The notes beneath the pieces were generated by a model, which worked only from the letters and a program-made list of their open reading frames with translations, searched no databases and was not told the DNA's origin. From Peronospora farinosa (lineage: Eukaryota; Oomycota; Peronosporomycetes; Peronosporales; Peronosporaceae), in the NCBI GenBank assembly GCA_947646735.1, contig CANTFK010000781.1:95754-159753 (forward strand): DNA of 64,000 nt. The letters run 5' to 3'. Numbering within the stretch: the stretch's first letter is position 1; the number at the start of each line of letters is the position of its first letter. Shown here piece by piece: positions 1 through 64,000 of this stretch. The translations under genes were made by a program, and so were the position numbers.

Positions 1-499
1 ATACTTCTTCCGTAATCATGTCCTTCAACATATACACATGTCTTGTGGAGTCTTGGTTTCGTTCCTTCCGGGAACCGACAACCACGCTTGACAAGATGTC
101 CTCATACGCAGGTATTAGCGATAAGCTAGTACGGACTAATTTGAACTAGAGCTATTTCCTGAGCGTTTGATCAAGCAAGAAACAAACTTCGTACAGAAGA
201 AGCTTGTATTATTACGCGATAAGCAGGAAAAAGTATATTGTTAATGAATGCCGACCTAAAGAAGACAATGACAACCTTTCGTCTTGAATTCTATCATCAT
301 TGAGATTGATATTCCGCTGCAAATTCTGCAAAATATTCAGACGGTAAAAGAAACGATATGTATTAGTGACGAGTTTAACGCTCATGAACAGCTTGTCGAG
401 GCTTTTGGCAGCTACTCTCCCCTTACACATGTTCAGAAGACAAACGGGTTTGCGGCAAACCACTCGTGACTCAGCCTAAGTTGCCCTTTCAAAGCCGTC
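1..499. other. Left-edge non-coding DNA
   Basis: I see no convincing gene here. Open frames on both strands around 212-469 are short and match no family I know. Positions 309-362 are nearly repeated at 2850-2904, on the far side of the effector gene. Confidence 0.5.
309..362. repeat. Dispersed 55-bp direct repeat, copy 1
   Basis: This matches 2850-2904 with few differences and shares runs such as ATATTCCGCTGCAA and AAACGATATGTA. The two copies flank the effector gene in direct orientation. Confidence 0.6.
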
Positions 500-630
500 G
501 ATTTTAATGAACTATTTCATGAGTTCATTGTCCAAACAGCTCCTGAACGTATTCAGTGCCCTTAATCTGTTTCAAACCGCCAAGACTCATTACACGGACG
601 TCGAGCGTAGCCATTTATCACCACTAGCAT
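500..630 (-). pseudogene. Possible WY-module remnant 3' of the effector gene
   Basis: Read on the minus strand and changing frame once, the DNA just past the effector stop codon resembles an internal segment of the effector itself. It gives LGGLKQIKGTEYVQELFGQ, compared with LKGLSEIEGTEEVVTPLL inside the gene. This is either the frameshifted tail of a once longer protein or the remains of a neighbouring paralogue. The match was made by eye over about 30 residues. Confidence 0.35.
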
Positions 631-1668
631 CTAAACCCCTGATGTAAGCGAGTTTTCTTTCACATACTGAACCCACATGCTAAGCAGTTCGACGTCAACT
701 GAGTGGTTCGGTTCAGGTTTCAGATTAAGCTTCAACAGCTCCAAGACTTCACGCGGAGACTTTTTTTTGGCTTTCCAAGAGGTTATCAGCGCAGACTTCA
801 ATTCGCCCTGTAAGTCTTTTCCGACTTTTGCCTTTGCCAAAGTGTCAAATATCTTCAGAAGGCTTTCATCACCGTGATGTTGAAGCGTATCGAATTCCTG
901 CACCACATACCTGACCCACATGTCAAAGTAAAATTTGTTACCACCTTTGTCAAGTTGCAGCCTAGTAAAAAGGTCATTTGCAGATAGTCCATCCATTTTC
1001 CAAGATGTCACCATAGAATTCAGTAATGGCGTCACAACCTCTTCAGTGCCCTCAATCTCGCTCAAACCCTTTAGAATCCTCAGACGGGTAATGTCGTCGT
1101 AATTAACTAACTCGAATCTCATCTTAAGGTCATTATTTTTCGGATATTTGACCCACATTGTAAGCAGTTTGATGAAAAGCGTGTGCTCAGTTTGCTGGTC
1201 TAGCTTCAACATCCTAAAGACGTCATGCACAGACCTATCCTCGTTTTTCCAAAAAGTCAGCAGCGCAGTCATCAATTCGCCCTGTATGTCTTCTCCAGCT
1301 TTAGCCTTTATCAAGGACTTTATCACCTTCAAAAGGCCTTCACCACCGTGACGTTTCAAGAACTTCGTTATCGCTAATTCGGTGGCTGGCGGAGCCTTTG
1401 CTAGATACCTGATCCAGGCATTATAGCGTTCGTTGCGTAGCCGGATGCTATTGTCCTTGTGGAGCTGTAGGACCCCTTCAATGGCTTTGTCGAACCCAGG
1501 TACGTTAAAGGTCCTTTCTTCTATGGTTGTTTTTACGCCGACCTCGTGAGTAGGAACATCTTTTTGACTAGGTGTTACAGATCCCATTGATGTTGAGATC
1601 GACCTTGTCGATGAGGTGTTGAAACAAGCAAAGAGAAGAGCTACGAAAAACAAGGAATCGAGGCGCAT
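631..1668 (-). CDS. Secreted WY-domain effector, EER type without RxLR
   Basis: The predicted product has 345 residues. I chose the internal ATG at 1668 because it gives a classic signal peptide (MRLDSLFFVALLFACF, cleavage near residue 22); the longer frame from 1743 puts 25 mostly polar and basic residues before it. An EER motif lies at residues 50-52, but no RxLR precedes it. The body is alpha-helical with repeated WY/LWY-type units: TFWKNEDRSVHDVFRMLKLD then TMWVKY, TSWKMDGLSANDLFTRLQLD then DMWVRYV, and TSWKAKKKSPREVLELLKLN then SMWVQYV. Such proteins are delivered into host plant cells by oomycetes, and some downy-mildew WY effectors are known to lack RxLR. The host target cannot be inferred. 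The gene has no introns and sits in gene-poor, repeat-rich DNA, as is usual for effectors. Confidence 0.85.
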   Translation of the reverse strand: MRLDSLFFVALLFACFNTSSTRSISTSMGSVTPSQKDVPTHEVGVKTTIEERTFNVPGFDKAIEGVLQLHKDNSIRLRNERYNAWIRYLAKAPPATELAITKFLKRHGGEGLLKVIKSLIKAKAGEDIQGELMTALLTFWKNEDRSVHDVFRMLKLDQQTEHTLFIKLLTMWVKYPKNNDLKMRFELVNYDDITRLRILKGLSEIEGTEEVVTPLLNSMVTSWKMDGLSANDLFTRLQLDKGGNKFYFDMWVRYVVQEFDTLQHHGDESLLKIFDTLAKAKVGKDLQGELKSALITSWKAKKKSPREVLELLKLNLKPEPNHSVDVELLSMWVQYVKENSLTSGV

Positions 1669-2909
1669 GATTGTTTCTCTTCGTTTGCTCCTGCGCTTCC
1701 AAGTGAAAAATTGATAATGATGACAGCATTGTGCACCTGTCACGCGTCGGTTTTATGAAAACCAGTATGCCTTTCATAGGAAGCGCACAGATATACTGTT
1801 GTGATGGATGATCAGACTATCTATTAAATCCTTCTGATTGTGTAAGATGTGTCTTTGAGAGAAATCTTTTGATCTTCTATCATGACTACGTCGCTCTCCT
1901 CTACACTAGCTCATGCTACTAGCTCAAACCAACAGGCTTCACGGGGGACACTCCTAAATGGCACGTGTAACCGTTTGGCCAAACCGAGCACATGAAGGGG
2001 GCAGGTACTGCCTCCGAAGTGAGGCAGGGTACCAAACCGGCATTCCCAGACGGACCAGCCGGACTGATCCCTGACATGCAGTTCCGGTTCTGATCGGAAC
2101 GACAGGAATCACGTTCTAAAGGAGTTTGCTTTGTGGGACCAGAATTTTTCGCGCTCGGCAAACGGGCCGGCGACTACGAGGCGGAACGGAGAATGGCAAA
2201 AACTTGTGGATACCTGGGTGGAGGGTGTTCAATGCTTTGTCGACGTACCCCACACACTCGAAATTTCGTGATACTAGATTTGGTCCAGCGGTAGATCAGC
2301 CAGTACACGCGCACTTACGTCCATGTCTTGAACTGCAGATTAATTTAACTCGTAACAAATGTAGCTACAAGGTCTCTGCTTCTTTGGACAAATCCTCAAA
2401 TTTTTCGTATATTCAAACAACGAGCTTCAACTTGATAAAACCGAGGGCTTGGAATGTTTGAAATCAAATCGTCAAGAGGAATGAAAAAGGTCGATCAATT
2501 CATCTCTGATCCATTGCGATATTCAATTGAGTACAGAGGGGGAATGTGTGGAACGAGGAAGGAACTATGAAACGCTACAAATGTTCCTGACCAATCGATT
2601 TGAGCAACCTAAAGAGTTCTTTTGTAGGCCTTTTGTTTCTGCAGCTGCTAGCGGTGTCGTCCACTCTAAACAGTAATGGTCACATCAGCACGACGCTATC
2701 GCGTCCTATGCATTTCCGTCTTTAACACTCCTCCTCGACGGAAGGTTTCCAATGTTTGACTTCGCCATAAGAAAAAATGAAAAGTTGTCGTCGAAATTGT
2801 TTTGGTCAGGAAGTATTGGCGAGCTGTACTTGTTTTTTCCGATATATTAATATTCCGCTGCAAGTTTTGCAATATTCAGACGGTAAAAAGAAACGATATG
2901 TATAATTAA
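1669..2909. other. Intergenic region upstream of the effector gene
   Basis: This should contain the effector promoter. A more GC-rich patch at about 1906-2250 has open frames on both strands (1919-2161 minus, 2126-2461 plus) that match nothing I recognise; it may be a decayed transposon piece. The end of the region (2850-2904) repeats 309-362. Confidence 0.4.
2850..2904. repeat. Dispersed 55-bp direct repeat, copy 2
   Basis: Second copy of 309-362. It ends about five bases before the E6 LTR, so this copy marks the left border of the retrotransposon nest. Confidence 0.6.
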
Positions 2910-3152
2910 GGTAACGGGGCTACACGACGGACATACTGATGAGGATTCGATATTCGATATCGCTGTACTAAGTACATCATACACAGATGTTGGGACGACA
3001 CGTCGTGCAATAAAGAAGTCTGAATTTATTGTTACTATTATAGTAATTTTTATAGTGTATGGTACTTAGGGTAGGATTTTTTTATCGTAATGCATAAATA
3101 AGATCAGTTCTCAAATTGAGTTATAAAAGCAAAGTCTTTACAAGACTTGTTT
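2910..3152 (+). repeat. E6 LTR, left part (split by E1)
   Basis: This is a diverged, inverted relative of the E1 LTR; it shares the reverse complement of the stretch around TGATGTACTTAGTAC and the TATTATAGTAATT region. It starts GGTAACGGGGC (a decayed TGTAACGGGG) and stops where E1 begins. The rest is at 10884-11111. Total about 470 bp. Confidence 0.7.
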
Positions 3153-3791
3153 TGTAGCGGAGCTGCACAGCTCTTTAGCCAGAGGAAGACTTTTAGGCTG
3201 AAAGCCTCTTAGTTCTAGAGAACTAAATAAATTTACGGCTAAAAGCCGCCTAGTTCTAAGGAACTAATTAAAGGACTTAAAAGTCATCCTGTTCTAAGGA
3301 ACTAGGAAAGAGACTTTAGTCAGTCAAGCAAGAAGCTTAAGGCTCAGATTCAACGCACAGAGTGCAAGAACAAGCTAGAAGCTTAAAGGTTCAGAAAACC
3401 AACGCACGAAGTGCACAAGAGAACAAGTCAGAACGACTTGCGATCTTAAACTCAAAATAAGAACTGAATTTATTGATGCTTTAAGATTTTATGAATAGTC
3501 CTACTCTAAGTACCCTACACTAGATTAATTACTATAATAGTAATTATAATATGCAGACTTTGCTATTGGGTGACGTATCGTCTAGACATCTGTGTATGAT
3601 GTACTTAGTACAGCGTTATCGATTATCGAATCCTAATCGATAAGATACGGTATTACCGAATACCGTATCGTTAACGCTCATACTTAATACGTCTCTAAAG
3701 AGAAGTATCATAATGCATTATATACAATAAAAGGGGACATCAACCGTAAACTCTTAAAAAGACGCTACAACCGTCGTGTAACCCCGTTACA
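3153..3791 (-). repeat. E1 3' LTR
   Basis: This LTR begins TGTAGCGGAG and ends CCCCGTTACA on the plus strand. A purine-rich tract (read on the minus strand GGTGGGGGAGGG) abuts it at 3792-3803 and is the likely polypurine tract. Short hairpins crowd 3180-3310, for example TTAGTTCTAGAGAACTAA. The last ~75 bases (3715-3791) differ strongly from the other LTR, although the rest is nearly identical. Confidence 0.9.
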
Positions 3792-3901
3792 CCCTCCCCC
3801 ACCAGACTGACGTTCCCATAGAATGTCATTCGACATTTTTCCTCTTTGAGGTAGTGCTTTAGCGAACGTTTAAACGTTACGGTTTAGTCACGGCACATAA
3901 C

Positions 3902-5161
3902 ATGACGCCTTCTGGCACTGAGTCACAGACTCTACGGGACCTCATTAAAGGCGACCTTGACGAAGCGGTTGATTACGAAAGTGACACCGTCTTTGTGGGA
4001 CCCGATGGGTCCCCTTTATCCACCCTTACGGGTAAAGATGACAGCAATCATGCACCGAATCCTTTCCCTGAAGTGATGCTGCAGATGCGCTAACAGCGTT
4101 AAGTGACCCACCTGACGTATCGTCAACAGCGACGGTTACTTACCCACTCGACGAGCAGCAACAGCAGACTTCTACCAAGAGGAAGGCACCACGCGTGGGA
4201 CGAAGAATATGGCAAGGCTTCAGGGCCACCGACATTATGGGTTCAAGCCACCTACAGTGGAAGAACGCCTGAAGGAGGCATCTGGACATTACCTTTCTGG
4301 CTGGGCCATTGGGCCTGAGGCCATTTCACCCGAGGATGTCGCTACGCGAAAGGCCCTTCGACAACGCTATCTGGAACCCCATATCACTACGCAAAGCCAA
4401 TACTTGGCACGCCTCACTAGTCAAGTGCGCGGTGCACCAGTCCCTCCTCTAAAGGGTGTCCTCATCCTTCTGTTCGCGGGGGAAACTGAGGAGGAAAAAG
4501 ACGCGGCTTTTAGCCGCTGGGCGCATTATGCGCGACGTTTAAGCAGCATGTGGGCCCTACGGGCAAGTGCCGATGTGGCAGATGCTCGTCTCGAACGGAA
4601 AATGCGTTACGATTACGCTAAGTTGAAGGCCCGAGGAAAGTTGAAATCCCAACGAATGCAATATGCTTCTGCTACCCAGCACCCCAATGTTTCGGCTACT
4701 CCTTTAGCGGCGAGTCCACGACAGGCCGAGGCCGCTAACTCGCCTACCCTCACCACTACTGGTGAGAAGCGGCATCGACAACCGGTTGGCCCTGCGCACG
4801 ACGTTCAAAAACGTCCACGGCGTATGGACAATCCTGCCGAAGGGGAACCTCGAACTCCCATGAGTTCCACGACTCGGGATATCCCCGCCACTTCACCAGA
4901 TACTGGTTTTGATCGTGGCGACGACGCTTCTGCAGTAGACGATCCACATGGAACTGAAGATTTCCCTTCTCATCGATCAATGCCGGAGGCGACCGGTGTA
5001 TCGGCACAAGCTTATGCCGAGCTGCGTCAGGAGTTGAAGTGTCATTAGGAGATTGTGAAGACGATGCATTACATTCTCGAGTCGCTGGAACAGAGTCGAA
5101 CCCGAGTGGAGGGTCAACTTGACCTCTTGGTCCAAATGATACGTCCTGCGGCGTGCCGATG
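3902..5161 (+). pseudogene. E1 antisense accessory ORF (opposed to pol)
   Basis: The reading frame starts 110 bp inside the 3' LTR, on the strand opposite to gag-pol. Segments: 3902-4093 (acidic, DLDEAVDYESDT), a stretch in another frame to about 4205, then 4209-5048 (279 residues), then one stop followed by a short coiled coil ending near 5161. It runs acidic N-terminus, helical middle part (EEEKDAAFSRWAHYARRLSS), Ser/Pro/basic linker, C-terminal helix. The linker lies over the chromodomain coded on the other strand (4756-4990). E3 and E4 have frames with the same position and layout. I recognise no domain. Two frameshifts and a stop show that this copy is dead. Confidence 0.6.
4756..4990 (-). 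pseudogene. E1 integrase C-terminal chromodomain
   Basis: The minus strand encodes FHVDRLLQKRRRHDQNQYLV followed directly by KWRGYPESWNSWEF, a typical chromodomain core. Such domains direct Gypsy integrases to marked chromatin. The segment is in a different frame from the integrase body and lies entirely under the opposed ORF 4209-5048. Confidence 0.85.
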
Positions 5162-6480
5162 AGCTCGGCGCAAGCGTCTTAGCATTCACGTGGGACGGAT
5201 CCCGATATGGTTTGAGCATGCCGACGTAGAACACGGGATGTGTACGCAATTTGCGCGGCAAATTGAGCGTATACTAGGCCTTTCTTAGCCACTAGCGTAA
5301 AGGGTCCGATGAAGCGCGGACGCATTTTTTTCTTATAGACAGCAGACACTACATTGGTAGGTAGGTTTTTAGCATTGAGTAAGACTTGGTATTCGACCTC
5401 ATAATCATCAATACAACTTCTGCCAATAGCATCCGCATATTCCTTCTGTTTGTCTTGGCTATCAGCCATTGCGTCTTGCACATGTCGTAAGACATTTAGT
5501 CGCGTTGCGAGAAACGCATTCATTTGTTTCTTAACAGTATTAGGGCTGACATCAGCAAGCCGATCGGCAACCTCTCCCCCACCAAGCCCTAAACCACTCG
5601 GTGGTAGAGTTAACGGAACGCGTGGTTGTGTGAGGCCATTCACATAGAACGGAGTGTAGCCGGTAGAGGCGTGCACGGAGTGATTAGATGCGAGCTCAAC
5701 AACAGGGAGAATAGATCTCCAGCGCTTTGGCGTTTCAGCGCAAACACTGCAGAGGATATCTTCAACAACGCGATTTACGCGTTTGGTTTGACCATCGGTC
5801 TGCGGATGATCCGCATGTCCACAGCGGATCATCTGCCCAGCACCTGAAAGACGGACTTCCAAAATTTACTCGTAAAATGAGAATCACGATCAAAAACAAT
5901 TGCAACTGGCAAGCCATGTTGACGAAACACTCGATCGATAAACAGATCCGCTGTACCCACACCATCGATCGAGTCTGGCACAGCCGCTAAGTGAGCCATC
6001 TTGCTCAAACGGTCCACAAAGACCACAATACCTGTGTTGCCATGCGAATCTTTCGGTAGGCCAAACACAAAATCCATACTAATGGACTCCCAGCACCCAG
6101 TGGGAATAGACAAACTAGCCAGCGGCGCTGCCGAATGTGGCGAGGGTTTCACCCGTTGACATGTTTCACACGTACGCACATATGTGCTCACCCATTTATA
6201 TAATTTGGTCCACCAATAACGTTGGCATATTCTTTTCACGATTCAAATGACCACCGATGGCGGTGTCATGTACCACATAGAGGATACAATACTTCAGGTT
6301 CTCGTCGTGAGGAATCACAATACGCGGAGGACCCGCCTCATCTGTACAATAGTAAAACAGCCCCTCATCGATAGAATATCGATGCAGGCTCGCACGTAAT
6401 CGTGCCGACATTTTAATGTCCGAGTCTTTACACTCATCACTGACAAAAGCCTGTAGCAGTTTTACACAATGACCGTCGTT
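4991..6480 (-). pseudogene. E1 integrase
   Basis: The zinc-binding part is split near 6220, with CETCQRVKPSPHS at its end. The core keeps all three acids: MDFVFGLPKDSHGN, FDRDSHFTSKFW and ADHPQTDGQTKRVNRVVED. The C-terminal barrel includes MRPRFIGPFTLV. At least three frame changes break it (near 6220, 5850 and 5260). Confidence 0.85.
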
Positions 6481-6519
6481 AGCATTCGCCGTTTGAATAA
6501 GATCGGTGATCGAAGACGA

Positions 6520-8947
6520 CAGCGTCGTAACATGAGCAAGCTCATACTCAGGTCTGCGTGACAACGCATCAGCCAAAGCGTTTTGCTTTCCCGGCTTATA
6601 CTTCACCTCGACGTTATATTCAGCAATAAATGAAAGCCGACGAGCCATTCGTTGCAAGAGATGCGGCGACTGAGCCGCAGTGCGTAAAGACGCATGATCG
6701 GTATAGATCACAAAAGGCTTTGAACCCAGCAGATGAACTCTGAATTTGTCTAGAGCATACTTCTCTGCAAGTAGCCCTTTTTCATGAACGGGAAAGTTCT
6801 TTTCTGCAGCTTTCAGCTGGCGAGATCTAAAGCGATCACACGCTCACGGCCTTCATCATCTTGTTGTAACAGAGCACTGCCAATGGCATAATTCGACGCG
6901 TCACAGACGACGCTAAACGGTTGATCGGGGTCTGGCAAAGCCAAAATAGGAGCATGAAGAAGGCTAGCCTTCACCGCTTGAAAAGCATCCTCGTGATCGG
7001 CATGCCAACACCATTCCACATCCTTTTTAAGGAGATTGGATAATGGCCGAGCCATATCAGCGTAATTCTCGCTGTACTTGTGTAAGTAATTGGCAAGGCC
7101 AAGCCATTTACGCAAGTCCTTCTCAGTCTGTGGAACAGGACAATCGACTATGGCTTTGACCTTGGCGGGATCCGCTCTAAGGCCCCATTTTCCAATGAAA
7201 CACCCTAGAAAGGGAATTTCTGCGGCCCCGAAGATGCACTTAGATGCATTAGAATATAGCTTATTAGTGCGCATGCGCTCGAGCACACCTCGTATATGAA
7301 CAATATGGTTCTCAATATCTGACCTCCCATGTTCAGCTCGACTATGGACAAAAATGTCATCAAAGTACGTCTGTGCATAACTTCGATGGGGGTCAAAACA
7401 ATTGCGTCACCAAACGATTAAACGTAGCCGGAGCATTCGATAGCCCTGGGGCATCACCAACCACTCCCAGAGCAACCGCTCGGAGTACTAACAGCAGTAA
7501 GCGGAATATCGCTAGCTCGCATAAGCAATTGGTAATAACCATCGACTAAGTCGAGCGCACTGTACATGGTACAACCGACCATATTGTTCTGAAGAACATC
7601 CTTTCTAGGTATTGGAGTCTGCGCAGGTATAGCTGCTGCATTGAGATTATTATAAGCATGGACGATACGCCACTTACCATTCGGTTTCTTGACACAGAAA
7701 GTGGGTGTCGCGTGCGGAGATTTCCTCTCGCGCACCAAACCCGCTGCGTGCTTTGAACGAAAGAACTCGTCAATGACGTCACAATGTTCTTTGGGCAGGG
7801 GCCACTGCCGTGTTACGCAGTATCTGGTTATGGAACCAAGTCAATTTCATGACGTACACCTCTATCAGGAGGAAGAACATACGGTGGATCATAGCACACC
7901 ACGTCCTGAAATTTCTTAACTAAAGGATAGTAGGGCTCTGAAGGGCTCTTCAGCATAGATGCTCCACTACGTGCACTGAGTGCTGCCTTAGTATCTACCA
8001 GGACTGCCTCATCGACAAGCAAGGATGAGTTCAGCTCGAGGGTAGTCGAATGACCACTATATCGAATAGATTACCAACCTTTAAGGCTTGATGAAATCAT
8101 CCACAAATATTTCATCTAGCTCTAAGAGAGTATTTAATGATGGGAGGGCCTCAAGGTCAACCTCACCATCTACATCACCTGTCACTCCGTTGACCAGGGT
8201 ATTCAACTGGTCAGTGACATCACTACGCGATAAAACAGACACTTTACGTCTTGCAGCCGCCATCTGGCGACGCTGCCGTCTCATTGACGAGACCGTACTT
8301 TTGTAACGTACTTGGGATACCATCATCCCCAAGGTCAACAGTTTACTTGACCTTAACCTTCCCTATGCGAGAGCCGGTGTCAGTATTGACATCCAGTGGG
8401 TCACTAGTACAAGTGACTTTAGTAACAAGGTCATCGACCTTAGCTTGCTCTATCCGAGAGCCGATGTCATTACCCACATCCAGTGTCTCAAAATTACTAT
8501 TAGTATCACTTAACGGAGTAAGTGCCGTTCCAATAAGTGTCACTGAGCTCTGCTCAACATCATTATTGTTAACAGTGGAGTTTATCAGCTCAGACACTCC
8601 AAAATCCAGCACACTAATTGACTCAGTAAGCGGATCGCGCCAATAGCGCTTCTGTTCCTTAAAGAAGGTGGGTTCATGACTCTCCAAAGCTTCGCTTGGA
8701 ACATTGCACGTTGCGCCTAAGGTTTTGGATCTCCAATCGATCCATGGCTCATGGCTCTCTAGCCAGGACATACCGAGAATGAGATCATATCTCTAGTCCA
8801 AATCACTAGACAGCGCTCGACGCTATTGAAGTCTAAGAACTTCACACCTAAGTTCAACGGAGCTTTAGGAACGGTTACACTTACACCTACATCGAGACAA
8901 ACGGTTATACTGACACCCTCTTGGGCTTTTAGCGCCTTAGCATACAA
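6520..8947 (-). pseudogene. E1 protease-reverse transcriptase-RNase H
   Basis: Upstream of RT is the protease tail MSWLESHEPWIDWRSKT, a Gypsy hallmark. RT fingers and palm: SPHATPTFCVKKPNGKWRIV, IPAQTPIPRKDV and ALDLVDGYYQLLM. The palm is broken near 7450, where the catalytic YxDD box would follow. The connection reads LRKWLGLANYLHKYSENYAD, and RNase H includes FSVVCDASNYAIGSALLQQD and KPGKQNALADALSRRPEYE. Several frameshifts exclude a functional polyprotein. Confidence 0.88.
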
Positions 8948-9180
8948 CTGACTCCCTTAAGGGGAACGACGCAGGACATAATTACCTGACGCCCCTGAGT
9001 CAATTAGAACTGACCATGGTTTCTTAAAACCCCAAACGATTGCCGACACAACTAACAACCCTGGCTTGTAATCTTGTTCCATGGAAGCATCCACAGAGCC
9101 ACCTGGGGCTAAGCCCTGTTTACCTTTACCTCCTAAAGATTCAACAGAACTTAGTTCTTTCCCAGTAGGGCGCCCCGCGC

Positions 9181-10210
9181 CTACTGGGAGTCGACATTTT
9201 CCCCTGCGGTGCTCGCCTTTTGGCTAGGAGCAGGGCTTCGGCTTTTGCCGATTTGAACGTTGCTTTCGCAACGGACAGCTAGGGCGGAGATGCCTAGTGC
9301 TTCCGCACATGTAACATCTACGGATGCTACCTTGCTGCTCAGTAGCTTGAAGCTAAGCTTCTTCAGCATGGCTGAGGTCCATGGGTTACGCCCTGTTAGA
9401 GGCATTTGTATAATACCATGGCAGACCATAGCGAGCATATTTGAAATTAAATTCAGCGTTAAACGCTATGCTTACTGCCTCTTCAAAAGTCGAAGGCTGG
9501 ACACGGAAAACTTCTGTCCTGGCGACCCCAGTAAAAAGTACTTCCATTAAACTGGTTACTCGGACTTCCTCTGCCAGAGGATCCTGTTGCATAGCAGCAA
9601 TGAGAGTTCTTAACTCTTGGACATAGTCCGACAATTCTTTCTTACCCTGTCGGGTAGCTAAGAAGCGTGAGAGCACATGACAAGCCTAATTAGGCGGTGC
9701 AAACACACAAGTTAATTGTTCTTAAGCATTTCCCATGTGGGGAATGCGGCATTTACAGATACATCGCTCATTAAAGCCCACTCTCTAGCACTTCCACCGA
9801 GCTTCGAAATGGCCAAGCCAGCTCGTTTCTTTTCTGAAACGAGCGTGAAACATACATTGCCATTTCAACTTCTCGGATCCAGAGAAGAAGATTTTCTTCC
9901 TCCTTGATCTCAAACGTTTTAACATTTAATCACGTGGGCGAGCCTTTGGCTCTGCATCATGCACAGATACCGGGATGTACTGTGTAGGCGCAGCTGACGC
10001 TGCCTGGTCATGGACCTGCCCGAGTAGCGTTGCTTCATAACGCATAAAAGCCTCAAGGCGAGCATTTAAAACCTCGGGGCCTTGGGCCAAAAGGGCCTCG
10101 ATTTGATCGGGCCCAACGAACACAGATAATTTATTTAGTGCGAGTCGTTGCGCCTCAGAGAGGAATTTAGATTTTCCATCCTCACAGAGGGTCAGTCTTA
10201 AAAGTCTCAC
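9181..10210 (-). pseudogene. E1 gag
   Basis: The N-terminal segment (to 9926) contains QRLALNKLSVFVGPDQIEA and ends at a stop. The capsid-type segment 9676-9386 has DYVQELRTLIAAMQQDPLAE and FRVQPSTFEEAVSIAFNAEF, as in Retrotrans_gag proteins. A further frameshift near 9385 precedes a nucleocapsid region with NPMDLSHAEEA. Homologous N-terminal code reappears at 11170-11395 as part of E6. Confidence 0.8.
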
Positions 10211-10221
10211 GTGTAGTATTG

Positions 10222-10238
10222 ACTACGAGTGCTACCAA
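10222..10238 (-). other. E1 primer-binding site
   Basis: Two bases inside the 5' LTR, the minus strand reads TGGTAGCACTCGTAGTC, complementary to a tRNA 3' end of the form GTGCTACCA. E3 and E4 begin the same way (TGGTAGCAC), so these families share a primer tRNA. I cannot name the tRNA. Confidence 0.65.
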
Positions 10239-10240
10239 GT

Positions 10241-10878
10241 GTAGCGGAGCTGCACAGCTCTTTAGCCAGAGGAAGACTTTTAGGCTGAAAGCCTCTTAGT
10301 TCTAGAGAACTAAATAAATTTACGGTTAAAAGCCTCCTAGTTCTAAGGAACTAATTAAAGGACTTAAAAGTCACCCTGTTCTAAGGAACTAGGAAAGAGA
10401 CTTTAGTCAGTCAAGCAAGAAGCTTAAGGCTCAGATTCAACGCACAGAGTGCAAGAACAAGCTAGAAGCTTAAAGGTTCAGAGAACCAACGCACGAAGTG
10501 CACAAGAGAACAAGTCAGAACGACTTGCGATCTTAAACTCAAAATAAGAACTGAATTTATTGATGCTTTAAGATTTTATGAATAGTCCTACTCTAAGTAC
10601 CCTACAATAGATTAATTACTATAATAGTAATTATAATATGCAGACTTTGCTATTGGGTGACGTATCGTCTAGACATCTGTGTATGATGTACTTAGTACAA
10701 CGTTATCGATTATCAAATCCTAATCGATAAGATACGGTATTACCGAATACCGTATCTTTAACGCTCATACTTAATACGTCTCTAAAGAGAAGTATAATGA
10801 TGCATTATATGCAATAAAAGGGGACTTAAATCTTAAACTTTCTGAATGATGTAACAAGCGTCGTGTAGCTTCGTTACA
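10241..10878 (-). repeat. E1 5' LTR
   Basis: Partner of 3153-3791. About 560 bases are nearly identical (a handful of substitutions), but the final ~75 bases (10804-10878) are clearly different. In element orientation this is the start of U3. Confidence 0.9.
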
Positions 10879-10883
10879 TGTTT

Positions 10884-11111
10884 TCAAGTGCACCTTGTGC
10901 GTTTAATTCTTTGAACCGTAAGGTTGCTAAGCTTGTGAGTGTAAGCTCGTAGACTGAAGAAGTCACTCTTCAGTTCCGTAGATCAATTAAACTTCGTAGT
11001 CACCAATTAGCTTGGCATTTAGTAGTAAATTCATATTGTTTCCTAGAGATAAGAGGCTTTTAGCCATTAAAAAGTCTTTCTCTGACTTAAGATCTGTGTA
11101 GCTCTGCTACA
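10884..11111 (+). repeat. E6 LTR, right part
   Basis: Continuation of 2910-3152 after the E1 insertion. It ends GTAGCTCTGCTACA. The next bases, CTTGTAGCATGC, look like a decayed form of the shared primer site CTTGGTAGCAC. Confidence 0.65.
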
Positions 11112-11400
11112 CTTGTAGCATGCAGTAATCCATACATGAGCTATAGAAACGACGGAACCTCTGCGGGAATGGAGAGTTGTAATCAACTCTGAGGCGCAAC
11201 GCCTTGCGCCTAATAAATTATTAGCGCTAATTGGGGCCGATCAAAATGATCATAAATTAACCCAAGGCCCGGAAGTGCTTAGTGCACGTCTGGAGGCCTT
11301 CGCGCGTTATGAGTTAGCGTTAATTGGTCAATTTCATGACCATGTAGCGTCGGCTTTGCCGAGCCGAAGGCTCGACCGCTTGTATTAAGCGTAAAAATCT
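11112..11400 (+). pseudogene. E6 gag N-terminus, truncated
   Basis: Read on the plus strand, about 11190-11370 translates with QGPEVLSARLEAFARYELA, closely matching QGPEVLNARLEAFMRYEAT in the E1 gag. The fragment stops at the E5 LTR (11417); the rest of E6 is not seen in this orientation. Confidence 0.7.
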
Positions 11401-11416
11401 TCGAAGAAAAGGATAG

Positions 11417-13001
11417 TGTAACGGGGTGTATCCTTACAACACTAGCCATAGATAAAGCCATATTACATAAGTAGTTATATCCTACACCCGAGATAGCGGG
11501 CGTAGCCATTCGTATCTCTATTTGCAGGTAAGTGAGCTTCAGTCTCATTATCAGCCAATAGAAGAAGGGATCTGTAGTGGAGTGGTTCCATTCGTTTAAG
11601 AATCACTCGTCTATATAATAAAAGAATACTGTCCGTCCGTCTGTCCGTGCGATCCTTTTACGGCATTCGGATTGGCTACTTTTGCGTTATTCGCTAATTT
11701 TGGATTGGCTGATTTTGCATATTAATGCGAGCAGGTCAGTTGTACACGGGCTCAAGTTGCATCAAAAAGTTGTTTGACACACCTATAGATAACCAACATA
11801 TACGGACCAACGTATGATGTCATGCAATGAATCTGTCGGACATCTATATTTAAAAAAGGTTAGCATGACTAAAATCTATATCGTAAGATCATTATAATAA
11901 AATCTCGTTTGTCGTGTAATATAAATGAGATATTCGGAACGACGGGTACACGTTAATCTCATACCCATAAGTTTAGCTTATATATATGACCAATTATACG
12001 AAAAATTTTAAGGCATACTTTGGTTACTGCGTCCGTCGGAACGACGAGTACATATTGACCTGCGAAACGACAGGTACACATTGACCAGCGTCGACAGGTA
12101 GACCTTGACTTCCGTACACATTGACTTTTATACTTATTCATTTACCTTAAACTATCCGATACAACAAGGTAAAAAGATGGGTACGGAGATTTCTTAGCAG
12201 ATTTTACCTTACCATGTCAGTCGGAACGACGGGTGAGCATCCATATTCTAATGTAAATGGTGGCCAAGGGTACTATAAGCGTAAAATCGCGCACCTATCC
12301 GTCGGAACGACGGGCACTATCATAAAGCTGCACACAGGCTAAGAAGAGCATAAAAAGTGTTTGAAGCTCATATAGATAATCATATTCGGTCATTTGTTCA
12401 CATTTGAATCTATATATTAAACCGCGCGCACCATGTCTATCGAAACGACGGGTACACATCCTTGCGAAGCGCTCCATTAATTATGCCCATATACTATCAG
12501 CGTAGACCTCGCACGCATTTCCGTCGGAACGACGGGTGAACACCCTAGCAATTCGTTGCGATTAAGATGCCTATACATACTACTTTGCACCGTCGGTACT
12601 ACGGGTGAACACCCTTAATTGTACGATATGCTATTAGCGTAGAGTTCGCTGTCCTTTTCGTCGGAGCGACAGGCACACACCCTAGCAGCGTCGACATTGC
12701 GCAGCGTTCCATCGAAACGACGTGATATAAACTCAATAAGAAACTATTTTCGTAGACTTCGCGTACTAAATTCGCGGAAAATGACGTGTAAACACCCTAT
12801 CAAATCGCTGCGTTCAAAATGCCTATATATTCAACTTCGTACCGTTGGAACAAAACCCTAGTATTTAGTATAAAAACATATATATATATATATATGAATC
12901 AGTCAAAATTAACCTTAAGTGCACTAGTTATTGCGCGCAAACTTACGCTTCCTCATAAGACCTATAATGTGTGTATGTACCGGAGATCTAGCCCCGTTAC
13001 A
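11417..13001 (+). repeat. E5 5' LTR (with insert 11610-12861)
   Basis: It starts TGTAACGGGG and ends CCCCGTTACA. The outer blocks match 29080-29225 and 44740-44930. Removing the insert joins CACTCG to TATTTAG, which aligns with CAGTCGTACTTAG in the right LTR. Confidence 0.85.
11610..12861 (+). mobile_element. Helitron-like non-autonomous insertion with repeated hairpin ends
   Basis: The insert is defined exactly by comparing the two E5 LTRs: no target duplication, start TCTATATAATAAAAG, end AACCCTAG (5' TC, 3' CTRR), with T following the 3' end. These are Helitron features, although the 5' host base is G, not the usual A. No Rep/helicase code is present. The body holds about ten copies of a hairpin module near CCGTCGGAACGACGG (loop GAA), several followed by ACACCCTAG, like repeated copies of a Helitron 3' end. 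A (TA)n tract follows at 12878-12895. Confidence 0.65.
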
Positions 13002-13003
13002 CC

Positions 13004-13016
13004 TAGTAGCACTTCG
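13004..13016 (+). other. E5 primer-binding site, decayed
   Basis: Two bases after the LTR the sequence is TAGTAGCACTTCG, compared with TGGTAGCACTTCG in E4. One G-to-A change destroys the TGG that pairs with the tRNA CCA end. Confidence 0.55.
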
Positions 13017-13073
13017 CAGTCCTTCCAACGAGTATAAATGTTCCTCTGACGCAGGGCGCTAGAGGGGGGGGGG

Positions 13074-13800
13074 TTGCTATCGCACGATGACTTCGAGCAC
13101 CTGACCCCCTTCAGTGGGAAGCCCTGCGTCGCCTGGCCGACTTGGCCGGTCTTACTACCGTTGTTTCCATGCTCAAGGATAAGCCTGAGCGGCTCCAACG
13201 AGTACCAATTAAATACTACGTCAACCGCGAGCTCGCCGAATTACGCCAGCAAGCTTCAACTCCCGCAGTTGTCATGGGTTCTAACGTCATTAAACTCGAC
13301 GTTTCGATCTACAGAGGCAAGGGCCCAAAGCGCCTCGCGCCCAATCGTTGGCTTTATGAAGTGGAAATCGTTGTCCAAGCCCGCCAGCTAACGACGCAGT
13401 CTACGCGTATCCACTTTTTCCTGTCCAAGTTGACTGGTAAGTAAAATGAGTGGGCATTAAGAAAGCTTGTTGCCAATCTGGGATGTTTACTGGACAGGAA
13501 GGCCCTGAAGGATGACTTGCGCTTGGCGTTTGAGCCTCCGCAAGACGAGCACCACCATCGCTCCGCATTCCTTGCTTTGCAGCAGGGTAGTCTGTCAATG
13601 CTGGACTACATCCAATGTGCGCGACATCTAGTATCGTGCATAGTCGCCGAACCTATCGACACGGTGACATGATCGTGACCGGGATGAATGCTGGGCGTCA
13701 GCGTTTTTACTTTGCGTGGAAGCCTCCCGATTCTCTTAAAAAAGGAGGTCAGCATTGCCCTTCGTGAAGAAATTAGTGTCTTGGCTTCACAAGTAAATCA
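13074..13800 (+). pseudogene. E5 gag
   Basis: One frame from about 13142 encodes IKLDVSIYRGKGPKRLAPNR and FFLSKLTGK, then a stop codon, then EWALRKLVANLGCLLD and LRLAFEPPQDEHHHRSAFLA, ending in VSCIVAEPIDT. This is the oomycete Gypsy gag pattern. A frameshift near 13670 leads to GMNAGRQRFYFAWKPPDSLK. Remnants of a basic nucleocapsid region lie at 13970-14130. Confidence 0.82.
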
Positions 13801-14133
13801 CTCGCTCCCCCTACGCGCCGCTCAGGATCCTGGGCCAATGTAGCTCGATGCGATCGAGCACGACACAAGTCATAAGCATTCTTCCAGTCGTAATTCTTAA
13901 AATCCTTGGCAGCAACGAATCTGGTCGGCTTTCGCTGTCGTAATTTTGAACACCGCGAAGCCGTTTGTCGCGCCCCTGCATCAGTGCTCGCTGTCACCTA
14001 GTCGGACCTTTTCGTCTCTCTCGCTGGGCAGCCAAAAAACGGCGAGAAACAGTAGGCATGGCGCGTCCTACTAGGCGAGGACGGAAGAACGTGCCTAAGG
14101 TGGCGACACGTTCTCCTAGCCCCGCTGTGTATT

Positions 14134-14542
14134 ATGCGCAGCTTTACGTCCATCAATGATCCGCGTTTATTTGTGCTCAGTGTTCACGTTGACGGTGCGT
14201 CGCGTCCATTTCGCGCTTTGCTGAACTCCGGCGCGAAAACAATTTTTTCCGCGCCGACAGTCTTTCGATCCCCCTGGAGATTGCGTGTCCGTGATTCTCC
14301 TGAGGAAATGGTCGTTAAGTATGCAGACGGCAAGCCTCGCACGCACCGAAAACATTCGGTGGTAAATCCTTACCAGTTTAATACTTTTACTAGTAGTGAT
14401 GAATTTCAAGTTATTGACTTGAATGGATCCTTTTTTGACTTTATTTTGAGATGCCGTGGCTTTCGCGGCATCGACCCGACATTGATTGGCTTACCCGTAC
14501 GGTCCAGCCACGTGACATCGATGTTAAAGCGGTATTCGAAGT
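14134..14542 (+). pseudogene. E5 protease, catalytic Asp lost
   Basis: FRALLNSGAKTIFSA aligns with the Gypsy protease active site, but the expected DSG or DTG is NSG, which removes the catalytic aspartate. Downstream, in another frame, is HRPDIDWLTRTVQPRDIDV, the usual region after the protease. The gene is cut at 14543 by E2. Confidence 0.78.
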
Positions 14543-15796
14543 TGTGGTGGAGTGGGTTCTCAAAATTGTATGATGAGACCCCAAACCACTCACTGTGCCG
14601 GACTGCCGACTGTCCGAGGGGGTACCCCGATGCCGCGTAAGAACCTTCTCTCACCTTGTGTACCCGTCGGCTGGCGGGTTGCACTCTTCGGAGGACTTGG
14701 TGAAGATGTAGATGTCTGCCTTGAGGGAGGTAGACCTGGGGGGCCTCGAGTGGATATGCTTCACTCGGTGGGCCGGTAGGTGTCCACTCGATCGACCTTG
14801 TCGAGAGTGAACTTAGAGCCAAATTCTTCAGGGGCGCTTGTCGTCCCTGGCCTTTTCCTTCTGTTTCAGGGGTATTAACCACCCGACCTTTACGGTGCTC
14901 CCGGACCTTGAGGTGAGGGAGACCGCTTCCGATAGCGGGTCTTGGGGGGTGTTGATACTCGAACGAGCTCACAGGCCAAATATATCCTGGAGCTCTATTC
15001 GCCCTTGAACTTCGCTACGCAAATGTCTTCGACGGGGGGCCAAAATATATCCCTTCCCGGAACAGTGAGTAACTTAGAACAAGTCCTTCTTAGGTGACGG
15101 AGTCGTGCCACGTAGATCGCAAATTGAGTAGTATTTAATATAGTCCTATCCTTTTAACTCCTTTACTCTATCCTTGCCTGAAGCTCTGATTCCTTGCGTC
15201 GACTAGTCTGATCCTTGAATTAACTGGTCCGGAGTGGCCGAACCCCGAGGGGCCGAGGTCGACTGATGAGGGACCCAGGTCTACCAATGAGGGACCAGGT
15301 CGACCAACGAGGGGCCGAGGTCGACCGATGAGGGACCGGGTCGACTGATGAGGGACCCAGGTCTACCAATGAGGGACCGGGTCGACCAACGAGGGACCGG
15401 GTCGACCAATGAGGGACCCAGGTCTACCAATGAGGGACCCAGGTCTACCAATGAGGGACCCAGGTCGACCGATGAGGGACCGGGTCGACCGATGAGGGGC
15501 CCAGGTCGACCTATGAGGGACCAGGTCGACCAACGAGGGGCCGAAATCGACCGATGAGGGACCGGGTCGACTGATGAGGGACCCAGGTCTACCAATGAGG
15601 GACCGGGTCGACCAACGAGGGACCGGGTCGACCAATGAGGGACCCAGGTCTACCAATGAGGGACCCAGGTCTACCAATGAGGGACCCAGGTCGACCGATG
15701 AGGGACCGGGTCGACCGATGAGGGACCCAGGTCGACCTATGAGGGACCCGGGTCTACCAACGAGGGGCCAGGTCGATCAATGAGCGGCCATGATCA
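14543..15796 (-). repeat. E2 3' LTR
   Basis: On the plus strand it runs from TGTGGTGGAG to CATGATCA; the reverse complement begins TG and ends CA. The polypurine tract is probably the minus-strand CAAAGGGAGT at 15797-15806. It contains the minisatellite 15243-15780. Confidence 0.8.
15243..15780. repeat. Minisatellite in the E2 3' LTR (20-21 bp unit)
   Basis: Over 20 imperfect copies of GGTCGACCAATGAGGGACC and variants (GGTCTACC, GACTGATG). Long open frames on both strands here only translate the repeat. The same unit occurs in the other LTR (25873-26245) and inside E2 at 18068-18172. Confidence 0.92.
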
Positions 15797-15805
15797 ACTC
15801 CCTTT

Positions 15806-15825
15806 GGTACCGGTTAACCGGTACC
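15806..15825. repeat. Perfect 20-bp palindrome beside the E2 3' LTR
   Basis: GGTACCGGTTAACCGGTACC equals its own reverse complement. Its first half, with the preceding ACTCCCTTT, is repeated just outside the other LTR (26260-26277), where unrelated flank would be expected. Confidence 0.85.
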
Positions 15826-16117
15826 CTGATACTGATTTTCTTCGGCGGATCCTGCGGATTGTCCTCCACCAACGGTCGCTCCCCTTCGAGACCCCTGTCT
15901 ATCTGGTCCCCTGTCCCTGACCCACGGCCTATACTCCGCATCCAACTGGAGTCTGGGACCTCCACATCACAAAATTAGCACTTCACCACAGCCGCCCCTT
16001 GCACTTGCTCAACCGTACAACGGATTGAGCACGCGCATGTTTTCACTTCCTTCGTCACGTAGGTCCTTTACTGTCCCCTTTGTTGCTCATCCATCTCTAA
16101 CTCGTGTCTGTCCAGCC

Positions 16118-17879
16118 ATGTCTTCCCCTGGTTCTGACCGACCGTCTGCTTACCCACCGTCCGCTGATCCACCGTCTGAAGAGTCGCCGTCGCGCCTTCG
16201 GTTGCCTCTCCATATAGAGGGGTGTCCTTGACCGACCTTCCCGGGCCGGTGTCTTCGCCGTTGAGTGCTGCTGAAACTGTTGTCGTTCACAGCTCTCCTG
16301 TTTACACCGCTTTGCCTCCTGCCGAGACAGCAGATGCTCCTGTCACGCCGGCCCTCATGGTTGACCGTCCGTCTTCCGTACCCGTCAACGTACGGGCAGC
16401 TCTGCAGGAACTGCAAACTCTCGCGGACGCCCATTCCCGCCGCATCGAAGACTGCGAGGGTCGGATAGGTGTCCTTCCCCCTTCGGCCACCTTGTTGGAC
16501 ACTCGTTGTGAGCGGTTGGAGGAGACGTTGCGCGACAATTCTCGGCTGGTGGCCCAACTCCGCGAAGCTCTCCAGCGCGAGACTGCACTGGTGGACCGTC
16601 TGCGATGGAAGGTCGACCACATCCGAAGCCGGTACTCGCTTCTCGCCGCAGAGCTCGAACATGTCGACTTCTCTGACGGGCCACCTTCAGGACCAGCTAC
16701 TCCTTCGGCAGCTTCGCCCCCGGCCGTATGTTCCCCTTCGAGGCCGGCGAAAGCTCTTGGTAAACGGTCCCGGCGGCCGTCACCCCGGGTACCCGCCAAA
16801 GCCTCTAAGCTTCCGAGGCCTGACGCCTCTACGATACCACTGTCGGCGGTCTCTGGTGGTCGTTCTCCTGTCGTGCTTGAGTCTTCGGACGACGACCTCA
16901 GCGACGACAGCGAGACCCTTCGGGCGGCTCTGACCAAGTCTCGTTCTGCTAGTCGGCGCCCCGCCTGTACGTCTTCCGTCGACGTCCGCTCCTCCATCGA
17001 GGTCCACCTCGGCTACCGGCCTCTCGCTGAAACGGGCGATGTTCGGGACATCGGACTCGGAGACCGAGTCGTCTGCGGAGAAAGACAAGAGCGCGCCTAC
17101 TGTTGCGGACAACACTTCGCCCCCCTTCAGCCGACTTCAGCCTGCTTCCCAGAGACGCCATGATCCCCGGGTACATGCAGTCGAAGACCTTCTCCGCCGC
17201 GGTAGTGGCACCTTGGCCGGTCGACCTGGTCAATTCGTGGTGCATTGTTACAATGTCTTCCACAGACTTGGTCGACCAGCTGGATCCACCTTGGGGTTGG
17301 TTTGGCCCTCCGGACGGAAACCTCGACCGTCCCCCCAAATGGAAGAGGTCGTTGGTGAACCCTCCAATGATCCAGAGATTGCTGGCGACGGAACCTTGGG
17401 TGGAAGCTCGTGTTCCCATGCAACCCGTTTCCTTCCGACCTGTTGGCTGGTTCGCCCAGTTGGCGGCGGTTTACACCCAGTTTGACGAAGAGCATAGCCA
17501 AGCACTTTGGGAGGCGACCCGCTGCCTGTGGATCTCCAAGGACCAAGCGCGAGAGAACTCTTTCCTCGCGTCATATCAAAACGCGCGGAAGAAGCGTCGG
17601 AGTCGGGCGACTCGAGCGTGGCGGGAGGTGGTCGACTTTATCTTCGTTGAGATTAGCAAGGTCCGCTGCGATCTCGACATTTTCCTGGACCCTTTATTCC
17701 GTCATCTTCCTCGAACCCGCCGTGTAGTTTACTGGTACCCTGGTCGTGAGGAGGGATCGGACCCAGTCGACCTGCTCGAGGCCCTTCGGGTGTCGGATTC
17801 CGCGTGGCCGTGGCTTAGCCAAATATCGGTTGTCTTCCGTACCCCATCCTGGAGCTTTATTCCCACGCCTCAAGGGTAA
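16118..17879 (+). pseudogene. E2 antisense accessory ORF (opposed to pol)
   Basis: GC-rich plus-strand reading frame, in three frames: MSSPGSDRPSAYPPSADPPS at 16118, then 16222 to about 17100 (313-residue frame) and 17103-17879 (258 residues). The second part has a heptad-rich coiled coil (CERLEETLRDNSRLVAQLRE), then acidic Ser-rich stretches (ESSDDDLSDDSE). The last part is Trp-rich (DPPWGWFGPPDGNLD, TEPWVEARV, RATRAWREVVDFIF). No domain is recognised. TEPWVEAR resembles TEPWWRAR in the matching ORF of E4, hinting at common descent. Here it does not reach the chromodomain. Confidence 0.55.
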
Positions 17880-18067
17880 GTTTGGGCCGCCCATTTAGGT
17901 CTTCCTTTGAACACGAACCTTCGTTCTCTTCGATCCTATATTTTGTGCGTCTGTCCATCTTCCATCTTCTCTGCCATACTTTCATCTGTTCCAGGTGATC
18001 GTGGCAATCTTCCTCCTTTGTTCTCCATTCTTCTATACATCGGACTCGTGAAAGGTCGAGGTCTCCC

Positions 18068-18172
18068 CATAGGAGACCCAGGTCTACCAACGAGCGACCG
18101 GATCGACCAATGAGGGATCAGATCTACCGATGAGGGACCAGGACTACCAATAAGGGACCAGGTCTACCTTTC
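18068..18172. repeat. Internal copy of the E2 LTR minisatellite unit
   Basis: About five units such as GACCAGGTCTACC and GATCGACCAATGAGGGATC lie between the opposed ORF and pol. The same motif fills part of each LTR. Confidence 0.8.
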
Positions 18173-18244
18173 AAGGATCTTGCTACAGTTTGGTTAATTT
18201 CATGGCTTTGCATTACTTCAAAGCGGTTATGGCCTGTCTTCTTG

Positions 18245-18405
18245 CGCTAGAAGTCGCGTATTAAATCTCCGCAATTTAGATCCACCCACGTGTCCCTTCC
18301 ATTGCACGAGGAATCCTCGTTGTTGCCTTCCATACCGAGTTTTTTTACCTGTGCGGCTCTCTAAAATTTCTTCGACTTCATACTCGCCTTCCTCCAATTC
18401 CCGCA
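18245..18405 (-). pseudogene. E2 chromodomain
   Basis: The minus strand gives YEVEEILESRTGKKTRYG and then GFLVQWKGH, the chromodomain signature. A frameshift follows, after which TWVDLNCGDLIRDF continues the usual Gypsy chromodomain tail. Confidence 0.75.
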
Positions 18406-18406
18406 C

Positions 18407-19430
18407 TCAGCTGTCTTCTGGTAACAGACATTCGTCGAAGTCAACTCGATCTGCTCTATCCACTTTCAGCTTGCTGCTAGGTCGATCTGGGAACTCACTG
18501 ACGGGCTTGAGCTTGGAGATGTGCACGATTGGGAATAGATATATTTTGTACCTCGTAATTCCAAACGTACTGCATGGTCTCCGACTTATCTCCCGGACTC
18601 GGAACGGTCCGTGCCAGAGGTGGGACAATTTCGTGGCATACCCCTCTTTCATCCGGTCTAAGTATAGCCATACCCGGGACCCTGGCTGAATTTCGTGGCC
18701 GGCTACCCCTTCATTATGCGCTTGCACCCGAGCCTGATTAGCCGCTCGTAGGTTCTCGTTGACTTGGTCTCTCGCTCGCTGATAGTGACTTTGAATCCGA
18801 TATCTCCATCTCCGAGGTCCTGATTCTCGCTATCGAGTGTTTACCACCGGTAAAATAGTCTCAAGAGTGGTCCTAGCATTCCATCTATGGACCAGATAAA
18901 ACGGCGCTTCTTCCCGCACTCTGTCTTGAGCCGTGTTTAACGCGAACGTTAAACGTTCCGCGTATTCATCCCAGTCTCGCTGTCCCACATCGGCTACGTA
19001 CATCTTGAGCGATCTCGCTAGAGTCTGGACCATTCTCTCCGCAGTGCCGTTCGCTTGAGGTCGGTAGACCATGGTCGCTCTCTGACGTTGACCCACCATG
19101 CGACTGAACGCTCGGAAGAAGTCCGACATAAACCCCGGCTCCCGATCATGACGAATCGTCTCACTGGCACCAAAACGGCGGAAAACGCATTCTCATACCC
19201 CTCAGCTACTGTCTGGGCTGCCGTTACGCACTAGCCTTAGCCATCACATAACCTGTGAACAAGTCGACCCAGATCAGTAGTTCCGTATTTCTTTTATACG
19301 ACTTAAGGAGAGATGGTATGTGGTCCATCGCGATAACTTGGAAAGGGTCATTCCCCACAGACTTCCCTTGTAAAGTGGGCCTTCCTTTCCAGTCTCACAA
19401 TCCATGCACTGACCCACACATTTCTGAACG
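18407..19430 (-). pseudogene. E2 integrase, incomplete
   Basis: Only parts remain: a CxxC stretch near 19400 (CVGQCMDCETGK), then 19129-18830 with YRPQANGTAERMVQTLARSL (the region of the third catalytic acid; the E sits in TAER), and the C-terminal barrel 18727-18407 (ATKLSHLWHGPFRVREI). Frame breaks and missing segments between the zinc finger and core make it inactive. Confidence 0.78.
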
Positions 19431-19443
19431 CTCCGGAAATAAT

Positions 19444-19734
19444 TTAATGCCGTCGCTCCATTGGCTCCAACAGGTCAAAACCCAGTAACATGCCCTCATA
19501 TTCAGCCTCATTCACTGTAGACTTGTCGAGATATTTCGATGCAGCTGCGACTATAGTCCATTCAGGGAGTCTCCACACAATAGCGCTACAAGCATCTCCC
19601 CCTTGTTTCACCCGGGCCGACCCATCGAAACTCATCACATACAGTTCTTCATTTAGTTCCACTGTGGGCGTCGGTAGGTCGGCCACTTGCCTATACTGCT
19701 TTTTGGGAGCAATTGACGACAGAATGGAGTCCAC
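19444..19734 (-). pseudogene. E2 second RNase H domain
   Basis: MSFDGSARVKQGGDACSAIV and STVNEAEYEGMLLGFDLL show the first Asp and the Glu of an RNase H of the type often called archaeal or plant-like. It follows the normal Gypsy RNase H (19795-20200). Dual RNase H is known in plant Tat elements and, to my knowledge, in some oomycete Gypsy elements. The end carrying the last acids is not visible. Confidence 0.75.
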
Positions 19735-19794
19735 ATTCTCTCGAGGCGTGATGCTGGCTGCTAACGCCCCCAGTACCTGGTCCTCGCCTTTCTT

Positions 19795-21329
19795 TCATTT
19801 CACAATCTCCAATGTCCACTGTGACAACAGAGCAGCCCAATTTCCCAAGCGACCTTGCAACCCCGAAGACTTCACTAGCCAGGCTAGTGTAGAATGCCTC
19901 GTCAGAACCTTGAGAGGTCGGGTGACCAACATCGTGAAGCAAGTTTCCAATATCCGTAACAACGCCAGCACTTCCTTTTCCACTGTGCTATAGTTCACCT
20001 CGTTTGACTTGAGGGTTCGGCTCGTAAACATTCCCGGCATATACAGGCCGTCGTAATTCTGCACCAACGACGCCGAGATATCCCAATCACTTGCGTAGAC
20101 AATGATGACCGCCTCTCTAGCCGGGTCGAAATGTCGTAGGATGGGCGCCGTAGCAATCTTGTTCTTGAGCATGGCAAACGCTACTTGTACCTTCGACCAT
20201 TTTTCTTCGTCGTCTTCCTGGGCCGCCACTTCCTCGTTAGCCTTTAATTTGCACCTCCAAGCGTGAAAATCCACCTCTCTCAGTTCGTAAAGGATCAACG
20301 CGTATATGGCATAATCTTCGATGTACCTGCTGTAGTAATTTAGGCTTCCTAGAAAGGACTGCATAGCCTTTAGCGTTGTCGGTAGAGGTAGGTCGACCAA
20401 AGACTGAAGATCTTTTGGGTGGGCCTCTAGTTCCCCTTTGGAAACTCGATGCCCAAGATACTCGACCTTCCGACATCCCCACGTACTCTTGACGGCACTG
20501 ACCGACAAATTCCAGTAGTCACACACGTCTAGCAGCCGCTCCACTTTCTGGCATAATACGTCCCACGATTCGGCCGGAACAAGTATGTCGTCAATGTATG
20601 ATCGTCGACCCAATATAGAGAGGCCCGAGTTTGCATCTGGTTCCCCTATTGCGAACAAATCCTCTGTTTCCTCTGTGGCCGCCCCTGGCGAAGTCCGTAA
20701 GAATCCATATAACGCATTATCCAACAACCTTTGATATATCTGAGGCGCATTCTTAAGCCCAAAGGCATCCGAAGCCATTCAAATAATCCCAGTGGAGTAA
20801 CGAAAGCTGAGATTAGTCTCGCCCTTTCGGTCATACTAACGACCCAAAAACCACTCGCCATATCAAGGGAACAGTACCATAAAGCTCCGTCCAAGTCTTC
20901 CAGTAATTCGTTAATCAACTGCATCGGGTATACCATGAGCTGGGTGAGATCATTCACCAACCGATAGTCGATACACAATCGAATATCGACCCCATTCTTC
21001 TTCACGATAATTACAATTGGGCTGGCTTATGGCAAGGTGGAAGGCTGAATGATCTTTGCTGATAACAGTCCCTTGATCAGGTCGGCTAGCTTCTCTCTGA
21101 ATTGAGGGGCCACCTTTCGTACGCGTTGCGCGATCGGTCTTGCGTTCCCTACATCGATATCGCATATCGCTCCTCGGGCGGCCGGGGGTAAGGCGTTACC
21201 TTTGCCCATCAGCAGATGTCGTTTCTTCCATATTATTTGTCGCAACCGGTCCACCTCTTCGGGAGTGTTCCCATCTGGATCAGGAATCTGTATATCTTCT
21301 AACGCAATGCCTTCAGATGAGGGGTACAC
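19795..21329 (-). pseudogene. E2 reverse transcriptase-RNase H
   Basis: 21329-21027 holds the RT N-terminus (QRVRKVAPQFREKLADLIKG). 21005-20646 holds the fingers and palm (DIRLCIDYRLVNDLT, LDMASGFWVVSM, LFEWLRMPLGL). 20778-19795 has the catalytic box SYIDDILVPAESWD, VEYLGHRVSKGELEAHP, MQSFLGSLNYYSRYIEDYAI and RNase H with VNYSTVEKEVLALLRIL. Frameshifts separate the three blocks. Confidence 0.9.
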
Positions 21330-21344
21330 TTCCGGTACGACCGC

Positions 21345-22400
21345 TCACCCTGGCCTTATGTCCTCGGCCCAAAGTTTTCCACTCTCGAAAGAACACACCT
21401 GGTCATCTGCCTGTAACAAGTCTACCAGTTTGACTTCCTTCTCATTGGTGGTGGTCACTGCATGTAGGTCTTCTTCAAATACACTCCGCTTTTGGGCGGT
21501 CCCCTCCTGCCAATTCACCCTCTCTTCGCACAGTTGTTCTTCACTGTCAGGTACCGGTTGGTGTGCCATATTCATCATTGGGGCCTGCGGTCGCTGTAAG
21601 ATGTGTGACGGAGTCTTATACTCTGGTCTCTCCACTAGTGGCCCCTCTTCCTCTTCCGTTGGGTCGACCTGATGGTCGACTTGGTCGGTGGTAGATTCAT
21701 AAGCCAGATTTAGCCGTTCCGCATATCTTCGAGAGCCTACCGAGACAAACCCTGGCGTTCTCGGAACTTGCTCCCTGATCAACCACATACCTACCTTGGT
21801 ATCTTCATGCAATGTTAAGGGGCGAGGGCTGACATTGGTTATCTTCAAAATCGGTCGACGTCCTATCCCTTGTATCATGGTGGTCACCCATCGTTCGCCT
21901 CTCGTGACCCACAATTTCCACTGTTCTGAGGTCGACCTTTTGAGAGGCACTTTCGTACATCCTCCACCGAATATCTGTACATACCGACCCAATTTCACAT
22001 CCGATACTCGAGTATTATACAGTGTCCTTAGCCCAGTCAACTGTACCTTGACCTCATCGGGAAGACAGAGAGTTTCGTCGGCCAAGTCTGACCGGATACC
22101 GGCTAGGACCATGAAGTTTATCCCCAAAATTGCATCTTGACCCACCATATGGCCTACCCACACCTAAAGATGTACACCAAGTTCCCATTCAGAGTGACCT
22201 TGATGCGAGAGCACGCCTCCGTGGTGTATACGGCTTCCCCAATACCAATACATTCTTGTCGTTCACTTTCATCAATTTTGCAGCCTACCCTACGAGCAAA
22301 GGCGATATCCAGGATGGATATCTCGGCACCAGTATCGAACAACAAATTTGCATGGTCGTTGTTGACCTTTCCAGAGCTTTCGCTTGCCTGAACCATTTAA
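21345..22400 (-). pseudogene. E2 protease and linker
   Basis: ANLLFDTGAEISILDIAFAR carries an intact DTG aspartyl protease site, followed by DAILGINFMVLAGIRSDLA, the typical second motif. A frame change at about 22160 splits the two. The following linker is acidic and not conserved to my eye. Confidence 0.82.
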
Positions 22401-22990
22401 TAGGGGCGTGGTATTTCCAGTACCCCCTAGACTCGCCTGGCAATATGTCCAACTCCATTACTGAACTTTCTCGAACAAAAATATTAGGTTCATTCAAAGA
22501 AGCAACATGGACCACAGGGTAATTTCCAATCTTCGATATATTTCCAATCTTAACTGGAATACCCGTCCCCTCCTTGGGCTGTTTCTCCACATATGCAAAG
22601 ATGCAACAATTAGAACGCTCGGCTCGTACCAGATTCCAACCTAGCGAGCGTCCTAATTTGCCAGCTTCTCGAGTTTCTCCGGGAACATCCCTGCATGCTT
22701 GGCTGGGTTGTACCATTGACGGAGCACATTGTAGAACTCCTCCATCTGGCACTTCCCAATCTCTTGAATCTCTCCACAACCCCGGCACACAAACAGGCAG
22801 CGATCTGATGGGTGACCCTTCCTTCCACAGCGGTCGCAGGTCAATCTTTTCCAGCAATTCAGATCTCCGTGTTTTTTGGACCCGCAATATGCACATCTCG
22901 TGTTAGGGGTCGCTGATGATGGGCCGGGTCGCTGGTCCACTGCCTGGCGCTGTTGGTCGGCCTCATGGTCGGTAGATTCTTTGAGAACCT
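22285..22990 (-). pseudogene. E2 nucleocapsid zinc knuckles
   Basis: The frame 22940-22653 has CAYCGSKKHGDLNCW, CDRCGRKGHPSDRC and CRGCGEI, Cys-rich RNA-binding knuckles of gag. A frameshift near 22650 leads to IGNISKIGNYPVVHVASLNE, the stretch before the protease. Confidence 0.8.
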
Positions 22991-25172
22991 CACATTGGGT
23001 CCCTCCCTGCTTCTTTCTCCATAAGGTAGACTCGTCTTAGATCTCCTTCGTTCTCCGAAGAGTCTGGGCTGGAATCTTCAGAGCTCGAGTCTTCCAGAGG
23101 CGTCCGTACTGCATGTATGGAGCGGCGATTCATATCTCTCGGCCTCTCGGGTAGTGCCGGTGCCTTCTGACGAAACTTGTTTGATCCAAACAGCATCTTG
23201 CCTCATCGTGCCTTCGTCCGCTGATATGCTGTCAATACTTCCTCTAATTCTTCCACGTCCACCAGACGCAGCATAGTCAACTTGTCTGCTAGCTCTGGGT
23301 CGTCCACCGTCAAAATGTAGTGATCGATGTGATCCTTCTGAACCTTGGGTGACCCATCCTTAATCTTCATCTTCGCCCTGAGTCCAAGCACATTCAGGCG
23401 GTACAGATAATCCAGCGGGGTCTCTTCCGACCTTTTCTTCGCATGGTAGTACTGACGGGCGACAGGTACCCCCGTGCCACAGAACCGAATCATGAATTCT
23501 TGCATTAGGTCCTTCCAGTTTCCTCGGACTGAGCGAGCCAATTTACGGTACCAGTTCAGTGCCGGTCCAGTCAGCAACCCTCCAAAAACGAGACATCGTT
23601 CGTAATCTGTTGCTTGGTCTCTTATAAATGCTGTCTTGACCGTCGATACCCAGCTGCGCGCTCTGTCTTCGTCTTGGTCTCTTCCATGAAACTCTTTAAG
23701 ATCCGAGGTCGCTGAGAGCTTGATGCGAGAGACCATATTTGGCATCTGTCCCAGCGCTGCGTTCGCCATCATTGACTGAGGTCCCCTCAAATCTATGTTG
23801 TCAGGGTCGAACTTACAGGAACCGACGGATTCCATATCGACGTCGGTCATCGTGTGGCCTCTTGGCATTTGTATGCCTGGATGCTGGTCATGGTGAGCGG
23901 TCGTCCTTTGCGCCTCTGGTCTTCCTCCTGCTACATTCCCGTTAGGGTGTGCCCGCGGTACTTGGCGTTCATTCAAAAATCTTGCCATCGCCGCGTCGAA
24001 GAGGGTCTGCAGATCACCTACCGGGTAGGTAGGTCCCTCCCCTCCAGCATCTTCGTCACAGGGCAGAGCAAATTCCAACTTTTTCCCTTGCTGATTTTCC
24101 ATTGGCTGAAAACCGGAATGATTTTCATTCTTGCCACGCGTCGCCATTCCGAGACCCCGTGGTTCCTGCTCCGCGCTGCGCGCTCGGGCCTGGAGCAGCG
24201 CCGCTCCAGTAGGGCCTAGGGGAATCCTAGTGACCGACCCAGTTGAGGACGATCCTGGGGACTACGGTGCTGCTTCCCTCTGGCCGCTTGGCATCCGGTG
24301 TTGAGATGAGTCTTGATTAGCCCCTGGGTGGCCGGCGGCTCCGTACATGTGGGTACCCACCGTGATGTCTTGAAACGTCATCTGGCTGTCGTTGGACCGC
24401 ATGTGTGTAGGTGTCACCAGAGGTGGGTGTTCCGTTGCTGGTGTGGTACCCATCAGGATCGACAGACGCTTGTGCATATGCTTTAACGTTGTTGTGATTC
24501 TGTCGAATTCCAGGGATAGCAGGTCGTCCGGGTCGAACCGCCCTGCGACCATGTTCGCTTCACGAAGCATGGTGACCAGCGCTGTGATCGCGTCCGTAAC
24601 GGAGTGCAGCCGTGGCAGGGTCGACACCGGCCCAGTGAGTTGACCCAGCTGCCGGATCTCCAGGATCTTCGCGACGGGGTCGCTCTCCAGGAACGCGTTC
24701 AGCTTGCGTTGGTGGTAGGCCCTCGTGACATCAGCGTCTGTCCATGGCGCCAGTCCTGACTTCTCGGGGCCTATCGACTTAGTGTTTCCGGGTGCCTTCA
24801 TCCGGAACTTCGTCGGCTTGGATTGCGCGATCTTTGTTGTTGTTTTTTTGGGGACCTTAGCCTCTCGGTTTTCACCGTCGGCTGATGGTCCTCTGGATCA
24901 TGATAGGCGTCATGACCCAAGGTATCCTCAACGAGGACATAGGGAGGGTATTTAGGTTTTTCTACAATGAATTCAACCTCGACCATGTTGACCGGGCCCC
25001 TCCCAAGGTCCGGTCGGTCCTTCGATCCAACGTTTTTTTCTTCTTGAGTCACTGGCGATCGGTCTTCCAGTGACTCTTCGGTCTTGTGCTCCTTCTTGAC
25101 ATGAACATCGTTATCGTCTTGGGACTCGCGGTGAAATCCCGCGTCTTCCGAAGATCCGGGCACGCGCACCAT
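22991..25172 (-). pseudogene. E2 gag
   Basis: Long and nearly complete. It begins with an ATG (25172-25170) lying in the primer-binding site, one base inside the LTR. The first frame stops at 24798; re-reading at a run of seven A (24849-24843) in the -1 frame carries the frame on. One TAG (24264-24262) then separates it from the capsid part (24147-23203: STVKTAFIRDQATDYERCLV, GPALNWYRKLARSVRGNW, ARQYYHAKKRSEETPLDYLY). Another stop at 23203 precedes an acidic tail (LEDSSSEDSSPDSSENEGD). Confidence 0.85.
25154..25171 (-). other. E2 primer-binding site
   Basis: The minus strand reads TGGTGCGCGTGCCCGGAT one base after the LTR. It would pair with a tRNA ending GCGCACCA, different from the one used by E1, E3 and E4. 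The gag start codon overlaps it. Confidence 0.6.
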
Positions 25173-26259
25173 TGTGGTGGAGTGGGTTCTCAAAATTTTA
25201 TGATGAGACCCCAAACCACTCACTGTGCTGTACTGCCGACTGTCGGAAGAGGTGCCCCGATGCAGCGTATGAACCTTCTCTCACCTTGTGTACCCGTCGG
25301 CTGGCGGGTTGCACTCTTCGGAGGACTTGGTGAAGATGTAGATGTCTGCCTTGAGGGAGGTAGACCTGGGGGGCCTCGAGTGGATATGCTTCACTCGGTG
25401 GGCCGGTAGGTGTCCACTCGATCGACCTTGTCGAGAGTGAACTTAGAGCCAAATTCTTCAGGGGCGCTTGTCGTCCCTGGCCTTTTCCTTCTGTTTCAGG
25501 GGTATTAACCACCCGACCTTTACGGTGCTCCCGGACCTTGAGGTGAGGGAGACCGCTTCCGATAGCGGGTCTTGGGGGGTGTTGCTACTCGAACGAGCTC
25601 ACAGGCCAAATATATCCTGGAGCTCTATTCGCCCTTGAACTTCACTACGCAACTGTCTTCGACGGGGGGACAAAATATATCCCTTCCCGGAACAGTGAGT
25701 AACTTAGAACAAGTCCTTCTTAGGTGACGGAGTCGTGCCACGTAGATCGCAAATTGAGTAGTATTTAATATAGTCCTATCCTTTTAACTCCTTTACTCTA
25801 TCCTTGCCTGAAGCTCTGATTCCTTGCGTCGACTAGTCTGATCCTTGTATTAACTGGTCCGGAGTGGCCGAACCCCGAGGGGACGAGGTCGACTGATGAG
25901 GGACCCAGGTCTACCAATGAGGGACCAGGTCGACCAACGAGGGGCCGAGGTCGACCGATGAGGGACCGGGTCGACTGATGAGGGACCCAGGTCTACCAAT
26001 GAGGGACCGGGTCGACCAACGAGAGACCGGGTCGATCAATGATGGACCGGGTCGACCAACGAGGGACCGGGTCGACCAACGAGGGACCGGGTCGACCGAT
26101 GAGGGGCCCAGGTCGACCTATGAGGGACCAGGTCGACCAACGAGGGGCCGAAATCGACCGATGAGGGACCGGGTCGACTGATGAGGGACCCAGGTCGACC
26201 TATGAGGGACCCGGGTCTACCAACGAGGGGCCAGGTCGATCTATGAGCGGCCATGATCA
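25173..26259 (-). repeat. E2 5' LTR
   Basis: Near-identical partner of 14543-15796, with fewer minisatellite units (25873-26245). The match continues 18 bases past the TG/CA boundary, to 26277. Confidence 0.8.
25873..26245. repeat. Minisatellite in the E2 5' LTR
   Basis: Same 20-21 bp unit as 15243-15780 but about eight copies fewer, which explains most of the LTR length difference. Confidence 0.9.
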
Positions 26260-26277
26260 ACTCCCTTTGGTACCGGT

Positions 26278-27872
26278 CCGTGGTCAAAGCATTGCGTGAT
26301 GACATTGCAGAGACGTATACATGTGATGTAATCTACTCACCGATCGTCCGCTACTGTAACGATCCCTCGGACGAAGCATTGCGCTCGATCTCAGTTTCCA
26401 CTCGAGCCCACATTGCGCGGTACTCCTTCGAAGGCAAGATACTCAGGTATCAAATTGATCAGTTTGACACTCCTCGTATCGTCGTCACACTCTACAGCGA
26501 TCTTTGTGCTCGTGTTCTCTACGATCACCACGATAGCATCACAAAACGGCCATATGGGTCGCGAGAAGACTTACCTCGCGCTGTCTCGGAGCTTCTATAG
26601 GCCCCACATGTATAAGTGGGTCCGCAAGTGGGTTCGGTCCTGTAAGATGTGCCAGTGTGTGAAGGCGGCCCCGTCGGCACAGGCCCCTATTTGCCCTCTA
26701 CCACAGCCACGAGTCTTTGAATTTACGTGAGAATGGATTTCATCTTTGGATACCAGCCAATGCGCAGGGGCGTACAGGCATACTAGTCATCGTGGACAGG
26801 TTTAGTAAGATGGCGCATATCTTACCTGTCGCCGCTTCCATCACAGCCAAATATATCGCGAGTTTCTACGTAAGCATGATCTTTTAAACATCATGACATG
26901 CCCATCAATAATTCTTTCGATCTAGATCCTCGATTTACGGCCACATTTTGGTCTCGCTTGTTCAATATTCTCGGCACTCGTCTGACGATGTCTACCATCG
27001 CGCACTTTGAAACAGATGGACGTACCGAACGAGTCAATCGCGTGTTGGGGGACGTTCTGCGCAGTTACGCCACATCTTTTCCGTCATTAACGAATTACTC
27101 CCCACGACTGAGTTCGCGATAAATAATGCTGTTCATGCTTCGACTGGATTAATTCCCGTTTTCGTGAAAAACGCCTGCCATCCGCGCGTACCGGCTATTC
27201 TTGGCTTGGTCGATTCTTCTACTGTTGTTGGAAAGGGAAATTGGATGTCTCGGTGTCACTGACATCCTCGAGAAAGACATTACCTGACTCACTACATACG
27301 GTACAAACGCGTTCCAAGCCACAGAACCTTTCTCTTCCGGCTAGCGCAGCTCAGTCTCCATCTGGATTCCGTCTGTCGGACTCTACTTTGATCGACAATT
27401 GTGTGATACATCGTCAATATGTCGCGCGATTTGTGCCCGACGCCATTTCCGCAGCGGTCGATAGGTTGATAGCGTCCGCAAACCAGCGTGGACGCAAGAA
27501 CCTTGGGATTTTCAGGTTGGTGAATTGGTTCTACTTTCGACGACAAGCGTACCCAACGCATTAATTACGAATCTCGGCACGCCGAAACTAGCACCACGAT
27601 ATATTGGTCCATTCAATGTAGTTAAGGTGAGTGAGGATTCCTACTAATTGGACATTCCTTCGTCGATGCGTCTACACCCTACTTTCTACGTCGGTCGTCT
27701 CAAGCGTTACTGGCCGGCGGTCCTCCCGTCGACGACTGGTCCGACGCAGGTGCATAAAGCGGTCCCCAGCAACGCTGAGTTCTTGGCGGATTGGACTGGC
27801 GCAGCCCGCGCAACTCCACGTTGCCCCGTTGAAGAGCATCATTTGACTGCTTCAATCGCTCGAGTCGCTTAA
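26278..27872 (+). pseudogene. E5 integrase
   Basis: The N-terminal part includes SVVKALRDDIAETYTCDVIY and a zinc finger split over two frames (REDLPRAVSELL; MYKWVRKWVRSCKMCQCVKA). The core keeps MDFIFG and HFETDGRTERVNRVLGDVLR in different frames, and the barrel has MRLHPTFYVGRLKRYWPAV near 27660. Many frameshifts and stops make it the most decayed pol in the window. Confidence 0.82.
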
Positions 27873-28104
27873 CGACCTAGCAATCGCAAAAGAAGCCTCC
27901 TCTTCGAAATTTTTCGCAGCCTCAGCCAGCTAACGTGCTTAACTTGCATCATGTCTACGAACTTCACCCGACGATAAACCTCCTGGAGCTGCACCACGAC
28001 CGAAGGGGTCGGCACCGGTCGTTCAGACTCTGGCCCCTCACGCTGCGTTTCAGCGCGACGGTCCTTCACCGCTGGTTAACAGCGCTGTAAATCGACGTTG
28101 GTTT

Positions 28105-28302
28105 GTGAATAGAATCTTGAAACATCGTGACCCGCCTCAGACTGTTCATGGCGCCGCCCGCGCTCAGACAAACTTTGCTTCGGAAACGCGATATTATCGC
28201 GTTCGCTGGATCGGTTGTCCCCCGAATAGCAATTCTTGGAAACCCAACGCAATACTTTTCGCGGATGTTTCGGATATCGTGAGCGACTTCGATCGGGAGT
28301 GA
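28105..28302 (+). pseudogene. E5 chromodomain
   Basis: FASETRYYRVRWIGCPPNSN followed by SWKPNAILFADVSDIVSDF matches the chromodomain core and its last helix. It is open for 65 codons. Confidence 0.7.
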
Positions 28303-29079
28303 GCAAAATTGCGAGTGTCGAGCAGGTCACGACGCTGTAATCCCTGCCGTTCGAAAGAGAGTTCTTAAGGTCAGTACATAGCTTTGACGCACGTTCATGT
28401 TCATTCGAGTCCACCCATACGCTCATTGGTGTTCATCACGCACTCGCTCATACCTCCCAACCCACGTGCGCTCCTCCTCGGAAAACGGACAATCACCAAG
28501 AATGATCTACCATCGAAAGCGGTTTGGACGCGCTACACCGTGAAGCTCGAAATGATGACAACGTTCTCGCTAGTTCAAAAAGCAAGAAGGACGGTACGCG
28601 GCTCACAACAGCTCACATACCATCCGCGTGTCTCCGCGATCCCATAACGACGACGTTACTCTTCGCGTGACGGTACAAGTTCGGCATAAAGACGTCTTGG
28701 TGTTACACCGGCGGACGAATGCAGTCTAAGACTCGTCTAGTGAATATTGTCTTACGGCACGCGTATTTAAGGTCGGTATTCCCCGAAAACGTCTCCATCG
28801 TCGCCACATCTCGCGCATCTCTTCATCGCCACGCGAGCATTCAATTCCGCTGCAGTCATACTTCTCCCAGATGCGAAGATGTTAGCGGATTTTGGGGACC
28901 GCCACGTTGGACGGTGCCAGGAGTTGCTCGCCGTCGTTTCTCGTTTGCCTTGTTGGAGTGTTTCCGGTAGTGTTGTTCGTGCCCATGTTTGTCTGTGATC
29001 GCCCGATTAAGGGTGGTTTGATTGTGTCGGATTTTTCTTTGTGTTTTGTCACACCCAAGAGTGTATGCTACTTTGTGGG
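28303..29079 (+). other. E5 region between chromodomain and 3' LTR
   Basis: Short plus-strand frames (28384-28647, 28719-28970, 28892-29137) show no recognisable domain. I see no opposed long ORF here, in contrast to E1-E4. A G-rich run just before the LTR (29075-29080) may be the old polypurine tract. Confidence 0.4.
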
Positions 29080-29225
29080 GGTACCGGGGTCTACCCTTAC
29101 AACACTATCCATAGTTAAAGCCATATTACATAAGTAGTTATATCTTACACCCGAGATAGCGGGCGTAGCCATTCGTATCTCTATTTGCAGGTAAGTGAGT
29201 TTCAGTCTCATTATCAGCGAATAGG
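29080..29225 (+). repeat. E5 3' LTR, left part (split by E3)
   Basis: Aligns with 11417-11560, including ACATAAGTAGTTATATC and the GAGATAGCGGGCGTAGCC block. It ends at the E3 target site ATAGG and continues at 44740. Confidence 0.88.
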
Positions 29226-29826
29226 TGTAACGGGCTCAACGTTACACGTACCCGTTAAGTATGCGATACTTAACGGGCAGGTATTAAAAGGTACGTAAGT
29301 ACTTAAGACCTGTCGCTCGGGTGAGACACACCATGTGTCACACCCTTGCGTATGTGATATACACTAGGTGTATTCACATTGATGGGGATGACGCCCAGCT
29401 GGGACTAGGCGTCATCAAATGACGTCAGTCAGTTACGTCATTGAGCGAGCTTAAATATATTTAAGCTCGCACGTTGGGATGAGCATCTATAGAGATGGCA
29501 CCCATCATTACATATTAACCAATCAGTAGTTAGATTTATATTTAGTTAAATTCTATTAAATATAAATCAGTCTTGAATTTACTTAAACAAACGCACCACG
29601 CACGAGAAGTTGAAAAAGCTTCTGCGTAACGTCGGTGCCATCTTGTTAAGAAGTTCGTTGCACTCTCGCTTAAGCGAGAGGCAACTGGTGGTACGACTGC
29701 TTAAGCAGTCGACCAACCTCCCAACCACCCTCGCACGCGAAGGGAAGACGGTCTAACCGCTTCCTTGCTTGTGCTGAAGGTGTGTGCTCGTAGTACGAGG
29801 CAACTTCGTAGAAGTGCCCTTCTACA
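29226..29826 (+). repeat. E3 5' LTR
   Basis: TGTAACGGGC to CCTTCTACA. It is rich in perfect inverted repeats: a 26-bp palindrome at 29445-29470 (half-site GCGAGCTTAAATA), CTCTCGCTTAAGCGAGAG, and CGACTGCTTAAGCAGTCG at 29694-29711. The AT-rich palindrome could double as a TATA region. Confidence 0.92.
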
Positions 29827-29828
29827 CT

Positions 29829-29841
29829 TGGTAGCACTAGT
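29829..29841 (+). other. E3 primer-binding site
   Basis: TGGTAGCACTAGT two bases after the LTR; the first nine bases are shared with E1 and E4. Confidence 0.65.
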
Positions 29842-29885
29842 AGTCTTTCCCACGACCCATCTCTCTGAGCGTGCGTGTGGTTGAC

Positions 29886-30905
29886 ATGGTCCTTAATATG
29901 GACTGGAGTGACTTCCCTCACCTCTCCCAACATCATAGGGAGTTGGCAGAGCATATGGCGCAGGGACTTGGTGAACAAGCCCTGGTCAACCTCTTGCATT
30001 GTCCTCCTGAGCAACATGTTGCTCAGTTGGAGCAATTTGAGTCGTTTGTGCTCGGACAGCGTAGAAACGCGTCCGAGGCAAACAGCCAAGCTACGGCTGA
30101 GTCCATCACTAAGACTCAGGATGAGCTTAGGATTGAGCAGTCACGTAATGAGGCGCTCAACAGAAGTGTTGAGACGCTCTCTGCCCGGCCTGATCAACCG
30201 AGGCCCATTCGGATGGACCCTCCGAGGTTCGATGGAACTAGCCCTCACACAATTGTTCACTGGCTACTAGCAGTTGAGCAATGTGGAGTGGCGCAGCTCA
30301 TCGAAGACGACACCAGAATGGTGTCGTATGCCATGTCCAACTTGCGTGGCAAAGCGTCAGAGTGGGCATACTCTGCGCTGATTGCTAATGCTGATGCATT
30401 TCCATCATGGGCGATCTTTAATGCAAAAATTCGCGCCATGTATCAGCCGCCTAACAACGAAGTGTTGCTTATGGCGCGCTTCTTCGGAGCACGACAGGCG
30501 AAACGCTCTCTGCAAGAATTTGTGCAGGAGATGCGTTCGCTGTCGGCTACCATTAATGGGGAACCGATACCAGAGCGTATCAAGGTGGCCACGTTCATGA
30601 ATGGACTTAGGCACGGTTCATAGCGTCAGGCCCTTTTTAGAAAGGTGCCGGCGACGATGGAAAAGGCAATTGACATTGCCTTAGTTGAGGAGCAATCCTA
30701 CAACAGCGCCTCGGCGACAGCCTATTACAGGCCGTCGTCCGAGAAGTCTGATGCCACTCCTATGGAGTTAGGCAATGCAGATGTGATCTGCTACAAGTGC
30801 GGCAAACGAGGCCATATGATGGCTCGCTGCTATGCCAAACTTGCTGCTGGTGCTAAGGCATCCAGCAAAAGGTCTCCCAACCCGAATGGAGGTGTGAAAA
30901 ACTAG
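29886..30905 (+). pseudogene. E3 gag
   Basis: One frame of about 340 codons interrupted only by a TAG at 30621-30623. A coiled-coil-like N-terminus (QDELRIEQSRNEALNRSVET) is followed by the capsid region (FDGTSPHTIVHWLLAVEQC, FFGARQAKRSLQEFVQEMR) and one CCHC knuckle, CYKCGKRGHMMARC. The ATG at 29886 fits the length of related gags. It is nearly intact. Confidence 0.85.
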
Positions 30906-31029
30906 CGTGCACGACGCACGGGTTCAGCACCTGCCCAAGATGGGTCGGGAAATGCGGGAGCGCAGTAGGGGCGGGATGCCCTACTGTCGCGGACTCAGAA
31001 GCTACCCCTAAGTTCAGAGTGATCGAACA

Positions 31030-33600
31030 AATGGGTAGCATAGTCCCTGAGATTCCGAAAGGTCGGACCTCAACCCTTTTGGTCTATAGCGCTCGAGTAC
31101 GAGGCTCACGACCAAGTGATGACTCTTCTCGTGGATTCGGGTGCATCACAAACTTTGTGAAACTCGCGGCTTTGAAAAAAGAGTCCGGCGAGTTTTGAGT
31201 CGCTTTGCCAGGATGGCAAGCGAGAAGAGGCGATCGTTCGTTTAGCGAACGGCGCGCTCGTTAAATCGGAGGGAGTTCAAGTTGAACTTGCCTTCAGCTT
31301 TAGTGGCTTCTCTTGTAAAGAGAAGTTTACACTGCTAGGTATGGAGAGTCCGTATGACTTCATCCTAGGCATGCCTTGGTTGGCTAAACACCAACCATGG
31401 ATAGACTGGCGTACACGCACAGTCGCTAGCTCTACGCAAGACACCGGAAAGGATGTGCTCTTGCGAGAGGTTTATGTGACTGATGCTGTGTCCAACACAG
31501 TCGAGGGTGCGATGACGGTATGTCAATCGACACCAGGAACTACCCAGCTCGAAAGGAGTGGTGTAGCTGGAAGTGCACTGGCAGAAAGCCAGGTGACACA
31601 TATTCCTACCCAGGTCGAAAAGACTAATGTAGTGAATGGGGCGATGACAGATAGTCATGCGTCCAATAGTCCTGCATAGAGCCGAGGGCCTGTGGCAGCT
31701 GATGGTGGGCTGACAGGAAGTCAAGCGCCACAAGAACCGGCACAGAGCCAAGAGCCTGGTGTGGTTGGAAGGAGTGCGTTAGCTGAGATAGCAACGACAC
31801 CTTCTTCCAGGTCAAAGGTCGTGGTGACTCGAAGAACGAGCACTAGATGTTTTAAGACGATCAAGGGCACGTCGAAACGAGTGACCCTTGGATCAGTCTC
31901 GGTACAAGAGGACGGACCTACGAACGAGTTGTTCGACGCCGTCGAAGACAAAATGCCGGAGGCATCCTCAGTTGAGGTGCTCCAACTTGTCTTGGCATCT
32001 GCCGAGGAGATAGTAAATCTCTCGGAGATGACGTGGGATCTGTTCCTGTCCGAACGAAAGGAAGGAAAGATCCACGAGATAGTCGCACCAGTTCCAGAAG
32101 AGAACGTGGTGGACTGTTTCTCTTCATCCACAATGGATGAGAGCGTCTTGGAGACCGACAAAAAGAAACGGTTCGCTGCTCAAGGCTGGGATGACTTGAA
32201 GGACAGCCCGTTCTATAATTTCTGTGGAAACACCGTGATGTGTTTCCAGCAGAAGTGCCGAGCCGCCTACCGGCCGATAGGGGCATCAGGCACGAAATTG
32301 ACCTGGAGCCTGGCACCAAGTATTGTGTGACCAGGCAATGGCCGTTGCCGAAGGAACAAGTCGATTACATTGATGAGTTTTTCGACAAGCGAGCCAAGGC
32401 AGAACATGTACGTGAGAGCAAGTCGCCTCACTGCTGCCCGACCTTCTGTGTGCGTAAAGACACGGGTGGATGGCGCGTGGTTCATGCTTATAATAAGCTG
32501 AACACGGCCACCATTCCAGCTCAAACGCCGATCCCGCGGAAAGATGTTTTGTTGAATTCCATTGGAAAGTCAACTATCTTTTCCGCGTTGGATCTGAAGG
32601 ATGGTTACTATCAGGTTCTCATGAGAGATACCGATGTAGCCAAAAAGGCAGTAATCACCCCAAGCGGTATGCTGTGGGAGTGGATTGTGATGCCACAAGG
32701 GTTGAAAAATGCTCCGGCAACATTCAACCGAGTAGTGGCTCACGTGATGCGTCAGCACCGCGCTTACGCGCCCCATTACCTTGACGATGTATTCGTGCAT
32801 AGTAGGGCGGAGGACGGTCTGAGCGCGATAGAATCTCACAAGCGTCATTTAGACGCTGTGTTGCAGACTCTGGGTGACGCCCAATTATACGTGAACTTGC
32901 AAAAGTGTGTATTAGGGGTCCCCGAGATATCTGTACTGGGCTGCATCGTAGGTGCACGTGGTGTACGAGCAGACCCATAAAAATGTAAAGGCTGTAAAGG
33001 AATGGCCAGTCCCACGACATGTGAAGGATCTGCGCCAATTCCTTGGGCTCGCTAATTACTTGCATAAGTACAGCAAGAATTATGCGGAGCAGACCAAGCC
33101 ATTGTCTGACCTTTTGAAAAAGGATGCAGAATGGACTTGGTCAAAGGAACAAAAAGATGCGTTCACATCAGTGAAGCAATCTCTTGTAGAGGCACCGGTC
33201 TTGGCATTGCCAGACGCGGATAAGCCCTTTAGCGTCGTCTGCGATGCAAGCAATTTTGCAATCGGCAGCGCGCTCATGCAGAAGGATGACAACGGTGTTG
33301 ACCGTGTCATATCTTATCAGTCTCGGCTTTTAAAAGCTGCCGAGCTGAATTACCCTGTGCATGACAAGGAGCTACTTTCAATTAAGTATGCCCTTGTGAA
33401 GTTTCGGGTGCACCTTTATGGCACCGAACCTTTTGTGGTTTTTACGGATCCCGCATCACTGCGGACCGCTATAAATTCACCGCACCTCTCGCCGAGAATG
33501 GCAAGATGGCTAACATTCTTCTCTGAATTTAATTTCAAAGTTGAATATAAGCCGGGTAAGTCGAATGGCTTGGCTGACGCGTTATCGCGCAGACCAGACT
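31030..33600 (+). pseudogene. E3 protease-reverse transcriptase-RNase H
   Basis: The protease site LLVDSGAS is present near 31128, but a frameshift follows. The second motif is FILGMPWLAKHQPWIDWRTR at 31359. RT (32240-32980) is well kept: RESKSPHCCPTFCVRKDTGG, YNKLNTATIPAQTPIPRKDV, LDLKDGYYQVLM and the catalytic YLDDVFVHS. RNase H (32952-33600) has FSVVCDASNFAIGSALMQKD and ADALSRRPDFE. A stop near 32980 and other breaks split the polyprotein. Confidence 0.9.
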
Positions 33601-34520
33601 TCGAGGCAAGACACCAGGAAAGTTTGTCTCGTGCGAAAGCACAAGGTGAGTCGTCAACACTGGCAGCCATGAAGGCCTACCATGTGACGAGCTCAATGGC
33701 CTCCGATATCAAGGAGTGTTACAGTCAGGACGAACATTGTCGCATGCTGTTGGATCATTTTGGTGGACGAAAAGTTACCCTTCCGTCGCACCTCAAAGCG
33801 AAACTAAATCGCTTTAGTTACAGTGATGGCCTGTTATGGTATCAACTGTCACCCTGTGATCCCTTGAGAATCTATGTCCCTCATGACACAAATCTCAAGC
33901 TGATGATACTTCACGTGTGCCATGATGCGCCATGAGGGGAGGGGCCCTCACTTCGCTCGGTGCGAATGCCAAAGAGGGCCAAGGTTGCCCTAGTGACACT
34001 GCTAATTTAGCAGTGGTCACGACACCTATAGGTGTCACAGAGGAGGCACGGCAAGAAATGCCAGTGCTCCTTGATGATGACACTATAGTGTTGTAAACAG
34101 CGTCGACCCATGAACGACCTCTTGGAGGCGTCATCGGCGAGCTGGATGCTAAAAGCGTGAGCGAAGCTCAGCGCTTGGTGGATGAGCGATTAGCCATCAC
34201 ACGTAAAGTCCGTGACGCGATGGCAAGCGCACAGGACAAGCTAAAACAATATGCAGACCAGAATGGTCGCAAAAACAATGAACACTTTAGTGTTGGGGAC
34301 AAAGTGCTATTGAGTACTGCTACCCTACCTAAACATGCAATTTCTGTACTACCTGGTGGTACTACTAAGCTATTGCCCCGATTCATTGGGCCCTTTACAG
34401 TGGTTGAAGAAGTTGAAGACCTAAATTATAGGCTCACTCTCCCACCGTATATGAAGACGCACCCCGTATTTTACGTGGGTCGTCTGAAACGGTATGTTGA
34501 TCCAGAATTGATCACATATC
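33601..34520 (+). pseudogene. E3 integrase with deleted catalytic core
   Basis: The zinc-finger start (RIYVPHDTNLKLMILHVCHD) ends at 33935. Code resumes at about 34145 with the C-terminal part (EAQRLVDERLAITRKVRDAM, KLLPRFIGPFTVVEEVEDLN, MKTHPVFYVGRLKRYVDPEL). The whole DD-E core, about 250 codons in E4, is absent. Confidence 0.85.
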
Positions 34521-34529
34521 CACATCGGT

Positions 34530-35939
34530 CTAACGATACCGATGGTGACGTCGACTGTGAGTCGAGCGTCGCGGCCGATCAGGCGACGAGGAAGCCGAGA
34601 GGCTCCCCCCCGTATACGAACGAGGCGATAGAGGACTCGGCGATCGAGGAGGACTCCGCGCTTGGCGCGGGTCTCTCATCACCAGTCGCTCTAGGATATT
34701 CAAACGGGTCTTCAGGCGGTCATACCCCTGACGGTCCCTCGTCCTCACATCGCGCAGATCCGAGGTCAGTCGCGAAACTTGACTCTCGAGATCTGTCACC
34801 TGCTCTTCAGCGCAGCGGACTCAGCCTGCGACTGAACAGCAGCAGGGTAGGCAGCCGCGAGTAGGTGGGCGTAATCGCCGCTCCTATCGGGCGCCACCTG
34901 TGTTGGTGGACACGGATGGGAACACGCGCTTCCTTGTTGGAAGGCTATTGACCCACCGGTTTGTGAAGCGAAAGCTCCAAATCCTTTTCTAGTGGAAAGG
35001 TTACCCAACGAGCTTTGACTCATGGAATCCTGTGGACGCTTTGCGAGTTGACGTGCCTGGGCTGGTGGATGCTTATGTGAAGCAGCACCAGCTGTCTTCT
35101 TTCTGCTAGGTCCGGAAGGACTAGCAGAAAAAGCATAGCGAGGATTGATTGGGGGTCGCTTACCACCCATTATTTCATGCGCACGCTTCATGGCGAAGCT
35201 GATTCGCTGCGAACGCTGTTTTGTTGCATCTACATGCAACGTTACACGGCGCCGAAGTTCAGCTTCATATTTGTCGGCTGTTTCGTTAGAACGCAGCACG
35301 ACTGGTATTGGGAAAGCACGACCAAGCGCTTTGCCCTGCTTTTTCCACAAGGGAAAGACGCTGTAAAACTTACGAGCGTCAATAGTTGCACGCTGCAAAA
35401 GCGTTGCACTAGACCCATCCGAGTTCATCTACTCAGATGGGGGTGGCATTGGTGGCAAGCCACCACTCACGTAGCCACCCTCGCGACGGCGGGCTAGTGA
35501 GGCCGACGGTGTACTTGGTGGAGCTTTAAGCTCACACTCAGCTGAGTCTGACTCTCCATTATGGATTGTCAAGACATCAGCTTGAGAAGTCACATCTCAC
35601 TGAGTCGCGACTACTCCTTTCGAAGTAGCGTGCTCAGTCTTAGTCGCTGCGCTCGTAGGCGCAGGAGACGAGGTTTTGCCTTCGAGCATAGATGCTCCCT
35701 CAAGGACGGGTGCCTCAAATGATGGGAACATATGTCCCATCAAAGCGCTTTGCTCATCGCCACTTTGGGGTGATGGCAATGGCGTAGTCTCATTGTAGTC
35801 TACAGTGAAATGGAAGATTCACCTCAGTGCCTGAAGCACTTTGCGACGGCTACGATAAATCGCGGCCCGTGCGCTTAGCGCTGGACTGCATAAGTGCCTT
35901 TGCAGGCGACCCATCAGCCTTACCACGTTTCGGTGGCAT
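34530..35939 (-). pseudogene. E3 antisense accessory ORF (opposed to pol)
   Basis: Starts with ATG at 35939, 106 bp inside the 3' LTR, on the strand opposite to gag-pol. It begins MPPKRGKADGSPAKALMQSS, then passes through stops and frame changes to 35428-34796 (210 residues: FYSVFPLWKKQGKALGR, RSQRISFAMKRAHEIMGG, a Ser/Lys/Pro linker). A further frame overlaps by GTGA at 34799 and gives a clear coiled coil (TDLESQVSRLTSDLRDVRTR) with an Arg/Ser tail. The linker lies over the chromodomain of the other strand. Layout as in E1 and E4; no known domain. Confidence 0.6.
34890..35090 (+). pseudogene. E3 chromodomain
   Basis: RFLVGRLLTHRFVKRKLQIL, then an in-frame TAG (34990-34992), then WKGYPTSFDSWNPVDALRVD: a chromodomain with one stop inside its core. 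It is fully overlapped by the opposed ORF. Confidence 0.78.
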
Positions 35940-36045
35940 GAGAATTGAGTAGATAAAGCGGCGCGTTATATAACGGCTTGCAAGTCACTCTGTCTCCTAG
36001 GCGATGTTTTACAAGATGTAAAAATCGTTTTAAAAGGAGGGATGG

Positions 36046-36513
36046 TGTAACGGGCTCAACCCGTTAAGTATGCGATACTTAACGGGCAGGTATCAAAAGG
36101 TACGTAAGTACTTAAGACCTGTCGCTCGGGTGAGACACACCATGTGTCACACCCTTGCGTATGTGATATACACTAGGTGTATTCACATTGATGGGGATGA
36201 CGCCCAGCTGGGACTAGGCGTCATCAAATGACGTCAGTCAGTTACGTCATTGAGCGAGCTTAAATATATTTAAGCTCGCACGTTGGGATGAGCATCTATA
36301 GAGATGGCACCCATCATTACATATTAACCAATCAGTAGTTAGATTTATATTTAGTTAAATTCTATTAAATATAAATCAGTCTTGAATTTACTTAAACAAA
36401 CGCACCACGCACGAGAAGTTGGAAAAGCTTCTGCGTAACGTCGGTGCCATCTTGTTAAGAAGTTCGTTGCACTCTCGCTTAAGCGAGAGGCAACTGTTGG
36501 TACGACTGCTTAA
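36046..36513 (+). repeat. E3 3' LTR, left part (split by E4)
   Basis: Matches 29226-29704 apart from an 11-bp indel and a few substitutions. The purine tract AAAAGGAGGGATGG (36032-36045) precedes it. It ends at CTTAA, the E4 target. Confidence 0.9.
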
Positions 36514-36968
36514 TGTAATGGGGCACCCTCCGACTATACTGATTACAGTATAGTCTACTTTCACTGATTACAGTGAAAGCAGGTGCCTCAATTACCTCAC
36601 GTACACGTGAGCAGAGGAAGGGAATCAACTATACAAACGCTTAGTTGAGAGGGAAAAGAAAACTGTATTTAATATAGTTAACTATCTATAAACTAATCTG
36701 TTATAACCTATGTTAACTATATTAAACTACAACTATGTGTGTTGACAACTTGCCCTCCACTCATTGCGCGCGTCCATCGATCATTGGTCAGCGCGTTGGT
36801 TGATATGATGGCCCATATCAACCAATGAGAGGGCATCTCCAACTTCAAGGAGATCTAGGAACAATATTATATGAAAAGATAATATTGTCAAATATTATTA
36901 GTAATAATATTATTTTATTGACACTTCATATAAGTGTCTATATTACGTAACGGGCTCACCCCGTTACA
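36514..36968 (-). repeat. E4 3' LTR
   Basis: TGTAATGGGG to CCCCGTTACA on the plus strand. Hairpins include 36532-36555 (10-bp stem) and 36558-36579 (9-bp stem). The polypurine tract is the minus-strand GAGGGGGAGGGTGA at 36969-36982. About 11 differences from the other LTR by hand count. Confidence 0.93.
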
Positions 36969-37512
36969 TCACCCTCCCCCTCAACCAACAGTCACATTAT
37001 TGACTGTTTAGTGACTATGGGAAAGGAGCACTTGTTGAATTTTCTTTCATTCAACAATCTTACGCTATGAATAATTCAATGCGCGTCGCTGCTAAGGCAG
37101 CTAAGAGCTCGGCTGCACGCCTGTCTGCAGCCGCTACTGAGGCTTCACAGCCTCAGCCAGCAGACACTAATGTGTCTGCTGGAAGTCAACATCATTCTGC
37201 AACGCCTGTTGCAGGTTCACGTAGCGCTTCGCCGCGTGAACATGTTGACCCAGAGTTAGTCGTTGACTACTCTGGTGAGTCGGATGACACATCCGACTCA
37301 AAGCCACCTGTGTCACTCCCGAGCTCTCCCCGGGGTGATGCCTCGTCGTCGAATGCTACGAAGAGGATCGTGGTACATTGAGTGAATCAATGTACCGTAA
37401 AATGTTCGGGTCGTCTGATGTATCAGACGAATCGCCAAACGAGTCGAAGGATAGTGACTCGGGTGGGGACCGTAAGGGTGATGTCAGTGCTTCTACTGAC
37501 ATCAATGCTCAT

Positions 37513-37606
37513 AGTGTCGGTACTTCTGTGGACACTAATGCTCGTGGTGTCGGTACTTCTGTGGACACTAATGCTCGTGGTGTCGGTACTTCTGTTGACA
37601 CCACGC
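37513..37606 (+). repeat. 33-bp tandem repeat within the E4 opposed ORF
   Basis: About three in-frame copies coding VGTSVDTNARG. The nucleotide copies are almost identical, so the expansion is recent. Confidence 0.85.
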
Positions 37607-38239
37607 AGGAGGATTTAGACCGCAACGTATTGCGTCTTGCTCCTGATCGCAAGCCATGGATGCTACCTAAGCATCTGCTTGATCGTTGGTCTGGAAAGAC
37701 CAACGAACGGTTCTCCATACCGTTGTTTGATGCGTCAAAGCTTCATGGCCTTGACGCCAGTGCGAAGAACTTTCGCACTGAGAACGATATTACATCGATG
37801 TGTTCCTTGAACATCGATGGTATCGTCCACACAAGAAGCGTGAGGCTGACGCGTTCCTCCAATCTTGGAACGCGTTTATCACCAACGTTTTAAACGTTGG
37901 GAAAGAGGCTTGGTTTCAAAAACTGTTTGCTAGCCGCAATAAGTTTGAGAAACGCAGTACGTCCGGTGCATGCTATCGTTTGCACCGGTTATCTAGAGAG
38001 GCAGGCCTGTTATGCCTCTCTTGGGGCGACCCATGCCCGGGGTGCCTGAGCACCTCGTCAAGAGCGCCTAAGGAGGCGTACCTCCTTACTGAGCCCTGGT
38101 GGAGGGCTCGCATCTCTTCTGAGATGCGTGAAGGGATTGCTACTTTGCAATCCCTTTACGAGCGCGCTGGGCGCTCGTTTTCCGATGGTCCTTCACCATC
38201 GGGTGTCCCTTGTCGTACTGTTCGACAAGGCCGGGAACG

Positions 38240-38370
38240 TCGGCCATCAGTTGAGCCCGAGGTTCCCAGCTATCCGCCGAAGGCGGATAGCCACGCCACC
38301 GACAAGATAACTCGTCCGACGTCCCTTCACCTCGCGGTGCTTTAGTAAGCGTTCCACGAGAAAGCGCTTC
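38240..38370 (-). pseudogene. E4 chromodomain
   Basis: KRFLVERLLKHREVKGRRTS and then YLV in one frame, CRWRGYPPSADSWEPR in the next: a chromodomain with one frameshift, at the hairpin 38271-38289. It is overlapped on the plus strand by the opposed ORF. Confidence 0.75.
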
Positions 38371-38745
38371 CCACCATGGGAGTCCACCAGCAGATGCGGT
38401 GGTGGAGGGAAAACCCTGTCCGATTCTTTCATCGGACTTGGCTGCTGAGTTAGACGGGTTTGCCCGTGTAACTCGTGAGCTCCGTTGTGATGTTGATCAC
38501 GAACGGGATAAGCGTCGCCGCTTAGAGGACATTGTGCGACAGCTTGGGTTTGACCATGAGAAGTCTCGGGCGAACAATGCTGTCGCACTATTGGAGAATG
38601 AGCGGCGACTTCATTCTCTGAGTAACGAGCTGGCGACAGCTCGTCAGGAGATCGTCCAATATCATGGGAGGATCTCATCTCTACACGACCAGGTATCGAA
38701 TCTGGTTCGTGACAATTATAATCTAAAGGGGATTTTTAGACTAAT

Positions 38746-40200
38746 GGCTATCTTCGTCGTTCAAAGAAGCCGCGTACTGAACGGACGGACGAAGACGTCC
38801 CACGTAAAACGTAGGATGCGTACTCATCCTGCGTGGCAACTCGATCGTGTATGCGTTGCCTAGGCGGCGCAATACACGAATCGGGCCGATGTACTTGGGC
38901 AACAATTTATTGCTGCCCACGTTAGTCACTACATGTTTAGGTAGGTTTACTGTTGACAGTAAAACTAAATCACCTTCAATAAATGTTTGAGCATTTGCCC
39001 TTCCATTATTGTCTGCGTTTCGCTTTTGCATATCCACCGCTTCCGCGATGGAGTCTTGCACGAAACGGACTACCGCTTCACGAGTCAGCAGGAAATCCTC
39101 AGCTGACTCGTTGCTTTTGGCTGCAGTGCATTGTGAGTGCACCGCAGAGATATCGGTTACTTATTCATCGAGAACAATACTGTTCTCACTTCTGATACCT
39201 CGAACGATGCTGATATCTTCAGCATCGTTATCAATAAGAGCGTCATCGCTCTTAATTTCTTCCTCTTCACCGAAGTCGAATGGTACGACTTCGGTTACTT
39301 TCTCGACCATAACGTCGTCGCGTGATGAGCAAGAGCCAGATTGGTTCTCGCTCGAGCGAGTCCCTCCCCCTTAAATTAGAGTCATCTTCTACTAAGGTGG
39401 GGACACGTGGATGGCGAAGGCCATTCACGTAGAACGGTGTATGCGTCGTGGACGCATGCACGGAGTTGTTGATGGCGAATTCGACCATCGACAAGAACTC
39501 ACTCCAACTCGTAAACGAGTGGACGTACCCTCGAAGAATCTCTTCGAGGACGCGATTGGCGCGTTCAGTCTGACCATCAGTTTCTGGATGGTCAGAAGTA
39601 GACATTGTGAGCCGTGAACCGGGGGTCCCTATCGGACACAAGTTCACGGGGTAAACCGTGCAATCGAAAGATTGTATCGATAAACACTCGAGCACAGCCC
39701 TCTGCTGTGATCGACTCAGGTACAGCAACAAGATGTACCATCTTGCTGAACCTGTCTACAAACACGAGAATACCATTATTCCCGTGAGCGTCTTTGGGAA
39801 ACCCAAAGACGAAGTCCATTGATACGGACTCCCAACACTCTGCCGGAACAGGTAGAGGCTGCAATGGTGCACGGAGTGAAGGACTAGGCTTCACTCGTTG
39901 ACACACCTCGCAAGCACGCACGTACTTGCGCACAAACTTATACTGATGTGGCCAGTAAAAGTCGCGATTGACCGTGAGGTAAGTCTTCTCACGGCCGCGA
40001 TGCCCACTTATTGGTGCATCGTGACATTCAAACATGATCCGTAACCTGAGATCATGTTGTGGCGGTACAACGACACGAGGCGTGTCGTTGTTGACGGCTG
40101 TGTAGTACAGTAAGCCGTCCCGCTGGGTATATCGATCTAGAGAAGATCGATACATGGCAGGCAAGCGCTTCTTAGCTTGCGTGGATGGGTCCTTGAGGTA
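38746..40200 (-). pseudogene. E4 integrase
   Basis: Zinc finger (CHDAPISGHRGREKT, CEVCQRVKPSPSL), first two catalytic acids (MDFVFGFPKDAHGNNG, SDRDPRFT) in the frame ending at 39592. After a frameshift, DHPETDGQTERANRVLEEIL holds the third. The barrel (NKLLPKYIGPIRVLRRLGNA, THPTFYVGRLRP) is in 39142-38741. Confidence 0.9.
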
Positions 40201-41710
40201 CACCATCAGGCGTACAAGATCATTATCTTGTGCGCATGCCATTCTAATGTCGTCGAGTAAGCTCGACGACAAGACGCTGGTACTCAGCGTGGCGACAGTG
40301 GTGTTCACATCACTGTCGGATTGCACAGTCGGCTCTAGGTCAGGCCGACGTGAGAGGGCATCAACGACGACGTTAAGTCGTCCCGGCTTATACTCCACGG
40401 AGAAGTTGTACTCCGCGAATAATGACAACCATCTCGCCATACGTTGCGAGAGGTGTGGACTGTTTACAGCCGTGCGTAGTGACGCATGGTCTTTATACAC
40501 AATGAACGGTCTATCTCCTAAGAGATAGACGCGAAACTTAGCCAGTGCATACTTCATGGAAAGGAGTTACTTTTCATGCACCGGGTAATTGCACTCAGCC
40601 GGTTGCAGCTGACGCGATAAATAACAGACGACACGCTCGGCGCCGTCTGTATCATATTGCTGCGCAGCCGATTGCAAAATCACTGGCGTCACAGACCACA
40701 TGAAATGGTCTGTCTTGATCGGCAATCGCCAATACTGGTGATTGCATCAAGCTTTGCTTGATACGTTCAAAGGAACGCTGACAGTCAGCGTTCCAATTCC
40801 ACTTTACATTTTTCTTTAGTAAACAAGAAAGATGTATTGTCATTTCGGCGTAATTGTGCGAGTACTTGTTCAATTACGCCGCTAGCCCAAGAAACTTCCT
40901 TAGTCCCTTGACATCGACTGGAATGGCAAGTCGGTGATCGCCTTGATCTTTTCTGGATCAGGGCGTACGCCGTTCTTTCCGACGATGCACCCAAGAAGCG
41001 GTATTTCGCTAGCTGTGAATATACACTTCTTGAGGTTGGCGTACGACTTATGCTCTCGCATAAGTGTAAGAACCTTACGGACGTGGAGTCTATGGACTTC
41101 CACGGCTTTTTTTCCGTCCATAGCTCGACTATGGACGAACACATCATCGAAGTAACTCGGTGCGAATTCGCGCACCGGTATCAATAGATGTGAAACACAT
41201 CTATTGAATGTGGCTGGTGCATTACTAAGCCCTTGCGGCATCACCAACCATTCCCAGAGCATACCACTGGGAGTGCTCACTGCTGTGTACGGGATGTCTC
41301 GTTCACGCATTAGGATCTGATAGAAACCATCCATCAGATCCATGGACGAAAAAATGGTACTCTTAGACATACCATCTATGATTACGTCCTTTCTCGGTAT
41401 CGGCGTTTGCGCCGGTATCGTTGCAGCGTTCAACTTATTGAACGCTTGCACTATCCGCCACCCTCCTGTGGCCTTGCGCACACAGAAAGTCGGAGAGCTG
41501 TGAGGTGAAGTTGACTCCCTCACATGGCCCGCTGCTAGGCGATCGGCAAAGAACTTGTCGATCGCCTCGACCTGTTCCCGAGGCAGTGGCCACACAATAT
41601 TTTGTGCCAGGAACAAGGTCGATCTCGTGTCGAGTACCTTTATCCTTAGGTAACTCGCACGGAACGGATTCAGGGAATACATCCTTGAATTCGACCAAAT
41701 CCTTGTACAA
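40201..41710 (-). pseudogene. E4 reverse transcriptase-RNase H
   Basis: RT 41682-40900 is almost whole: RESTSPHSSPTFCVRKATGG, IPAQTPIPRKDV, MDLMDGFYQILM, MPQGLSNAPATFN and the catalytic SYFDDVFVHS. Past a frame break come the thumb and RNase H (VCDASDFAIGCAA, DHASLRTAVNSPHLSQRMAR, VVDALSRRPDLE). Confidence 0.92.
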
Positions 41711-41721
41711 AAAATTTGACT

Positions 41722-42871
41722 TCAGTGACTCCCAGGATTGCGATGTATATCGCTCAATCCGAGTCTTTTCATCAAGGACACTTTCATCATTGATGAGCTG
41801 CTGAGAAACCGTTCGTTCTCGGCAAAAACTGTTGCTGACCGAATGTGAGTCATGTACTCGTCTTCTGCGACGAGCACACAGATCTGCTTGACTTTTCCAC
41901 TACGCAGACCACGCAAGAACCTTTTAGGTTCTAGCGTAGGCAACGGAGTTATCTCTGAAGTTAATTTCGGAGGCGCGATCAGATCAAGCGTATAAGCGCC
42001 TACGTTTGATCTATCATTAACCAAGACGCTCAACGTCTCGGTTACTTCCTGGGGACTTATTCCCACAGGCTCGATGGAACTTGTTCCATCGACTTCCTCT
42101 AGCTGTGGTGGCGCAACCACAGCGAGATCCTCTACGATCAACTCTCCAGTTGATCTAGGATTACCGAGTTGCCGCTTCTGGGCAACCGGTTTACTCTTCG
42201 GTGAATGCTGCCCTCTAGGCGAGCATTCATGTCCCAGTCCACTCGAATTAATTTAAGTGGTGAACCTTCGGCGCTGCCTGTGCTTGTGCACAGCCGCCGG
42301 CAGCTTGCTCCACAGCGTGACTGTCTGTCACGCTGAGTTCTTGTGCAGTCGTACTAACGACCGAACCACAAGTGAGGCCATCACACTCACTCGTTGTACA
42401 TTCACACGCTTGTGAACGCTCCAAGACGTTCATCAGATGACCATCTGATGAACAAGCGGCAGGCATCTTCATGGTTCGATGCTGCCAGCTGACCCATGAC
42501 TCGTACCTTCTGAGCCATGGTAATCCTAGGATGACATCATATTTGTCATTCAGGTCAAGTACGATGAAATCATCATCGTACTTTTTGCCTTCAAGCGTGT
42601 AGTGAATTCCCACTACACGTTTCTTTACTGTTACGGATGCGCTAGTTGCAAGGCGCACCGTCATCCTCGTTGGAGGGGTCTCACGCTCAACATATTTGAG
42701 CCTACGATCATCTAGCGATTGGCGTCGAACAAAGTTGTTCGAAGCCCCACAATCAACTAGGGCGCGAAGTGACATTTTCTTTGTCACTTTGATCTTCAAT
42801 GTGATGAGGGATACCTCATCACTGGGAGCGGCAACACACAGTGACTGTGTGTTGGGAGCAACCTTCGTCAA
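41722..42871 (-). pseudogene. E4 protease and linker
   Basis: RALVDCGASNNFVRRQSLDD: the active site reads DCG instead of DSG or DTG. The aspartate is kept, but Ser-to-Cys is unusual. The second motif DVILGLPWLRRYESWVSWQH is intact. A frame change near 42248 precedes an acidic linker (42141-41722). Confidence 0.85.
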
Positions 42872-42921
42872 GAGTCCCGCGAACTCTCTTGACGTTGCTG
42901 GATCAGTAGGGCGCTCCGCCC

Positions 42922-44137
42922 CTACTGACCCCGACCGTTTTTTGATGGTCCACCACGTTGTTGCGATTTCGCAGCAACGTGGGACCCACGTCTCTGGCCC
43001 TTCTTGGCAGACGGTCGATCGTCACTCCCAGTGTTACGAGACACTGGGCGTGAGGCACTACACTCATAAGCGTAGTGGCCCAACTTCTGACAGCGATTGC
43101 ACTTTTGCAATCGCTTGTACCCTGGAGAGCGAGGTCGCTCGCTCTCTACATAGGAGAGGTCCATTGGTTTTGGACCTCCGCCCTCCTGTCGTCTCGGTGG
43201 ACGATAGGATCCCGAGTGGACGTGAGCCTGTTGTAGGATAAAGTCCTCCTGTTCCGCTGCAGAGATCGCTTGATCCAGCGATTCTAGTTCCAAGCGGAAC
43301 AGGTGGGTCTTGACAGGACCATCTATCAGACCCTTGATTAACACAGTAACCTGCGTTTGTTCATCGATTGGGTTCAGTACGATACAGCTAACGAGGTATC
43401 GTACGTGTTGGGCTTAAGCGTGTATATCACGCTTACCCTGTTTCAAATCCAGGATCTCAGCCCGAGCCCTGAATTCGGCGCGAGGCGGTTCAAACGTGTG
43501 TTTGAGCCGCGCCTTGAAGACGTCATACGTTGGGAAAATGTATGGGTCGTGCGGTTTGAGCCCTAAGGCCCAAGCTTTCCCACGTCCTGCCAAGTTCGAC
43601 ATGGCGAACTTGACCTTCATCGCATCGTCATCGATGCGACGAGCCTCAATGGCATCGTCGAGCTCGACGAACCATCTCAACAAGGAGTCGCTTTCGACTG
43701 CCTTGTACTAGGAGACATCAATCTTCAAGGACTCGGGTCGACGTGTATACGTCGCCCGGCAGCAACAGCACTAGCCTGCTGTTGTCTCAACAGTTCAGAC
43801 TGTTAAGCACCCTGCTGCATCAACAAGTCAGATTGTTGAGCGCCTTGTTCTCTCAACAGTTCAACCTGTTGAGAACCTTGCTCCTCTAGCAAGGTGAGTT
43901 TCTTTACGACTTCGTCAAGTTCATGTTGTATGAACTTGGCGATGGTTGCATGTTGGTCGTCTCCGCTAAGAGAGAGCAACAAGCACCAACGACAAGATTG
44001 CCGATGGTTTCAGCCATAATCTGAACTGCATTCCATTCGAGGTCACTCAAATGGCGGAAATCATCACGCGTTGCGTGATGACGTTCATCACCCGCTGATT
44101 CCATAGCGGATGGTGCGGTGGTCGCTGAACGGACCAC
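42922..44137 (-). pseudogene. E4 gag
   Basis: N-terminal frame 44137-43904 (DFRHLSDLEWNAVQIMAETI), then a repeated helix (LLREQGAQQSDLLMQQGA) at 43780-43900 with stops, capsid part 43683-43414 (MKVKFAMSNLAGRGKAWALG, FEPPRAEFRARAEILDLKQG) and 43344-42922 with one CCHC knuckle, CNRCQKLGHYAYEC. Confidence 0.85.
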
Positions 44138-44149
44138 GAAGTGCTACCA
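44137..44149 (-). other. E4 primer-binding site
   Basis: The minus strand reads TGGTAGCACTTCG, two bases inside the 5' LTR; the core TGGTAGCAC is shared with E1 and E3. Confidence 0.65.
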
Positions 44150-44151
44150 GG

Positions 44152-44607
44152 TGTAATGGGGCACCCTCCGACTATACTGATAACAGTATAGTCTACCTTT
44201 ACTGATGACAGTGAAAGCAGGTGCCTCAATTACCTCACGTACACGTGAGCAGAGGAAGGGAATCAACTAAACAAACGCTTAGTTGAGAGGGAAAAGAAAA
44301 CTGTATTTAATATAGTTAACTATCTATAAACTAATCTGTTATAACCTATGTTAACTATATTAAACTACAACTATGTGTGTTGACAACTTGCCCTCCACTC
44401 ATTGCGCGCGTCCATCGGTCATTGGTCAGCGCGTTGGTTGATATGATGGCCCATATCAACCAATGAGAGGGCATCTCCAACTTCAAGGAGATCTAGGAAC
44501 AATATTATATGAAAAGATAATACTGTCAAATATTATTAGTTATAATAATATTTTTATTGACACTTCATATAAGTGTCTATATTATGTAACGGGCTTACCC
44601 CGTTACA
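44152..44607 (-). repeat. E4 5' LTR
   Basis: Partner of 36514-36968. Some differences lie in hairpin loops or arms, such as GATTAC to GATAAC in the loop of the first hairpin. Confidence 0.93.
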
Positions 44608-44612
44608 CTTAA

Positions 44613-44734
44613 GCAGTCGACCAACCTCCCAATCACCCTCGCACGCGAAGGTAAGACGGTCTAACCGCTTCCTCGCTTGTGCATAAGGTGTGTGCTCGTA
44701 GTACGAGGCAACTTCGTAGAAGTGCCCTTCTACA
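44613..44734 (+). repeat. E3 3' LTR, right part
   Basis: Continues 36046-36513; matches 29705-29826 with a few substitutions and ends CCTTCTACA before ATAGG. Confidence 0.9.
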
Positions 44735-44739
44735 ATAGG

Positions 44740-44930
44740 AGAAGGGATCTGTAGTGGCGTGGATCCCATGCGTTTTTAAGAATCAGTCGTACTTAGTTAA
44801 AAATACAAACAAATATATATAAAATCAGAGTTGAAATTTACCTTGAGCGCACTAGTTATTTGCGCGCTCTCTTACGCTTCCTCGTAAGACTTATAGTGTG
44901 TGTAAGTAACGGAGCTCTAGCCCCGCTACA
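44740..44930 (+). repeat. E5 3' LTR, right part
   Basis: Aligns with 11562-11609 and 12862-13001 of the left LTR and shows the ancestral site of the Helitron-like insert. It ends GCCCCGCTACA. Confidence 0.85.
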
Positions 44931-45311
44931 CATCAAAAAGCGATGATGAGTTCAATTCAAGGTTGCCCTAGTAGTTTTTGTATGTGGCCGTAGTTTTAAC
45001 GTCTATGGCCATAGCATTCTATAGGAATAAACCTACCCTTAGTACCCTACACGAAATTAATTACTGTAACAGTAACCGTAATGATCAATTTATAATATGC
45101 AGGCTTCTGCATTGGATGACAAACATCTGCGTATGATGTACTTAGCACGGGTGATATCGATTATCAAACCATAACCGATATGGTACGGCTTGACCGACAC
45201 CATGCCTTAACGCCCACACTTAATACCTCGTTAAAGGCTATACAATATCTATGGCTTACAACCGTGACGTCATGCTCAATATAATTATCCAGCGTTGCGT
45301 AACCCCTTACA
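44931..45311 (-). mobile_element. E7: E1-family fragment (pol scrap plus partial LTR)
   Basis: 44931-44975 resembles E1 at 8010-8050. 45012-45311 matches the inner half of the E1 LTR (TAGTACCCTACAC, ATATGCAG, TGTATGATGTACTTAG-like blocks) in the same orientation and ends CCCCTTACA. It marks the right border of the nest. Confidence 0.7.
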
Positions 45312-45900
45312 AGTATAGTTTACTTTTTTCTACCTACTTTGCAACAAGTGCAACAACTACACCAACTTTCTACGAATATCAAGAAAAAAGGCTGCTTCGT
45401 GTCATGCTGACAGTTAAAGATGGACATGGTTCTAGAGAATCAATGTCTAAGATGAATATTTTAAGGCCTATTTCTGGGACGTGACACTTTGCCCATGATG
45501 AAGGCCACTGTGATGCTGCCACTACCATATGTCCCAAAGCGACACGACATTTACACACGTTGAATTCGGTTTTTCAGTTGTTAGTTTCGCTTGCGATCCA
45601 GTCTTTGACGGACACGTGAAGAAGCAGTCAATGACAAGAGGTGAAATTAATCGGCCACGCTGTATTGACTCGAACCGACTTGAGCCTTTAAGAAGAGATT
45701 GCTAACAGTATTTTTTAGGTCTTCTACACGTTGGCAAGACCAGAAACTTGTTTCTAGATCTCTAGAGATCTATTACTAATCCCTCCGTTATTGGAAGGTA
45801 AGCATAGCATACACTGAATGCAGGAAATGATCTCAGCTTTTCATCAAAACACCAGTGCTTCCTTCTTCATAGACGTTGGCAAGGTGTTTTCGTTTATGAG
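45312..45900. other. Intergenic, 3' of the NRPS gene
   Basis: No gene is visible. A 77-codon plus-strand frame (45251-45484) starts in the E7 LTR and is not credible. It probably holds the NRPS 3' untranslated region. Confidence 0.5.
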
Positions 45901-48900
45901 TCATTCAAAGGTTCTAAGACCCATTAATGCCAGTCTTGTACGGTGTCGGATCTGCCGAGAAATGAGGTTAACAGCGGGATGGCGCAACATTGTGAAATGG
46001 GTGCAATTCGGTATGATAGCCACAATTGTAATGTCAATGCCAAGTGATCGATACTTTGAAACGTCTGCTTGCCAGTGCTGAGTCATGTACAGATCAGCAT
46101 GAAGCCAAATGGATGGGTCAGATTTGGAGCAAGTTGTCTTCATTTCAGCACCCGTGTATGGTTCATAGGTATCTTCCATCGAACAAAATTTACGATAGGT
46201 GACCCCCAATGACCGTAATAGCGAGTCACTGAAGGCTTCGGTGACATACTCGTCAATCTGGATCTGAGCCGCTGCTTTTTGTGCCTTGGTCATTTGCTGC
46301 TGAGCAGATGGCATTTCGAAAGGAAGTCCATCTATCAGAATGACGGACAAAATCGTGTGTCCATCATGAACTGCTAATCGTGCTACCTCATGGGCTACCC
46401 GACAGCCAAATGAGAACCCGCCAAAAGCATAGGGACCTACACTTTGCCGTTCACGAATAATGTCCCAGTACATTTTTGCTAGTTCTTCCACGTTGGATGG
46501 TTGAGCTTTGGTTGACTGGAGGTTATCATCTAGAAATGCAGCTGCTTGTACACCAATGACAGGATATGGCAGATGCCGTGCCAACTCCAACAATTTCCAG
46601 ACAGTGCCCACTGCGTCATGGAATAAGAAAAGTGTCGGCATTGCGGCAGACGACGTCGTCGAGGGCCAATTGAGTGGAACCAGTGTCTCTGAGGTCCATT
46701 CTCGCAAATTCACCATGGAGTCTGCTGCGGTCTTTGCCATTTCACAAAGTGATGATGAGCGAAAGAATTGCTCGAGAGCAAGTGGTAATCCTCGTGCTTG
46801 TGCAAGAGCAATAGCTCGAATAGCTGTCAGAGAATCACCACCCAGTTCAAAGAAGGATCGAGACATTAATCGTTTCTCACGCTGGTCGATGTCAATATCT
46901 TCGTCATCGTCGAGGTGGTCAATTCCGAGAGCTTGCATCCAAACCTGACGCAAGATGTCCGTAGCTAATTGCACGGTGATAGCGATCCCATTGCTGGTAT
47001 CGTGCGTATGTTCTCCACTATTGTCCGAGTTAGTATCAGCCCAAGTTGCAAGTGTACGAAGATCGATTTTCCCATTCGGTGTGCGTGGCCAGCAACTCAC
47101 AGCTTGAATTGTTCGAGGCACCATATGAATCGGAAGGTGTTGATGAAGATACAAGTGCAGCTTTTCTGGAATCTCTCCTCCACTAATTTGGTTGTTCAAG
47201 TTGTCGGCCAGCATAACGAAGGCGACAAGAGTTAAGGAGTTTTGTTGCCGCATCCGACCAGCAGATTTTAAATGGGGAATAGCAAGTACCTCAGCGGCCT
47301 TAACAGTTGAGTGGCGCAGCAAAACAGAGCGTATTTCTTGCAATTCAATACGCATGCCATGGTGTTTTACTTGTGCATCCGTTCGTCCGAGAAAAACTAG
47401 ATCACCGCTTGGCAACCACTTGACCAAGTCCCCTGTCTTGTACCATCGCCATTCGCAGCTCTGCGCTAGAGACGAAATCTGCTCGAGATCCTTGTGGAGA
47501 ATGAATGCGTTCTCAGTCAGGTCCGGACGATTCCAATACCCTTGCGCAACACCTGCTCCACCAATGTACAGTTCGCCGTGAACATTAACCGGAACGAGTC
47601 GTCTTTGTGTATCGAGCACAATCACTGGATGATCGTCAATAGGTTTTCCGATTGGTACGCTTTGCAATCCACGAAGTATGCTGGCTTTCTTGTGTAATGC
47701 TAGTTCTCGAGGCAGCTGGAAAGCCGTAGTTGTGATCGACGCCTCGGTCGGTCCGTACTCGTTGACAAGACATGTCGTGCTTTCTTTGAACTTTCTGTAA
47801 AACTGGCGAGCCAATTCAATAGGAAAAACCTCGCCGGCGAGTACGACGTGTTTGATCGAAGCGGGAAATGAATCACCTCGATCGCTTAGAAAATTTACGA
47901 GCAACGCAAAATATGAAGGCACGAACACGCAAAACGTCACGTGTGGTTCGTTAGTAAGCACGTTTCGCATGTAGTGTAACTCGTGTAAACCCTTTGGTCG
48001 AGTGATTCGAGTGCTTCCTCCAACGAACAAAGGCGAGAAGAGCTGGGACAACGAGCCGTCCAAAGTCGTTGATGTGCTTTGGAGAAACACGTCAGATTGT
48101 GTCACCGCGTAGGTTCGCACAGTCCACCAGAGAGTCGTCAATAAAGCAGCGTGAGAGACCACTACACCTTTTGAATTGCCTGTTGACTACGAAAAGCATA
48201 CATACAGCAGAATGTGCCGGTCAGCAAATGAAGAGAGAGAACATGCCAGACATGGACTTACCCCAGACGTGTAAAGGATGTACGCCATTGCTGTGTGAGA
48301 ATCTCGTGGTTTTCGTGCTAGCAGTTGTGTGTTCTTATTCAGATGCCTGTGATCACTAGCAAAAGCTTTCAGCATAAAGGCCACATCTTCGTAGCACAAA
48401 ATGTGCTGTGAACGATCGTCGCCGTGTTCTGAATCCCTTGCCGATATATACGTTGCAATCTTCTCATGTTTTCGTTGTGTGATGATCACTTGAAGACCAC
48501 TGTCACGGGCCATAAAGCGCAGACGCTCGCGTGGATATTCCGGGTCAAGCGGTACAAACACTGCATTTAGACGCAGTATTCCTACCATTGCTGCTACATT
48601 TTCCATTCCTCTATCCAGTAACAATCCAATATGAAGTTCCGCACAACTGCCAGAAATGTCAAGCATACATAGCGCATCTTTGATGCGCCCACTATAGTTC
48701 CACAAGTCTTGGTATGTCCACTGCGTGCCTTCGAAGTGAAGTGCAGTATTACGTGGAGTTTTCTGCACTTGGGAAAACAAACATTCGTCTAAAAATTCGG
48801 GCTTCGGTATTGCAGTGGCATTGAGTGCTCTATGCGGCTTTGGCGTTCCCCATGTGGAGACAAGCTGGTTCCATTCGAGATCAGAAAGCATAGAAATAGC

Positions 48901-50778
48901 AGGTGATCGCACTACGGCAGTTGGTGTGGTCGTAACCTGCTCCAGCAATTTTAAGTAATATCCTGTAAAGCGTTCGACAGTATTTCGAGTAAATCGTGCC
49001 GTAGGGTACTCCATCAATCCCTCCAGCACACGATCTTCTGTGGCCCCCGTGAGATGACGATACCGCATGGATAGCATGAGGTCAAACTTTGCAGATTGAT
49101 GCGGTAATGTCATCTCGACATACTTGTTTGTACTCGGACCTTCGTCCCACTTTTCCCACGAAAACATGATCTGGAAAAGTGGGTGCTGCCACCGCCGCCG
49201 TACATCGACCCCATCAGTCTCACTACCGCTGCGAGCCGAGGCGCGCAAGTGTTTCAAAACCTGGTGAAAGGGAACTTCCGAATGGTTGTACGCATCAAGC
49301 ACCACCTTACGTACAGATGCCAAGAATTCCTTAAAATCTTCGCTTCCAGTACATTTGGCACCAATACGCAGAGGAAGGGTATTCACAAAGTAGCCCATGA
49401 TGTCTTGTAGTTCAGTAGATTCACGTCCCGACGAGGGTGCGCCAATTACGAAATCTTGCTGGCCTGATAACCGCTCAACCAGCAAGTAGAAGACTGCAAG
49501 AAGCCCCATGAACATACTTGCTCCTAGAGCATGACAGAGCTTGGAAAATGCTTCTTGAAGCGCAGAAGATGTTCGAAAGACAACCACATCACCTCTTGTT
49601 GTGGTTGATTCTAGTGCAGCAGGTTCGTCATTTGGCTCATAATCGATCTCGTCCGATCGCCCAACATCAAAGGGAAGTTTAAGCAAGTCAGGTACGCTAT
49701 CGTCTGTTAATAGCTGCAGCCAATACTGTAACAACGGTGCTGTTATTCCAGAGCGCATTCGTGATCGCTGCCACACGGAAAAATCTCTGTACGTCAAGCG
49801 AGCAGCACTAGAAGCGTTTGTTTCCAGCTGCTTTATAAATTCTGATGTCGTAGTCTCTGCATCATTGCTAAACAAGAAATGTGCGTAAAGTTGGTGGAGA
49901 TCGTTCCAAAATATCTGACTGGAGGCTGCATCTGTGACGATATGATGCAAAACCACAGCAAGAATCCAAGGCGAGGTAACGTTTCGATCCGGACTAGTAA
50001 AAGCAAACACTCGAATTGGTGCCTGGTGCGCCAAATCGAACGCGTTATCGATTGTTTTTGCCACAAAAGCAGCAAGTTTCGTGTCATTTTCATCCTCTTT
50101 ACCACCGGACACAAGCATTTCACATGGTATGACAGTGAAAACACCTAATTGATCTTGAAAATGCGACAACGGGTGTACAACTTGTTTTTCGTGTCCTCCT
50201 GCATTAGTATCGGCGTCAAAGCACGTTCGTAGAGTCTCATGCTTTGCCATCAAAGCATCACAGGTGTTTCTCAACGCGGCCAAATCAAACGGAACATCAC
50301 TGAATTGCAACGCGCGGACCACATTGTACGCCGTGCTGGATGGCTGTAGCTTTTGCAATGCAAACATTTGCAACTGTGAATATGACAATTCACATGACGC
50401 ATTGGCACTCCTCGATGCCAAGCCAGGTCGAAGCACCAAACTATCTTCTTCTTGGCGTTTATCATCACTGAGCATTTGATTTACTGCATTCCAAAGCGTT
50501 TGCAATCGTCGACCTCTGGAATTTTCAAGTGGTTTCTTACGTTTAGTCGATTGATCTCTAGTCATCAGTAGCAGTTGTAACCAATGCACCGCCACATCCA
50601 CATTTCCAGCATCAAGAGCTCGAGCCAACGCTATTACATTCACTTCATTTAGTTTGTTGTGACTTGTCAAATTATCGACTTGTATTCTGCTGGACTTTTG
50701 CATGCTTGTCAAATTGGCACAGCGGCCGTTGAAAACCGTTACGAACGAGACGCTATCAGCCAACCAAACGGACAGCAA
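45901..50778 (-). CDS. Single-module non-ribosomal peptide synthetase (C-A-T-TE)
   Basis: Two exons, 50778-48262 and 48186-45901, joined across a 75-bp GT-AG intron that splits adenylation motif A3 (YTSG then STGNSKG), giving about 1600 residues. Order: 130 residues of unknown role; condensation domain (about 131-580) with HHIVTDA at 278-284 instead of HHxxxDG; adenylation domain (about 655-1215) with LDGS, NEYGPTE, YKTGD, GRTDAQVKHHGMRIE and the lysine in NGKID; carrier domain with FFELGGDSL near 1288; thioesterase with GFSFG near 1431, Asp in ILIDG and His in NCTHF. All active-site residues except the condensation-motif Gly look present. One module with its own thioesterase could join one amino acid to an acyl or peptidyl donor and release the product. 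The substrate is unknown. The start is the first ATG of the frame; an upstream exon cannot be excluded. Confidence 0.9.
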
Positions 50779-51078
50779 GTAGGTCGACTATCGAAAGAAG
50801 TAAAATGAATGGCCACAATTCACGGATTGAGATGTTCTAGCACGGAGTTTTCATTCCTCTATGAGATTCTTTGGCTCGTCTAATGGACTCTGTGACTTTA
50901 ATGTGAACTTGAAAGTGCCACGTACAGTTCCAGGCCAAGTATCTCTGCTAGATGCATTCTTGCTTCCTTCAGCTCTAAATCTTCATGATAACTGGGAAGA
51001 CATCCATTTGAGTTCATGGTTGTCATGTCAATTATGATACCGTTCATGTACGTATTGCTTCATTCATTCTGGTCTTCC
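50779..51078. other. Gap between the ASPM-like and NRPS genes
   Basis: About 300 bp between two same-strand genes. It should hold the NRPS promoter and the 3' end of the upstream gene. No motif stands out. Confidence 0.4.
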
Positions 51079-54000
51079 CTACCGTTCTAACAGCATTACG
51101 AGCTGCTGCATGATAGATACGGCCGTCTTCGGGTTCATTTTCCTCATGAGGTTGTTCGCGCTGCTCTTGTCGGGAATATGATTTACGCGTCGGAACGAAG
51201 CCGTCGCGTTGTATAGTGCCAGCTTTCTTGATAAAAGCTCCTGCAAACCGCCTAGCCGCTTTTCAGCTTCACTCCAGCTCTCTTGCACACCAGCATTCCT
51301 ACCTGCCAGCGGTTTCAATGACTTGAAATAGTACGATATGACATCCGCTGACAGCACGAAAATGTGGTGCATGTCTCGATGAATGTGTAGCAAGTCCACC
51401 AGCGTATCCAAAGCGCGCAAGTCCACGTCGAGTCGGCCGTTGGCATCATCACTAGCAACCACCCGCATCGGATTGTTCTTATCAGCCGACCGCCGATATA
51501 CCGTCAAATTTCTCAGAACGAGCAGTAGTTGGTGTAGTAGTTCCACGTGCGGGCGACTGCGGTTCAAACCACGAATGGCTGCAAAAATAGTCGACGAGAT
51601 CTGTAGCTGAACGCACTTGCGGCAGCTTTCACGCGAGTACCGAGTACAGACTTCAATGGTATGGCTTGCAAACAGCATGTCCTGTAGACGCTTTCCGTGA
51701 AGTAGCATATGCAGGGCCAAATCCAATCGTGCACCCAACGTTTGCGGCTGCTCTGACTGAACGCTACTCTCCTCGTTCGATTTGACCCTCAATTGATGCA
51801 GACTGGTCGATGAAGTGTCCGAACTGGTGTAACGCTCTTGCCCGACCAATTTCATTGCTGAAAGCTTCTTGCGTTGCCGAGTAATCTCAGGGGTGCTGCG
51901 GTGCAAGCGAACGAAAGTACCACGCCACCACGCCTGAAGCTTCCGCACTGCCATGAGGTGGAAGTTACGCTCGCGTGAGGGCATTATTACCTTTTCGTAG
52001 AGCCACAGTGCCAACATATGCCCTGCGCGCGCCTTGGCCATAGCCAATGCCATCGCTTCCGTTTCGCGCTGGCGCTTCGCCTCTTCCATCCGCTGACGCT
52101 CTGCCCATTTGCAGCAGAGTCCCAGCCACCATACCTGCATACGTTGGGCAGCATCATCCATAAGCCGTCTTCGCTGAATTCGTGCGTTGATAAGACTCTT
52201 GAAGCAGAATGACCGCCAGCACATCGCAATTTTGTTTGCATCGGCAGTACGCTTCTGCACAATACCAGCGCCAAGTCGCGTCCAGTGAGATCGTATCATC
52301 AGCGTGCGCTTCTTGCGGTACTTCATCATTCGGTTGATGTACCAGTGTTCGATCTTCCAACACGACATCAGCATACGCATCCGTTTCAGCTGCGTCTGAA
52401 GGGCGTAGAAGCTAAATCGACGACGTGAAAGCCATCCACGCACGCATTTCTGAATGCCGACACATGCACGGTGCTGATACAGTGCTCGTCGAAATTTCGT
52501 CACTACCATCCACGAGCGAATCGAGTGCTGCATCACCACCACACTTGCACGTTTCTTGGCATATTGATGTTTCTCTTTAAAGCCACGGAACACTATTTGA
52601 ATAAGAGTCGCTGCAAGCATCCGTTTATGACACGCGTAAGAGCGATATAGTGACTGGATGCGGTTCGCAGCACGATGTTCCACACATCCTTGTAGGCGTC
52701 GAAGACAGTTTTGGCGAATATGTTCTTGCCGTTCTTCCTCGTCTTGTTGCATGCGCCGATACCGCAAAAGCAAGCTTCTGAACGCCAGCAACGCTTGGAG
52801 CTGTTTTTGACGGCGCCATATTCGTATGTTCTTTTGCAACAAGCGCACGCTCTGATGGAGACGGATGTATGATTTTCTGGCTAACCAAGCTAGCACAACA
52901 CTCTGCGCTCTTGTTGCAGCAAACGTTCGCTTCTGAAATCGAAAATTTCTGTACACGTTTTGGATGTGGCGCGCGGCCCGCGTTTCCACCTTACATTTGA
53001 GTTCTTGGAGCTGCATCTCGCGTCGATGGGCTTCGTTTGCTTTCATTTGCTGGTAGATTTTCAGCAAACTGTGGAAGTGCGTTAGCGCACGTAGCTGGCG
53101 CCTCCGGCGCCACACGCGGACATTGCGCTGCAGGACCAGAGCAGCACATTTCGCCATTTGATATTGCAATTTCTGCTTTGCGCCTCGGAATGCACTCGCG
53201 AGCTTAGTCGCTGCTATTTCTCGCTTCCAGAAAACAAACTCACGAAAGCATCTCTGGACGCAGGTGGCAGCACGCGTCTCCACTTTCCGCTTCAGCTTCA
53301 TTTGCCGCTTCTGAAGCTCTTCCGTCTTCATCAATTGCTCAAAGTGCTGCAGAGCAAGGATTCGCTTGCTCTCTTCTCGGTGGCGGTGAAAGGTACCCCA
53401 AGTCACTTGAATAACTTGTGCCGCATGATGCTCTCGTCGCCACATCTGCGCACGGTGCGTCCGTGCCGCGACACGTAAAAGACCTTGTCGCCAAGCAACT
53501 TGAATATGAGAAACAGCCACGTGACGGTCAGCGATCATTTGCTGTCGAACAAGACGAGCACCTTCTCTAGACAAATGCTGCAGCCAGTTTCTCTCGATGA
53601 CACCACAGCTGGTCTTCGCAAGAACGCGCTGTGCGACCTTGCGTCGTACAGCCTGCTGTACCTGCAGTTCCTTCTGTTGCCTCCGTTGAAGGTGTTTCCG
53701 CCAATGATACTGGATTACTTGAATCGCACCAAGCGAATGTCCGTTGACGCGGAGTTGCCGACGAACACGGAATGCCGCCTGTATGGTAACCACAGCTTTC
53801 CGAAGGCACAAGAATTGCCTTCTGGCCGCCCAAATTAGCACTTTGTTTTTTACAATGTGTGCTGCTCGTAAGAGTTTACGGCACTGACGAATCGCCAATC
53901 GTTTCTGACTGGAAGAGTACCAGAACCGCTGAATAATTTGTGCACTGAGATTCTTTTTACGATGCATTCGCAATCGGATCAACGGGCTCTTCCACCATCG

Positions 54001-57000
54001 TTTCAATCTGGACGCAGCGTGAATCTCATTGTATGAGTCCATCAGACGTGACTGCAAGTAGCACACGAACGTTACTACCATCTTCTCATCCGGCGGGTTG
54101 TTCGTGTTGTATTGTTGAGGCATGAGCACTGGAACCTCCCCTAGCTGCTTGATGCGTTCGTTGATAATAGCAAAGTGCCGCTGCTCGTTCATTAAGAGTG
54201 CTTTCTCGCTAGTCTGCTGATCGTCCCCACTAGGTCTATCACTCGTTGTTGGCAGCATGTCCGATTTTGATAGAAGCATCGGATGATAGTAGTGAAGCAG
54301 GTGACATAGCGCTTTTCCGTCAGCAAACGATTGAGAAAAGTCATTCACAACTACATCGTAGTTGGCACAAACAGCACGGCACCACTCCAGCAACAACCCA
54401 TAGCATTCGTGATCATGAGTGTGAATAAGCGGTACTTTCTTCTGTTGGACATCGAAAAATTCTTTTGCACGGAAACTCATCCGCTTGACGACGTTCATAA
54501 TCTCCCGTCTCATTCTTTGGGCGTCCACAAGAGATTGCAATTGGAAGTAGCTGACAAGCTTCCACAGCAAGGCTAGGGTCTTCTCGCGGTGCCCATTTAC
54601 GATGTCTTTGGCCAGATTTTCCACCATTTTTGCATCTACTTTAGTTTGCAAACCCGCAAAACCGGACGAAGATGTACGAACACGTCCAGCTGATCTATGT
54701 TTCTCACCTGTCTCGCTACTGCTTTTGAGGTCATCCAATACGCTCGCGCCACATTTGTCTTGCAAGAAGTGCAGGCAGATCTCGACGTTGTGCATTTTTT
54801 GCAATCGCGAGAGAGCCGGAACACGCAAGAACATTGATAAGCCCTTAGGCTTAAGAGTACTTCCTTGGGTCATGCTTGTCGAGGAGGACGCAGATGCCGT
54901 AAGTGCTTCCATCAGCTTTGCAAGTCGGACGCCGTCGCGCAGATCGGTTTCTAAGCTCTTGATCTCCAGGTCGATTTCGTCCAACGCTGTCTGCTCATGC
55001 TTTAATGAGTAGCCTAGCTGTTCCAAATGCTTGTCGATGCGACCTTCGCTTGCCAAGAACAGTCTGCAGAACTCGGTCAAAAACACCTTCGAATTTTTCA
55101 CCCACAATTCGTTGCCTTCGTCGCTGTTACGTTGCTTGTTGCTGTTGTGGTTCTCAACAGGTATGGTATTTTTGGTCGATCGCATAATTCGAAAGAGACA
55201 GGGAAAGTGTGCAAACCTTTCTCCCTTATGCTCAACTGCACGATCCAAGAAAATCACCAGCATGAAAAATTTAAGCATAAATGACTGCGTCAACGAGTCA
55301 AAGTACTCTCGCCCGTTAATGTTTTTCTTGGTATTTTTAAAAGCATTGCCGCCATCATAGCGATCCGCAGTGGAGCCATCTAGAGGTGTCATGAGATTCA
55401 TCACCAATCGATAATTCTGGGCGACATGCGAGTCTTTGACCAGATGCTTCAAGATAATCCGGCGAAGTACACGAGGCATTTTCCGGTCTGGTGACGAGTC
55501 TTTCATCCCCGAAATGGTTGTTTTTGCACAAGTGCAGCTGAATATAGTTCGCAATGAGCACTTTTCTTGTGTCATGACTTGATGACCAAGCACAGCGTAT
55601 AAACCTAGGCAGAGCCAAACCGGATGATAGTTATTCAGTAAGCTAAGAAGATCCTCTTGCAATCCGACATCAGCATACACAGGACGGTCCGCGCGAAAAC
55701 GCAACCTCTGGTTGCCAATCTCATCCTGCAGCTTATACAAAACATCATTCATACTTGGCAAATGGTACAATTCTGCGGCAGATTGTACCCAACTCGACTC
55801 CATGCGCTTTTGTGCAAGCACGCGTAACGACGAGTAATCAAATCTGCGTTTAGCTCCGGCAATTGGCTTCTCTGCGCCACCTTGTTCGTTGCATCCGCTC
55901 AGTCGTAAGGCTGTACTTTCCAACAGCACGTAATTCATCCATTTCGTAAAACCTTCAGTTTGCTTTGCCATCCAGTTCTCGTCGTATATCTCCTGGCGCT
56001 GTTTCCACCAAGATCCAGCAAAAGGCTTCTTCGTCGAGAGATATTCCTGGGTAGCACCAAGACTTTTTCGTGGCGTCAATGTCTTTTGCATACTCACATG
56101 TGTCTCACTTTTCCTTCGTTTGAATCCATTTCGTGGTGGGGAGAGCTCAATCGTCACTGACGAGTTGCGTTTGTCTCCCACCCGCGGCCTCATCTTGACT
56201 ACAGGCTCCAGCTCGGCATCGAGGTCGCTTAAAGGCAGATCACTTGAAAGTGAAAATGCGGTGTTTTTTGTCTTTGACGAGATCCTGCTGGTCATCGTTC
56301 TAATGTTCACTGGAGACACCCTAGGCGATACGTTTTGCTTCATACTTGCTCGCACCACAACAGCATCAATCTGTTTTGATTGGCGCATGCGTCCAAGACT
56401 AGACATCTGTGGAACACGCGGTGTCACTGTCCCTGTTGCTCTGCATTGTAATCTAAACCTGTTATTTACTTTAAACTTGAGCACAGCCGTAACTTGGTGT
56501 CCGACATCCATCGGCAGCGGTTCAAACGTCACTCGAAGCGTCATCGACTTTAGAGCGTCGACCACACAAAGATGCAAATCACACTTGAACCTCGTCTTTA
56601 TCGTTGTAGCTTTAGCCAATGGACTGTCTTCATCCCGGACCATCATGTATCCTTCATATTTTACACGTGCATTGCCCAGTTCACTGGCGTTTATTAATGT
56701 CAATTGCCTGCGTTTTCGCTCACCGAGAGCCACAGCACCAAAGTGCAGCTGTCCCACATGATTAAAGTCATCTACGAACATTGTAGCAGCGTCTGGTGTG
56801 ACTGATTCTTCTTTTTCCTCTTTAAGGTCCAGACCTAATGAAGAGCCGTGAAGCTCAAGTGCTCGCGCTTCAAAGTGCGTCACAGCATTTTCCATTGCCT
56901 GAGCATCTCTTCTGTCTTGATCTTCATCATAATGAGGTTCCTGATCCTCATTTAACGCGTAGAGACGTTTCTGTGAAGCTGTAGATGTCTCGGTCCGGTT

Positions 57001-57351
57001 TGAACGCTTTCCAAGCAAGGAAGAGGACGTGGAAGCCTCAAAAGTCAGTGACGAAGGCAGCAATTCATCTTCTAAACGTGATGTTAATGTAGTGCGTATC
57101 ATTGTGACGTTTGAGTGTCTCCAATCGCGGCTACTTGACGGGATACGGTTCTCTTTCCCATTATCGTCTTGATTTGTCGATAACGTTGTCGTTTCTGAGC
57201 CGTTTTCAGCATTCAAAGAGGCTGTAGATGCAGCAATAAATGGATTACACGATGCACGAGACGCCCACTTGCTGGAAACTTTCGTGACGTCGCTAATGTC
57301 GTGCATAGCGACGGTCTTTTCCGTCCCAGACGTGGAGGTAGCGCGCTTCAA
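51079..57351 (-). CDS. ASPM: ASPM-like abnormal spindle protein
   Basis: One exon of 2090 codons. ASH (ASPM-SPD2-Hydin) domain near residues 190-320 (FNHVGQLHFGAVALGERKRR), two calponin-homology regions near 690-820 (DLRDGVRLAKLMEAL) and 985-1110 (LLLEWCRAVCANYDVVVNDF, ADGKALCHLLHYYHP), then over 20 IQ-type calmodulin-binding helices from about 1130 to 1810 (AAHIVKN, AALVLQRNVRVWRRRRQL, ACVGIQKCVRGWLSRRRF), and an armadillo-like tail. This order is that of ASPM/Asp proteins, which bind microtubule minus ends with calmodulin at spindle poles; it is shorter than human ASPM because it has fewer IQ repeats. The ATG at 57351 opens a Ser/Thr-rich disordered region. Confidence 0.93.
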   Translation of the reverse strand: MKRATSTSGTEKTVAMHDISDVTKVSSKWASRASCNPFIAASTASLNAENGSETTTLSTNQDDNGKENRIPSSSRDWRHSNVTMIRTTLTSRLEDELLPSSLTFEASTSSSLLGKRSNRTETSTASQKRLYALNEDQEPHYDEDQDRRDAQAMENAVTHFEARALELHGSSLGLDLKEEKEESVTPDAATMFVDDFNHVGQLHFGAVALGERKRRQLTLINASELGNARVKYEGYMMVRDEDSPLAKATTIKTRFKCDLHLCVVDALKSMTLRVTFEPLPMDVGHQVTAVLKFKVNNRFRLQCRATGTVTPRVPQMSSLGRMRQSKQIDAVVVRASMKQNVSPRVSPVNIRTMTSRISSKTKNTAFSLSSDLPLSDLDAELEPVVKMRPRVGDKRNSSVTIELSPPRNGFKRRKSETHVSMQKTLTPRKSLGATQEYLSTKKPFAGSWWKQRQEIYDENWMAKQTEGFTKWMNYVLLESTALRLSGCNEQGGAEKPIAGAKRRFDYSSLRVLAQKRMESSWVQSAAELYHLPSMNDVLYKLQDEIGNQRLRFRADRPVYADVGLQEDLLSLLNNYHPVWLCLGLYAVLGHQVMTQEKCSLRTIFSCTCAKTTISGMKDSSPDRKMPRVLRRIILKHLVKDSHVAQNYRLVMNLMTPLDGSTADRYDGGNAFKNTKKNINGREYFDSLTQSFMLKFFMLVIFLDRAVEHKGERFAHFPCLFRIMRSTKNTIPVENHNSNKQRNSDEGNELWVKNSKVFLTEFCRLFLASEGRIDKHLEQLGYSLKHEQTALDEIDLEIKSLETDLRDGVRLAKLMEALTASASSSTSMTQGSTLKPKGLSMFLRVPALSRLQKMHNVEICLHFLQDKCGASVLDDLKSSSETGEKHRSAGRVRTSSSGFAGLQTKVDAKMVENLAKDIVNGHREKTLALLWKLVSYFQLQSLVDAQRMRREIMNVVKRMSFRAKEFFDVQQKKVPLIHTHDHECYGLLLEWCRAVCANYDVVVNDFSQSFADGKALCHLLHYYHPMLLSKSDMLPTTSDRPSGDDQQTSEKALLMNEQRHFAIINERIKQLGEVPVLMPQQYNTNNPPDEKMVVTFVCYLQSRLMDSYNEIHAASRLKRWWKSPLIRLRMHRKKNLSAQIIQRFWYSSSQKRLAIRQCRKLLRAAHIVKNKVLIWAARRQFLCLRKAVVTIQAAFRVRRQLRVNGHSLGAIQVIQYHWRKHLQRRQQKELQVQQAVRRKVAQRVLAKTSCGVIERNWLQHLSREGARLVRQQMIADRHVAVSHIQVAWRQGLLRVAARTHRAQMWRREHHAAQVIQVTWGTFHRHREESKRILALQHFEQLMKTEELQKRQMKLKRKVETRAATCVQRCFREFVFWKREIAATKLASAFRGAKQKLQYQMAKCAALVLQRNVRVWRRRRQLRALTHFHSLLKIYQQMKANEAHRREMQLQELKCKVETRAARHIQNVYRNFRFQKRTFAATRAQSVVLAWLARKSYIRLHQSVRLLQKNIRIWRRQKQLQALLAFRSLLLRYRRMQQDEEERQEHIRQNCLRRLQGCVEHRAANRIQSLYRSYACHKRMLAATLIQIVFRGFKEKHQYAKKRASVVVMQHSIRSWMVVTKFRRALYQHRACVGIQKCVRGWLSRRRFSFYALQTQLKRMRMLMSCWKIEHWYINRMMKYRKKRTLMIRSHWTRLGAGIVQKRTADANKIAMCWRSFCFKSLINARIQRRRLMDDAAQRMQVWWLGLCCKWAERQRMEEAKRQRETEAMALAMAKARAGHMLALWLYEKVIMPSRERNFHLMAVRKLQAWWRGTFVRLHRSTPEITRQRKKLSAMKLVGQERYTSSDTSSTSLHQLRVKSNEESSVQSEQPQTLGARLDLALHMLLHGKRLQDMLFASHTIEVCTRYSRESCRKCVQLQISSTIFAAIRGLNRSRPHVELLHQLLLVLRNLTVYRRSADKNNPMRVVASDDANGRLDVDLRALDTLVDLLHIHRDMHHIFVLSADVISYYFKSLKPLAGRNAGVQESWSEAEKRLGGLQELLSRKLALYNATASFRRVNHIPDKSSANNLMRKMNPKTAVSIMQQLVMLLER

Positions 57352-57592
57352 CCGTTGAAATGACGGTTCGTGTGGTGTACATAAATCGATGGGATAAATT
57401 TTGTAAGGTTGCAGCAGTAAAAATTAGATGTAATTACTTGGTAGCAGTCACCATATGGGTACAATGCACCACCACTCGTACTTAAGATGGAATCAGGTTG
57501 AAAGCAGCTCGCCGCCAACCAATACAGCCAGACTACGAGACAAAGAGCGGGCCAGTTATTTGCCGAAAGCTAAAGCACATCAAGTGGAAGAA

Positions 57593-57949
57593 ATGTCGAC
57601 GATCACCAAGGAACAGCACGATGAATTGTGTGTCGCATACGCGTCAATGATCCTCTTTGATGGAGAGCACGAGATTACCTCTGAGGCGATAATGAACGTC
57701 TTACAAGCATCGGGTAATGAGGTGGAGCTTTATTGGCCCAGTTTGTTTTCCTCGCTGTTGTCGAAGGAGGGAAAGATTCTGGAGCTTATTTCATCCGGAG
57801 GACCTTCTTCAGGTGCTGCTGCTGCTGCTTCCGGTGCTGCTGCTGGAGGTGCTGAAGATGTCAAGGTGGAAGAGAAGGTTGTTGAGGAAGAAGAGGAAAT
57901 CGACATGGGTGGCGGCATGGACATGTTTGGCGGTGATGAAGACTACTAA
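57593..57949 (+). CDS. RPLP1: 60S acidic ribosomal stalk protein P1
   Basis: 118 residues. I chose the ATG at 57593 because MSTITKEQHDELCVAYASMI is the conserved start of P1; the frame upstream to 57455 adds 46 unconserved residues and is probably 5' leader. Helical dimerisation domain (ASGNEVELYWPSLFSSLL), Ala/Gly hinge (about 70-85), acidic segment and the end MGGGMDMFGGDEDY. P1 pairs with P2 on the large subunit stalk and recruits elongation factors. The C-terminus differs from the animal and fungal DDDMGFGLFD ending. The gene is divergent from the ASPM-like gene, about 240 bp apart. Confidence 0.93.
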   Translation: MSTITKEQHDELCVAYASMILFDGEHEITSEAIMNVLQASGNEVELYWPSLFSSLLSKEGKILELISSGGPSSGAAAAASGAAAGGAEDVKVEEKVVEEEEEIDMGGGMDMFGGDEDY

Positions 57950-58430
57950 GCTGTTCTTTAGCAGGTGGTAGATACACTTGCAGGCGTTGCAAATTGACAG
58001 ATCCCGCTTTAACATCCGTAATGGACTTGCGCGACTATTTCTTCTGGTAAATCAAAGCAAACGTCTTTAGTTGGCATGTGCATCCAGTTTAAATGTTTAC
58101 AGGTTCTTGAGCTTTTGCTACAGCTGAAGGTCGTCATTCAGGTAACAAGTTTGCAGGAGCAGGGAGAAAATCAAAGCAGGACTGTAGTAGACATTCCTGT
58201 TTAACTTGGCCAGGGTTTCAGCAAAAGCACCTTCTTTTCCAATGTTATATTTTGCAGTGTCTTCGAGTACTCTGTAAACTATAAAAACCTGTCAGAATTA
58301 ATTTCTTTCCCTTGTAAACTCGTTCATTTCGTATAAGAGGCTTTGACATCCCCTCTTCTTCTTGGCCTCTCGTTTAATAAAAAACCACACATTAAATCAA
58401 AAGAAGTTACGAGACTCTTTAAACTTCACA
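57950..58430 (+). other. RPLP1 3' region and next-gene leader
   Basis: No gene seen. Pyrimidine-rich DNA at about 58336-58376 just before the next gene resembles an oomycete promoter or initiator region. Confidence 0.4.
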
Positions 58431-58743
58431 ATGACTGCAGCCGTTGCCAAGAAAGCCGTTAGATGGCACAAGCTTCCGTACACTAAGTTCATTCTGCACG
58501 AGTCCAAGCGCGAGTACTTTCAGCCTTTTCTCATTGGTGGAGTGTACGTTTAGCAACATCCGGAAAAAAAGACAATTCCCATTCGTGTTTTATATTACTT
58601 ACCGTAATTTATCTGCTACCCTCGACAGTGCTGCCTGGGTGATCTGTGGTATTCTCCCTACACGTGGCGCTACTCAAGAAGACAAGGAAAAGAGCAACTA
58701 CTGGAAGCGTATCAATGGCAAGTTCGACTATAGCCACCACTAG
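58431..58743 (+). CDS. Small single-pass membrane protein, probably mitochondrial
   Basis: Two exons, 58431-58543 and 58629-58743, with an 85-bp intron (GTACGT...GACAG), giving 75 residues. It starts MTAAVAKKAVRWHKLPYTKF, then HESKREYFQPFLIGGV joins AAWVICGILPTRG to form one membrane helix, followed by a charged tail ending KFDYSHH. Size, basic N-terminus and single helix fit a small inner-membrane subunit, possibly of ATP synthase, but I cannot assign the family. The splice was chosen because it alone keeps the helix in frame. Confidence 0.65.
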
Positions 58744-59208
58744 GTGCTTACGGGGTGCAAACGTAGAACAGGAGATTAGGGGCGGACGGAAGCAACTTGG
58801 ACAGAGTACTGATCTACGGTGTTGTGGCTTAAATGAGCTCTTGGTGGCCTTACACGGGTGCAGTGTCTAGTGGTCTCTCTGAAGCTTTGGGGTCTGCTGT
58901 AGTTTGACGTCTTCTTGCACGACGACAATTTAATCCCCAACAAGAAATACACCTGAACGTTCTTTTTCTTACTGGTCCGAGTCATCTCATTTAGTGACTA
59001 TTTCACATGTAGGTCTTGAGCCAGTATTTTATTTGATAGCAGTAAGAGTCAAGTGCTTCCTCATGACGTTCCAGTAAATATTATTGGAAGCTTGTAGGGG
59101 AATACGAGACCTGTTCCCTAGGTTAGAGGTCGACAATCCAAATACAAAAGCAGCACAAAATGGGAGCAAACTATTCCCACATTCTATAATGGGGTCCGGG
59201 ACCTAATG
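58744..59208. other. Intergenic between convergent genes
   Basis: 465 bp between the small membrane protein (plus) and the tail-anchored protein (minus). It contains 3' ends only; nothing else recognised. Confidence 0.45.
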
Positions 59209-60501
59209 CTAACTCGTCACTGCGACGGCACGTTGCCGCACGACGAGAAGAAGGAATACCAACAGTAGCACAGCCAGCACCATGATTAGCCCAAGCAGCC
59301 AAGCATTCCAGCGAGTTGAATCTTCACCTGTTATCTCCTCACGATACTTCTGCGCCCAGTTTGGCACAATCATCAGGTCTGGTCGCTGGCGGTACAGCTC
59401 CTCCTTCTCGCGTGGTGTCAGTCGTCGCATCATAGATCTCAACAACTTTTTTTTGCGCTTCTTTCTACTCCGTGGCGTAAGCTGTCCATTAGTTTTACTG
59501 TTGTAGTTTAGCAATTGAGATCGAGGGCTACCGTTGCCATTTCCGACGGCACCTTCGTTCGGTTTCATCAACGAACACGTCTCCTGTCCATCAGTATTAT
59601 CTTCGTAAAACTCTTCATCAGCATCCAACACGTCTTCGTGCCACAAGATACTTTTTTTCTTCTGTGGTCGAGTATTCCATGTCTTTTCCGGCTCAAGTGC
59701 AGCAGCACTCGAGTAAGCCGAGATGCGTTTCAGCGCCGGTTTTAACTTTTCGCGAAAGTGTTTTCCATCGCTGTGAATTGCATCAGGTGAGAGCTGTAAT
59801 CCGTCTCCGTCTGTGTCAAGATCATCCAATTTCGACGTTCTTCCCAATGGAGATGTTCCTGACAATAGATCGTATTCCTTTGTTCCTGGTTTGACAAACT
59901 TCTTGGCCCGTTGCAAGGAATTGGCAAAGGCACCACCAATAATACCCATTGCTTCAGCTGGTGACATTTTGGTCGTTGCATTTGTAGTTCCATCAACGTG
60001 AACTTCCAAGTCAATCATTTCTTTCACCTCCGTTGCAAGAGCTTTAGCACGACGATGGGCCACTTCCATAGCATGTCTTGACACGTCAGGAGAGAATAAC
60101 GTCGTGTCTACGTAATCTCTCTCCTCAACAGCCAAATGTTGCGTTAAGATACGTAGTGGAGGTAGCACATGGTGCTTCTTACCATTGTTCTGACTGGAAA
60201 ATCCATTACTATCCTTGTGTCCAGTGTTTACGTCAACCACGACCGAATCATCCACGTTTTGTTTGTTTATCTGACTAGTTCGAGACTCCATGATACCGTC
60301 TTCATTCTGACTATTACCGGTACCATTGCTGTCTGATACCGGTACGATGGTTTCCAGTGACGCGGCTTCATCCTGAGTCGATGACGAAGCAAATTGAGCT
60401 TCCAGAGTGTCCACGTCCAAAAAGGTTGAAGAAGAGGACGTGGAAGACGTGACAGGCGCGTCATCATTTAGTGAAACCGTTTCCATGTACATTGTCGACA
60501 T
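59209..60501 (-). CDS. Tail-anchored membrane protein of unknown function
   Basis: 430 residues from the ATG at 60501 (MSTMYMETVSLNDDAPV); the frame also runs 32 residues further upstream. A long Ser/Asp-rich disordered N-terminus is followed by a helical stretch (MEVAHRRAKALATEVKEMID), a basic cluster (SRKKRKKKLLRSMMRRLTPR) and one C-terminal membrane helix (WLLGLIMVLAVLLLVFLLLV) ending RQRAVAVTS. This is the topology of a tail-anchored ER or endomembrane protein facing the cytosol. No family recognised. Confidence 0.75.
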   Translation of the reverse strand: MSTMYMETVSLNDDAPVTSSTSSSSTFLDVDTLEAQFASSSTQDEAASLETIVPVSDSNGTGNSQNEDGIMESRTSQINKQNVDDSVVVDVNTGHKDSNGFSSQNNGKKHHVLPPLRILTQHLAVEERDYVDTTLFSPDVSRHAMEVAHRRAKALATEVKEMIDLEVHVDGTTNATTKMSPAEAMGIIGGAFANSLQRAKKFVKPGTKEYDLLSGTSPLGRTSKLDDLDTDGDGLQLSPDAIHSDGKHFREKLKPALKRISAYSSAAALEPEKTWNTRPQKKKSILWHEDVLDADEEFYEDNTDGQETCSLMKPNEGAVGNGNGSPRSQLLNYNSKTNGQLTPRSRKKRKKKLLRSMMRRLTPREKEELYRQRPDLMIVPNWAQKYREEITGEDSTRWNAWLLGLIMVLAVLLLVFLLLVVRQRAVAVTS

Positions 60502-60922
60502 CGTTAGAGAGATGAACTTCTTCTGTGCTTTGTATGAGACTATTACGACCGTAACCAGGTTCGGCCAAGAGGAAGAGTTTCTAATACTTTGGGCCAAGAC
60601 ACTTCGGCGTGCACACGGCTTCTCACGTCCTACTATAGAGAATGAGTTCGTTTGTTTGCGTTGACGGGTGGGTTAATTTACCTGCTATAATGCATACTGT
60701 GAGTCAGCTAAAAGAACCGGTAAGGTGATCGATTTTGAATAGTATTACTACATTGATAAGAGTGTTCAGTCGTATATGATTTGGTGTTGATACCAAGTAT
60801 AGTATCTGTCGAATACAGTAGCAAGTTAAAAAGCAAAACTTCGGTTACGACCACAATAAAATTGTGTCGTCTCGTCTAGTATTGATAAAGCAGTTATGTT
60901 CATCACCTTGCCCAGCATTTCT
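60502..60922. other. Intergenic, upstream of the tail-anchored protein
   Basis: No gene is visible. AT-rich with no clear motif. An alternative start of the preceding gene (60597) falls here. Confidence 0.4.
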
Positions 60923-61958
60923 CTAAAACAACACGTACGCGACAGAGTCGCCTAGTGTACCGCCAATCATTGTGCCGATACCTGGACGCACCGCCGTGCC
61001 CATGGCTGCACCGATACCTCCCGTGATGACGGCCAGCGCAGAGCGAGAGGCATTACGGCCCGTGGCGGACACGAAAGCTAACATCGTGTCCTCTTCATTG
61101 TCACTATCAATGCTTTGTATGCCCTCTTCGATCGAGCGCAGATTCTTTTTGGGCTCTTTGCCCCTTTTCTTTGACACAAAGTGTCGGTAGAGAATGATGA
61201 CGAGTTGCTGGGTCTATTTAGCAATTCCACACAATGCGCCACATCATATCGGGTGTTAGTGATTTACAACAGTACATGTAGCTGCCTCATATACGGCAAA
61301 CCATAATCACCAAAAACGCATTTAATAATCAACATACCTCTTCAACCAAGAAAATGGCAAGATGGCTCAATATGTTGGCCCGCATACCGGTTTTGACCAT
61401 CAGTGCCGCCGACGTGATCTTGCTCGACGTGCGTGCATACTTACGCATCGATGACTTGCTGATGTCTTTATAGCACCATTGCAGCAAACAAAATAACACA
61501 ATCATTAATACCAACGTTTATATACAACCAGCACCGACAGATTTTTACAACAGTTCGAATTGATTTGGCCCACCTTTAATGAGTTTGCTGGTGATTCGTG
61601 GACGAAAGTAACGCAATGCAACCTCCTCGAGAGAGCGCACATACGTCGTGATACTCAGCGATTTGCCGAATGACTTGGCACTTGTAAGGCTGAACTCCTC
61701 CATGGAAGGGGGCACAAACTCTTCTTTTTCCTCACCATCAGCGTCAATGTCTTCGAATTCATCTTCACTCGAATCTTCCTCGTCTGAGAACTCCAGATCC
61801 AGCGAAGCCATATATGCGTTGAAAACCATTAGACCCTGCATGGCTGCAGACCGTACGGCCAGAATGGCTACATCCTTAGGGTAAAAGTGTTTAAAGAAGG
61901 GCTTCTTGTCCACCAGTGTGTAGGTCTTTTGTTGTTGCTTGGCTGCGACGACGCTCAT
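60923..61958 (-). CDS. Three-exon small membrane protein, unknown
   Basis: I model exons 61958-61574, 61465-61338 and 61207-60923 with GT-AG introns of 108 and 130 bp; phases agree and give 265 residues. The N-terminus (MSVVAAKQQQKTYTLVDKKP) is followed by an acidic stretch (LEFSDEEDSSEDEFEDIDA), a helical middle (ISKSSMRKYARTSSKITSAA, NILSHLAIFLVEE, LVIILYRHFV) and a Gly-rich C-terminus (ITGGIGAAMGTAVRPGIGTM, GGTLGDSVAYVLF) that looks like a membrane hairpin. The protein looks conserved in design, but I do not know the family. Confidence 0.7.
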
Positions 61959-62276
61959 CTTGTGCTATTATAAAACAGTTTAGCGAGGAAAAGGAGGTTA
62001 ATGTCAAATGAGACCGCACATCAAACACGCGTAATATGCACGTTTGTAGCTAAAACGTACGCACCGAGGGTAGACGCTCAGTTGATGAGGTGTTGTCGTG
62101 TCGCTGACTTATAATACCTGACAGCGTACCGGTAGACCGATCTGTTACCGATGACCGTGTTAAAGTATGAAACGATAGTACTACTTGCGTTTGTCGAATA
62201 ATACCGTGATTCTTACAATTCATCATATTGTTTTGGAGGGGTTTAAAATAAATTACGGGGTTCTTCCAGTGCTACA
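61959..62276. other. Divergent promoter region
   Basis: 318 bp between divergently transcribed genes. No specific motif is claimed. Confidence 0.4.
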
Positions 62277-63170
62277 ATGGACTCGACTAGTATCAATCGA
62301 GTCTTCCGCCGCGATGCTTGCGCTGGCCGTGTTGCCCTTGTAACAGGTGGTGGTTCCGGTATTGGTCAAGAAATTGCACTAAAATTAGCTGAATACGGTG
62401 CCAAAGTCGCAATCTTTGGCCGTCGAGAGACCGCTCTACAGAACACAATGGACATCATGCGCAAATGTGGCGTGTCTGATGATGCCTGTATGTTTGTACA
62501 GGGAGACGTACGCTCCACCGAGAGCGCAGACAATTGCGTGCAGCAGGTTGTGGACCGTTTCGGCAAACTCGATGTGCTCGTCAACTCGGCGGCTGGTAAT
62601 TTCTTGGCACTGGCCGAGAAGATGTCGACAAATGCCTTCCGTACTGTGATGGAAATTGACACCATTGGCACATTTAATATGAGTCGTGCGGCCTTTGAAT
62701 GTTTAAAGACAAGTGGGGACGGACGCATTGTTAATATTACGGCTACGCTGCAACTTCCAGCGACGTGGTACCAGGTGCACGCTTCGGCTGCGAAAGCGGC
62801 GGTAGACAGCATTACCCGTTCACTGGCTTTGGAGTGGGGGCATTTTGGGATTCGTGTCATGGGTGTTGCACCGGGTCCAATTGCGAACACAACGGGTACG
62901 GCAAAGCTGGCAGGGAACATTGACCCTGAAGAGAGGGAGAAATCTATAGCCAACACGATCCCAGTGGGCCGCGTTGGGTTTAAGACGGACATTGCAGCTG
63001 CAGTGCTGTACTTGGTGTCGCCCGTGGGGAACTTTGTGTCGGGAAGTATCTTGATTGTAGATGGAGGACACTACCTGTACAAGAAACCCATGATGCCCCG
63101 TGAAACGCTCGAGGTCTGGTCCAAGAAGATGGAGAAGAAATCGCGCGTCACAGTCGACTCCAAGTTGTAA
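62277..63170 (+). CDS. DECR2: Peroxisomal 2,4-dienoyl-CoA reductase (SDR family)
   Basis: 297 residues, intron-free. Rossmann fold with TGGGSGIG (about 23-30) and NSAAGN, then DTIGTFNMSRAAF, and QVHASAAKAAVDSITRSLAL, where DECR2 proteins read QVHAG-SAKAAVD rather than the standard SDR YxxxK. The C-terminus DSKL ends in the peroxisomal targeting signal SKL. The enzyme reduces 2,4-dienoyl-CoA with NADPH so that unsaturated fatty acids can enter beta-oxidation. Length and motifs fit the family well. Confidence 0.93.
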   Translation: MDSTSINRVFRRDACAGRVALVTGGGSGIGQEIALKLAEYGAKVAIFGRRETALQNTMDIMRKCGVSDDACMFVQGDVRSTESADNCVQQVVDRFGKLDVLVNSAAGNFLALAEKMSTNAFRTVMEIDTIGTFNMSRAAFECLKTSGDGRIVNITATLQLPATWYQVHASAAKAAVDSITRSLALEWGHFGIRVMGVAPGPIANTTGTAKLAGNIDPEEREKSIANTIPVGRVGFKTDIAAAVLYLVSPVGNFVSGSILIVDGGHYLYKKPMMPRETLEVWSKKMEKKSRVTVDSKL

Positions 63171-63825
63171 ACTTCGTGGCTTGTTAATTTCAGTGGCTTG
63201 TTAACTTCAGTGGCACTCGCTACTCGTATGGAAATAGTAAAGATTGGACAGTATTCTAGTCTTTTCAGTTACAAGTTGCTACGATGGACACTCTGAAGTT
63301 GAAAACACCTACTCCAATTGTAAGCTTGCCTCGTGGATAATTTAAGGATTATTTGGTATAAGACAGTTTTATATGAATCGAGCTGCATTGTCGGATGCAA
63401 GACCATGCAGCTCGATTCTTATTCAGATAGACCTGAGGCTAGCTGGACACCTCCAATTTAAGGAAGGCACCACTTCTATAACGTTGGCTTACACGCAACA
63501 AGCTTGGGCATCTTTTTAGTCCAGTCATCGTGATGTAGGTAGAAAAATGCAAAGAGCATGTGCATCTCATGGGGCACCAATGCAGCTTACGCTGCAAGCA
63601 AACAGTGTAAATGATCACATTCCCGTAGTTTTTCGAGAGGAAGGCAAAGTAAAGCTGTATATAGTAGAGAGGATGTGGAGCATCTCGGTGACGTAGCTGT
63701 TGGAAGGCAAGCTTCAAGATGATGATCCAGTAATCTGGTACAGATTGATTGTGGATAATAATGTTTACGCCGAACACCTGTTTGAGGTTTCATTATATAA
63801 TATATCCTATTATATAGATTTCAAG
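63171..63825. other. Intergenic, right side
   Basis: Mostly non-coding. A minus-strand frame (63777-63439, 112 codons) starts right after a possible acceptor, AAACAG, and could be a last exon of the gene at the right edge, but its composition is not convincing. Confidence 0.35.
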
Positions 63826-64000
63826 CTAGCTTGGGAATATCAAGACAAATATCACTTTTTCTTTTGCATCTAAATTGTTTGTGCTATTGTTGACCTTTTG
63901 TTTAACATCTAACAGGTTATGATCCCAATGAGGCACCACACGGAGGCACTGCACGCGACGGCGTGCATGCGCAAACAGCTTTCTCCATCGGTCACGGAGG
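63826..64000 (-). CDS. Partial gene at right edge, possible Myb/SANT C-terminus
   Basis: The open minus-strand frame entering from the right edge reads LRDRWRKLFAHARRRVQCLR, like the third helix of telomere-type Myb/SANT domains (consensus near LKDKWRNL). Read without an intron it stops at 63826; an intron starting after VKQK (AAAAG then GTCAAC) is an alternative. Too little is visible to be sure. Confidence 0.4.
   Translation of the reverse strand, partial: LRDRWRKLFAHARRRVQCLRVVPHWDHNLLDVKQKVNNSTNNLDAKEKVIFVLIFPS

Follow-up and report, generated by a model that had tools for sequence, protein, structure and literature searches.

Genome-scale ordered structure (GORS), a property defined for the genomes of single-stranded RNA viruses, consists of consecutive stem-loops that run through coding sequence, with a folding energy far beyond that of shuffled sequences; relatives share few of the individual pairings but remain similarly structured overall (PMC3950689, in the part of the paper available). 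The maximum excess published for vertebrate RNA viruses is 23.4%, according to the accessible part of a further paper (PMC7642675). Yeast Ty3, a Ty3/Gypsy genome as is the element E4 described here, likewise has local structure in its genomic RNA, including around the frameshift site, although its well-folded core amounts to 19.4% of the RNA and tiling by perfect hairpins is not described in the available portion of the report (PMC11381356). The plant Ty3/Gypsy elements Grande, RIRE2 and Retand resemble E4 in carrying an antisense ORF between pol and the 3′ LTR, but the proteins of E4 are of the oomycete type with no relation detected, and hairpin tiling is unmentioned in the accessible text on the plant elements (PMC7264820). 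Short perfect palindromes such as those of E4 would also be produced by template-switch correction of quasi-palindromes, as outlined in the part available of PMC7202029. Judged by listings of the open-licence literature, no retrotransposon has been described as tiled in this way.

E4 lies in the window, that is, the whole stretch of 64,000 nucleotides that was analysed. Its domains and LTRs identify it as a Ty3/Gypsy LTR retrotransposon on the minus strand, with two LTRs, a target-site duplication, and protease, reverse transcriptase, RNase H and integrase in that order (Table 1). The opposed gene gave no Pfam family above cut-off in the four pieces searched, and the reverse transcriptase had no relatives in a scan of viral contigs. 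Over window positions 29000–45000, no Rfam covariance model reached its gathering score; the sole match, below threshold, was mir-33 (E 0.35, 22.5 against 50 bits).

Table 1. Features of E4 and its junctions; stems are of at least 8 bp, and numbers after "vs" are expectations from codon shuffles unless stated otherwise.
Feature	Positions	Strand	Basis and remarks
E4, whole element	36514..44607	-	80 stems vs 0.9 in dinucleotide shuffles; domains; LTRs
5′ LTR, 456 bp	44152..44607	-	97.4% identity with 36514-36968; 5 stems
3′ LTR, 455 bp	36514..36968	-	7 stems
Left target-site duplication CTTAA	36509..36513		junction sequence; inside 3′ LTR of E1
Right target-site duplication CTTAA	44608..44612		junction sequence
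Putative primer binding site	44131..44149	-	sequence; begins TGG, 2 nt inward of 5′ LTR; presumably pairs with a tRNA
Putative polypurine tract	36969..36985	-	sequence; adjoins 3′ LTR; role presumed
gag frame end	42925..43413	-	zinc knuckle just under Pfam cut-off; 5 stems vs 0.05
Protease frame	42251..43021	-	RVP_2, Peptidase_A2B; 8 stems vs 0.30
Reverse transcriptase frame	40903..41721	-	RVT_1 1.3e-24; 4 stems vs 0.18
RNase H and integrase frame	39595..40566	-	RT_RNaseH, Integrase_H2C2, rve; 8 stems vs 0.14
Integrase C-terminal piece	38744..39160	-	SH3_Tf2-1; 0 stems vs 0.20, no excess
Opposed (antisense) gene	37004..38860	+	open frames that overlap; in this copy each has 125-190 aa
Hairpin at gag-pol junction	42904..42927	-	found in other Gypsy families too
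Example hairpin, stem 12, loop 2	42428..42453		
Example hairpin, stem 11, loop 4	37157..37182		

An earlier note on this DNA listed 18 perfect stems and claimed more than 30 of at least 8 bp where about one would arise by chance. All 18 are exact, several being one or two pairs longer than listed, and the excess is confirmed: E4 holds 80 stems of at least 8 bp (loop 3–10), whereas 30 dinucleotide-shuffled versions average 0.9 (sd 0.9) and never exceed 3, and 25 of at least 10 bp, against 0. The arms of stems of at least 7 bp (loop 1–10) cover 21.7% of the element. Per kb, pol holds 6.9 stems of at least 8 bp, and the LTRs and the region of the opposed ORF hold 11–15. Protein code and self-complementarity do coexist, as the note had said. 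Codon-preserving shuffles (200 for each frame) fail to reproduce the hairpin numbers. Stems of at least 8 bp exceed the largest shuffle in 7 of 8 E4 frames, among them all three frames tested of the opposed gene (12 against 0.24 in frame 37782–38342), the integrase C-terminal piece being the only one without excess. By pairing phase relative to the codons, the hairpins divide into 20, 14 and 20, an uninformative split.

The predicted folding energy of E4 lies beyond that of dinucleotide shuffles by 42.5% for the sense strand and 41.9% for the other, and 39 of 40 and 40 of 40 windows of 200 nt (0.98 and 1.0) have a folding z below −2. On the sense strand, G-U and A-C pairs number 37 and 33 in an unfiltered count referred to mononucleotide shuffles; G-U is not favoured over A-C, contrary to what selection on the sense RNA alone would predict, and this counts against the self-folding explanation. 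Among family-fixed imperfect pairs, antisense G-T outnumbers A-C by 17 to 5 (p 0.017), equal to 5 G-U and 17 A-C in the sense. This asymmetry between strands is suggestive and threshold-dependent. Its p ranges over 0.02–0.14, and is 0.093 in a separate copy-match count that omitted L001, L002 and L031 (E4's own loci) and families B and C, dropped matches shorter than 150 bp or less than 88% identical, and has 886 positions of depth below 5. Helix ends carry no wobble bias (GT 11, AC 14).

The note had seen no such tiling by eye in the neighbouring host genes or in E1 pol. This holds for the host genes, with 4 stems of at least 8 bp in 12.9 kb against 1.8 in dinucleotide shuffles, which is near chance, but not for the element E1, whose interior has 17 stems of at least 7 bp (2.5 in shuffles) and is predicted to fold 24–31% beyond shuffles. 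Copia, non-LTR and host pieces have hairpins near or slightly above chance; three Copia pieces are without structure or have only 2–3 stems of at least 7 bp each, and by folding energy the non-LTR pieces of this genome are unstructured like the Copia ones, a point in favour of selection in E4. The related Gypsy families of this genome are also enriched, mostly at different positions. Families B and C are each enriched 11–13 fold (mononucleotide shuffles) and have 5 hairpins in common, from 20 (B) and 12 (C) that can be aligned, and an undirected change of 30% would spare about 1.9 of the 80 E4 hairpins. The folding excess of Gypsy elements within this one genome ranges from 0.4% to 42%. The figure of 0.4% belongs to an unstructured Gypsy element of the window that bears an opposed ORF, and the opposed ORF was therefore rejected as a sufficient cause of structure.

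Other copies of E4, which the earlier note had proposed as a check, keep the hairpins. Variants that break hairpins make up 386 of the 1123 singletons, against 405.9 expected, and 10 of the 57 variants present in at least 4 of 31 copies, against 20.5 expected (permutation 0.004, a depletion to which protein constraint may contribute); at a threshold of at least 3 copies the test gives 0.18 by Fisher and 0.034 by permutation. Such depletion at higher frequency is what purifying selection predicts. Common variants occupy 18 of 289 loop columns against 8 of 872 arm columns, and the arms are barely poorer in them than the non-hairpin columns (35 of 2514). The variant, column and B/C hairpin-sharing counts omit L048, L058, L066 and L069 (4 of the 35 aligned reverse-transcriptase loci), and the 28-copy rows of the frequency test additionally omit L067, L068 and L070.

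Compensatory changes, for which the note had hoped, were rejected as a signal. Within the E4 family they are almost absent: seven older or divergent copies display plain decay, with two doubly changed Watson-Crick pairs in total (one each in L058 and L048), neither convincing. Between families they are few, about at expectation for E4 and B and in slight excess only between B and C (3–4 against 1.1–2.4 expected in four comparisons). These comparisons of arms and compensation omit hairpins with local identity below 0.6 or a gapped arm, and their block a is given little weight because frameshifts misalign several rows.

Taken as a whole, the sequences are best explained by an E4 lineage that is probably under selection to fold upon itself along its full length; selection for self-folding as such is rather likely, and RNA folding is most likely the selected trait. 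Of the three readings in the note, selection for a self-structured nucleic acid is supported by the folding energy, the mostly differing hairpin sites of the families and the depletion of breakers at higher frequency, and the sequences point to natural selection rather than copying error in hairpin maintenance. Point changes on either arm would be retained if they lengthen a local hairpin and would tend to vanish if they break one. Since selection would act wherever a hairpin lies, overall density would be held while individual hairpins appear and disappear. Because the pairs are Watson-Crick, the sense genomic RNA and an antisense strand, whether transcribed as mRNA from the opposed gene or made as minus-strand cDNA, would fold about equally well.

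The structure of E4 is best read as position-agnostic and GORS-like, but Watson-Crick on both strands. As in GORS, the whole genome folds beyond shuffles and the structure is kept while pairings shift. E4 is nevertheless not a member as defined, because it is an LTR retrotransposon and not a single-stranded RNA virus genome. It also differs from the viruses by its 42%, by short near-perfect Watson-Crick hairpins, by strands that behave alike and by G-U pairs that are not favoured. With E4, structure of the GORS type reaches beyond RNA viruses into an LTR retrotransposon; its predicted extent is nearly double the vertebrate-virus maximum, and dense self-complementarity stands alongside protein code on both strands.

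As for the use of folding, shielding from RNA silencing, the note's third reading, is compatible with the sequences and would be the likeliest. It is put forward tentatively that element transcripts are kept from being recognised or paired, whether the partner is a small RNA or another such transcript, as has been proposed for GORS in RNA viruses. Slightly more doubtful is a specific form of it, in which the local self-complementarity of both strands would let the sense genome and the antisense transcript or cDNA fold before they anneal, a sequence-encoded guard against duplexes and silencing that works through Watson-Crick-perfect tiling and not through a protein. Two observations speak against a shield: the window Gypsy element is unstructured despite its opposed ORF, and maize hairpins accompany more small RNAs (PMC10760457). 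The Gypsy elements of this genome form a natural gradient of structure, by which the old question of protection against RNA silencing becomes testable.

Alternatively, the sense genomic RNA alone may be compacted or packaged, the hairpins being dispersed binding sites or folding the genome for Gag particles. The extent of sense folding and the spread of hairpins over the entire element, LTRs included, are in its favour. It is nonetheless unlikely, as the 80 loops have no common motif (no 3-mer or 4-mer is enriched, and the commonest 3-mer, present in 11 loops, stays below the 95% bound of 12 for the null maximum) and neither the unfiltered nor the family-fixed pairs favour sense G-U. Slightly less probable is selection on DNA, either for hairpins of single-stranded minus-strand cDNA or for cruciforms in duplex DNA. 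Watson-Crick perfection suits DNA, as does the family-fixed G-T bias, but this bias shifts with threshold and is absent from helix ends. Copia elements, too, make cDNA, and yet they are unstructured here.

About as improbable is a mutational drive, the template switching during reverse transcription that the earlier note had suggested. Reverse transcriptase would switch templates in imperfect palindromes, rewriting one arm or fixing single mismatches, and perfect hairpins would arise without selection. Perfect Watson-Crick stems and the equal behaviour of the strands fit such a DNA-copying process, and non-LTR elements and host genes are without the tiling. However, the three Copia pieces, likewise from LTR elements, have little or none of it. 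The one-arm signature and mutational bias of quasi-palindrome correction (PMC7202029, in its available part) are not found in E4 either: changes between families hit both arms, with no comparison departing significantly from an even split towards one arm (lowest P 0.29), and variants that improve hairpins are at expectation, with 85 of the 1123 single-copy variants against 80.5 and 25 of the 305 shared ones against 23.0. Singletons may be mostly post-insertion, in which case rare events of reverse transcription could escape detection. Chance, base composition, codon usage or assembly artefact, for which no favourable point was found, is almost certainly not the cause, being contradicted by the dinucleotide and codon shuffles and by the 6.5–9.8 stems per kb at 29 of 30 reverse-transcriptase loci, E4's included (L048 has 3.9).

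E4, the hairpin-tiled element, is a Ty3/Gypsy element, since its Pfam domains comprise protease, reverse transcriptase, RNase H, integrase and SH3_Tf2-1; a zinc knuckle scores just below the cut-off. Its LTRs of 455 and 456 bp share 97.4% identity, and it is inserted, flanked by the target duplication CTTAA, within the 3′ LTR of the neighbouring Gypsy element E1. At the gag/pol boundary (window 42943–42904, minus strand), the run A AAA AAC, in frame with gag (42943–42937), is followed after 9 nt by the hairpin CAGTAGG...CCTACTG across the gag stop, an arrangement that probably serves as a −1 frameshift signal between the two genes. The A-run and its spacing to the hairpin are the same in L062, one of the loci fetched from this genome. 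The hairpin is also present in E1, in the window element at 3.2–10.9 kb and in loci L061 and L064, and E1 and the 3.2–10.9 kb element are without E4's A-run just upstream of it.

Coordinates of E4 and of the reading frames antisense to the genes of Gypsy elements (opposed ORFs)
Feature	Position	Strand	Remarks
E4	36514–44607	−	LTRs, target duplication, Pfam domains
E4 opposed gene	37004–38860	+	between integrase and 3′ LTR; in this copy, a series of overlapping ORFs
E1 opposed ORF	34796–35428	−	210 aa
Opposed ORF, further window Gypsy element	4209–5048	+	between integrase and 3′ LTR
Opposed ORF, further window Gypsy element	16180–17160	+	between integrase and 3′ LTR
Opposed ORF, Gypsy locus L080	L080:715–1818	−	between integrase and 3′ LTR
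Opposed ORF, Gypsy locus L081	L081:1021–2433	+	between integrase and 3′ LTR

The 18 stems listed in the earlier note, which had claimed short perfect hairpins along the whole of E4, are all exact. A scan of the window (stem ≥8, loop 0–10) yields 136 maximal perfect inverted repeats, with 4 to 15 per 1-kb bin over E4 and 0 or 1 to its right (45001–64000). With loops of 3–10, E4 holds 80 stems of ≥8, 49 of ≥9 and 25 of ≥10, against 0.9, 0.0 and 0 in 30 dinucleotide shuffles. Loops of 4, 5 and 6 nt are the most frequent (21, 14 and 11 stems of ≥8). Relative to mononucleotide shuffles, the excess by exact stem length climbs from 2.2-fold at 5 bp to 6.9 at 7, 41 at 8 and 160 at 9. Codon-preserving shuffles do not reproduce the hairpins: in 7 of 8 E4 frames the count of stems of ≥8 lies above that of all 200 shuffles.

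Scoring of 40 of the 644 first-look candidates found at least 40 near-full-length E4 LTR matches at ≥94% (E4's own two included) and at least three partial ones at 76–81%. The hairpins are kept in other E4 copies: in 29 of 30 reverse-transcriptase loci, counting E4's own, the density is 6.5 to 9.8 stems of ≥8 per kb, against 3.9 in the exception (L048), and LTR-end loci, host flanks included, have 2.3 to 11.9. Five loci of other Gypsy families (L061–L065; reverse transcriptase 66–72% identical in amino acids) have 9–14 such stems per 4 kb. The ratio of observed to shuffled stems of ≥7 is 31 for E4, 13 and 11 for the related families B and C elsewhere in the genome, 6.8 for E1, 3.9 and 2.9 for the window elements at 3.7–10.2 and 18–25 kb, 4.3, 2.7 and 3.6 for three Copia pieces (from 3, 2 and 3 stems), 0 and 2.5 for two non-LTR pieces (from 0 and 2 stems), and 2.1 for host genes (11 vs 5.3). 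The earlier note saw no such hairpins by eye in the pol of E1, yet E1 does have an excess, at 6.8 times shuffles and folding 24–31% beyond them; E1 (29250–36058) is strongly structured too, but has fewer long perfect stems than E4. An NRPS-like host gene lies at 45901–50778 (minus strand) in two frames, with condensation, AMP-binding, PP-binding and thioesterase domains.

Computed on fragments of 350 nt, each against 10 dinucleotide shuffles, the predicted folding energy of E4 exceeds that of shuffles by 42.5% on the sense and 41.9% on the antisense strand, that of E1 by 24.0% and 30.6%, and that of the 3.7–10.2 kb element by 9.9% and 12.6%; on the sense strand only, the values are 11.1% and 8.2% for B and C in their opposed regions, 0.4% for the 18–25 kb element and −0.4% for host genes. 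Windows of 200 nt with 20 shuffles give 41.5% and 46.1% for E4, 22.9% and 29.0% for E1, 10.5% and 15.5% for B, and 7.4% and 10.5% for C, with −0.9% for one Copia piece, −2.0% for one non-LTR piece, and 0.3% and 3.9% for host genes. By similar, though not identical, methods, vertebrate RNA viruses are reported to reach at most 23.4%, well below E4's 42.5% and 41.9%, and hepatitis C virus 7.5–10.7% (PMC7642675). A third Gypsy element, whose 18–25 kb part is without structure excess, has LTR-like repeats at 14542–15814 and 25172–26277 that are 95% identical and contain internal tandem repeats.

By computation, about 1.9 of 80 stems would survive 30% undirected change. Families B and C, with roughly 65% identity, are each 11–13 fold enriched in hairpins, yet only 5 hairpins are common to both, out of 20 and 12 alignable; thus hairpins are mostly rebuilt at new places rather than conserved singly, as described for the genome-scale ordered structure (GORS) of RNA viruses. 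One of the five has changed on both arms from T-A to C-G; in the reading frame of the reverse-transcriptase block the change is synonymous on one side (TCT to TCC, Ser) and on the other replaces Lys by Arg (AAG to AGG), a conservative exchange.

Purifying selection in still-copying lineages is our reading of the common variants, with protein constraint included in the counts. Variants in at least 4 of 31 copies worsen hairpins in 10 of 57 cases against 20.5 expected (permutation 0.004; Fisher vs singletons 0.009), and in a 28-copy set in 6 of 43 against 15.4 (0.0015; 0.007). Thresholds of ≥3, ≥5 and ≥6 of 31 copies give permutation values of 0.034, 0.0035 and 0.012 and Fisher values of 0.18, 0.010 and 0.035. 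When effect sizes are summed, singletons do slightly less damage to hairpins than random changes (P 0.01). Columns with common variants (≥4 copies) number 8 of 872 in arms, 18 of 289 in loops and 35 of 2514 elsewhere; loops are freer to vary than arms, and arms differ little from the remaining columns.

Selection on the sense RNA alone is not favoured, as it would prefer sense-strand G-U over A-C, and helices with one imperfect pair, without a conservation filter, have 37 G-U and 33 A-C, about equal. Among imperfect pairs fixed in the E4 family, the antisense strand has 17 G-T vs 5 A-C (p 0.017, one LTR hairpin counted twice), with p 0.02, 0.09 and 0.14 at three further thresholds; a separate count gives 16 vs 7 (p 0.09), four families together 25 vs 9 (p 0.009, overlaps left in), and helix ends in E4 have no G-T/A-C bias. 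G-U makes up 6.4% and 6.2% of predicted E4 pairs on the two strands and 12.6% in host genes. We conclude from these sequence comparisons that both E4 strands are probably structured; there is a slight indication that the antisense strand matters, which could be antisense RNA or minus-strand cDNA. Template switching or another mutational drive, in which one arm is rewritten from the other and hairpin-improving variants are expected among copies, is disfavoured, because in no comparison between families do the changes lean to one arm significantly more than a coin toss would (chance 0.29 to 0.996 in 8 comparisons with ≥5 hairpins) and, with the same base changes put at random places as expectation, improving variants number 85 of 1123 single-copy (80.5 expected) and 25 of 305 shared (23.0), worsening ones 386 (405.9) and 103 (111.8), so that erosion is about 4.5 times as frequent as building.

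Stems of 8–12 bp are short for Dicer. The likeliest function is that the hairpins would keep transcripts folded and thereby hinder their pairing with small RNAs or with one another. The arguments in favour are indirect: in mammalian cells, structured viral transcripts are reported to evade innate recognition (PMC3950689), the small RNAs mapped along Gypsy elements of P. infestans are of both polarities (PMC3522703), and dsRNA formation has been suggested for antisense transcripts of Gypsy elements with antisense ORFs (PMC7264820). Against a shield, hairpin regions in maize are associated with more small RNAs (PMC10760457), and the 18–25 kb element has an opposed ORF yet is without structure. 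Searches of open-licence papers brought up no account of hairpin tiling in a retrotransposon.

In all, six Gypsy elements or families have an opposed ORF between integrase and the 3′ LTR; the ORFs of the two window elements other than E4 and E1 have 279 and 327 aa, and those of B and C, at E4's equivalent place, span 368 and 471 aa from stop to stop. The proteins of B and C match each other (E 3.6e-12), and E4's has at best weak similarity to C's (E 0.5). The C protein returned 20 homologues, annotated as hypothetical proteins (Phytophthora, Peronospora); all 17 that carry a name belong to Peronospora destructor or to species of Phytophthora, which places the host, by inference, among these oomycetes; the best, from P. 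destructor, has 59% identity.
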